A stretch of 37,293 nt of DNA from a virus: the IMG/VR virus record IMGVR_UViG_3300047170_000057, positions 1 to 37,293 of that record. The stretch is one strand, 5' to 3'. Numbering within the stretch: position 1 is the first letter of the stretch; each line of letters starts with the position of its first letter. Below are positions 1-37,293 of this stretch, one piece after another. The translations under genes were made by a program, and so were the position numbers. A model generated the notes under the pieces. It was not told the origin of the DNA, did not search any database, and was given only the letters and a program-made list of their open reading frames with translations.

Positions 1-1
1 G

Positions 2-163
2 GCCGGGGCGCAGCATCTGTTCATGATCATCGGCACAATCCTTGATCCGGGCGACGATGTGACGGAGTCGGATGTCAATCGCATGAACCTGATCCATCAG
101 GAGCTGACCGCGTACACGCGGGAGATGGAGTTGCGAGCCGCACCGCCGGCGGGGAACGCGTGA
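2..163 (+). CDS. 3' end of an unidentified small phage gene (partial)
   Basis: The frame is open from the first complete codon of the window to a TGA at 161-163 and gives at least 53 residues, beginning AGAQHLFMIIG and ending APPAGNA. The start lies outside the window. The last codons overlap the GTG start of the next gene in the arrangement G-TGA, which is the translational coupling seen throughout this window and supports this being real coding sequence. No domain is recognised; the visible part is an ordinary mixed helix-type sequence. Function unknown. Confidence 0.5.
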   Translation, partial: AGAQHLFMIIGTILDPGDDVTESDVNRMNLIHQELTAYTREMELRAAPPAGNA

Positions 164-513
164 GTGACAGCACTGGGGCCTGGACGACGTGCCAAATCGG
201 TTCGTGCCAGCGGCACCTGGGATGTCAGTACTGGCCCTGCAGAAACCGCGCCAGGCACACGCCCGGTCCCTGGCACATCAACTTCGATACCGAAGACGCC
301 GCACGACCGCTGGAGATCGTGACCGCCGACCCGGACCATCGGATAGCGTTCCCGGCGTCAGACGGCAGGCCAGCGGATGCGCACCTGATTGCCGCTGCGC
401 CTGACCTGCTGGCGGCCCTGGAGGCGGTTGTGTCTGTCGCTGATCGCAAGACGGTCGAGTTTGACCAAGCTCGCGCTGCCATCGCCAAAGCCAAGGGAGC
501 GAAGAATGTCTAA
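160..513 (+). CDS. Small phage protein with LIAAAPDLLAALE motif
   Basis: This 117-residue product starts at GTG 160, which overlaps the preceding TGA. It carries HTPGPWHI in the middle and ADAHLIAAAPDLLAALEAVV toward the C terminus. From general knowledge, the pair 'TPGPW' plus 'A.A.LIAAAPELLxALE' is a hallmark of a very widespread family of small uncharacterised phage and prophage proteins, usually found among early or accessory genes. The N-terminal 35 residues are Cys-rich (Cys in TCQIGSCQRHLGC and WPC), which is not a standard part of that family; they could be a genuine extension, or the true start could be further downstream. The role is unknown. Confidence 0.7.
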   Translation: MSDSTGAWTTCQIGSCQRHLGCQYWPCRNRARHTPGPWHINFDTEDAARPLEIVTADPDHRIAFPASDGRPADAHLIAAAPDLLAALEAVVSVADRKTVEFDQARAAIAKAKGAKNV

Positions 514-568
514 TGACGCATCCAAGACCACCGATCTGAGCGACCTGCGCGCTCACGTGATTGCCTGA
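506..568 (+). CDS. 20-residue mini-ORF, possibly a truncated gene
   Basis: An ATG at 506 overlaps the end of the upstream gene and is preceded by a GGGAG ribosome binding site at 495-499 with 6-nt spacing. The product is only 20 residues, MSNDASKTTDLSDLRAHVIA, stopping at TGA 566-568. The beginning resembles small phage proteins of the type 'T..LSDLRxHLF..L' that normally run to 60-100 residues, so this may be a gene cut short by a premature stop. Alternatively it is a leader that couples translation to the next gene. The good ribosome binding site is the main support. Confidence 0.3.
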   Translation: MSNDASKTTDLSDLRAHVIA

Positions 569-572
569 AGCG

Positions 573-746
573 ATGACCGCCGGCCTGCCGCCCGACTTCA
601 GGCTGTTGAACGACGGCCCTGGCCGCTGGGTCTGCGTGAACGAGAACCGCGACGAGGAATTTGCCGCTGTCTGGCCGACGCCCGAAGCGGCGTGCAGGTC
701 GGCCTGGGACTGGTGGCATGATGTGAAGGGTGTCCCCGATGGCTGA
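573..746 (+). CDS. Small hypothetical phage protein
   Basis: The product of about 57 residues from ATG 573 begins MTAGLPPDFRLLNDGPGRWVC and ends WWHDVKGVPDG; a TTG at 561 would add four residues. It is Trp-rich (GRWVC, AVWPT, AWDWW) and has the look of small phage proteins that read 'LPPGFR...GRW...A...AW.W', whose role is not known. The ribosome binding site before either start is weak, so expression may depend on coupling to the mini-ORF upstream. The stop at 744-746 overlaps the start of the next gene (ATGGCTGA). Confidence 0.5.
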   Translation: MTAGLPPDFRLLNDGPGRWVCVNENRDEEFAAVWPTPEAACRSAWDWWHDVKGVPDG

Positions 747-945
747 GCAAACCACCAAGGCGCCGGACCTTGGCCGCATTGGAAGGCTGGCCGAAAATCT
801 CCGAGCGGCAGCGCGCAATGTCAGCAACGATATGCGTCTCACGCCCGGCGGCGACGCCTATGAGTATCATGGATCGACGGACGCTGTTGACGATCTGATC
901 CGAGAACTGAATGCGCTGGAACACTTTCAAGCTGGGTGGGTATAA
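739..945 (+). CDS. Small hypothetical phage protein
   Basis: I chose ATG 739 (MAEQTTKAPDLGRIG) because the purine-rich GAAGGG at 725-730 lies 8 nt upstream; a GTG at 730 in the same frame would add three residues. The product of about 68 residues is predicted mostly helical and charged (RLAENLRAAARN, DAVDDLIRELNALEHF). No domain is recognised. It overlaps the end of the previous gene by 8 nt, so the two are probably translated together. Confidence 0.5.
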   Translation: MAEQTTKAPDLGRIGRLAENLRAAARNVSNDMRLTPGGDAYEYHGSTDAVDDLIRELNALEHFQAGWV

Positions 946-1117
946 ATCTGATGTCAGATATCACCGCAGCGATAATCCTCGGGCCGCAAGCCGCAGCCGA
1001 CGCTGTGTGTCACGACGAACAGATGACAGTCTGGACGCCGAAGACCCGGAGTACTACGCTCGTCCGGCCCGCGCCTGGGAGGATGCGCGCCAGGTAGTCG
1101 CGATGCTGCGGGAATAA
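911..1117 (+). CDS. Small ORF with ambiguous reading frame, possibly frameshifted
   Basis: A 68-codon frame runs from ATG 911 to TAA 1115-1117, two nucleotides before the next start. Its second half (DAEDPEYYARPARAWEDARQ) has strong G/C third positions and looks coding. Its first half is Arg/Ser-rich and does not. An ATG at 951 in another frame (MSDITAAIILGPQAAADAVC), 5 nt after the preceding stop, looks more natural for the first half but ends at TAG 1095-1097. The simplest reading is a gene starting at 951 and changing frame near 1020-1045, through mutation or sequencing error. If no frameshift exists, the C-terminal frame is the better supported one. Confidence 0.35.
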   Translation: MRWNTFKLGGYKSDVRYHRSDNPRAASRSRRCVSRRTDDSLDAEDPEYYARPARAWEDARQVVAMLRE

Positions 1118-1119
1118 TC

Positions 1120-1320
1120 GTGATATCCTTCGAAGATCCGTTGTGGAAAGCGGCTCTTGCCTGGTGGAATGACCGGGCAAAGGCCGATCCGGAAATCAGG
1201 TCGAACATTCAACACGCTGCCAGGCCGACCATTGGATGTGACACGCCGGCGGAGTGCGCCCTGGCAACCGCCGTTGCATCCCACCTGTGCATCCTGTGGC
1301 TTTATGGGGACAAGGAGTGA
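1120..1320 (+). CDS. Small hypothetical protein upstream of terminase
   Basis: This 66-residue product starts at GTG 1120 and begins MISFEDPLWKAALAWWNDRAK. It is Trp-rich and predicted helical, with three Cys residues. Its stop TGA at 1318-1320 overlaps the GTG start of the terminase gene, so it should be co-translated with it. The position just before the large terminase is where a small terminase subunit often lies. However, the protein is too short and has no recognisable helix-turn-helix, so I do not call it a small terminase. Confidence 0.55.
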   Translation: MISFEDPLWKAALAWWNDRAKADPEIRSNIQHAARPTIGCDTPAECALATAVASHLCILWLYGDKE

Positions 1321-2939
1321 AAAACCCCGCCACCCTTCTCCGCCAGGAACTCGCCATGCGCGAGGCGATCCGCTGGCGCGGCGAGCGGGCGGATTGCGAG
1401 CGCAGCCTGGCGATCTTTCTGCGCAACGCGTGGCCGTATTTCGACAGCAGTGTGTTCATGTCCGGCTGGCACATGGATGCCATCGCGGAGCACCTGGAGG
1501 CGGTGAGCAACGGCCAGATCAGGCGGCTGCTGATCAACGAGCCGCCGCGGCACGGCAAGACGAACCTGGTGGCGATTGCCTGGCCGGTGTGGACCTGGTG
1601 CAAGGAGCCCAACCCGGACTATCCGCTGCACGGGCCTGGCGTGCGGTTTCTGTGTGCCAGCTACGGCGCCAACAAGGCCGAGGCGGACGGCGTGACGGCG
1701 CGGCGGCTGATCGGCAGCCAGTGGTATCAGGAACGCTGGGGCGATCGGGTGCAAATACAACGCGACAGGGACAATCAGGGACAATACGACAACACGGCCG
1801 GCGGCAGCCGGATCAACACCGGCATTCCGGAATCACTCGGCAAGGGTGGCGCCGTGAGACTCTGTGACGATCCGTCCAAACCTGACGAAGTGGAAAGCGA
1901 CCTCGTGCGTCAGGGCATCAATCGCGCCTATGACGAGGTGTGGCGCACCCGCAGCAACGACCCGGCGAACGGGGCCGAGGTGATCGTCATGCAGCGGCTG
2001 CACGAGAACGACCTGTCGGGACATATCCTGGCGGAGCAGGACGTCGTGCATCTGTGCCTGCCGATGGAATACGACACCCGCCGCCACTGCCACACCGTGA
2101 TCGGCTTCGATGATCCGCGCACCGTCGAGGGTGAGTTGCTGTGGCCCGAGCGGTTCGACCGCGCCTGGGTAGCCAAGCAGAAGACCACGGTCGGCCCGCA
2201 CGCCTGGGCCGGGCAGTACAACCAGATACCGATCTCGCGGGGCGGCGGGATCATCCAGCGCGACTGGTGGAAGCTATGGCCGCCCGAGGGCCAGGAGGAC
2301 GGCTGGACGCGCGAGTTCGAGGAAGACGGCCGCCGCGTCCGCCGCATGCTGTTTCCGGACCTGGATTACGTGCTGGTGAGTGCCGACACCGCCTACACGG
2401 TGAAGGAAGAGAACGACTGGTCGGCCTGCACGGTGTGGGGCGTGTTCGAGGACGCGGCGAAGAACCCCCGGATCATCATGCTGGAGGCGTGGCGCGAGCG
2501 CCTGGAGCTGCGCGGCCTGGTGCAGAAGTTGCTGGAGACGGCCCGCCGGCGCAAGGCGGACGCCATGCTGGTCGAGGCCAAGGCGAGCGGCCTGTCCGTC
2601 CTACAGGAAATGCGCCGGCTGATGCGCGAGGGTGAGTTCACCTTGTTCAGCGAGACGCCGAAGGGCGACAAGGTGGCGCGGATGCACGCGATATCACCGG
2701 CCTTCGCGGCGGGCCTGATCTATGCGCCCGAGCGGAAATGGTCGGAGATGGTGATTGCGGAAGTAGAATCCTTCCCGCGCGCCAAGCATGATGATTTATG
2801 TGACACCGTTAGTTCCGCTATCAAGAAACTGCGCGATCTGGGCTTACTACAGCACACTGCCGAGGTCGAGACGGAGCGTCTGGAGGCGGTCACCTTCCGC
2901 GGCCACGAGGTGACGGCGCGTGAGGAATATGGCGTCTAG
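1317..2939 (+). CDS. Terminase large subunit (packaging ATPase and nuclease)
   Basis: This is the motor that pumps phage DNA into the procapsid and cuts it. From GTG 1317 the protein has 540 residues. The ATPase P-loop is PPRHGKT (about residues 76-82), and DDPSKPDEVES (184-194) is the conserved acidic segment of this terminase family. The C-terminal RNase H-like nuclease shows acidic residues in SADTAYT (D357), LVEAKASG (E420) and KHDDLCD (D492/D493). Length and motif order match terminases of the type with a TIGR01630-like C-terminal domain. The start overlaps the preceding TGA (GTGA). The frame remains open upstream to 1254, but that would overlap the previous gene by more than 60 nt. No small subunit is evident beside it. 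Confidence 0.95.
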   Translation: MKNPATLLRQELAMREAIRWRGERADCERSLAIFLRNAWPYFDSSVFMSGWHMDAIAEHLEAVSNGQIRRLLINEPPRHGKTNLVAIAWPVWTWCKEPNPDYPLHGPGVRFLCASYGANKAEADGVTARRLIGSQWYQERWGDRVQIQRDRDNQGQYDNTAGGSRINTGIPESLGKGGAVRLCDDPSKPDEVESDLVRQGINRAYDEVWRTRSNDPANGAEVIVMQRLHENDLSGHILAEQDVVHLCLPMEYDTRRHCHTVIGFDDPRTVEGELLWPERFDRAWVAKQKTTVGPHAWAGQYNQIPISRGGGIIQRDWWKLWPPEGQEDGWTREFEEDGRRVRRMLFPDLDYVLVSADTAYTVKEENDWSACTVWGVFEDAAKNPRIIMLEAWRERLELRGLVQKLLETARRRKADAMLVEAKASGLSVLQEMRRLMREGEFTLFSETPKGDKVARMHAISPAFAAGLIYAPERKWSEMVIAEVESFPRAKHDDLCDTVSSAIKKLRDLGLLQHTAEVETERLEAVTFRGHEVTAREEYGV

Positions 2940-3044
2940 GCGTCTGTCGGGCCTATGGTGCGGTCACTGACCCCCGACTGAGCCAAGGGGCGGAAATCCG
3001 GGCGCTCACGAGGCGCCGAAACCGCATCTGGGCGTGTCGATCCC

Positions 3045-5264
3045 ATGAACGACCTGGCCGGCGATGCCGGTTTTGCGCTCGGCAACGTCGAAACCGTTGT
3101 GCAGATCGACCCTGACGGCGGGGTGACGATCAGCGCGCCCGCGGTGCGCAAGGCACGGGCCGGCAGCAAGGGTTTCAACGAAAATCTGGCGCATCGGTCC
3201 GAACTGGACACGGCCGGGATCGCCAACGAACTGCTCGATGGCGTCGAGATGGACCTGAAATCGCGCGCCGGCTTCATCGAGAACTACACCGCGGGCATGG
3301 ATTTGCTCGGTCTGGAGATCAAGGGCGACAAGAACGCCAAAACCAGCCAGATCGGCCATCCGCTGCTGCTGGAAGCGGTGGTGCGGGCGCAGTCGGCGGC
3401 CGGCGCGGAGCTGATGCCGGCCAGCGGACCCTGCAAGGTCGAGGCTTTGGGCGGTTCGAACGCCAGTCTGGACGCCATGGCGCAGGCTTTTGAAGCCGAC
3501 ATGAACGCTTACCTGACCTCCGGTGCGCCCGAGTATTACCCCGACACCGACCGCGGGCTTTTCGGGCTGTTCTACAGCGGAAACATGTTCAAGAAGGTCT
3601 ACATGCACCCGTTGCGGCGCCGTCCGGTGTCGGAAACGGTCGGCATCGAGGACTTGATCGTCTCCGAGGACGCGACCGACCTGGAAACCGCCATCCGGGT
3701 GACGCATCGCAGCGAAATGTCGGATGTGATGGTGCGGCGGATGCAGAAATTCGCCGACTGGATCGATGAGCCGCTGGGCACCGCGCAGCCGTCGATGGAC
3801 CCGGCGAAAATGGCCCAGGGCCGCATTGCCGGACTGTCCGGCATCATGGCGCGGCCGCAGGATGTGCCGCACGAGATTTACGAGGTGACGGCGGACCTCG
3901 ATCTGGGCGAGTACGGGCTCGATCTGCCGAAGACGCCGGACCTGCCGGTGTCCTACATCGTGACGCTGGACAAACAGTCGTCCAAGGTGCTGGCGGTGCG
4001 GCGCGGCTGGCGCGACGGCGACGAGCAGTTCAAGCGCCGCCAGCGGTTCGTGCATTACGGCATGGTGCCGGGCTTCAATTTCCTCTGCCTGGGCTTCATG
4101 CACCTGCTGGGCAACCAGACCAAGGCGCTGCGCGGCATCTGGCGGCTGCTGGTGACGTCGGGGATGTATGCCAACGCGCCGGGCGGGATGAAGGCCAAGG
4201 GCGTGCGGATGGGCACCAGCGATATCCGGCCGGGGCCGGGCGAGTGGCCGGACATCGACATCGGCAGTTTCGATGACATCCGCAAGGCGCTGATGCCGAT
4301 GCCCTACAAGGACGTGTCGCCGGCGTTCATGCAACTGGCCGAGGCGATCGGGCAGGACGCCAACCGGATGGCCGGCATGGCGGAGACGCAGGTTGGCGAG
4401 GGCATCCAGAACGTGCCGGTCGGCACCATGATGTCGATGATCGAGATCAGCACGCAGACGATGAGCGCGGTGCACAAGCGGCTGCACCGCAGCCAGGCGC
4501 GCGAGCTGCAACTGATCAAGGACTGTTTCGCCGAGAACCCCGAGGCGCTGGCGGCGTTGCCGAACGCGGCGCACGCCTGGAGCAAGGCCGACGAGTTCGC
4601 CAACTTCAATTTGCTGCCGGCGTCCGATCCGAACGTGCCGAGCCAGATTCACCGCATCCAGTTGGCGACGGCGCTGGTGACGGTGGCCGGGCAGAACCCT
4701 GATTTGTATGACCGGACGGCGGTGCATCTGCGGGCCTGGCGGACCATCGGTGTCAACGACGCGGATGCCTTCGTGCTGCCGCAGCCGGCGCAGCCGCCGG
4801 GTGGGCCGGCCGGTCCGGCGCCGCCTGATCCGCTGATCGGTCAGGCACGGATGGCCGAGGCGCAGGCCAAGATCGCCGCGGTCAAGCAGGACGGCATCGA
4901 CATCCAGCGCAAGGCGGCCGAGGCGCAGATCGACAGCCAGCACCGGACGCAGGAGCTTCAGCAGCAGGCGCAGAACGACCAGATGACGATGCAGTCACGG
5001 GCGCAGATCGCCCGTGACCAGACCGGCATCGAGGCGACGCGGTTGCAGATCGAGCAGGCGCGGCTGGCGGCCGAGCATGTGCGCGATACCCAGGCGACCG
5101 CGACGGACGCGGCAACGGCGCGGCATGTCGCCGGGGTCAAGGCGATGAGCGACGTGCATGCCACGCAGACGGCGGCCGATACCGCGCGCCATGTGGTCGC
5201 GGTGCAGGCGGCCAGCACGAGAGTTGCGGCGAAGCAGAAACCCAAACCCAAATCAGGAGACTGA
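3045..5264 (+). CDS. Portal protein with C-terminal coiled coil
   Basis: This 739-residue product would form the dodecameric portal ring through which DNA passes. The call rests on position directly after the terminase, on size, and on family-like segments: YYPDTDRGLFGLFYSGNMFK, VHYGMVPGFNFLCLGFMHLLG and the Met-rich VPVGTMMSMIEISTQTMSAVHK stretch, typical of large P22- or Bcep22-type portals. After a Pro/Gly-rich hinge near residues 575-600, the C-terminal 140 residues are Gln/Ala-rich and predicted coiled coil, as in the portal barrel of P22-like phages (inference). ATG 3045 is the first possible start after an in-frame TGA at 2979. The 105-nt gap before it shows only a weak ribosome binding site and no clear promoter. 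Confidence 0.85.
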   Translation: MNDLAGDAGFALGNVETVVQIDPDGGVTISAPAVRKARAGSKGFNENLAHRSELDTAGIANELLDGVEMDLKSRAGFIENYTAGMDLLGLEIKGDKNAKTSQIGHPLLLEAVVRAQSAAGAELMPASGPCKVEALGGSNASLDAMAQAFEADMNAYLTSGAPEYYPDTDRGLFGLFYSGNMFKKVYMHPLRRRPVSETVGIEDLIVSEDATDLETAIRVTHRSEMSDVMVRRMQKFADWIDEPLGTAQPSMDPAKMAQGRIAGLSGIMARPQDVPHEIYEVTADLDLGEYGLDLPKTPDLPVSYIVTLDKQSSKVLAVRRGWRDGDEQFKRRQRFVHYGMVPGFNFLCLGFMHLLGNQTKALRGIWRLLVTSGMYANAPGGMKAKGVRMGTSDIRPGPGEWPDIDIGSFDDIRKALMPMPYKDVSPAFMQLAEAIGQDANRMAGMAETQVGEGIQNVPVGTMMSMIEISTQTMSAVHKRLHRSQARELQLIKDCFAENPEALAALPNAAHAWSKADEFANFNLLPASDPNVPSQIHRIQLATALVTVAGQNPDLYDRTAVHLRAWRTIGVNDADAFVLPQPAQPPGGPAGPAPPDPLIGQARMAEAQAKIAAVKQDGIDIQRKAAEAQIDSQHRTQELQQQAQNDQMTMQSRAQIARDQTGIEATRLQIEQARLAAEHVRDTQATATDAATARHVAGVKAMSDVHATQTAADTARHVVAVQAASTRVAAKQKPKPKSGD

Positions 5265-5268
5265 AATC

Positions 5269-5571
5269 ATGAGCAAGCTGGTTCAGGAAGTCCGGCATTT
5301 CACCTTGCAGCCGGAGGCGGCCGGCGCCAGTCACGACGAGATTGCCGACGAGGCGATGCGGCTGGCCAAGGGCGGCCATATCGTCAGGCTGACCTTGCCG
5401 GAAGGCAACGTGGTCACGGTGGCGCCCTCGGACGTGCACCCCGATGTCGTGGCGCGGGTGGCCGAGGCGATGCCGAAGCCGGCGGCTGACGGGATGCCGG
5501 TCGATCCCGAGCCGATGAAGCCGATGCACAAGGGCCGGAAGAGCCACGATGCCGATGCGACGGGCGCATGA
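5269..5571 (+). CDS. Small conserved-type phage protein downstream of portal
   Basis: The product has 100 residues from ATG 5269, preceded by CAGGAGA at 5254-5260 with 8-nt spacing, one of the clearer ribosome binding sites here. The N terminus (MSKLVQEVRHFTLQPEA) is followed by an alternating pattern HIVRLTLPEGNVVTVAPSDV that suggests a small beta domain. The C terminus is Pro/Met/Lys-rich. Earlier in-frame starts would lie inside the portal gene. No known domain; it lies in the head gene cluster and may be a minor head or assembly factor. Confidence 0.65.
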   Translation: MSKLVQEVRHFTLQPEAAGASHDEIADEAMRLAKGGHIVRLTLPEGNVVTVAPSDVHPDVVARVAEAMPKPAADGMPVDPEPMKPMHKGRKSHDADATGA

Positions 5572-5768
5572 CACCGAAGCTGTGGATTGCCGACGATCTG
5601 CCCAAGGCCGACTACGACGCGCCGATCGAGGACGGCCGGTTCTGGAGCAGCACCGGCGGCGACGAATATCTGCCCAACGTGACGCGGCCAATTGGCTTCA
5701 TGCGGGGCAAGCCACGGGTGCGGGTGAAAGCCTGGACGATGGCGATCCTGCCAACGGAAGGAGCCTGA
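5568..5768 (+). CDS. Small hypothetical protein
   Basis: A 66-residue product, MTPKLWIADDLPKADYD, whose ATG overlaps the stop of the upstream gene (ATGA at 5568-5571). It has aromatic and charged segments (DGRFWSSTGGDEYLPN; RVRVKAWTMAIL) and no recognisable motif. The tight coupling and the ribosome binding site of the following gene inside its end (AAGGAG at 5758-5763) show it is part of the head operon. Function unknown. Confidence 0.6.
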   Translation: MTPKLWIADDLPKADYDAPIEDGRFWSSTGGDEYLPNVTRPIGFMRGKPRVRVKAWTMAILPTEGA

Positions 5769-5769
5769 G

Positions 5770-6315
5770 ATGAAGCAGAACGACGACCGGGCGAAGAAGG
5801 CCGGCAGCCTGCTGAGCCGCGCCGGTTATGGCGGCGGCAAGTCGGCGCTCGACACCACGCGGCCGACCGCGGGGCCGATTGGCTTTCCCGACCGGCTGGA
5901 GCGGGCGCGCGGCGGTGCGACGAAGATCAGGGACGATGACGCCCTCGATGCGCAGGACAATGCACGGGCCCGTGGTGGCCGGTCGGGCAAGCATGCCGGC
6001 AAGACCAACGTCAACGTCATCATTGCCGGCGACCACCCGCCGGGGCCACCCGGAGGTGGCATGCCGATGGGTCCGCCGATGATGCCGCCGCCGCGCCCGC
6101 CGGGTGGTATGCCACCGGGCGGCCCTGGGGGACCAGGGGGGCCGCCGATGATGCCGCCCGGTGGCGGAGGCCCGCCTGGGATGCCGCCTGGGATGCCGCC
6201 GCCCGGCATGAAGCCGCCGGGGATGAAACGCGGCGGTGGCGTGGCGTCCAGGATGACGGCCGGCGCCGGCAGCGGGCCTGGCCGGCTGGAGAAGATCAAG
6301 GCCTACGGCAAGTAG
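5770..6315 (+). CDS. Pro/Gly/Met-rich low-complexity phage protein
   Basis: This 181-residue protein has a clear AAGGAG site at 5758-5763 before ATG 5770. The basic N-terminal half (KKAGSLLSRAGYGGGKS) leads to KTNVNVIIAGDHPPGPPGG, then about 70 residues composed almost only of Pro, Gly and Met with PPGGMPPG- and PPGMPPGM-type repeats. It ends with GGGVASRMTAGAGSGPGRLEK. I recall the combination 'TNVNVIIA', a Pro/Met-rich tract and 'TAGAGSGxGRLEKIxAYG' from other proteobacterial phages, always uncharacterised. A disordered accessory or head-associated protein is the best guess. The repeat tract is real coding sequence: the frame stays open and the terminal motif is conserved-looking. Confidence 0.7.
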   Translation: MKQNDDRAKKAGSLLSRAGYGGGKSALDTTRPTAGPIGFPDRLERARGGATKIRDDDALDAQDNARARGGRSGKHAGKTNVNVIIAGDHPPGPPGGGMPMGPPMMPPPRPPGGMPPGGPGGPGGPPMMPPGGGGPPGMPPGMPPPGMKPPGMKRGGGVASRMTAGAGSGPGRLEKIKAYGK

Positions 6316-6318
6316 AAG

Positions 6319-6564
6319 ATGGCGATACCGGCTGGTCCGGGACCGCTGCGCAGCTACTACGATCCATCGCTGTGGACCCGCCTGGCCCCGGCCATTCGGG
6401 AGACCGCGCAGGAGAAAATGCGCCATCTGATCGACGGCAGGTGGAAGACTTTGGAGGAAGCGCGTGAAATCGTTGGCTATTTGCGCGCGATAGACCAGAT
6501 ATTCGCCATTGCTGACGATCTGACGCGGGTTGAGGACGACGCACACGGGTCTGCCGAGGACTGA
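6319..6564 (+). CDS. Small helical hypothetical protein
   Basis: The 81-residue product begins MAIPAGPGPLRSYYDPSLW three nucleotides after the preceding stop. The middle, ETAQEKMRHLIDGRWKTLEEAREIVGYLRAIDQIF, is clearly helical, and the tail is acidic (RVEDDAHGSAED). I see no known domain. Small helical proteins of this kind between portal and scaffold genes are common in phages, but their roles are rarely known. Confidence 0.6.
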   Translation: MAIPAGPGPLRSYYDPSLWTRLAPAIRETAQEKMRHLIDGRWKTLEEAREIVGYLRAIDQIFAIADDLTRVEDDAHGSAED

Positions 6565-6627
6565 TTTCGGCGTGCCGTGAGCGTGGCCTGACGCGGATCA
6601 TTACCGACGTTACCAAAGGTGATGATC

Positions 6628-7026
6628 ATGGCGCATGCCATTGCGATGGTGCACGACGACGATCCGAAAGCGACGATCATGGCTGATGTCGCGCCGCATC
6701 TGGCCAATGTCGAAGTGTTGGGCGCGCGGGTTCTGGTGGCGGTTTATGTGCGGCCCGAGAAGACCCGGAGCGGGCTGATCCTGACCAGCAAATCCACCGA
6801 CGAGGACAAGTATCAGGGCAAGGTCGGGCTGGTGCTGAAGCTGGGTCCGATCGCCTTCCACGACGATGACACGCATCGCTTCGGCCGGCTGAGCCCGGCG
6901 ATCGGCGACTGGATCGTGTTCTCGGTGGGCGACACGTTCGGCATGGAAATGGGCGAGCGGCGCGTGCGCTCGGTCGAGGACGTGGACGTGCACCTGATCG
7001 TGCGCAATCCGGACTGCATCTGGTGA
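6628..7026 (+). CDS. GroES-like (Cpn10 fold) phage protein
   Basis: From ATG 6628 the product has 132 residues. This start is favoured over GTG 6619 and ATG 6622 because AAAGG at 6615-6619 sits 8 nt upstream. The core reads VEVLGARVLVAVYVRPEKTRSGLILTS, then YQGKVGLVLKLGP, later IGDWIVFSVGDTFGMEM, and ends with a beta strand. This is the GroES/Cpn10 signature pattern: strand, R-V-L-V, 'K-T-x-x-G-L-I-L' at the mobile-loop position, 'G-K-V-x-x-V-G', 'GDWV'. GroES caps GroEL; phage versions such as T4 gp31 help fold capsid protein. Its place between portal and scaffold fits a capsid-folding role (inference). It could instead be a structural protein that reuses the fold. Confidence 0.7.
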   Translation: MAHAIAMVHDDDPKATIMADVAPHLANVEVLGARVLVAVYVRPEKTRSGLILTSKSTDEDKYQGKVGLVLKLGPIAFHDDDTHRFGRLSPAIGDWIVFSVGDTFGMEMGERRVRSVEDVDVHLIVRNPDCIW

Positions 7027-7244
7027 TGGTCCTCGATGATTACGTGGCGGACTGCATGCGCCAGACCGGCATGCGGATCGGCGCCGGCAGCGCAGCCATT
7101 GAGGTGTTGCGCACCGCACTGGCCGACGACGCGGCGCTGCATGCCTCGGCCTGCACCGAGGTGACTGCCGGAACCGCGGTGCTGATGCGCGACCATATCA
7201 GCCGCTGGCGGGTGGCATTGCTTCAATCGGTGCTGGTGCCATGA
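7026..7244 (+). CDS. Small hypothetical protein
   Basis: The start ATG 7026 overlaps the preceding stop (TGATG); a GTG at 7023 in frame would add one residue. The 72-73-residue product begins MVLDDYVADCMRQTGMRIG and is mostly Ala-rich helices. Its stop overlaps the ATG of the scaffold-like gene (ATGA, 7241-7244). The position between a GroES-like gene and the scaffold suggests head assembly, but nothing in the sequence identifies a function. Confidence 0.55.
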   Translation: MVLDDYVADCMRQTGMRIGAGSAAIEVLRTALADDAALHASACTEVTAGTAVLMRDHISRWRVALLQSVLVP

Positions 7245-8110
7245 GTGCTGTGATCGAGGATGACGACCGCGACGAACTGGTCGGCGGTTCGGTTTCCGAT
7301 GATGATATCCGTGCGATGCTGGCGCAGGAGCAGAAGGCCAGCCGCGCGCTGAAGGCGCAGGTCGAGCAGGAGCGGGCCGCCCGCACGCGCGCCGAGGCGC
7401 AGTCATCCAGCGCGCAGACGGCGCGGATCGACGCCGAGGAACAGGCGGTGACCGCTCGGCTGGAGGGCGCGGAAGCCGCTGCGCTGGCGCTGCGCAAGGA
7501 CTACGCCGAGGCGCTGTCCGAAGGTCGCTTCGACGAGGCGGCCGAGGTGCAGGACAAGATGGCCGAGCTGCGGGCCAGGCAGGTTGCCGACAAGCAGTAC
7601 AAGACCTGGCTGGCCGGCGAGAAGGCGCGCGAAGCGGCGCAGCCGGCTCGGCCGGTGCACGAGGGCGTCGATCTCAGCCAGTACAGCGCGCCGCAACGCC
7701 GCTGGATACGCGACAACCCCGAGTTCATGGACGACCCGAAGATACGCGCCAAGACCTTTGCCGGGCACCAGTTGGCGGTGGCCGAGGGCATCGAGGTGGA
7801 CAGCCCGGAATACTTCGAGGTGATCAACGAGACGGTCTACCGCGGCCGCGGCCGGGAAGAAGAGCCCGCGGCAAACCCGCCGCGCCGGCGTCAGGAGCCG
7901 ACCGATATGCCGGTGACACGGCGGACACCGGCAACGACCCAGCGCAACGCCCCGGTGCGGCTGTCCGCCGATGAGATGGAAGCGGCCGACATCACCAATC
8001 CGGACATTCCGGTGCAGGGTCACAAGGACACCGCCGGCAACTGGGTACCCGGAAGATACGAAACCTATTACCTGCAAAGACAGCGACTCAGGGCTCAAGG
8101 TCGCGGATGA
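7241..8110 (+). CDS. Probable capsid scaffolding protein
   Basis: This 289-residue protein has the hallmarks of a phage scaffold: an acidic N terminus (IEDDDRDELVGGSVSDDD), a long charged coiled coil rich in Ala, Glu, Gln and Arg over about residues 25-135, and a basic, Pro/Arg-rich C-terminal part (PRRRQEPTDMPVTRRTP). It ends with GNWVPGRYETYYLQRQRLR. Scaffolds line the inside of the procapsid and bind coat protein through a basic C terminus. The location upstream of the capsid genes supports the call. Sequence alone cannot exclude another coiled-coil head protein. Confidence 0.7.
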   Translation: MSAVIEDDDRDELVGGSVSDDDIRAMLAQEQKASRALKAQVEQERAARTRAEAQSSSAQTARIDAEEQAVTARLEGAEAAALALRKDYAEALSEGRFDEAAEVQDKMAELRARQVADKQYKTWLAGEKAREAAQPARPVHEGVDLSQYSAPQRRWIRDNPEFMDDPKIRAKTFAGHQLAVAEGIEVDSPEYFEVINETVYRGRGREEEPAANPPRRRQEPTDMPVTRRTPATTQRNAPVRLSADEMEAADITNPDIPVQGHKDTAGNWVPGRYETYYLQRQRLRAQGRG

Positions 8111-8412
8111 TGCCGCACGAGCAGGTGACGGCGGCCGACGTCGAGGCGCGCATCGGCCGTGTCGAGTTTGTCCGTCTCGGCGGCACGATCACCGTCTGTC
8201 ATCTGACGCTCGACAATGGTTTCTCGGTGCGCGGGGAGTCGGGCTGTGTCGATCCGCGTCACTACAACCAGGAAACCGGCGAGCGGCTGGCGCGGGAGAA
8301 GGCAATGGCGAAGGTCTGTCTTCTGCTGGGCTTTCTGCTGGCGGAAACCCGCTATCAGACTTGCCGTTCGCAGGCCGAAAACAAGCAACCGGAGGATCAC
8401 TCATGGCCATGA
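8107..8412 (+). CDS. Phage Gp49-like family protein
   Basis: The 101-residue product begins MMPHEQVTAADVEARIGRVEF and contains TVCHLTLDNGFSVRGESGCVDPRHYNQETGERLAREKAMAKV, followed by LLGFLLAE. This is the recognisable pattern of the Gp49/Gp66-like phage family: 'VT..DIE..I', 'LT.C.l.L.NGF.V.GES.C.....Fd.e.G...A...A....W.l.G..L'. The family is small, widespread in phages and of unknown biochemical role. The start overlaps the scaffold-like gene's stop (ATGATG), and the end overlaps the next start by 10 nt. The C-terminal 20 residues past the family core are probably not conserved. Confidence 0.8.
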   Translation: MMPHEQVTAADVEARIGRVEFVRLGGTITVCHLTLDNGFSVRGESGCVDPRHYNQETGERLAREKAMAKVCLLLGFLLAETRYQTCRSQAENKQPEDHSWP

Positions 8413-8858
8413 CCCCGCGCGCCGCGCAGCGCAGCGAACAGCGCGTGCCACAGCGGCTGACGCTGCGCACCGGCTCCAACCGCTATGAGTTCGACCGCGA
8501 CATGATCCCGCCCGGTCAGACCTATGAGTGGAAACGCAAGTCGATCTTCGGCCAGGACGACCAGGAGAACCTGATCAACCTGGAGCACAACGGCTGGACG
8601 CCGGTGCCGGCCGACCGCCATCCCGAGCTGACCGGACGGCGCGCGGTCGCCGGCGCCGAAATCTGCCGCGGCGGGCTGATCCTGATGGAGCGGGCGGACG
8701 AGATCACGGCGGAGGCGCGCGAACTGGACGTGTTCGCCGCGCGCAACCAGGTGGCGACGCAGGTGCAGCGGCTGGGCCTGGAGGGCAAGCGCGCCGCCGG
8801 CAAGGGGATCAAGACGTCCTACAACGCGCCGGACGCCGCCCAGGTGGTGCCGGACTGA
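8403..8858 (+). CDS. Hypothetical head-region protein
   Basis: From ATG 8403, with GGAGGA at 8391-8396 and 6-nt spacing, the product has 151 residues. Earlier in-frame starts would run through the previous two genes. Visible segments are YEWKRKSIFGQDDQENLINL, NGWTPVPADRHPEL and GGLILMERADEITAEARELD, and a basic C terminus (KRAAGKGIKTSYN). I recall similar 'YEWKR..v.G..d......l..nGW.PVpa.rhp' proteins just upstream of capsid genes in other phages, without assigned function. A head-associated or assembly role is an inference from position. Confidence 0.65.
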   Translation: MAMTPRAAQRSEQRVPQRLTLRTGSNRYEFDRDMIPPGQTYEWKRKSIFGQDDQENLINLEHNGWTPVPADRHPELTGRRAVAGAEICRGGLILMERADEITAEARELDVFAARNQVATQVQRLGLEGKRAAGKGIKTSYNAPDAAQVVPD

Positions 8859-9090
8859 TGTCATCCGCCTTGTGCAACAACGCCAAGGCAGCGTAACGTC
8901 CGCCGCGACGGTCGCTGCCATGTGCGCGATGTCCACCTACCGGCTCCGCGCGCCGCGGGACCGACTGCCAGGGCACGTTGCCCGACCGCTGCCGGCGCAC
9001 GTCGCGCGGGCCTGAGCACGCCGCTCACAATCCCCAGGTCTGCCCCTAGCACGTCGTTGGGATCAGCCGCACATCGCGGAGTTGATCCAC
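8859..9090 (+). other. Longest non-coding gap, between the scaffold module and capsid genes
   Basis: This 232-nt stretch is the longest gap in an otherwise gapless operon. It holds an inverted repeat just after the upstream stop (8867-8889) and a short GGGCA-CGT-TGCCC hairpin (8971-8983), both without a T-run. A ribosome binding site (GCGGAG, 9076-9081) belongs to the next gene. A GTG frame at 8872-9015 is open for 47 codons but has no ribosome binding site or family resemblance. A promoter or processing site for highly expressed capsid genes would be logical here, but I cannot point to clear -35/-10 boxes. Confidence 0.4.
8867..8889 (+). terminator. Inverted repeat after stop codon, weak terminator or processing hairpin
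   Basis: GCCTTG at 8867-8872 is perfectly complementary to CAAGGC at 8884-8889, with an 11-nt loop, starting 9 nt after the TGA at 8856-8858. No T-run follows, so it is not a canonical intrinsic terminator. It could act as an attenuator, an mRNA-end stabiliser or an RNase processing site ahead of the capsid genes, or be chance. Confidence 0.25.
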
Positions 9091-9711
9091 ATGGCAGCGA
9101 ACGTCGCCGCCCCATCCGGCTTTCAGACGCTGCGGCGCTATGACGGCGCGGCGCCGAACTATGGCGCCCGTGAAGAGGTCATCGCCTACAACTATGGCAC
9201 CCGGATCAACTTCGGCGATCCGGTCTACCGTTACACCGATGGCACGATCCGGCTGTACGCCAATGGCGGCTCCACCATCCACGGCATTTTCCGCGGCTGC
9301 CGCTACCTCGATCCCAACACGCTGAAGACCGAGTTCTATCCGGCCTGGCGCACGCCCACGTTGCCGGCGACCACGACGGTTTTCGCGGTGGTCGAGCAGG
9401 ACCCGTTCATGACGTTCATGTGCCAGATGATCGCCCCGGCGCTGACCCAGGCGAATATCGGCATGAACATGGACATCACCGCCGGCAGCAGCGGCACTAC
9501 CACGTCGCTGGCCGGCATCAGCACCTGTTCGCTGAGCGGCACCGCGGCCAACACCGCGACCCTGCCGTTCCGCGTGCTGGGCATCATCGGCCTGAGCGGC
9601 GGGCTGGCAACGCCGGCGATCAACCCCGCCTACAACCCGCTTTACGACAATCAGTGGCTGGAAGTCATCATGAACACGCCTGACTTCAGCACCCGCACCG
9701 GTCAGGCATAG
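9091..9711 (+). CDS. Putative virion (head decoration-type) protein
   Basis: ATG 9091 is chosen because GCGGAG (9076-9081) lies about 9 nt upstream; a TTG at 9082 is in frame but too close to it. The 206-residue protein begins MAANVAAPSGFQTLRRYDGA and continues with FGDPVYRYTDGTIRLYANGG, IHGIFRGCRYLDPNTLKTEF and VFAVVEQDPFMTF. This matches a recurrent phage structural pattern ('PfGfrPvr...G', 'GDpV....DG.i......G...GvF.GC.Y.....' and 'V..DP...f'), typical of a beta-rich protein next to the major capsid gene. A decoration or cement-like role is an inference; I cannot exclude a minor capsid role. Confidence 0.7.
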   Translation: MAANVAAPSGFQTLRRYDGAAPNYGAREEVIAYNYGTRINFGDPVYRYTDGTIRLYANGGSTIHGIFRGCRYLDPNTLKTEFYPAWRTPTLPATTTVFAVVEQDPFMTFMCQMIAPALTQANIGMNMDITAGSSGTTTSLAGISTCSLSGTAANTATLPFRVLGIIGLSGGLATPAINPAYNPLYDNQWLEVIMNTPDFSTRTGQA

Positions 9712-9720
9712 GAGCCCGGC

Positions 9721-10629
9721 ATGGCAATCAATCGGGCACAACTCCGCGATCTTCTCATCCCCGGACTGGCCGAGATCACCGGCAAATATCCGGATTTGCC
9801 CAAGCGCTACACGCAGATATTCGACACCGCGACATCCAAGCTGGCGATCGAGCGGGTGGCCGAGATGCGCTACACGGGCCTGGCCCAGCTCAAGAGCGAG
9901 GGCGGTGCGACGATGTTCGACAACGCGCCCGGCGAGCGCTTCGTCTACAACATCGAGCACCGCGCGATCGGCCTGGGCTTCGCCATCACCCGCGAGGCGC
10001 TTGACGACAATCTCTACAAGGAGAATTTCAACCCGCAGAGCATGGGGTTGATGGAATCGCACGCGCAGACCAAGGAAATCTTCGCCGCCAACATCATCAA
10101 CATGGGCACGGTGTTCAACCCGCTGGTCGGCGGCGACGGCGTGGCGCTGTTCTCCACGGCGCATCCGATCGACAACGGCACCTATGCCAACCGGCCGACC
10201 ACCGACCTCGATCTGAACGAGGCGGCGCTGGAAACCGCGTTGAACCAGATCAGGGTCTACCCGGACCAGGCCGGGCTGATCAGCATGACGCGCGGGCGCA
10301 AGATGGCGGTGCCGATCGCGCTGCAATGGGCGGCGGAGCGGCTGACCAAGACGGAACTGCGCGTCGGCACCAACAACAATGACGTTTCGGCGCTGTATTC
10401 GACCGGCGCGCTGCCGGACGGCTACGTGGTCAACGAGTTCCTCACCTCCAGCTTCGCCTGGTTCGTGCTGACCTCGGTCAAGGGGTTGGCCTATTACGAG
10501 CGCGTGCCGTTCGAGATGGACATGCAGGTCGATCCGACCACCGGCAACCTGCTGGTGATGGGCTACGAACGGTTCGGCCTGGCGCACAAGAACCCGAGGG
10601 CCGTCTGGGGCAGCTTCCCGACCGCGTAA
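9721..10629 (+). CDS. Major capsid protein (Mu gpT-like, HK97-type fold expected)
   Basis: This 302-residue protein has an AGGAG site at 9710-9714, 6 nt before ATG 9721. Its pattern fits the Mu-like major head subunit family: N-terminal helix AINRAQLRDLLIPGLAEITG, ERFVYNIEHRAIGLGFAITREALDDNLY, the characteristic LFSTAHP with following NRP, GLISMTRGRKMAVPIALQWAAERL, and a C-terminal NLLVMGYERFGLAHKNPRAV. Such proteins form the hexamers and pentamers of the icosahedral shell. The protein is short for the family and shows no N-terminal delta domain, consistent with the separate scaffold gene upstream. Copy number should be highest of all virion proteins. Confidence 0.88.
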   Translation: MAINRAQLRDLLIPGLAEITGKYPDLPKRYTQIFDTATSKLAIERVAEMRYTGLAQLKSEGGATMFDNAPGERFVYNIEHRAIGLGFAITREALDDNLYKENFNPQSMGLMESHAQTKEIFAANIINMGTVFNPLVGGDGVALFSTAHPIDNGTYANRPTTDLDLNEAALETALNQIRVYPDQAGLISMTRGRKMAVPIALQWAAERLTKTELRVGTNNNDVSALYSTGALPDGYVVNEFLTSSFAWFVLTSVKGLAYYERVPFEMDMQVDPTTGNLLVMGYERFGLAHKNPRAVWGSFPTA

Positions 10630-10650
10630 CCGGCAGAAGGAACCGCCTGC

Positions 10651-11589
10651 ATGTCGATAGCCTCACAGCCAGGGCCGCTGATCGTGTTCGGGCAGAACCC
10701 GCCGGTTGCCGGTACCAATTACCAGCCCGACTATAATCCCGACAGCGGACCGAGTGCGTTCGGTACCGGGGTAATGATGCTCGATACCCGCTACGGCTTC
10801 CGCGCCAGCCTGCAAGCGGGCGGGCTTTGCGCCCTGGGCTTCTACCAGACGGTCTATCAGTTGCTGGTTGACCAGATACCGTCCGCCTATGCCATCGGCA
10901 ACGTCGCCGGCGGGGCATTGGTGACGAGCGGCACGCCGATGACGCTGGTCAGCGTCAGTGGCGCCGGGGTGATGGTCTCTTCGGCGGTGCAGGTCATGCC
11001 GGTATCCGGCACTGTCATGCCGGTGGGCACACACTGGCTGGACAGCGCGCCGGCCACCATCAGCTTCGGCCCCAACGGCAGCGTGCAGGTCTACGACCCG
11101 CGCACCATGCTGATGCGCGCCCTCTCGATCACCGCGAGCGGCACCGCCACCGGCGGCGTTTTCATCTGTCGCGGCGCCGACGCTTACGGCGTGCCGGTGA
11201 CCGAGCAGATCACCGCCGTCACCGGCTCGACGATCACCGGCCAGAAGGGCTTCAAGGCGGTCTACTCGGTGACGCCGCTGTTCACCGACGCGCACAACTA
11301 CTCGGTTGGCACCTCGGACGTTTACGAGTTCCCGCTTCAGGCGCTGACCTGGGCGGCGGTCGAGGTGACCTATATCAATACCTTCATTGCCGCCAGCACC
11401 GGTTTTGTCCCGGCCAGCACGATCAGCCCGGCGACGACCACCTCGGGCAGCACGCGCGGCACCTATGCGCTTCAGAGCGCGGCGAACGGCACCAACCGGC
11501 TTCAGTTGGCCGCGTCCGTGCCGGCGCAGTCGGCCGCCGCCAGCTATGGCCCCGCCAGCCTGTTCGGGGTGCTCAACAATGCCTCGTGA
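10651..11589 (+). CDS. Virion structural protein, beta-rich, function unknown
   Basis: The 312-residue protein follows the capsid gene by 21 nt, with AAGGA before ATG 10651. It begins MSIASQPGPLIVFGQNPP and has long Ser/Thr/Gly/Ala-rich beta-type stretches, with FGPNGSVQVYDPRTMLMRALSITAS and DAYGVPVTEQITAVTGSTIT as distinctive segments. The second resembles repeat-type phage structural proteins where 'D..G...te.i...G....G.k.F..i..V' recurs. I expect a head-exterior or connector-region protein, but there is no decisive motif. It has no signal peptide or membrane segment. Confidence 0.65.
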   Translation: MSIASQPGPLIVFGQNPPVAGTNYQPDYNPDSGPSAFGTGVMMLDTRYGFRASLQAGGLCALGFYQTVYQLLVDQIPSAYAIGNVAGGALVTSGTPMTLVSVSGAGVMVSSAVQVMPVSGTVMPVGTHWLDSAPATISFGPNGSVQVYDPRTMLMRALSITASGTATGGVFICRGADAYGVPVTEQITAVTGSTITGQKGFKAVYSVTPLFTDAHNYSVGTSDVYEFPLQALTWAAVEVTYINTFIAASTGFVPASTISPATTTSGSTRGTYALQSAANGTNRLQLAASVPAQSAAASYGPASLFGVLNNAS

Positions 11590-11595
11590 TGCCTG

Positions 11596-11904
11596 ATGGC
11601 GCAGCCCGTCACCCTGACCGTGAGCGGCGTGGGTATTTCGCCGTGGAAGAATGTGAACTTCCGCGAGGCGGCGTTCCATCTTCAGATCAACTGTTTCGTG
11701 ACCGGGACCGTGACGTACAATATCGAAACGACCAACAGTGACTATCTGACGTCCAGTGTCACCGTGAACGTGGCGACCACCAGCATTGCCGGCGCGGCGG
11801 CTGCTGCATCCCTGGTGCTGGCTTCGCCTTGCCGGGCCTGGCGACTGAACATCTTGACCGGCACGGGCAGCGTGACGGCCGAAGCCGTGCAGAGCGGCTA
11901 CTAG
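11596..11904 (+). CDS. Small beta-rich virion protein
   Basis: The 102-residue product begins MAQPVTLTVSGVGISPWKNV, 6 nt after the previous stop. Alternating hydrophobic and polar residues (HLQINCFVTGTVTYNIETT; SSVTVNVATTSI; RLNILTGTGSVTAEAVQSGY) indicate a compact beta sandwich. This pattern is common among small head-exterior or tail-completion proteins encoded after the capsid gene. No family can be named with confidence. Confidence 0.65.
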   Translation: MAQPVTLTVSGVGISPWKNVNFREAAFHLQINCFVTGTVTYNIETTNSDYLTSSVTVNVATTSIAGAAAAASLVLASPCRAWRLNILTGTGSVTAEAVQSGY

Positions 11905-11914
11905 GAGCATGACC

Positions 11915-12331
11915 ATGGCAGCGAAAAAGCGGGCGAGCGGCGGCGGTGCCTTCGGCGGCGCCAAGTTCAAGGACGTGGACGGGACCAAGGAAATGGGCAA
12001 ATTCCACAAGATCGACAGCGCGGCAAAGGCTGCCAGGCTTGGCACCAAGACGAGCTCTGACGGATTTGCCCGCGGCGGCGCAGCGAAGAAGGCCGGCGGC
12101 GGGGGCATCGATGAGGATGGCCTGGCACGCTCGCCGTCAGACGCCGACGACGCCGGGCGCAAGCGTGGCGGTTCGGCGAAAAAGGCCGGCGGCGCGGTGG
12201 CCGGCGCCAAGGCCGCACCCAGCCTGGCGAAACGCGCCCGCGGCGGACGCACCGGCAACCAGCCGTTCTCCGGCGCCACGTCGATGACCGACCGCGCAGG
12301 CTCCGCCAACTCCGGTCACGAGGGCGAGTAG
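11915..12331 (+). CDS. Basic Gly/Ala/Lys-rich low-complexity protein
   Basis: ATG 11915 is preferred to ATG 11909 because AGGAG at 11903-11907 is 7 nt from the former and 1 nt from the latter. The 138-residue protein (MAAKKRASGGGAFGGAKFKD) is strongly basic and disordered-looking, with repeated RGG/KKAGG units: SSDGFARGGAAKKAGGGG, RKRGGSAKKAGGAVAG, KRARGGRTGNQPFSG. DGFARGG matches a motif found in two other proteins here (22018 and 24405 genes). A DNA- or capsid-interior-binding role would suit the charge, but that is inference. Confidence 0.6.
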   Translation: MAAKKRASGGGAFGGAKFKDVDGTKEMGKFHKIDSAAKAARLGTKTSSDGFARGGAAKKAGGGGIDEDGLARSPSDADDAGRKRGGSAKKAGGAVAGAKAAPSLAKRARGGRTGNQPFSGATSMTDRAGSANSGHEGE

Positions 12332-12361
12332 CCCGGCGCCGAGGCATAGGGCCTAGATCGC

Positions 12362-13039
12362 ATGACCCTCGCGCCGTTCACCCCGGCGCTGTCGGAACTG
12401 GCGCTCGATGCATGGGAGCGCGTCGGCAAGCAGGCCGGCGACCTGACGGTGACGCACATCAACTCGATGCGCCGGTCGATGAACCTGGTGCTGGCGCGCT
12501 GGGCCAACCGGGGCATCAACCTGTGGCGCGTGGCGCAGGTCAGTCTGCCGCTGCTGCCGGGCGTGGCGACCTATACGCTCGATCCGGCGACGATCGAGAT
12601 GCTGGATACCTACATCAGCACCAGCTACGCCGGCATCACCACCGACACCATCATCACGCCGATGAGCCGCGACACCTTTGCGGCGCTGCCCTACAAGCTT
12701 CAGCCGGGACGGCCGCTGCTGTACTGGTTCGACCGCACGATCACGCCTTCCGTGACGCTGTGGCCGGTGCCGGACATCGCCTACACCATGCCGTATTTCG
12801 CCTTCAGCCAGATCGCCGACGCGGATGCGGCGAGCGGCAACGCGGCCAATCTGCCGTACCGGTTCCTGGAGGCGTTCACCGCTGCCCTGGCGGCGCATCT
12901 GGCGATCAAATGGGCCGATCCGCAGCGCGCCGAGGCGCTCGACGCTTACGCCGACAAGACCTGGGAAGAGGCATCCGACGAGGACCGCGAGAAAGTCACG
13001 CTGAGCATGGCGCCCGACTTCGGCGCCTATTTCGAGTAG
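12362..13039 (+). CDS. Head-tail adaptor (P22 gp4-like / packaged DNA stabilisation type)
   Basis: The 225-residue product begins MTLAPFTPALSELALDAWER. Features typical of gp4-like adaptors are the N-terminal helix with MRRSMNLVLARWANRGINLW, the 'LLPGVATYTLDPATIEMLD' turn-and-strand segment, then PMSRDTFAALPYKLQPGRPLLYWFDR and PSVTLWPVPD, followed by a helical C-terminal part (FLEAFTAALAAHLAIKW). Such proteins bind below the portal, seal packaged DNA and connect the tail. The ribosome binding site is weak. A second adaptor-type gene lies at 17650, so one of the two may serve a more distal position. Confidence 0.65.
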   Translation: MTLAPFTPALSELALDAWERVGKQAGDLTVTHINSMRRSMNLVLARWANRGINLWRVAQVSLPLLPGVATYTLDPATIEMLDTYISTSYAGITTDTIITPMSRDTFAALPYKLQPGRPLLYWFDRTITPSVTLWPVPDIAYTMPYFAFSQIADADAASGNAANLPYRFLEAFTAALAAHLAIKWADPQRAEALDAYADKTWEEASDEDREKVTLSMAPDFGAYFE

Positions 13040-13042
13040 GCC

Positions 13043-13546
13043 ATGGCGCTCGCCCATTCCGCCCGCGCGCCGCTCGATATCTACCGCCCGGAGCCGGTGG
13101 GCATCTGCGACCGCTGCGATTTCAAGTATCCGCTCGCCCGGCTGACCGAACAGCGGCAATGGGCGGGTGCCGGGACCGTCGGTCTGGGTCTGCGCTGCTG
13201 TCCGCGCTGCCTCGACGAGCTGCAACAGAACGGCTTTCGCACGATCATCATCGGGCCGGAGGGGGTGCCGCCGCCGCACGCCCGGCCGGGCAGCCTGTTC
13301 GCCCGGATGGGAGCGGGACCGGCGCCGCAGTTCGTGCTGGAGGACGTGCAGGTCAATGCGCCGGATGTCAGCGTTTGGCTGCTGACCGAGACCGGGCAGT
13401 TGCTGGGGACCGAAACGGATGCGCAGTTGTTCTGTTTCGATAACACAACTGCCACATCAGCCATGCTGATCGCGCCAGATGACATGCTGACCGAGACCGG
13501 GCAGTCGCTGGTGACCGAAAGCGGCCAACCGTTCGTCACGGATTAG
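13043..13546 (+). CDS. Zinc-ribbon-type phage protein with C-terminal LTETGQ repeats
   Basis: The 167-residue product contains ICDRCDFKYPLARLTEQ and LRCCPRCLDELQ, giving paired CxxC knuckles about 35 residues apart, the arrangement of a zinc ribbon. I recall the same 'iCDrCgfkyrlseL...w....vC..C.d..hPqdf' pattern from small proteins in tail gene clusters of several podo- and siphophages, unassigned. After a Pro-rich linker, two near-repeats occur: LLTETGQLLGTET and MLTETGQSLVTES, plus SGQPFVTD. The repeats may be short beta hairpins that mediate contact with tail proteins. Function unknown. Confidence 0.7.
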   Translation: MALAHSARAPLDIYRPEPVGICDRCDFKYPLARLTEQRQWAGAGTVGLGLRCCPRCLDELQQNGFRTIIIGPEGVPPPHARPGSLFARMGAGPAPQFVLEDVQVNAPDVSVWLLTETGQLLGTETDAQLFCFDNTTATSAMLIAPDDMLTETGQSLVTESGQPFVTD

Positions 13547-13562
13547 GCGGGAGCCGGGGATC

Positions 13563-15500
13563 ATGCCGACAATCAACCAGTTGCAACCGGCGGCCCTGAT
13601 CTCGGCGGGAGACCGGTTGCCGACGCAGCAGGTTGATGGCGTGACCCGCTCGGCCACATTGTCGCAGATCACGGCGGCGATCGTCGCGCCGGGCGCTCCG
13701 GTGACCGGCATGCTTGGCACCGATCTGGTGCAGATCAATCAGGGCGGCGTCAATCAGACGATTTCACTGACAAACCTGTTGAACGGACAGACCATCGACC
13801 AGGGCAGCGCGGCGGCCCCGGCGGCCGACACCGACACGTTCTGGGTTGGCCAGGGCACCTCGACCATGCTGCGGCAATCGCTGTCCGGGGTCTGGGCCTG
13901 GGTGCAAGGCCACATGCCCGGCTACCGCCTGCCGGTGGTGGAGGTGAACACCAGCATCTCGCTGGATGGTTCGGCGCATAACGGCCACCTGCTGATCTGC
14001 TCGCAGCCGGTGACGCTGTTGCCATCAGGCACGATGGGTTCAGGGTTCTTCTGCCAGGTCGTCAACGTCAGCAGTGGCGGCGTGACGCTCGGCAGCGGCA
14101 TCATTTCCTCGTCCGGTTCCTCGATCCTGCCGACCGGCCAGTGCGCTCAGATCGTCACCGGCACCTATTCGCTCGGCACCGTGGTGTTCGCGGCGATCTC
14201 CGGCACGGGTGGCGCCAGCGCGACACCGGCCGCGCCGGGCCTGCCGACCGGCCTGACCTCCGGGACAAAAACCAGCACCGGCGTGGCGCTGACCTGGACG
14301 GCGCCGGCTACTGGCGGCAGCGTCGTGACCTACACCTTGCAGTGGCGCCTCACGGGCGGGTCCACCTGGACACAGATAACCGGCGTTCCGGGAACCGCCA
14401 TCACGGTTTCGGGCCTGACCGCCGCCACCGGCTATGACTTCCAGGTGCAGGCGGTCAATGGGGGCGGGGTCAGCGGGTTTACCGCCACCACCAGCGCCAG
14501 CACCGTCGCCGGCGCGGGCACCACGGCCCCGTTCAACAGCGGCGGCTACCTGCTGACAATGGGCACGCGCACCGTGAGCGGGCCACTTTCCGCCGGTGCC
14601 GTGGGCCTGATCGTCAACGCCAACGACAACAGTGCCGCCGCCGATGGCTCATTCACCGCGCCCGCTTCGGTGTCCGTGGGGTGGTCGACCAGCAACACCG
14701 TGGCGCCGGCGAGCGGACTGCAAACGCTGTCGCCAACCTCCCTCGACGGTCACAACCAATGGGTCGGATACGTTGCCGGGCCGACATCGGTGGGCTCGTT
14801 CTACCTGTGGTTCATCGCCACCAGCAGCGGCGGCGGCATCGTCGCGGCTTACGTGTCGCCCACCGCTTACGCCGTCGTCGCGTCGGGCACCATTCCGGGT
14901 GTGCCGACCGGATTGATCATCGGCACGGCAACCAGCAGCGCGCTGGCGGTTGGCTGGACGGCGCCAAGCACCGGCGTCGCCGCCACCGGATACGTCGTGC
15001 AGTCTCGCGTCACCGGCACATCCACCTGGACGCAGAGCGGCACGATCACCGGCACCAGCACCACGCTGTCAGGTCTGACACCCTCGACGTCCTATGACGT
15101 GCAGGTGAAGGCGACCAACAGCAGCGGCAGCAGCGCCTTCACCGGCACCACGACGGGCTGGACGATCGCCACAAGCTCGGGCGGCTCGTGCACGGCGGCG
15201 TGGAACATCTACCAGACGGCGCTGACCCACGGCACCACCGGCAACATCTACAATCTTGTGATCACCAGCGGGACCGCGCCGGCATCGGTGGCGATCGGAA
15301 TCTCATCGAGCGCGACGGTCGCGCCAAGCCCGATGCCCGCGGTCGCGGATGGGCCGGCGGCCAATTTCAACGGCAATGTGTGGGGCACCTACGTCAGCGC
15401 GCCGGCGACCACCGGCACTTTCTACGGCTGGGCGATCGGCCGTGACGGCAGCGGCGTTATCATGTTCACGCTGGTCGGCGCGGCGGTGACCGTGACATGA
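13563..15500 (+). CDS. Tail fibre-like protein with two fibronectin type III domains
   Basis: This 645-residue protein starts MPTINQLQPAALISAGDRLP, a phage fibre-type N terminus with 'LP' and 'TRSATLSQI' segments that probably anchors to the tail. Two FN3 domains are visible at about residues 225-315 and 445-533. Each has 'PG.PTGL......s..aLtW.aP..G....Y.vq.R..G..tWtq', then 'sgLt..TsYdvqV.A.N..G.S..T'. Each is followed by a similar Ser/Thr-rich beta module, so the C-terminal two thirds look like a tandem duplication. FN3 domains in virion proteins are thought to bind cell-surface glycans. The stop overlaps the next gene (ATGA). Confidence 0.8.
   Translation: MPTINQLQPAALISAGDRLPTQQVDGVTRSATLSQITAAIVAPGAPVTGMLGTDLVQINQGGVNQTISLTNLLNGQTIDQGSAAAPAADTDTFWVGQGTSTMLRQSLSGVWAWVQGHMPGYRLPVVEVNTSISLDGSAHNGHLLICSQPVTLLPSGTMGSGFFCQVVNVSSGGVTLGSGIISSSGSSILPTGQCAQIVTGTYSLGTVVFAAISGTGGASATPAAPGLPTGLTSGTKTSTGVALTWTAPATGGSVVTYTLQWRLTGGSTWTQITGVPGTAITVSGLTAATGYDFQVQAVNGGGVSGFTATTSASTVAGAGTTAPFNSGGYLLTMGTRTVSGPLSAGAVGLIVNANDNSAAADGSFTAPASVSVGWSTSNTVAPASGLQTLSPTSLDGHNQWVGYVAGPTSVGSFYLWFIATSSGGGIVAAYVSPTAYAVVASGTIPGVPTGLIIGTATSSALAVGWTAPSTGVAATGYVVQSRVTGTSTWTQSGTITGTSTTLSGLTPSTSYDVQVKATNSSGSSAFTGTTTGWTIATSSGGSCTAAWNIYQTALTHGTTGNIYNLVITSGTAPASVAIGISSSATVAPSPMPAVADGPAANFNGNVWGTYVSAPATTGTFYGWAIGRDGSGVIMFTLVGAAVTVT
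14235..15497 (+). repeat. Duplicated FN3 plus beta-module unit within the fibre gene
   Basis: The unit beginning near codon 225 and the one beginning near codon 445 share order and key residues: GLPTGL/GVPTGL, VALTWTAP/LAVGWTAP, GSTWTQ/TSTWTQ, LTAATGYDFQVQAVN/LTPSTSYDVQVKATN. Each is followed by a module with a 'SVGWSTSNTVAP' or 'AIGISSSATVAP' segment and a final 'GSFYLWFIA' or 'GTFYGWAIG'. The period is about 220 codons. Similarity is at protein level; the DNA copies have diverged, so the duplication is old. Confidence 0.6.
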
Positions 15501-17641
15501 CCACGGCGCTGATCGCGCCCGGCCGGGTCATGCTGCGCGGACCGTCAGCCGCGGTGCTCTGCGCGCCGTTGGGTGTGCGGGCCGCCGTTGTGCCGCCGGC
15601 AAGCGGCGGATCGCCCTCGACGATTGCCGGGCTGTCGGGCTGGTGGGACGCCAGCGGCATCGCCGGGCTGCTCAATCCGGCGGGCGCGGCGGTCATCTCG
15701 ACAGGCGGCGCGGTCGGCAGCGTCATCGACAAGTCGGGCGGCGGCAATGCCTTGACAGTCTATCATCAAGCGAGCAGCGGCAGTGTCGCGCCGGTGGCGA
15801 CGCCGCGGCTGAACGGCCTGCTGGGCGGTCTTGGCCGCAACACGGTGATACCGCCGAACCTGCCGGCAACGGGGCAGTATCTGCCGGCGATGGACCCGGA
15901 CCAGGGCCTGTCGCTGGCGGCCCCGGTGCAGTGGGGATCGGCAACCCCGTGGACGCTGTTCCTGGTGTGGTCGCGGCCGAACTGGCGGCAGGGCTACGCT
16001 GGCCTGACGGCACTGGTCACGATCGCGGGCAAGGTGGTTCTCGGCATGGATGCGGTCGCCGGGCCGGCGCGGCTGATCCTGTTCCCCGGCGTGTCGCAGA
16101 TCATCCTGAACACCACCAACCCGCGGCGTCATTCCCATGCGGTGATCATCCGCAACACGCCCGGCACCGGCCTTGCCGTCTGGCTGGATGGAACCGCGGT
16201 TGCGCCGGCGGTGACCAACCCGCTGGCCGCGTCCTACAGCGGGACGCTGCTGTTGCTGCATGACGGCACCAGCGGCGGCGGCGCGCAGTGCTGGTTCCAC
16301 GAGGCGGCGACCTGGAGCACGGCGCTTGCGGCCGGCGACATCACGACGCTGCTTGGCTACGCGGCGCGATGGCAGCAGGGCGCGCGCAAGGGTGTTCAAA
16401 TCCTGGTCAGCGGACAGAGCAATGCCGGCAACGCGCTGAACGACGGCGCCTGGCATCTGCTGGCGCAAGGCGTGGCGTGGCACCTGGGCGCGCTGGCCTA
16501 CGGCGTGGTCGGCACTTACAGCGGGCCACCCTCGGCCACCTGCATCGGCGGCCAGGGCATCTATCCCATCCCGGCGGCAGGCTTCGCGGGCGCGTTCCTG
16601 ACCAACCCCGGCGACGGCTCCAGCCCTTCGGGATGGGCGCTTGGAGCCGATGGCCTGGCGGTGCAGACCTTCCTTGCCGCCACCCCTGCCACGGATACCG
16701 CCGACATTGCCGCGCTGTTCTGGCCGTGGTCGGAAAGCGACAGCGCGCGGCTCTACAGCGAGAAGGCGGTCTATTCGGCGGCGGTGCAGCGCCTGCTGGC
16801 ACTGGAACGCACCATGCTGTTGCGCTCCGCCGCGACCCTGCCGCATCTGTGGTGGTCAGCGATTCCATTTCCGGACGGCAGTAACGACCCCGGCGTGCAG
16901 ATGGTGCGCGAGGTGGCGGCCGAGCAGGCGGCGAACAGCGGGCAGAACTGCACGATCATATTGCCGCAGACGTGCGACAGTCTGCCGCGCGGCCCGACTT
17001 ACAACGCCCTGACGGGCGCCTGGACCGGCGGCGACAACTGGCACCGCGACGCAACGGATAATCTGCGGTTCGGCCAGACCGGCGCCGCGCTGGCCGCGCG
17101 TGCCATCCTGGCGGCGTCCGGCGGCGACAGTCTTGGCGTGATCCCGGCCGGCATCCCGGCGGTTGGCGGCCCGTTCATCTCGCACGTCTGGCGGCAGAGC
17201 GGCACGGTGCTGATCGTCACCATCACGCATGACTGCGGCACCGATCTGATCGTGCCGCCGACGCTGGCCGCCAGCGGCAGCGGCTGGGCGGTGATGGACG
17301 GCGGCTCCCTGGCGTCTCCTGGCACGATCAGGCTGGCGACGGCCTGCGCGCGGGTCGATGCCACGCATCTGCAAGTCACGCTGGCCAGCGGCCTGATCAA
17401 CGCCTCGTCCGCCTGCCGCCTGTTCTATCCCTACGGCAGCGGGCAGTACCCGACATACACCGGCATCGGCCGCGGCGATGCGGTGACCGACAACTATGCC
17501 ACGGTCGCCAAGCCGGCGGGCTGGGACATCGGCGCCGATCTGGGCAGCGCCTGGGCGATCAACCTGCCGGTCGCCGCGCCGGTCAGCCTGACCGCGGGCG
17601 TGGCGACGTCCGGCTGCGTTCTCAGTGACGTGACCGGCTAG
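15497..17641 (+). CDS. Tailspike-like protein with SGNH-type carbohydrate esterase domain
   Basis: The 714-residue protein has a lectin-like N-terminal half (SGWWDASG near 47, DKSGGGNAL near 79, then LamG/concanavalin-type strands to about 290). An SGNH hydrolase domain follows: block I ILVSGQSNAGN with candidate nucleophile S308, a FWPWSESDS segment (409-416) at the block III position, and DNWHRD with D513 and H516 as candidate acid and base. GQSN with a GESD-like block is typical of sialate O-acetylesterase-like enzymes. The likely job is removing acetyl groups from host surface polysaccharide during adsorption. A C-terminal beta region probably trimerises or binds. The start overlaps the fibre gene (ATGA). 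Confidence 0.78.
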   Translation: MTTALIAPGRVMLRGPSAAVLCAPLGVRAAVVPPASGGSPSTIAGLSGWWDASGIAGLLNPAGAAVISTGGAVGSVIDKSGGGNALTVYHQASSGSVAPVATPRLNGLLGGLGRNTVIPPNLPATGQYLPAMDPDQGLSLAAPVQWGSATPWTLFLVWSRPNWRQGYAGLTALVTIAGKVVLGMDAVAGPARLILFPGVSQIILNTTNPRRHSHAVIIRNTPGTGLAVWLDGTAVAPAVTNPLAASYSGTLLLLHDGTSGGGAQCWFHEAATWSTALAAGDITTLLGYAARWQQGARKGVQILVSGQSNAGNALNDGAWHLLAQGVAWHLGALAYGVVGTYSGPPSATCIGGQGIYPIPAAGFAGAFLTNPGDGSSPSGWALGADGLAVQTFLAATPATDTADIAALFWPWSESDSARLYSEKAVYSAAVQRLLALERTMLLRSAATLPHLWWSAIPFPDGSNDPGVQMVREVAAEQAANSGQNCTIILPQTCDSLPRGPTYNALTGAWTGGDNWHRDATDNLRFGQTGAALAARAILAASGGDSLGVIPAGIPAVGGPFISHVWRQSGTVLIVTITHDCGTDLIVPPTLAASGSGWAVMDGGSLASPGTIRLATACARVDATHLQVTLASGLINASSACRLFYPYGSGQYPTYTGIGRGDAVTDNYATVAKPAGWDIGADLGSAWAINLPVAAPVSLTAGVATSGCVLSDVTG

Positions 17642-17649
17642 GAGGCGCG

Positions 17650-18390
17650 ATGCAGTGGCCTGACATCACCGCGCAACTGGCGTATTACTGCCAGCAGGAG
17701 CAGCCGGACCCGAGCTTTACCGCGGCGACGCCCAACTTCGTTGCCAACGCCGAGCTGCGGATTTACCGCGAACTGGATTTCGCGGTGACCAGCGGGCAGA
17801 ATCTGTCGCTGCAAACCACCGCCCTGTCGCGGATCGTCGATCTGACGGTGATGACCGGGCAGAGCATCGCCGGCACGCCGGTCGCAACGGCCTGGCCGGT
17901 GGTGGTGCAGACCCTGGCCGCACAGGTCGGCACCAGATGGATACCGTTCCAACTGGTGTCGCTCGACTTCCTCGACATGGCCTGGCCGGACCTGACGCTG
18001 AGCGCCCCCCCGACGCTCGGCCTGGCCTACTATGTCATGCTCGACAGTCAGACCGCGGCGATCGCGCCCGTGCCGGACCAGGCCTATCAGTTGCGGGTGA
18101 GCGGCACGTGGCGCCCGGCGCCGATGTCGGTCGCCAATCCGGAGACGTGGCTGGGCGACAACCTGCCGGATTTGCTGTTCGCCGCGGTGATGGTCGAGGC
18201 GATGGGCTACCAGCGCGATTTCGGCGCGCAGTCGGACAATCCGCAGGCGGCGCTGTCGTGGAACGCGCGCTACGACGACATAAGGCGGGCCGCGGCGACC
18301 GAGGAAGCGCTGCGCAAGGGGCTTGGTCCCGGCTATCAGCCCTACGCGCCGGCGCCGCTGGCGCAGCCGACGCCGCCGCCGCAAGGGTAA
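17650..18390 (+). CDS. Second head-tail adaptor-type protein (SU10 adaptor-like)
   Basis: A GGAGG site at 17641-17645 precedes ATG 17650. The 246-residue product has the pattern of adaptor or 'tail tubular' proteins of short-tailed phages: LPNF-like FTAATPNFVANAELRIYRELDF near the N terminus, a central beta region, then FLDMAWPD, ATIAPVPD-like IAPVPDQAYQLRVSGTWRP, and a helical end (LGDNLPDLLFAAVMVEAMGYQRD). These proteins form a ring beneath the portal. It shares general architecture with the 12362 gene but little identity by eye. The C terminus is Pro-rich. Confidence 0.65.
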   Translation: MQWPDITAQLAYYCQQEQPDPSFTAATPNFVANAELRIYRELDFAVTSGQNLSLQTTALSRIVDLTVMTGQSIAGTPVATAWPVVVQTLAAQVGTRWIPFQLVSLDFLDMAWPDLTLSAPPTLGLAYYVMLDSQTAAIAPVPDQAYQLRVSGTWRPAPMSVANPETWLGDNLPDLLFAAVMVEAMGYQRDFGAQSDNPQAALSWNARYDDIRRAAATEEALRKGLGPGYQPYAPAPLAQPTPPPQG

Positions 18391-18399
18391 GGAGAGGCT

Positions 18400-19443
18400 G
18401 TGACCACATACACGCCGCTGGCCCGCCTGCCCTTGATGACGCCGGGCGATCCGGCGGTGAAGAACGCCTGGGGCAGTATCGTCGATGCCGCCTGGCCGTG
18501 CCTGGAACAGCTTGCCGGCGGCAACGGCCCGATCAGCCTGACCGGTCTGACGACCTGTACGCTGAGCGTGGCCAACAACGCCGCCGACCAGGCGCGGCAG
18601 GCGATGCTGGCCTTCACCGGCGCGCTCAGCGCCAACTGCACGGTGACAATCCCCGCCGTGGCGCGGATCGGCTGGGTCAGCAATGCCACGACTGGCGGCT
18701 TCAGCGTCATCCTGACCTGCGGCGGCACCACCAACCTGACGGTGCCGCCCGGCGACGCCTTTCTCTACACCTGTGACGGCGTTTCCCTGGTCGCCGCGGT
18801 GCCGGTGACCAATCCGGGTCTGGTGGCTTCGCTCGCCGCACATGGCATCCAGAGCGTCACCGCGTCGGCGAACTTTACCGTGCCCGCCGCCGTGACCATG
18901 CTCGACGTCGAGCTGTGGGCCGGCGGTTCGGGCTCCTGGGCGTCGCGCAGTGGCTTGCCGGGCGGCGGCGGCAGTGGCGGCGGCTATGCCCGCAAGCGCA
19001 TCATGGGAGTGGTGCCGGCCGCGGTGATCGCGGTGACGATCGGCGCCGGTGGCACCGCCGGCACGACCTCGGTGGCACCGACCGCCGGCGGGATCAGCAG
19101 CTTCGGCGGCTATTGCAGCGCCGCCGGCGGTGCCCTCAATCCGCTGAACACCGTCGCCGCGCCAACCTTTGGCAACATTGCCGGGACCGGCGTCGGCGGC
19201 GATCTGAACCTGTTTGGCGGCGATGGCGGGTTGGGTGTGGGCAATCAGGGCGGACTGGTGTTCAACCAGGGCGGCTACGGCGGCGGCGGCCCGCTGACAG
19301 GCGGCTTCATCAATTCCGGCAACGCCGGCAATCCGGGCCGCTTTCCGGGCGGCGGCGCGTCGGGAGCCGGCACCGGCGCCACCGGCACGACAGCCTATTC
19401 CGGCGCTGCCGGCGCGGCGGGCCTTTGCATCGTCCGGTGGTAG
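18400..19443 (+). CDS. Tail fibre protein with glycine-rich adhesin tip
   Basis: The GTG start at 18400 has AAGGAG (18389-18394) upstream. The 347-residue protein has an N-terminal fibre-like part (TPGDPAVKNAWGSIVDAAW; FTGALSANCTVTIPAV; a lattice of short beta strands). From about residue 150 it has a glycine-rich domain: FTVPAAVTMLDVELWAGGSG, GGGGSGGGYARKRIMGVVP, VIAVTIGAGGTAG, then long Gly/Asn runs ending AAGAAGLCIVRW. This is the arrangement of Gly-rich tail-tip domains, where polyglycine helices display variable loops for receptor binding. It likely specifies host range together with the two proteins upstream. Confidence 0.78.
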   Translation: MTTYTPLARLPLMTPGDPAVKNAWGSIVDAAWPCLEQLAGGNGPISLTGLTTCTLSVANNAADQARQAMLAFTGALSANCTVTIPAVARIGWVSNATTGGFSVILTCGGTTNLTVPPGDAFLYTCDGVSLVAAVPVTNPGLVASLAAHGIQSVTASANFTVPAAVTMLDVELWAGGSGSWASRSGLPGGGGSGGGYARKRIMGVVPAAVIAVTIGAGGTAGTTSVAPTAGGISSFGGYCSAAGGALNPLNTVAAPTFGNIAGTGVGGDLNLFGGDGGLGVGNQGGLVFNQGGYGGGGPLTGGFINSGNAGNPGRFPGGGASGAGTGATGTTAYSGAAGAAGLCIVRW

Positions 19444-19446
19444 GCC

Positions 19447-21444
19447 GTGCCGCTGGGCAAAATCCATCTGCGGCCGGGCATCACGGTTGAACTGACGCCG
19501 ACCGCCAACGAGGGCGGCTGGTCGTCCTCGCAACTGATCCGCTTCTTCGCCGGGCAGGTGCAGAAATACGGCGGCTGGTCACGCCTGCCGGCGGTGCCCG
19601 CCCTGGTCGGCCAGTGCCGCGGCCTGCTGGGCTGGGCCGACCTGGTGGGCACCGCGCACTTGGCCGCCGGCACCGAACAGCGGCTCTATACCCTGACCGG
19701 CGGCCAGTTGTCGGACGTGACGCCGGTGGTGCAAACCACCAACGCGGCGCCGGCGCTGGCGACGACGGCGGGATCGGCCAGCCTCACCATCACCGACGCC
19801 ACCTATCTGCCGGCGGCGGGCGACTGGGTGAACATCGTCACGCCGGTCAGCCAGGGCGGCGGCGTCATCGCCGGCACCTATCAGGTGCTGATCACATCGG
19901 GCGGCAGTGTCTATACCGTGACGGGGATCGCGCCGGCGGTCGCGACCGCGGCCAGCGGCGGCGCGGTGGCGATCTATGCGACCACCGCGGCGTCGGCCAC
20001 GGTGACTGTCACTTTGCCCGCGCACGGCCTCGTCGCCGGTAGTGCCTATGTCATCGCGCTGCCCACCACCATCGCCGGGCTGGTGCTGTCCGGCAGCTAC
20101 AGCGTCTCGGCGGTGCCGACTGCGAACAGCTTCCAGTTCGTTGCCTCGGCGCTGGCCTCCGCCACCACCAGCGTGACGATGAACGGCGGCAACATGCAGT
20201 TGCAGTATCTGCTGCCGTCCGGCGCGGCGGTGAACACCACGCTGGGCGGCTGGGGCACCGGCGACTGGGGTGCCGGCGACTGGGGCCTGACCAACGCCGG
20301 CACCACCAGCGCGCTGGTCAGCAAGGCCCGCACCTGGAGCCTGGACCATTTCGGCCAGGATTTGATCGCCTCGCCGGACCTCGGGCCGATCTATCACTGG
20401 CCGCCGCCGCTGGCCGTCCCGGCGGTGCTGCTGGGCAGCGCGGCGCCGCCCATCAACCGGGTGGTCTTCTGTGTGGCGCAGGTGCAGATCATCGTCGCCT
20501 GCGGCTCTTCATCCCTCGGCACGTACTATCCGACGCTGATCCGCTGGTGCGATGCAGGTGATTTCACGGATTGGAATGCGTCGGCGACCAACCAGGCCGG
20601 CAGCTACCAGTTGTCCTCGGGCTCGTATGTCACCGCCGCCCTGGCGGTGGGCCTGGGCGCGCTGATCTGGACCGACACAGATCTGTGGTCGATGACCTAC
20701 CAGGGACTGCCCTACGTGTTCGGCTTCAACCGCGTGGCCGTGGCCTGCGAGGCGCTGAGCAAGAAAGCGCCGGCGGTGGTGGGTACCATGGTGGTCTGGC
20801 CCTCCAGCCGCGGCTTCTTCCGCTACGACGGCGGCGCCGTCGCGCCGGTGGAATGTCCGGTGTGGGACTTCTTCTTCAACAACCTGGACACCACCCAGCA
20901 GGAGCAGGTCTGTGCCGCGGTCAACACGGCGTTCAACGAGGTCGCCTGGTTCTTCCCGGTGGCGGGCGGCGGGGTCAGCTATGTCAAATGGAACTATCTG
21001 GAGAACGCCTGGGACTACGGCACGCTGACGCGCACCGCCTGGTGCGACCATTCGCCGTACGGCAATCCGATCGCCACCGACGCGCAGGGCGTGCTGTATG
21101 TGCACGAAAGCGGCGCCGACGCTGACGGCTCGCCATTGGTTTCCTATGCGCAATCAGGCTATTACGATCTGCAAGACGGCAACGAGTTGCAGTATGTCAA
21201 CGTCGTCATCCCGGATTTTGTCGCCAGCATTGGAAGCACCATCGAGTTGAGCATCCTCGCCACCAACTATCCGGGCGACACGCCGCGGTCCCATGGGCCG
21301 TTCCCGGTGGTGCCGGGGACGCGGCGGATCAACGTCAGTCTGCGCGGGCGCCAGGTGGCGTTCCGCATCGGCTCGTCCGACCTGGGCTCGTTCTGGCGCA
21401 TGGGCGCGGTGCGCTATGCGTCCGTCGCGGCGGGACGGCGGTAA
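19447..21444 (+). CDS. Tail nozzle/stem protein (P22 gp10-like)
   Basis: The 665-residue protein begins at GTG 19447 (MPLGKIHLRPGITVELTPT). The layout suits a nozzle protein below the adaptor: N-terminal FFAGQVQKYGGWSRL with a 'cRGLLGWADL' segment and a first beta-propeller-like region; a Trp/Gly repeat (GGWGTGDWGAGDWG, residues about 258-280); then SLDHFGQDLIASPDLGPIYHW, FFRYDGGAVAPVECPVWDFF and YVKWNYLENAWDYG. It ends RINVSLRGRQVAFRI and GSFWRMGAVRYASVAAGRR. The last part is a strongly conserved phage pattern I recognise without a firm name. The gp10-like assignment is from size, order and propeller-like repeats. Confidence 0.6.
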   Translation: MPLGKIHLRPGITVELTPTANEGGWSSSQLIRFFAGQVQKYGGWSRLPAVPALVGQCRGLLGWADLVGTAHLAAGTEQRLYTLTGGQLSDVTPVVQTTNAAPALATTAGSASLTITDATYLPAAGDWVNIVTPVSQGGGVIAGTYQVLITSGGSVYTVTGIAPAVATAASGGAVAIYATTAASATVTVTLPAHGLVAGSAYVIALPTTIAGLVLSGSYSVSAVPTANSFQFVASALASATTSVTMNGGNMQLQYLLPSGAAVNTTLGGWGTGDWGAGDWGLTNAGTTSALVSKARTWSLDHFGQDLIASPDLGPIYHWPPPLAVPAVLLGSAAPPINRVVFCVAQVQIIVACGSSSLGTYYPTLIRWCDAGDFTDWNASATNQAGSYQLSSGSYVTAALAVGLGALIWTDTDLWSMTYQGLPYVFGFNRVAVACEALSKKAPAVVGTMVVWPSSRGFFRYDGGAVAPVECPVWDFFFNNLDTTQQEQVCAAVNTAFNEVAWFFPVAGGGVSYVKWNYLENAWDYGTLTRTAWCDHSPYGNPIATDAQGVLYVHESGADADGSPLVSYAQSGYYDLQDGNELQYVNVVIPDFVASIGSTIELSILATNYPGDTPRSHGPFPVVPGTRRINVSLRGRQVAFRIGSSDLGSFWRMGAVRYASVAAGRR

Positions 21445-21446
21445 TA

Positions 21447-21734
21447 GTGAGCGGATCACAAGCCGACCTGACGGGCATTGTCCTGGCGCTTCAGGACATC
21501 GTGAAGGCATTGTTTCTCAGTCAGCAGACCATGGCGGGCGGGCTGACGGTGAACACCGGCCTGACGGCCTGCACCGTCGCCGGATTGCCCGTGCCGGCGC
21601 CGCTGGGGCGTCTGGCCTACGCCTCGAACGGGCGCAACACGGGTCAGGGGGCCGGCGCCGGAACCGGTTGCCTGGTCGTCGGCAATGGAAGTGTCTTTAC
21701 GGCTGTCTGGTCGGGGCTGGCGGTGACGGCGTGA
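21447..21734 (+). CDS. Small hypothetical virion-region protein
   Basis: The 95-residue product starts at GTG 21447, two nucleotides after the preceding stop. A helical N terminus (LTGIVLALQDIVKALFLSQQTM) is followed by a Gly/Ala-rich segment GLPVPAPLGRLAYASNGRNTGQGAGAGTG. The 'LGRLAYASNGRNxGQGAGxGTGxxV' stretch resembles segments found in phage proteins encoded next to fibre or nozzle genes, with a following short strand. The stop overlaps the next start (GTGA). Function unknown. Confidence 0.6.
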   Translation: MSGSQADLTGIVLALQDIVKALFLSQQTMAGGLTVNTGLTACTVAGLPVPAPLGRLAYASNGRNTGQGAGAGTGCLVVGNGSVFTAVWSGLAVTA

Positions 21735-22018
21735 TCTTCGTTCCGAAACCTGGCACCGATCTGACAATTTCTCTTCCGGGCGAGCAGATGCGCGCCAAGG
21801 TTACCAAGGTAGTGGATCGCAATACCGTGTTCTGCCAGATCGGTCAGCCGATGACGCGCGGGCATAATTTCCGCAACGGCGATCTGGTGGCGTGCCGGCG
21901 CACGCCCGGCATTCTGGGCGAGACTTGGCAGGCGGTCGAGAACCGGCCCGCGGCACTGCCGCCCGTGCTGGCGCCCGCCAAGGCGGGCGAACCGGCCGCC
22001 AAAAAGATGAAACGATAA
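21731..22018 (+). CDS. Small hypothetical protein, beta-barrel-like
   Basis: From GTG 21731, overlapping the previous stop, the product has 95 residues: MIFVPKPGTDLTISLPGEQM, then MRAKVTKVVDRNTVFCQIGQPM, HNFRNGDLVACRR, and a Pro/Ala/Lys-rich tail (PAAKKMKR). Alternating strands with 'GD.V' give the look of a small beta barrel. Upstream in-frame codons would run inside the nozzle gene. Function is not identifiable; it belongs to the late operon. Confidence 0.55.
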   Translation: MIFVPKPGTDLTISLPGEQMRAKVTKVVDRNTVFCQIGQPMTRGHNFRNGDLVACRRTPGILGETWQAVENRPAALPPVLAPAKAGEPAAKKMKR

Positions 22019-22821
22019 TGTCGGGCAGCATGATGCCGCAGACGCCGGCCACTCAGACGCCGATGGGTGCGCAGCAGAGCAGCTACTTCCAGTCGATGAC
22101 GCCGGAGCAGCTTCAGGAGACGGCGCTGCGGCTGGGCAGCTCGCCGCAGGGGCAGATGGCGCAGCGCATCCTGGCGCAAAAGCGGATCATGGGCGCCAAC
22201 CAGCCGGCCGCCACACCCGAGCAGCCGGCAGCCGCCAACTTGCCGCAGAGCTATTCCGATGGCGGCACCGCACGCGGTGGGGCGGGGTTCGCCTCGGGTG
22301 GTTCCCTGAACACCTCGACCGGCGGCGTCGATATGAGCGAGCGCGGGATTTCCAGCGGCTTCATGAATGGCGCCACCGGCGGGCGCACCGACAACGCCAA
22401 CATCAATCCGCAGGCCGACAGCTACGTGCTGCCGGCCGATGTCGTCTCGGGTCTGGGCGAGGGCAACAGCCTGGCCGGTGCGCGGGCCATCCAGGAAGCC
22501 TTGAGCACCGGTCCGCATGGTGTGCCGCTGCCCTCGGCGCGCGGCAACGGCATGGGCATGCCGGCGCGGCATCTGCTGCCGGCGGGGTCGGCGGCTGGTG
22601 GGCGCGCGACTGGCCAGCAGGGCTTTGCCGCCGGCGGCGACGTGCCAAGGGTGCCGATCGTGGCCGCCAGCGGGGAATACATCATCAACGCCGAACAGGT
22701 CCGTGCTATTGGCCGCGGCGATGTCGGCCGGGGTCACCGAATCCTTGACGCCTTCGTCAAGCACGTGCGCGGCCGGACGATCAAGGAAATGGGCAAGCTC
22801 AAAGGCCCGGTGAAAGACTGA
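22018..22821 (+). CDS. Putative internal or minor virion protein with GFAxGG motifs
   Basis: ATG 22018 overlaps the preceding TAA. The 267-residue protein has a Met/Gln-rich N terminus (MSGSMMPQTPATQTP), a helix YFQSMTPEQLQETALRLG, and then SYSDGGTARGGAGFASGG, GGRTDNANINPQADSYVLPADVVSGLGEGNSLAG, GGRATGQQGFAAGG, VPRVPIVAASGEYIINAEQV and a basic C terminus (HRILDAFVKHVRGRTIKEM). 'SYVLPADVVSGLGxGN', 'P(I/V)VAAxGEYxI' and 'LDxFVKHVR' recur in phage proteins of this genomic position. An injected or assembly-linked role is my inference. Confidence 0.65.
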   Translation: MSGSMMPQTPATQTPMGAQQSSYFQSMTPEQLQETALRLGSSPQGQMAQRILAQKRIMGANQPAATPEQPAAANLPQSYSDGGTARGGAGFASGGSLNTSTGGVDMSERGISSGFMNGATGGRTDNANINPQADSYVLPADVVSGLGEGNSLAGARAIQEALSTGPHGVPLPSARGNGMGMPARHLLPAGSAAGGRATGQQGFAAGGDVPRVPIVAASGEYIINAEQVRAIGRGDVGRGHRILDAFVKHVRGRTIKEMGKLKGPVKD

Positions 22822-22841
22822 TCCCGCACAAGGAGCTGCGC

Positions 22842-23057
22842 ATGGCCTACCCCTACAGCGACACCGGAACGAGCCAGCCGCATACCATGGTGCACGACGA
22901 GGCTACCCGGCTGGCGGAGCGACTCGGCCTGGCGGGTGTGCTCGCCGCTTCGTTCGGGCGCTGGGAACGGCTGCTGTTTCCGGCGATGAACAAGCTGCTG
23001 GACCGCATCGAGGCGCTGGAGCGCGACCGGCCGCCGCCGACTTTCAATGGTGGATAA
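22842..23057 (+). CDS. Small hypothetical protein
   Basis: ATG 22842 has AAGGAG at 22829-22834 with 7-nt spacing. The 71-residue product, MAYPYSDTGTSQPHTMVHDE, is helical from residue 20 on (ATRLAERLGLAGVLAASFGRWERLLF; LLDRIEALERD). It overlaps the following acetyltransferase gene by 11 nt. No domain recognised. Confidence 0.6.
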   Translation: MAYPYSDTGTSQPHTMVHDEATRLAERLGLAGVLAASFGRWERLLFPAMNKLLDRIEALERDRPPPTFNGG

Positions 23058-23640
23058 TCCCTACGGGCTGCGCGTTGCGGTGCCGGCCGACGCCGAGGCA
23101 TTGCTGGCCTTCGTGCTGCCGATCTACGAAGAGGACGCGGCGCAGCCGGTGTCCGTCGTCAAGGTGGCGGCGATCGTCGCGCGCTGCATCGCCCGCGACC
23201 GCGCGATTGCCGGCATCGTCACCGGCCCGCACGGCATCGAGGCCAGCGTCGGCGCCACTATCGATGTGTTCGACTACTCGGACGAGCCGCACGCCATGGT
23301 GAAATGGCTGGGCGTGGCGCCGGCGTTCCGCAAGAGCGACCGCGCCGCGCGCATGGTGAGCTATGTCCGCTGGCTGTATGAAACGATGGCCTCGATGGAG
23401 CCGGTGCCGGTGCCGGTGTTCCTGCCGGCGCTGACGACTTCGGAACAGCGCCGCAAGGTGCTACTGTATCAACGTCGGGCTCCGCAGGTGGGCGTGCTGT
23501 ACGCCTTCGGATGCCTTCCTGACAGATCGTTCTTCAATCCTGGCCGCGCCGGTCCCAGGGAAGGCGGCCTGAAGGAAGACATCAGGAGCCCGCCCCTTGT
23601 CCGTCCTTCAGTCCCTTCCATCCCTGCCAGCACTGGCTGA
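23047..23640 (+). CDS. GNAT-type N-acetyltransferase (first of a tandem pair)
   Basis: GNAT enzymes transfer an acetyl group from acetyl-CoA to an amine. The N terminus VAVPADAEALLAFVLPIYEED matches the first GNAT strand-helix, and WLGVAPAFRKSDRAARMVSYVRWLYETM corresponds to motif A, the CoA-pyrophosphate-binding loop, in the 'V.P..R.s..A..L' form common in phage members. The target is unknown. The 197-residue length is inflated by a 40-residue Pro/Arg-rich tail that overlaps the next gene by 44 nt. In another frame the sequence stops near 23571, just before the next ribosome binding site, so a late frameshift is possible. Confidence 0.72.
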   Translation: MVDNPYGLRVAVPADAEALLAFVLPIYEEDAAQPVSVVKVAAIVARCIARDRAIAGIVTGPHGIEASVGATIDVFDYSDEPHAMVKWLGVAPAFRKSDRAARMVSYVRWLYETMASMEPVPVPVFLPALTTSEQRRKVLLYQRRAPQVGVLYAFGCLPDRSFFNPGRAGPREGGLKEDIRSPPLVRPSVPSIPASTG

Positions 23641-24289
23641 TGTCGCGCGGACAGCGCGCCCTTCAGGCGACGACAGTTATGTCGTCGATAACGATGCGCT
23701 GATCCGCCTGGGCGACGGCAGTCCGGCAAGGGGCCGGGCGCGGCTTCGCCTGTTGCTGGCCGACGAACGCGAGCGCAAGCCGATCAGCGGGCCGGTGATC
23801 AAGCCCGCCAGCGTCCGGCTGGCGACGATCCGCGACGAGCCCGCCATCCTGGACCTGCTGCTGGCCGACCTGGCGGAGAACGCATCCAAGGTCGCCACGC
23901 CTTCAATCTCGCAGATCATGCGCCAGGTCGAGCCCGGCACCCGTCAGCAAGGCGCCTTCGTGCCGGTGATCGACGGCGACGACGCCAAGCCGGTCGCAGT
24001 CGCCATTCTCCACCCGCAGAAATGGTGGTGGTCCGACACGATCTATCTGTCCGAAACCGTGATGTATGTCGCGCCGGAGGCTCGCAAGGGGCACGCCGGG
24101 CGCGACCTGCTTCAGTACGAGTGCTGGTTGTCGGACCAGATGAGCGCGGAGATCGGCCAGCGGATTTTCGTGCTCGCCGGGGTCACCGCTACGCGGCGCG
24201 GCCGAACCAAGCTGCGGCTCTACTCACGCCACATGAACCCGGTGGGCGGATTTCTGATCTACCCGGCGATTGACGGGATGACGCTATGA
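23597..24289 (+). CDS. GNAT-type N-acetyltransferase (second of the pair)
   Basis: The TTG start at 23597 is favoured by AGGAG at 23584-23588 with 8-nt spacing; no other start lies near in frame. After an unrelated 70-residue N-terminal part, VRLATIRDEPAILDLLLADLAENA begins the GNAT fold. Next comes a segment around GAFVPVIDG, then MYVAPEARKGHAGRDLLQYECWLSDQM as motif A. It finishes with FVLAGVTATRRGRTKLRLYSR, the strand-helix that closes the fold. It resembles the upstream protein in order, suggesting an old duplication. Substrate unknown; acetylation of host proteins, aminoacyl-tRNA or small molecules are all possible. Confidence 0.75.
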   Translation: MSVLQSLPSLPALADVARTARPSGDDSYVVDNDALIRLGDGSPARGRARLRLLLADERERKPISGPVIKPASVRLATIRDEPAILDLLLADLAENASKVATPSISQIMRQVEPGTRQQGAFVPVIDGDDAKPVAVAILHPQKWWWSDTIYLSETVMYVAPEARKGHAGRDLLQYECWLSDQMSAEIGQRIFVLAGVTATRRGRTKLRLYSRHMNPVGGFLIYPAIDGMTL

Positions 24290-24408
24290 TCGAGGGAAGC
24301 AAGGCTTACCGAGATCAGGCCGCGAAGCGGACTGATGTGCCGGAAGGCGTCTGCCGCACTGGCGAGCGCGCGAGCCTCGGAGTGAATGAGCGCCGGAGGC
24401 GATCATGA
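24286..24408 (+). CDS. 40-residue coupled mini-gene
   Basis: An open frame of 40 codons (MIEGSKAYRDQAAKRTDVPE, with a basic end NERRRRS) fits exactly between two genes. Its ATG overlaps the previous stop (ATGA, 24286-24289), and its TGA overlaps the next ATG (ATGA, 24405-24408). This double coupling, typical of the operon, is the main evidence; a GGAGG at 24395-24399 inside it serves the next gene. The product is strongly basic and would be missed by usual length cut-offs. No function can be assigned. Confidence 0.5.
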   Translation: MIEGSKAYRDQAAKRTDVPEGVCRTGERASLGVNERRRRS

Positions 24409-27400
24409 GCGGCGGCGGCGGGACCAACACATCCACGTCGAGCAATGCGCCGCCGGCGCAGTACCTGCAAGCTTACTCGGCGGTCAACCAGGCGGCACAG
24501 AAAGCGGCTACGGCGCCCTACCAGCCTTACACGGGCAATCTTCAGGCCAGTTTCAGCCCGTTGCAGCAGCAAGGGTTCAACACCGTCGCCTCGACGCAGG
24601 GGGAGCAGGCGCCTTACCTGAGCACCGCGGCGCAGGACTTCTCGAATGCCACGGCGCCGCTGACAGCCACCAGCCAGCCCTACGTCAACCAGGCGCAGTC
24701 CGGCTTTTCCGGAGCGGCCAACGCCAATCTGCAAGGTTCGATCGCGCCGTACGCCGCTGCCGCCGCGCAGAACTACGCCGCCGGCTCGCGGCAACTGACG
24801 CCGCAGCAATACAGCGGTCAGGCTTTGCAGCAATACGAAAGCCCCTACACGCAGCAGGTGGTCAACAGCACGCAGGCGCAGTTCAACAACCAGAACGCGC
24901 AGGCGCAGACCCAGCTTGCCGGCAACGCGGCCTCGCAGGGCGCGCTGGGCGGCGACCGGGTTGGCGTGGCGCAGGGCGTGCTGGCCGGACAGCAGCAGAG
25001 CGCGCAGGCGCCGGTGATCGCCGGGCTGGAGAACACCGGCTTCCAGCAGGCGCAGCAGGAGTTCAATCAGCAGCAGCAGACCAACCTGACGGCGCAGCAG
25101 CAGAGCGAGGCGCTGAAGCAGCAGGCGGCGCAGGGCTATGCCGGGCTGGGCACCCAGGCGTTGACGGCGGCGCAGCAGCAGGCGGCGCTGCAAGAACAGA
25201 GCGCCACCGGAGAGGCGGGCCTGGGCAGCCAGGAACTGAGCGCCGCGCAGTCGCAGGGCTGGTTGAACAGCCAGGCCGGATCGGGCTTTGCCGGGCTGGG
25301 CAATGAGGCGCTGTCCGGCACGCTGTCGCAGGCCAACGCGGAACTCGGCGCCGGCGGCACGCAGCAGGCCCAGGCGCAGACCGCGCTGAACATTCCCTAC
25401 GAGCAGTATCTGGCGCAGCAGAGCTACCCGTTCCAGAGCATCGGCTGGCTGGCCAACATCGCCGAGGGGCTGGGCGGCGCGTCGGGCGGCACCAGCACGA
25501 GCACGACGCCGGCCGCCTCGATCGGCTCGCAACTCGGCGGGCTGGCGACGGGAACCGCTGGTGTCCTTGGTCAGACCGGGGCGTTCGGGTCTTCGGCGAA
25601 TGGCTACAATGGCTGGCTGACCGGCAGTGGCAGCAGCGCCAATGGCAGCGGCTACAGCTCGGCGCTCAGCAGCGACTGGAGCAACAGCGGCGCCGGCTTC
25701 ACCAACCGCGGCGGACGCGTCACCGGCGGCTTCGCCAACGGCGGCGGCGTGCCGGACGTGGCGGTGAACGGCTTTGGCGTCGGCGGTGCGCCCGGCTCGC
25801 AGAACGTGCTGGTGGGCGGCAGCGGCGTGCCGCAGATCGGCTCCGTCGTGCCGGGCGCGTCGGGGCTTGGCGATGCCCCGACAACCGGCGGCACGTCCCT
25901 GATGAACAAGGACTACGGCACGACTACGACTACCAGCGGCGGTGGCGGCGGCGCACTCGCCGGACTGAAAAGCCTCTTCAACACCGCGGCGGGGATCGGC
26001 GTCGGGATCGCCACCAGCAACCCGTACGCCGGGGCGGCGACATCCACCGGACTGGGCGTGCTTGGCGCCAACCGGGGCGGCACGGTCGGCTTCGGCCATA
26101 ACGGCGTCTTGCACCGCGCGCCGGGCGGTTACGTTCCGGTCGCGCCGGCCGGCTTTGCCGCGGGGGGCGCCAGCCCGATTAACCTGCGCGGGTTTGCCGA
26201 CGCCGGACCGGTCACGGTGCTCGATCCGGATGATCCCGCGGCGCTGGGCCTCGGCGACAGCGGCGTGCCGGACGGGCCGATGGGCAGGACGGCGCTCGGC
26301 TTTGGCAAACCGCCACCGGCCGCTCTGGATAACGACCGCCTGAACCCGCCGCCAGTGCCGGACCTGGGGGTGCCAGCACGGACCACCGATGACGCAGCGC
26401 CGCCGGCCGCAGCGCCAGCTTCCGCGGCTTCGTCACCTGATCCGGGGGCGCCGTCGTCCTGGCAGGACGAGCCGCTTTCCGTGGCTGGCAAACCACCGCC
26501 GGCCGGTGGCTTCAGTCGGGCGCCGCCACCGGCGGGCCTGGCAGCGTCACCGCCAGGCCAGGCGCCGGCGCAAGCGGACGCTCCGAGCCCGGTCTATCAC
26601 AGCATCGCCGGCGATCATGGCGCCTCGCTCGGGAGCGACCGCGCAGTGACCGACAACCGGGCGAGCCCGTGGGCGGCGCTGGCAACCGCCGGCTTCGCGA
26701 TGGCCGCCGGCCGCTCGCCGCACGCGCTGGAGAACATCGGCGCCGGCGCGCTGGCGGGCGAGGAAGAATATATCTCCGACGACAAATCGGCCAAGCAACT
26801 GGCCGCCTCGGTCGATGAGAAGCGGGCGCAGATCGCCTCGACCCAGGCGTATCAGCAGGCCATGCTGGACACGCGCGGTGACAAGACCAGCGCCGTGCTG
26901 CTGGCCGCGCAGCAGCGCACGCAGGAGATGTCCGAGCGCAACAGTCAGATGATGGCGATCGCCGTGCTGAAGGCGTCCGAGTCGGCCTCCCGTGCCGGCG
27001 GACGTCTCAGCCCCGCCGACCTGATGAGCGCCGCGGCGGATTCACTGAAGGGGCAGATCAACCCCGCCACCGGCCAGGAATACACGCCGATGGAGCGGTA
27101 TCACGCGGCCAATAACGTCACTGCCACGAATGACTTTCATCAGCAGGCCCTGGACCAGAAAACCACCCACGACGCGGCGTTGCAGACGCATCGCGACTGG
27201 CAGGAGACGCACGGCGACGCCACGACGGATGAGACGAACCGGCACAATCAGCAGATGGAGAGTCTGGGCCTGAGCCGGCAGGATTTGGGTCTGATCGAGG
27301 CGACCAAAGGCCCCACCGGACAGCCCACGATGACGGTGCCGCAGGCGCACGCCACCACCAGCAGCGTGCGGGCGCTGAATGCGCCGGCCGGCGGCTTTGG

Positions 27401-27536
27401 CACGGCGCCGCCCGCCGCGGTCCAGGCGCCGCCGCCTGATGCCGTCGCGCACCTCAAGGCCAACCCCAATCTGTCGCAGGCGTTCGACCAGAAATACGGC
27501 ACCGGTGCGGCCGGCGCGGCGCTGGCGACACCATGA
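24405..27536 (+). CDS. Gln/Ala-rich internal virion (putative ejection) protein
   Basis: The 1043-residue protein has GGAGG 5 nt before ATG 24405. Residues 1-360 are Gln/Ala/Asn-rich: PYQPYTGNLQASFSPLQQQG, then QYESPYTQQVVNSTQAQFNN and AGNAASQGALGGDRVGVAQ. Near-repeats of 'GxAGLGxxxLxxxxxQ' follow. The middle has Gly-rich NRGGRVTGGFANGGG and NRGGTVGFGHNG motifs and a Pro/Ala linker. WAALATAGFAMAAGRSPHAL is a possible membrane-active helix, and the C-terminal third is charged coiled coil. It ends HLKANPNLSQAFDQKYGTGA. Similar proteins sit next to giant polyvalent genes in other phages. An internal or DNA-ejection role is inferred. ATGA overlap joins it to the giant gene. Confidence 0.65.
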   Translation: MSGGGGTNTSTSSNAPPAQYLQAYSAVNQAAQKAATAPYQPYTGNLQASFSPLQQQGFNTVASTQGEQAPYLSTAAQDFSNATAPLTATSQPYVNQAQSGFSGAANANLQGSIAPYAAAAAQNYAAGSRQLTPQQYSGQALQQYESPYTQQVVNSTQAQFNNQNAQAQTQLAGNAASQGALGGDRVGVAQGVLAGQQQSAQAPVIAGLENTGFQQAQQEFNQQQQTNLTAQQQSEALKQQAAQGYAGLGTQALTAAQQQAALQEQSATGEAGLGSQELSAAQSQGWLNSQAGSGFAGLGNEALSGTLSQANAELGAGGTQQAQAQTALNIPYEQYLAQQSYPFQSIGWLANIAEGLGGASGGTSTSTTPAASIGSQLGGLATGTAGVLGQTGAFGSSANGYNGWLTGSGSSANGSGYSSALSSDWSNSGAGFTNRGGRVTGGFANGGGVPDVAVNGFGVGGAPGSQNVLVGGSGVPQIGSVVPGASGLGDAPTTGGTSLMNKDYGTTTTTSGGGGGALAGLKSLFNTAAGIGVGIATSNPYAGAATSTGLGVLGANRGGTVGFGHNGVLHRAPGGYVPVAPAGFAAGGASPINLRGFADAGPVTVLDPDDPAALGLGDSGVPDGPMGRTALGFGKPPPAALDNDRLNPPPVPDLGVPARTTDDAAPPAAAPASAASSPDPGAPSSWQDEPLSVAGKPPPAGGFSRAPPPAGLAASPPGQAPAQADAPSPVYHSIAGDHGASLGSDRAVTDNRASPWAALATAGFAMAAGRSPHALENIGAGALAGEEEYISDDKSAKQLAASVDEKRAQIASTQAYQQAMLDTRGDKTSAVLLAAQQRTQEMSERNSQMMAIAVLKASESASRAGGRLSPADLMSAAADSLKGQINPATGQEYTPMERYHAANNVTATNDFHQQALDQKTTHDAALQTHRDWQETHGDATTDETNRHNQQMESLGLSRQDLGLIEATKGPTGQPTMTVPQAHATTSSVRALNAPAGGFGTAPPAAVQAPPPDAVAHLKANPNLSQAFDQKYGTGAAGAALATP

Positions 27537-30500
27537 ACCCGTTCGATCAGTTCGACGCGCCGGTCGCCACCGCGGCGCCGCCGGCCAATCCGTTCGATGT
27601 CTTCGACGCCAAGCCTGTCGCGGCGACGGCGCGGCCCTCAGGCGACACGCAACCGGCGCGCTTCGATCCCAGGGCAGCGCCGCCGCCGGCCGCCGATCCG
27701 ACCGACGCCGGGCCGCATGACGAGTTCGGACTGCCGGTACGCTCGATCTTGCCGGATGTGTCGGACAATCAGCCGTTGCCGCAGGGCAGCATGGGCTTCG
27801 ACCGCGCCTATACGCCGGGCTGGGACTGGCAAATGCCCGGCCAGACCGAGCAGGCGCGGCAGCGGAACTTTGTGCCTGATCGGGACAGTGGCATCGACAC
27901 ACTGAAGGTGCCAGGGCAAGGCGTCGATGCGCCGGCGCGCGATCCGAAGAAGGCCTACGAACCAGCGGTCAACGTGCCGGGGCAAAGCTGGAATACGGCG
28001 GTCTACAACAGCACGCTGCAAAATCTGACATCCAGTGCTGCCGGGGCATTCATCGGCACACCCGGTGAACTCTACCGTGCCGGCCAGTCTGGTGTCGCGA
28101 CCGAGGTCTTGCGCCACATAGACGACATTGACCAAGGCAAGACCGATCAGTCGTGGTCTGTTTCCAACCCCGTAAAATATCAGGTCGCGGCCTATCTGAG
28201 CGCGTCACCCGATCAGCGGCAGCAGATGAAGGCTGACCTGATCGCCCGCGCCGCGTCCGCCGATCAGCCGAACGCCGCGACCACGCTGAGCGACAATATC
28301 GGCGCGTGGGGACAGCAACAGTTTCCGGTCGCCACCGCGAACCAGGGCTTTGGCACCAAAGCCGGCGGGATGGCTGGCTCGTTCATTCCCATGGTCGCCG
28401 CCGGCGCGGCCCTTGGCCCGGAGGCCGGCTTGGCGGTGGCCGGCTTGCAGACGTACCACGGCGCCAGGGCGGAGGCTGTTGCCAAGGGCGCCACGCCGCA
28501 GCAGGCAGACCAGGCGGCGACTTATTCGGCGCTGTCCACGATGGGTATCTTTGCGCTGCCGTTTGGCATGGCCGCGAAGTCGGTGCTGCCCGAGCTGAGC
28601 AGCGGCATGCTGAAATCCATCCTGGAAACGGGCGTCAAGGGCGGCGAATTCAGCGTTGCCGGTGCGGTGTCGCAGGCCACCGACAACGCCATCAAGAAGA
28701 AGGTTTACGACCCCAACCAGTCGTTGACCGAGGGCGTACTGGAAGCTGGCGTGGCGGGTGCCTTGACCGGGGCCGCGTTCGGTGTGCCGGGCATGGTCGA
28801 TGCCACGGGCCGCGCGATCAATAGGGCGCGGCAACCCGCTGCCAACGAGGCGTTCCAGGCGTTCTATCGCGCACAGCGAGGGGCCGCGAACGAGGCGAAT
28901 GCGTGGGATGAGCCTCGGCCGCCGGGACCGCAGGGGCAACTGGCCGGGCCGGGCTCGACACCGCCGGGAGGCGAGCCGCCCGCACCATCCGCACCGCCGG
29001 GACCAAGAACGCCGCCGCCTGGTCCTGCCGCGCCGGCCGGGCCAACCGCGCCTGTGCCAAGTGCTCCGGTCGGGAAGCCGCCTGACGTGCCGAGCCCGGC
29101 CGCACCCGGTCCAGCGGCACCACCTGCTGTCACGCCGACCCCGACGATACGGACACCGGCGCAGATTCAGCAGGCCGAAGGTGTCGGCTACAATCAGGCG
29201 GTCCAGATACAGGCCCAGGAAAAGGCCGCCGCCGCCGCGGCTGCCGCCCCGCCTGCCGCCACGCCGCCCGGCCCGCATGACGTGCTGGCGAACATCGCGG
29301 CCGGCAAAGACCCGCAGACGCCGGTTCCGGCGGCTCCGCCAGCCACGCCGGTTGCGCCCGCCCCTCAAGCTGCGCCAGCGCCGGTTGTGCCACCACCGGT
29401 TGCTGCGCTGCCCCAAACTCCGACCGAGCCGCCGGCTGCACCGCCGCCCACACCGCCGCCCGAGGTAAAGCCGGCCGAACTGCCGCCGCCCATGGAAGCG
29501 GTGACGTCGCATGCTCCGCCTGCCGCCCCGAGTGCTAAGCAGGAAATCGCCGCGCCGGACAAGCCAGCCGTGTTGCCTGCCGCGCCGGACAAGCCTCCGG
29601 TTCAGGAGACCATACCAGACAGCCTCTCTGCGCTGACGCCCGAGACGGTCACCCACACCACCAAGAAGGGCAAGGTGCTCACCGGCACGCTTCGCCCCGA
29701 CCTGGATTTTGCCGGCGCCAAGGCGCTCGACCCTTACGCCTTCAAGAAGGACGGCGGCTGGTTCATCCGCACCCCGGCAAGCGCAGCCGCACCGGCCGAG
29801 GTCAAGCCGCCCGCCGAACCATCGGCGCCGACAGTGCCGCCTGCACCGCCAGCCGTACGGACGCCGGGGCAAATCCAGCAGCAGGATGGCGTCAACTTCC
29901 AGGATGCGGTGAAGATCCACGCGCAGGAGAAGCAAGCCGCTGCCGCGACTTACGTCACCACGCCGGAGGGTAGCCCGGACCTGGGCAGGATCGACGACAC
30001 CATGGCGGCGGCGATCGGCAGCGCTTCGGCGCCGATCCGCCTGACGAGGGGAGCCGAGGCGCATATCGGCGAGCGGCAAGACGAACTGGCAATGCACGGG
30101 TTTTCAAGCCCGATCGACTTCGTTCAATCAGTCGCCACGCACTTCAGCGAAATTTGGTCCGCGGGCGGGGACTCGCTGATGCTCGTCCGGCGTGTGCCGG
30201 CCGATGGTCGTGAACGGGCTCACAGCCTCTATGTGCTGCTGCAACATAGCGATCCAGGCCGTGCGGGAAGTAGCGCCTACGAAGTGCAAAGCGGCGGAGT
30301 ATTTCGCCGCGCCTACCCCAAGGGGTCTGGCAGAAAGCTGCTTTGGCAAGGTGAGCGCGCGAACATCGACCCCGCCGGCACCGACAGCCGGACGACCCCA
30401 CACCGCCCCCAGCTAACAGGGTCGGAACCAGAAACGATGCACAGCGCGGGGAGCCAAAGCGCGCCAGATGTAGGCAACGCGGACGCTGAAGGCAACAAAC

Positions 30501-33500
30501 TACTCTGGCAAGGCGAGCGCGCCACCATCGCCCCCACCGACTCCGACAGCCGAATGCCCGTTACCAACCCCCCCGGAGATGAAGCCGGAACCGGGGACGC
30601 CAGCGCTAGGAACCAGAGAGAGCCAGATGTAGGCGCCCCGAACACCGAAGGCAACGGGTCGAGCGGTAAACCCGATGTGCGCCCGACCCTGACCACGCCG
30701 GACAACCCGCTGATCAGCGAAAGCCGTGCCGACCAGATACGCGCCATGCTGCGCGCCAAGGCGGCGGCGATGCGGACGGGCGTCGATCCCAACGCGCCAG
30801 GCACGCAACTGGCGGCGCGGCCGGGCGGCATGGACGCCGAGATCATGCAGGGCGGCGCGGAACTCGCCGTCTACTATCTCGAACGCGGCGTGCGCGCCTT
30901 CCCTGACTATGCCCGAAAGATGATCGAGGACGTGGGCGAAGAGTTCCGGCCTTACCTCAGAATGTGGTATGAGGGCGCCCGATACTATCCCGGCCTGGAC
31001 GCGTCAGACCTGACGCCGCACGCCGGGGTAGACGCCGAAATCGCGCGTTGGGGACAGGAGGGCACCGATGGACCACAGGCAAGTGGACCCGGAGACGGTG
31101 CGCTGGTGCCACCAGGAGGTGGCGCGGTGGGCCAAGGAGAGTTGGTTTCCGGGCGGCCCTCGGGAGCAGGAACTGATAGCGCACTGGAAGGTTCACAGCC
31201 CGCGAATGTATCGGCGCCTGCAAGCGGCGGGGATACTGGAGCAGATGGCGTTCGTCCTGGACATGAACCGCTACGAGACGAAAAAGCAGTACCTGGCGGC
31301 GGGGATGCCGCCAACGGACGCGGAAGAGGAAGCGACGAAGGACTGGCTACTGATGGGGCCGGAAGCGGACCGGACCACGAACTGATCCCGGCGCCGGCTC
31401 GGACTAACTTCCACATTGACGACCCCGAGGCGCTGATCGGCGGCACGCCCAAGGTCCGCTTCGCCCGCAACCGCGCCGCGCTCGATGCCCTGGCCGCGAT
31501 CGAGGACGAGCAGCGCGCTCCCTCCCCCGACGAACTGAAAGCCATGGCCGGCTATATCGGCTGGGGATCGTTCGGCCAGGAGCTGTTCAAAGGCAACTTC
31601 GACAGGCCGCTGCCGCGCCCCGGCTGGGATGCCGAGGCGAAATGGCTGCGCGAGCGGCTGGGCCGGGACGCCTGGAACTCAGCGCAGGAAAGCATCGCCA
31701 ACGCCCACTACACCGACCCGATCACCGTCAAGACCATGTGGGACATGGTGCAGAAGATGGGCTTCAAGGGCGGACGTGTCCTGGAACCGTCCATGGGCGT
31801 CGGCAACTTCTTCGGCCTGATGCCGCGCGATGTGATGGCGAACAGCGTGCTGACCGGGATCGAGATGGATACCACCACCGGCGCGATGGCGAAGCTGCTG
31901 TATCCCGACGCCGGCATCCACATCAAAGGCTACCAGGACAGCCTGACGCCGGACGACTTCTACGACCTGGTGATCGGTAACTGGCCGTTCCATCAGGTCG
32001 GACCCGTCGATCGGCGCTACGACCGCTTCAGCCCGACGCTGCACAACTACTTCTTCCTGAAGGCGCTGGATCAGGTGCGCCCCGGCGGGCTGGTAGTGGG
32101 CATCACCGCCAAGGGCACGATGGACAGCGCCGGCCGGTCCGCCCGGCTGGAGATGGCGCGCAAGGCCGAACTGCTGGCGTCGTTCCGGCTGCCCTCCGGG
32201 GCGTTCGAGAAATACGCCGGCACCGCCGTGGTCACCGACCTTATCGTCCTGCGCAAGCGTGCGGAGCCGCACCCGAACCCATCGGCGGAACCTTGGATCG
32301 CCTCGACGGACATGATGACACCGGCGGGCCAGACCATCCGCGTCAACCGGCATTACCAGGATAACCCGGCTGCGGTGCTGGGCACGCTCGACTTCGGCCG
32401 CGGCACCACTCAGAAGCAGCCTGGGATGATCGTGCATCGGCCCGACAACCTGTTGCAGCTCATGCAGGACTTGCCGAACCGCGTGCCGGCGGACGGTTAT
32501 CAGCCGATCATCCGCGGCAATGAGCAGCGGTTCCTCGCCAACAACACCGCCGCAAGGCAGAACAACGTCGTCATCCATGACAACGGCAAGCTGTATCAGG
32601 TCAAGGGCGACCAGTTGCAGCCGCTGGACGTGTTGCATCCGGCTTTGCGCAAAGGCACTGCGGCGGTCGTCAAGGCGCGCGATGAACAGGTGCGCGGGCT
32701 GGTCGGCATGCGCGGCGCCTATGGCGCGCTGATCGACGCCGAGCGTGACGGCAAGCCGCAAACCGAGGCGCTGCGCAAGGCGCTGGCGGACCAGTATGCC
32801 GCGTTCCTGGCCAAGCACGGCACAATTGGCAAGTCCGAGGGGCTGAAAGTCCTCGATCATGTCAAGGACCCTGGCTACCCCGTGGTGGCGGCGCTGGAGC
32901 GGCCGGACGGCACGCCTTCGCAGATACTGAGCCAGCCGACTGTTCGGTCGCGGCGCAGCCTGGACAACCCGTCGATCGGTGACGCCTACGTGCTGGCGCG
33001 CAACGAGCAGGTCAACTTCGACATGGCGCGGGTGGCCGAGCTGGCGAAGCAGCCACAGGCGGCGGTGGAGCAGCATCTGCTGGACAGCGGCGCGGTGATG
33101 CGGACGCCGGGCGGCGGCTTCGAGCCGGCGGACAGCTATCTGTCGGGCAACGTGCGGCGCAAGCTGGCGGAGGCGCAACAGGCGCTGGCGAGCGGCGAGA
33201 CGGCGATGCAGCCCTCGATCGACGCGCTGACCGCCGTCGTGCCGAAAACCAAGCCCTACTACATGATCCAGGCCAACCTTGGCGCGGCCTGGCCGGGCGA
33301 CGAAACCTACCGGCATTTCGTCCAGGACATCCTCAACCTGACACCGGACGAGGCCAAGGCCGGCATCGAGATCGGCTTTGTCGGCGCCCGCTGGAAGGTC
33401 CGGATCGACGGCGGAATACAGAACAAGACGGAAGCCAGGCAGGTCTGGGGACACCCGAGGGTGGACTTTCAGGATGTTCTGAAAGCCGCGATGGGCAACA

Positions 33501-36500
33501 CCATGCTGTCGATCTACGACCCCAAAGACAAGGACGGCGGCCCTTACTTCAACGCCAAGGCCAGCGAGGAAGCCAACGCCAAGGTCGCCGGGCTGCGCGA
33601 GAAGTTCAACGAATGGGCGTGGCAGGACCCGCTACGCAAGGTCCAGCTCGAAGCCGCCTACAACGAGACGATGCGCGCCGTCGCCCCGGCCCGCTTCGAC
33701 GGCTCGTTCATGGATATGTCCGGCATGGCGCTGCGTCGCGGCAACGATCCATTCTCGCTGCGCCAGCATCAGATCAACGCGATCTGGCGCGGCGTGGTGA
33801 CCGGGCGCGGTTTCTTCGCGCATGAGGTGGGCACCGGCAAGACATACACCATGGGCGGGATCGCAATCGAGGGGCGGCGCTACGGGGTGTTCCGCAAGCC
33901 CATGCTGTTCGCCCACAACGCCAACTCCGCCGCCGTGTCGCGCGAAATCCAGCAGATGTATCCCGGTGCGCGCATCCTCTACGTGGACAACCTGGCGCCG
34001 GCGACGGTGAAGACCACGCTGCACCGGGTTGCCAACGAAGACTGGGACCTGGTGGTGATGCCGCACAGCGTCATGGACAAGCTGGCGCTGACCCGTGCGA
34101 CGCTCGACACCCTGGCGGCCGAACAGATCGCGGCCCTGGAAAGCGAGGCGATCGACGCGGCGGAAACCGATGGTTTCACGCTGACGCCGGAGATGATGGA
34201 CGACCCGGAGGCGATGAAGAAAATCCGCAGCCCCACGGCCAAGGACCTGGTGACGACGCGCAAGCGGATCAAAGCCAGGATCGACAAGATGGCGCTGCGT
34301 GCCTCGGAGCCGGGCGCGGTGACGTTCGAGCAACTGGGCGTCGATGCGATCATGGTGGACGAGGCCCACGTATTCAAAAAGCCGGTCATATCGACGCAGA
34401 TGCGGGTGAAAGGGCTGAACACCGCGGCATCGAACCGCTCGATCGCGCTGGACTTCCTGACCGGTTATACCAAGCAGCAGAACAACGGCCGCGGCGTCTA
34501 TCTTTTCAGCGGCACGCCGATCACCAACACGCTTAACGAAGTCTTCAATCAGGCCCGCTACTTCATGCAGGACCGGATGGCCGCGGCCGGCGCCGGGGAC
34601 TGGGATACCTGGTTCAACACCTTTGCCAACGCCGAGAACGATGTCGAGTTGACCGCGGCAGGCACCTATGAGCCGGTCAAGCGGCTGTCGCAGTTCTCCA
34701 ACGTCGATGAGCTGGTGGCGCTGATGTCGGAGTTCACCGATGTCGTGCAGGCCAAGGACATGCCCGAGTTCAAGCCGCGCGCCACGGCGGACGGCAAGAC
34801 GCTGCACGCGCCTGACCTGACGCCGGCGGACCGCGCGTTGCTGACCAACGGCCGGGCGGAGAACGCGCAAGGCCGGCCTTACGTGCGGACCATCAACGAC
34901 GTGGGGCAGATGTCCGGCCACCAGCGGGCGATTCTCGATGACGTGCGGGCGCGGGTGGAGTCCTATCGGGCGCTGACGGGCAAAGAGAAGCGGGAACTGA
35001 CGTTCGCCCATCTCTCGGACCCCGACCCGGTAACCGGCAAGCGGGTGGCGCTGGGTCCGCCCGATCCCCGCCTGCCGCTGATCACCGAGTCCGATCCGCC
35101 CAGGGCAAGCCTGGACCAGCGGATGTACGACCCGGCCCTGCCGGAAGACCCGGAGAGCAAGACCAACCGTGTCGTGCGCAACGTGCTGCGGATTTACCAG
35201 CAGCCGAAGGCCGCGCAGGCGATCTTCCTGGACACCGGCTACAACGCGGCGAAGTCGTCGGAGGGACGGTCAAACCGCTTCGTGCTGGTCAACGACCTGA
35301 TCGCCAAGCTGGTGAAGGGCGGCATTCCCCGCAGCGAGATCGCGCTGTTCGGCGGCGGCATGACGGGCGAACAGAAGGACGCGTTCGCCAAGGAGATGAG
35401 CGCCGGCACCAAGCGCATCGCGATCGGGGCGACCGAAACAATGGGCACCGGCGTCAACATGCAGACCCTGCTGCGGGCCATGCACCACATGGATGCGCCC
35501 TGGATGCCGGGCGACCTGGAACAGCGCAACGGCCGCGGCAACCGGCAGGGCAACACGTGGAACACCGTCGAGGAATACCGCTACATCACCGAGGGGCTGG
35601 ACGGTAAGCGGTGGCAAGTCCTGATGGCCAAGGACAAGTTCATCAAGAAGTTCATCAGTGCCTTCAACGACAAGTCGGGCGATTTCATCGGCTCGATCGA
35701 GGGCGACGCCACCGACATCGGCGACAAGGAGGATGTGCTGGCATCGCTGTCGGCTGCCGCCGGCGACCCGCGCATCATGCAGCGGGCGCAATACCGGGCG
35801 CAGGTGGACAAGCTGACCCGGCGCGAGCGGCTGCACACCATCGGTCAGGCCGAGGCGATCCAGAGCCTGCACCGGCTGAAGAGCGCGCAGCAGCAGCATC
35901 TGGTTGAGGCGCAGAAATACGCCGGCTGGGCGAAGACGTGGCAGGAAGCCGTCGCCCGGACGCAGGCCGCGCAGGAGGCGATGAAAGGCACGCACCGCCT
36001 GTATGAAGCGGGTGACACACCCGGCATTGCCGGCGGGGTATCGAGCGTCAATCCGGCGCATGGACGCACCGCGTTCTACCGGGGGACCGACCTGCAAGAC
36101 GCGATCGACGCGCAGGTGAAGACCCTGGCGCCGGGCGAGCAGCGGACCCTGGCGGTGATCAACGGCTTCACCGTAGGGGCTGACTGGTCCAACCAGAAAC
36201 GCACCGAACCGGCCTACTACATTGACGATGCGGCCGGGACCGAGGTTGGCGAAATCCAGGCGCCCGGCATCGCACGCATCGTCAACCGGCTGAACAGCAT
36301 GGCGGGCGCGTCGGACGCGGCGATGTTCCGCCATGGCGAGGCCGCCAAGTCGATGGGCGCGCTGGACGCCCAGGCGAAGATGGACTTTCCGCAGCGCGAG
36401 GTGTTGCTGAAGAAGCGCCTGCAACTGGCGAAGCTGGAAGACGATCTACAGGGCAACCCGATCCCGCCGCCGGCGTGGCTGCGTCTCGGTGCGCCGCTGG

Positions 36501-37293
36501 ACAGCGATATCCACGTCAACGGCGAGAAGCGCATCGTGCGCGGGCACCGCATGGGCGATGACTATTCCCTGGCGACCGACGAGGGCGACGTGCCCTACAT
36601 GCAGGCCAAGGACGAGAACGGCCAGCCGCTGTTCGAGCAGCATCCGTTGCCGCCGCCGCCGAAGCCGAAAGCGGTGCCGGAGTGGGCCAAGAAGCAGGTC
36701 GAGGCGGCCAAGGCCGAACTGGTCTGGCACGACGGCGATATCGCTCTTCTGCGGAGTAACCCGGAAAACGGTGATGTCGGCTACGGCGCCATCAAGAAAG
36801 GCGTCGATGGGATCGCGGACCTTGGACGCGGACGACGCAGCGGGTTTGACCACAAAGAATGGGAGGCGCTGGAGAACGCCAGGGACGACCATATTGCCCG
36901 CGAGGCGAACCGGGCGGCGCTGGAGGCAGCCAGGACACCTGATGCGCCGGCACCAGACGCACCTGAGCCTGTCGCACTGACGACGGCCTATGACGAGCAT
37001 CTGAACATGGGTGCCGTCAGCCTGACCAGCGGGCGTCCGCAGGTGCCTGGGTCCTTGTCCGACGATCAGTTCTCGCGGCGCAAGGGCAAGCCCAACCAGA
37101 AGCCGACTGCCGTTTCGGCTGTCGTTCCAGCGGAACTGGCGCAACGGGCAAGCGATGCCCGCGACAGGCTCTACACCGCTGCCCAGGGCATGATGCGATT
37201 CCTCGGGCTGCCCGAGAAGGTCGCGCTGAAGTTCGTGCAAAACATCGCGGTTCAGGGCGGCGGGCAGGCCGACGCGATGTATCAGCATGCGTT
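27533..37293 (+). CDS. Giant polyvalent protein: methyltransferase plus SNF2-like helicase (3' end beyond window)
   Basis: The frame from ATG 27533 (ATGA overlap) is open to the window end: at least 3253 codons, with no stop seen on reading it codon by codon. Layout: NPFDQFDA/NPFDVFDA (residues 2-9, 19-26); Ala/Gly-rich hydrophobic stretches (about 278-350); Pro/Ala linker (about 460-700); possible barnase/EndoU-like domain (about 814-943); tandem repeat (935-1041); helical domain with RPYLRMWYEGARYYPGLD (about 1066-1159); linker; N6-adenine methyltransferase with EPSMGVGNF (1418) and NWPF (1483); SNF2-like helicase with GTGKT (2100), DEAH (2276), SGTP (2326) and QRNGRGNRQG (2664); coiled coils. 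It matches DarB-like polyvalent proteins, which protect incoming DNA from restriction. Injection with the genome is inferred. The C terminus, perhaps with peptidase or muramidase domains, is outside the window. Confidence 0.85.
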   Translation, partial: MNPFDQFDAPVATAAPPANPFDVFDAKPVAATARPSGDTQPARFDPRAAPPPAADPTDAGPHDEFGLPVRSILPDVSDNQPLPQGSMGFDRAYTPGWDWQMPGQTEQARQRNFVPDRDSGIDTLKVPGQGVDAPARDPKKAYEPAVNVPGQSWNTAVYNSTLQNLTSSAAGAFIGTPGELYRAGQSGVATEVLRHIDDIDQGKTDQSWSVSNPVKYQVAAYLSASPDQRQQMKADLIARAASADQPNAATTLSDNIGAWGQQQFPVATANQGFGTKAGGMAGSFIPMVAAGAALGPEAGLAVAGLQTYHGARAEAVAKGATPQQADQAATYSALSTMGIFALPFGMAAKSVLPELSSGMLKSILETGVKGGEFSVAGAVSQATDNAIKKKVYDPNQSLTEGVLEAGVAGALTGAAFGVPGMVDATGRAINRARQPAANEAFQAFYRAQRGAANEANAWDEPRPPGPQGQLAGPGSTPPGGEPPAPSAPPGPRTPPPGPAAPAGPTAPVPSAPVGKPPDVPSPAAPGPAAPPAVTPTPTIRTPAQIQQAEGVGYNQAVQIQAQEKAAAAAAAAPPAATPPGPHDVLANIAAGKDPQTPVPAAPPATPVAPAPQAAPAPVVPPPVAALPQTPTEPPAAPPPTPPPEVKPAELPPPMEAVTSHAPPAAPSAKQEIAAPDKPAVLPAAPDKPPVQETIPDSLSALTPETVTHTTKKGKVLTGTLRPDLDFAGAKALDPYAFKKDGGWFIRTPASAAAPAEVKPPAEPSAPTVPPAPPAVRTPGQIQQQDGVNFQDAVKIHAQEKQAAAATYVTTPEGSPDLGRIDDTMAAAIGSASAPIRLTRGAEAHIGERQDELAMHGFSSPIDFVQSVATHFSEIWSAGGDSLMLVRRVPADGRERAHSLYVLLQHSDPGRAGSSAYEVQSGGVFRRAYPKGSGRKLLWQGERANIDPAGTDSRTTPHRPQLTGSEPETMHSAGSQSAPDVGNADAEGNKLLWQGERATIAPTDSDSRMPVTNPPGDEAGTGDASARNQREPDVGAPNTEGNGSSGKPDVRPTLTTPDNPLISESRADQIRAMLRAKAAAMRTGVDPNAPGTQLAARPGGMDAEIMQGGAELAVYYLERGVRAFPDYARKMIEDVGEEFRPYLRMWYEGARYYPGLDASDLTPHAGVDAEIARWGQEGTDGPQASGPGDGALVPPGGGAVGQGELVSGRPSGAGTDSALEGSQPANVSAPASGGDTGADGVRPGHEPLRDEKAVPGGGDAANGRGRGSDEGLATDGAGSGPDHELIPAPARTNFHIDDPEALIGGTPKVRFARNRAALDALAAIEDEQRAPSPDELKAMAGYIGWGSFGQELFKGNFDRPLPRPGWDAEAKWLRERLGRDAWNSAQESIANAHYTDPITVKTMWDMVQKMGFKGGRVLEPSMGVGNFFGLMPRDVMANSVLTGIEMDTTTGAMAKLLYPDAGIHIKGYQDSLTPDDFYDLVIGNWPFHQVGPVDRRYDRFSPTLHNYFFLKALDQVRPGGLVVGITAKGTMDSAGRSARLEMARKAELLASFRLPSGAFEKYAGTAVVTDLIVLRKRAEPHPNPSAEPWIASTDMMTPAGQTIRVNRHYQDNPAAVLGTLDFGRGTTQKQPGMIVHRPDNLLQLMQDLPNRVPADGYQPIIRGNEQRFLANNTAARQNNVVIHDNGKLYQVKGDQLQPLDVLHPALRKGTAAVVKARDEQVRGLVGMRGAYGALIDAERDGKPQTEALRKALADQYAAFLAKHGTIGKSEGLKVLDHVKDPGYPVVAALERPDGTPSQILSQPTVRSRRSLDNPSIGDAYVLARNEQVNFDMARVAELAKQPQAAVEQHLLDSGAVMRTPGGGFEPADSYLSGNVRRKLAEAQQALASGETAMQPSIDALTAVVPKTKPYYMIQANLGAAWPGDETYRHFVQDILNLTPDEAKAGIEIGFVGARWKVRIDGGIQNKTEARQVWGHPRVDFQDVLKAAMGNTMLSIYDPKDKDGGPYFNAKASEEANAKVAGLREKFNEWAWQDPLRKVQLEAAYNETMRAVAPARFDGSFMDMSGMALRRGNDPFSLRQHQINAIWRGVVTGRGFFAHEVGTGKTYTMGGIAIEGRRYGVFRKPMLFAHNANSAAVSREIQQMYPGARILYVDNLAPATVKTTLHRVANEDWDLVVMPHSVMDKLALTRATLDTLAAEQIAALESEAIDAAETDGFTLTPEMMDDPEAMKKIRSPTAKDLVTTRKRIKARIDKMALRASEPGAVTFEQLGVDAIMVDEAHVFKKPVISTQMRVKGLNTAASNRSIALDFLTGYTKQQNNGRGVYLFSGTPITNTLNEVFNQARYFMQDRMAAAGAGDWDTWFNTFANAENDVELTAAGTYEPVKRLSQFSNVDELVALMSEFTDVVQAKDMPEFKPRATADGKTLHAPDLTPADRALLTNGRAENAQGRPYVRTINDVGQMSGHQRAILDDVRARVESYRALTGKEKRELTFAHLSDPDPVTGKRVALGPPDPRLPLITESDPPRASLDQRMYDPALPEDPESKTNRVVRNVLRIYQQPKAAQAIFLDTGYNAAKSSEGRSNRFVLVNDLIAKLVKGGIPRSEIALFGGGMTGEQKDAFAKEMSAGTKRIAIGATETMGTGVNMQTLLRAMHHMDAPWMPGDLEQRNGRGNRQGNTWNTVEEYRYITEGLDGKRWQVLMAKDKFIKKFISAFNDKSGDFIGSIEGDATDIGDKEDVLASLSAAAGDPRIMQRAQYRAQVDKLTRRERLHTIGQAEAIQSLHRLKSAQQQHLVEAQKYAGWAKTWQEAVARTQAAQEAMKGTHRLYEAGDTPGIAGGVSSVNPAHGRTAFYRGTDLQDAIDAQVKTLAPGEQRTLAVINGFTVGADWSNQKRTEPAYYIDDAAGTEVGEIQAPGIARIVNRLNSMAGASDAAMFRHGEAAKSMGALDAQAKMDFPQREVLLKKRLQLAKLEDDLQGNPIPPPAWLRLGAPLDSDIHVNGEKRIVRGHRMGDDYSLATDEGDVPYMQAKDENGQPLFEQHPLPPPPKPKAVPEWAKKQVEAAKAELVWHDGDIALLRSNPENGDVGYGAIKKGVDGIADLGRGRRSGFDHKEWEALENARDDHIAREANRAALEAARTPDAPAPDAPEPVALTTAYDEHLNMGAVSLTSGRPQVPGSLSDDQFSRRKGKPNQKPTAVSAVVPAELAQRASDARDRLYTAAQGMMRFLGLPEKVALKFVQNIAVQGGGQADAMYQHA
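29150..29941 (+). repeat. Two copies of an RTPxQIQQ-AQEK segment in the giant gene
   Basis: Positions 29150-29233 and 29858-29941 encode 28-codon segments of the form RTP(A/G)QIQQ..GV....AV.I.AQEK.AA. The copies differ at many bases, so they are an old duplication. Between them lies Pro/Ala-rich linker plus KKGKVLTGTLRPDLDFAG, a possible small beta domain. Each copy may mark the beginning of a domain in a modular polyprotein. Confidence 0.6.
30335..30655 (+). repeat. Tandem 54/53-codon repeat in the giant gene
   Basis: Copy 1 (30335-30496) and copy 2 (30497-30655) abut. Both begin KLLWQGERA.I, continue with .DSR, then a variable stretch, and end PDVG...(A/T)EGN. Nucleotide similarity is clear (for example GGCAAGG.GAGCGCGC and CCAGATGTAGGC). 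Third positions use more A and T than the surrounding gene. The first copy begins at what looks like the last strand of the preceding domain, so part of that domain's end seems to have been duplicated into the linker. Confidence 0.7.
31056..31062 (+). promoter_or_regulatory. Ideal ribosome binding site for the nested gene
   Basis: AGGAGGG, with a 5-nt spacer to ATG 31068, is among the best Shine-Dalgarno matches in the window. It lies inside the coding sequence of the giant gene, where such a strong internal site is not expected by default. It is the main evidence that the nested frame is translated. Confidence 0.65.
31068..31385 (+). CDS. Overprinted gene nested out of frame in the giant gene
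   Basis: An ATG at 31068, 5 nt after a perfect AGGAGGG (31056-31062), opens 105 codons in a frame different from the surrounding giant gene, ending at TGA 31383-31385. The product (MDHRQVDPETVRWCHQEVAR, then WFPGGPREQELIAHWKVHSPRMYRRLQAAGIL and AAGMPPTDAEEEATKDWLL) reads as a compact helical protein with Trp and charged residues. Third positions in this frame are mostly G/C, whereas in the giant frame they are rich in A. The giant frame here encodes only Gly/Ala/Pro-type linker. I do not recognise the family; both frames could be translated. Confidence 0.65.
   Translation: MDHRQVDPETVRWCHQEVARWAKESWFPGGPREQELIAHWKVHSPRMYRRLQAAGILEQMAFVLDMNRYETKKQYLAAGMPPTDAEEEATKDWLLMGPEADRTTN

Follow-up and report, generated by a model that had tools for sequence, protein, structure and literature searches.

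What kind of protein is encoded by a very long open reading frame that directly follows virion genes and runs off the end of a virus record? The window, i.e. the whole stretch of DNA that was analysed, is an entire linear virus record of 37,293 bases (IMGVR_UViG_3300047170_000057), and the assembly end cuts the gene in question, hereafter the megagene. In the ORF listing, it starts with ATG at position 27533 on the plus strand and continues for 3253 codons without a stop up to the window end. An initial annotation, made from the letters alone, had described an uninterrupted frame of more than 3250 codons that combines a methyltransferase with a SNF2-type helicase. This frame was confirmed, and all of the motifs quoted for it were found in the window protein: EPSMGVGNF at residue 1418, NWPF at 1483, GTGKT at 2100, DEAH at 2276 and SGTP at 2326, with QRNGRGNRQG located C-terminal of SGTP. 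The coordinates of all features are listed in Table 1.

The GC content of about 67% generates long spurious frames on the other strand, of up to 630 codons, and the initial annotation had itself named a stop codon or an assembly chimera in the frame among the findings that would refute its reading. An independent contig, L003, contradicts a chimeric or chance origin of the frame. This 66.8-kb virus record encodes a relative of the megaprotein that is 80% identical to window residues 1053-3251, i.e. over 2200 residues, and 47% identical to residues 63-445. In the same alignment, the two genes differ at 275 first, 192 second and 612 third codon positions, which points to purifying selection on the protein. 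Moreover, in both the window and L003, g19447 is followed by two genes of the acetyltransferase type, then by the ejection-type gene and the megagene. The identity, the codon pattern and the shared gene order together imply that the frame is real. Hence, we rejected an assembly chimera or a chance open frame, the likelihood of which we consider negligible.

Upstream of the megagene we found terminase, portal, capsid, tail and ejection-type genes, i.e. a virion gene setting. The placement of the megagene beside an internal virion protein gene, as annotated initially, held as well: its start and the stop of the upstream 1043-codon gene overlap in ATGA, which makes translational coupling of the two genes plausible. 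The order acetyltransferase, ejection protein and DarB-like protein is common to the window, L003 and Lessievirus.

Table 1. Coordinates of the megagene, its encoded regions and its upstream neighbours in the window.
Feature	Position	Strand	Remarks
Positional counterpart of the acyl-CoA N-acyltransferase that neighbours DarB in Bcep22-like phages	23047..23640	+	Synteny only; same place in L003
GNAT-type acetyltransferase	23597..24289	+	
Upstream ejection-type internal virion protein, 1043 aa	24405..27536	+	Weak match to PHROG 4287 (DNA ejection protein); ATGA overlap with the megagene
DarB-like megaprotein gene, 5' 3253 codons	27533..37291	+	Open at window end; full length of roughly 4,200 codons expected from L003
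First doublet copy, NPFDQFDA, residues 2-9	27536..27559	+	
Second doublet copy, NPFDVFDA, residues 19-26	27587..27610	+	
N-terminal region, residues 63-445, Gly/Ala-rich helical stretches	27719..28867	+	Weakly similar to PHROG 10691 and to virion RNA polymerases in their N-terminal part; 47% in L003
Exchangeable cassette, residues 446-1050, Pro/Ala linkers and small modules	28868..30682	+	Absent from L003; GC3 below that of the core
Small recurrent module, residues ~698-762 (~65 residues, ..FKKDGGWFIR..)	29624..29818	+	Recurs in many phage megaproteins
Orphan helix-then-four-strand domain, residues 820-929	29990..30319	+	Low-confidence single-sequence model
Conserved module ahead of the methyltransferase, residues ~1055-1170	30695..31042	+	PHROG 10089 positions 1246-1348
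LPD36-like helical domain, GWGS (GXGU) at residues 1343-1346	31445..31702	+	Sequence motif
EcoKI/TaqI-like adenine methyltransferase domain; motif I EPSMGVGNF 31784-31810, motif IV NWPF 31979-31990	31703..32400	+	Motifs, model
SNF2-type ATPase; Walker A GTGKT 33830-33844, DEAH 34358-34369, SGTP 34508-34519, Helicase_C 35336-35548	33700..35752	+	
Post-ATPase region, residues 2790-3253	35900..37291	+	Kept in close relatives; leads to HEAVH peptidase-like motif in L003

Residues 1207-2976 of the window protein match PHROG 10089, annotated as DarB-like antirestriction (E = 0, 1442 bits). In tblastn searches, 115 phage records matched. The best matches were the Pseudomonas phages USP_18 and USP_25, with 43.9% identity over 85% of the query, followed by podophages of Burkholderia, Klebsiella, Ochrobactrum, Erwinia and Agrobacterium, many of which carry proteins annotated as DarB-like.

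A structure model of residues 1290-2480 was calculated from a 58-row alignment, from which two rows from named phage records had been excluded, and reached a mean pLDDT of 84.8 and a pTM of 0.68. The top solved matches on its methyltransferase side were type I M subunits, BsaXI, M.TaqI and the M subunit of EcoKI, while those on its ATPase side were the SNF2 ATPases ISW1, BRM and ALC1. The methyltransferase and helicase folds on which the initial annotation had staked its reading are thus both recovered. The Helicase_C profile matched the C-terminal lobe of the ATPase just under its cut-off. In 60 relatives, the motifs GWG(S), HYTDP, motif I, N-x-P-F, Walker A, DE-x-H and GTP were invariant or nearly so. 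Both glycines of GWGS were invariant, which fits the GXG(G/A/S) of LPD36 N-terminal to the methylase, and HYTDP (residues 1392-1396) is a capping motif of the TP type. Homology, fold and gene context hence support the identification as a DarB-like polyvalent protein proposed at the outset. The megaprotein is a new, divergent example of a described class, the Bcep22/DarB-like polyvalent proteins; with it, the DarB-like anti-restriction proteins gain a large environmental branch.

The assignment of the methyltransferase needs more care. The fold and the TP-type capping motif agree with a canonical gamma-class N6-adenine methyltransferase, but motif IV reads NWPF instead of NPP(F/Y), and NPP(Y/F) is also the motif published for this methylase (PMC5512222). 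Among the 60 aligned relatives, 49 have NWPF, 6 NVPF, 2 NYPF and only 3 NPPF, whereas all 49 members of the sister set, which centres on LASTA, Lessievirus and related phages, have NPPF. P1 DarB itself has NVPF. A limited literature search found no paper stating that the second residue of motif IV differs from proline in a whole clade or in the archetype. Judged by its motif, we do not class the domain as a canonical NPPF enzyme. Because the second residue of motif IV is not a proline in the whole clade and in the archetype, we regard methylation by an NWPF-type domain as putative.

One possibility, to which we assign an appreciable but minority chance, is that the methyltransferase of the NWPF clade no longer methylates. 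It would instead bind SAM or DNA and form, with the ATPase, a moving cover or roadblock against restriction complexes. The substitutions in motif IV, set against the uniform NPPF of the sister set, and the NVPF of the working archetype P1 DarB are in line with such a role, and a review describes Dar as possible physical shielding in cis (PMC12707154). However, the asparagine, the second proline and the phenylalanine of motif IV never vary in the 60 relatives, which implies that the site is kept, and together with the invariant motif I this argues for a retained active site. The changed motif in this branch therefore bears on whether DarB protects DNA via methylation or by covering it.

Outside the core, the initial annotation had announced linkers and several other domains. 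Separate modules were seen, but within the window none of them carries a named enzymatic profile. In the alignment with L003, window residues 446-1050 have no counterpart in the L003 megaprotein, and their GC3 is 0.68-0.80 versus 0.83-0.91 in the megagene core. By these sequence comparisons, residues 446-1050 form an exchanged cassette. The small ..FKKDGGWFIR.. module within the cassette occurs in many phage megaproteins, ahead of the methylase or at other places, and has no Pfam or PHROG name.

The orphan domain of the cassette had no match in Pfam, PHROGs, the sequences of solved structures, or the viral and genome collections; in phages and plasmids, only hits with E > 4 appeared, and its weak single-sequence model gave no viral fold match. 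Its predicted layout of a helix followed by strands is only suggestive of a PBECR nuclease. The PBECR2 and PBECR3 profiles gave no match at E up to 10, and this assignment was rejected. As a separate observation, the stretch of L003 at positions 11591-12133 (megaprotein residues 590-770), where the window has a different cassette, looks ADP-ribosyltransferase-like by eye, mainly at about residues 620-760; the ART-PolyVal profile gave no match to it, and this candidate was also dropped.

The megagene of L003 is complete, with a stop after 4008 codons. By comparison, the window probably lacks about 960 residues of its megaprotein. Beyond the point that matches the window end, the L003 megaprotein contains an HExxH motif (HEAVH at residue 3072), and this motif is present in 60 of the 92 relatives that have more than 500 further residues past the ATPase. 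These regions agree with the metallopeptidases reported for polyvalent proteins (PMC5512222). The initial annotation had called the product a defence-evasion polyprotein. Its DarB-like polyvalent character stands, but the term polyprotein is not supported, as we see one polypeptide, with the peptidase-like region lying beyond the window, in L003. A DarB-like frame on contig IMGVR_UViG_3300046474_000370 (L133) has about 7,100 codons, far more than the 4008 of L003.

Building on the frame, homology, folds, gene context and cassette exchange established here, we consider it quite probable that the megaprotein is a DarB-like polyvalent protein of an uncultured short-tailed phage of the Bcep22 type, and that it is packed into the head, leaves it along with the DNA and blocks type I-like restriction in cis. 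Several steps can be envisaged. The protein would be synthesized late, together with the internal virion proteins, and its N-terminus would mediate loading into the head. It would then be ejected along with the phage DNA, and the SNF2-type ATPase would translocate on the entering DNA, while the LPD36-methyltransferase part would mark or cover sites. Together, these activities would block type I-like restriction enzymes in cis. This function would reside in the constant core, with the leader (residues 1-62) and the cassette (446-1050) as exchangeable accessories.

For this phage, we infer that the leader mediates loading and that the protein is injected, moves along the DNA and protects it from restriction; the injection and anti-restriction reading rests on what is known from P1. 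P1 DarB is a head protein packaged via its first 30 residues (PMC9024508), and Dar proteins act in cis, protecting only the DNA packed with them (PMC12707154). The relative JC1 gp69 was identified by 51 unique peptides from CsCl-purified virions (PMC9144972). Furthermore, in the published methylase-SNF2 model, the ATPase travels along the incoming DNA while the methylase marks it (PMC5512222). An effect of plasmid-borne darB on EcoKI was traced to the Chi and EcoKI sites that the DNA contained, not to the protein, and the mechanism of DarB has been called undefined, even in P1 (PMC11109961). The terminase large subunit (window 1254-2939) has its closest matches in Roseobacter phages and in an unclassified spring phage, at 38% identity, rather than in phages of the Bcep22 type. 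Its proximity to phages other than Lessievirus counts, like the NWPF of motif IV, against the explanation proposed here, and implies that the megagene and the head module could differ in their history.

A different role is conceivable, in which the protein serves mainly in ejection, as a scaffold or trans-envelope conduit of that machinery, and its enzyme domains are passengers of minor importance. Its Gly/Ala-rich N-terminal region is weakly similar to the N-terminal part of virion RNA polymerases, its gene is apparently coupled to the ejection-type gene, and relatives carry a transglycosylase at the N-terminus (PMC6606913, PMC6630229). Yet passenger domains would not need the strict conservation of catalytic motifs that we observed across very divergent relatives, and we regard this role as unlikely compared with that of a packaged anti-restriction protein.

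The window protein starts MNPFDQFDAPVATAAPPANPFDVFDA, in which NPFDxFDA occurs twice, 17 residues apart. Apart from Pro/Ala/Gly-rich runs, no other pair of this kind lies so close together in the 3253 residues. Tandem N-terminal doublets of a short aromatic/acidic motif were found in the window and in L002, L047, L048, L058, L067, L070, L078, L085, L093, L095, L102, L103, L107, L123, L129 and L133. The doublets differ between phages but are alike within a protein; the peptides of other relatives include KPWESF, NPYAKY, KPVDYDPFA, MFDDLIP, NPYLEDAP and LKPFTG. In 17 records, the motif was confined to the megaprotein and occurred twice at its start (in L047, once more at residue 373). Neither the N-terminus of L003 nor P1 DarB has a doublet.

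For each protein, the first 90 residues were searched for their best match to themselves, which was scored against shuffles, with a threshold of z = 3. This threshold was exceeded in 19 of 65 distinct proteins versus 10 of 390 windows taken from the interior of these proteins (Fisher p ~5e-11), and versus 16 of 245 N-termini of other ORFs (p ~3e-6). The doublet of the window itself scores lower, with z of ~2.3-2.7 over 90 residues and 5.2 over 40. Among 48 later-fetched relatives, 13 were above the threshold versus 5 of 192 internal windows (p ~8e-7), where at least two of the relatives lie on contigs already used in the first set, several are closely related, not all hits are tidy doublets and the figures ignore descent; we regard this as a partial replication. 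Where the two doublet copies have the same residue, 44 of 103 codons are different, and their flanks agree at ~10 of 30 bases, which implies that the doublets are not fresh DNA duplications.

The doublet would most simply be read as a signal for loading or docking, given that the N-terminus mediates the loading of P1 DarB and that N-terminal peptides of N4 gp52 sit within the head-tail adaptor (PMC12633501). More broadly, we tentatively suggest, at somewhat less than even chances, that the two peptide copies in the first ~60 residues of phage megaproteins form a general, undescribed virion-loading signal, with the pairs differing between phages as if each were tuned to the portal, adaptor or ejection protein of its own phage. 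The residues shared by the window and L003 begin at 63, and only the window has the doublet, which suggests that the leader is exchanged as a unit. Such signals could serve as short, portable tags with which proteins are packed into phage heads, and would offer a handle on the recruitment of very large cargo proteins.

The Bcep22-type podoviruses (BcepIL02 gp70, JC1 gp69, LASTA, Atu_ph08, POI1126) likewise carry a late gene of very large size behind genes of the acetyltransferase and ejection types, and their DarB-like proteins show the same order of LPD36-like domain, adenine methyltransferase and SNF2 ATPase. However, their core is only ~29-30% identical to that of the window and carries NPPF, their N-terminus and cassette are unrelated, and their terminase relatives differ. 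The best named relative, the 4899-aa megaprotein of Pseudomonas phages vB_PaeM_USP_18/25, has NWPF and an N-terminal doublet (KPWESF twice) like the window protein, but differs in its cassette and in the LPD23 and ART-PolyVal domains after the ATPase. A divided arrangement was seen in Streptococcus phage phi-SgaBSJ31_rum (L040, positions 4270-13489), where the methylase-SNF2 gene lies in two halves with an annotated retron-type reverse transcriptase gene between them; this may be a group II intron-like insertion.

DarB of Escherichia phage P1 (2255 aa) resembles the window protein in its methyltransferase followed by a helicase and in its non-NPPF motif IV, and is a packaged head protein. In contrast, it begins directly with the methyltransferase, without a leader doublet or cassette, and works together with other Dar proteins, none of which was identified in the window. 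The polyvalent proteins at large (Iyer et al. 2017, PMC5512222) have an NPP(Y/F) methylase where the window has NWPF, but share with the megaprotein the virion gene context, the LPD36-methylase-SNF2 module and, it would appear, the combination of several unlike domains in one long polypeptide.
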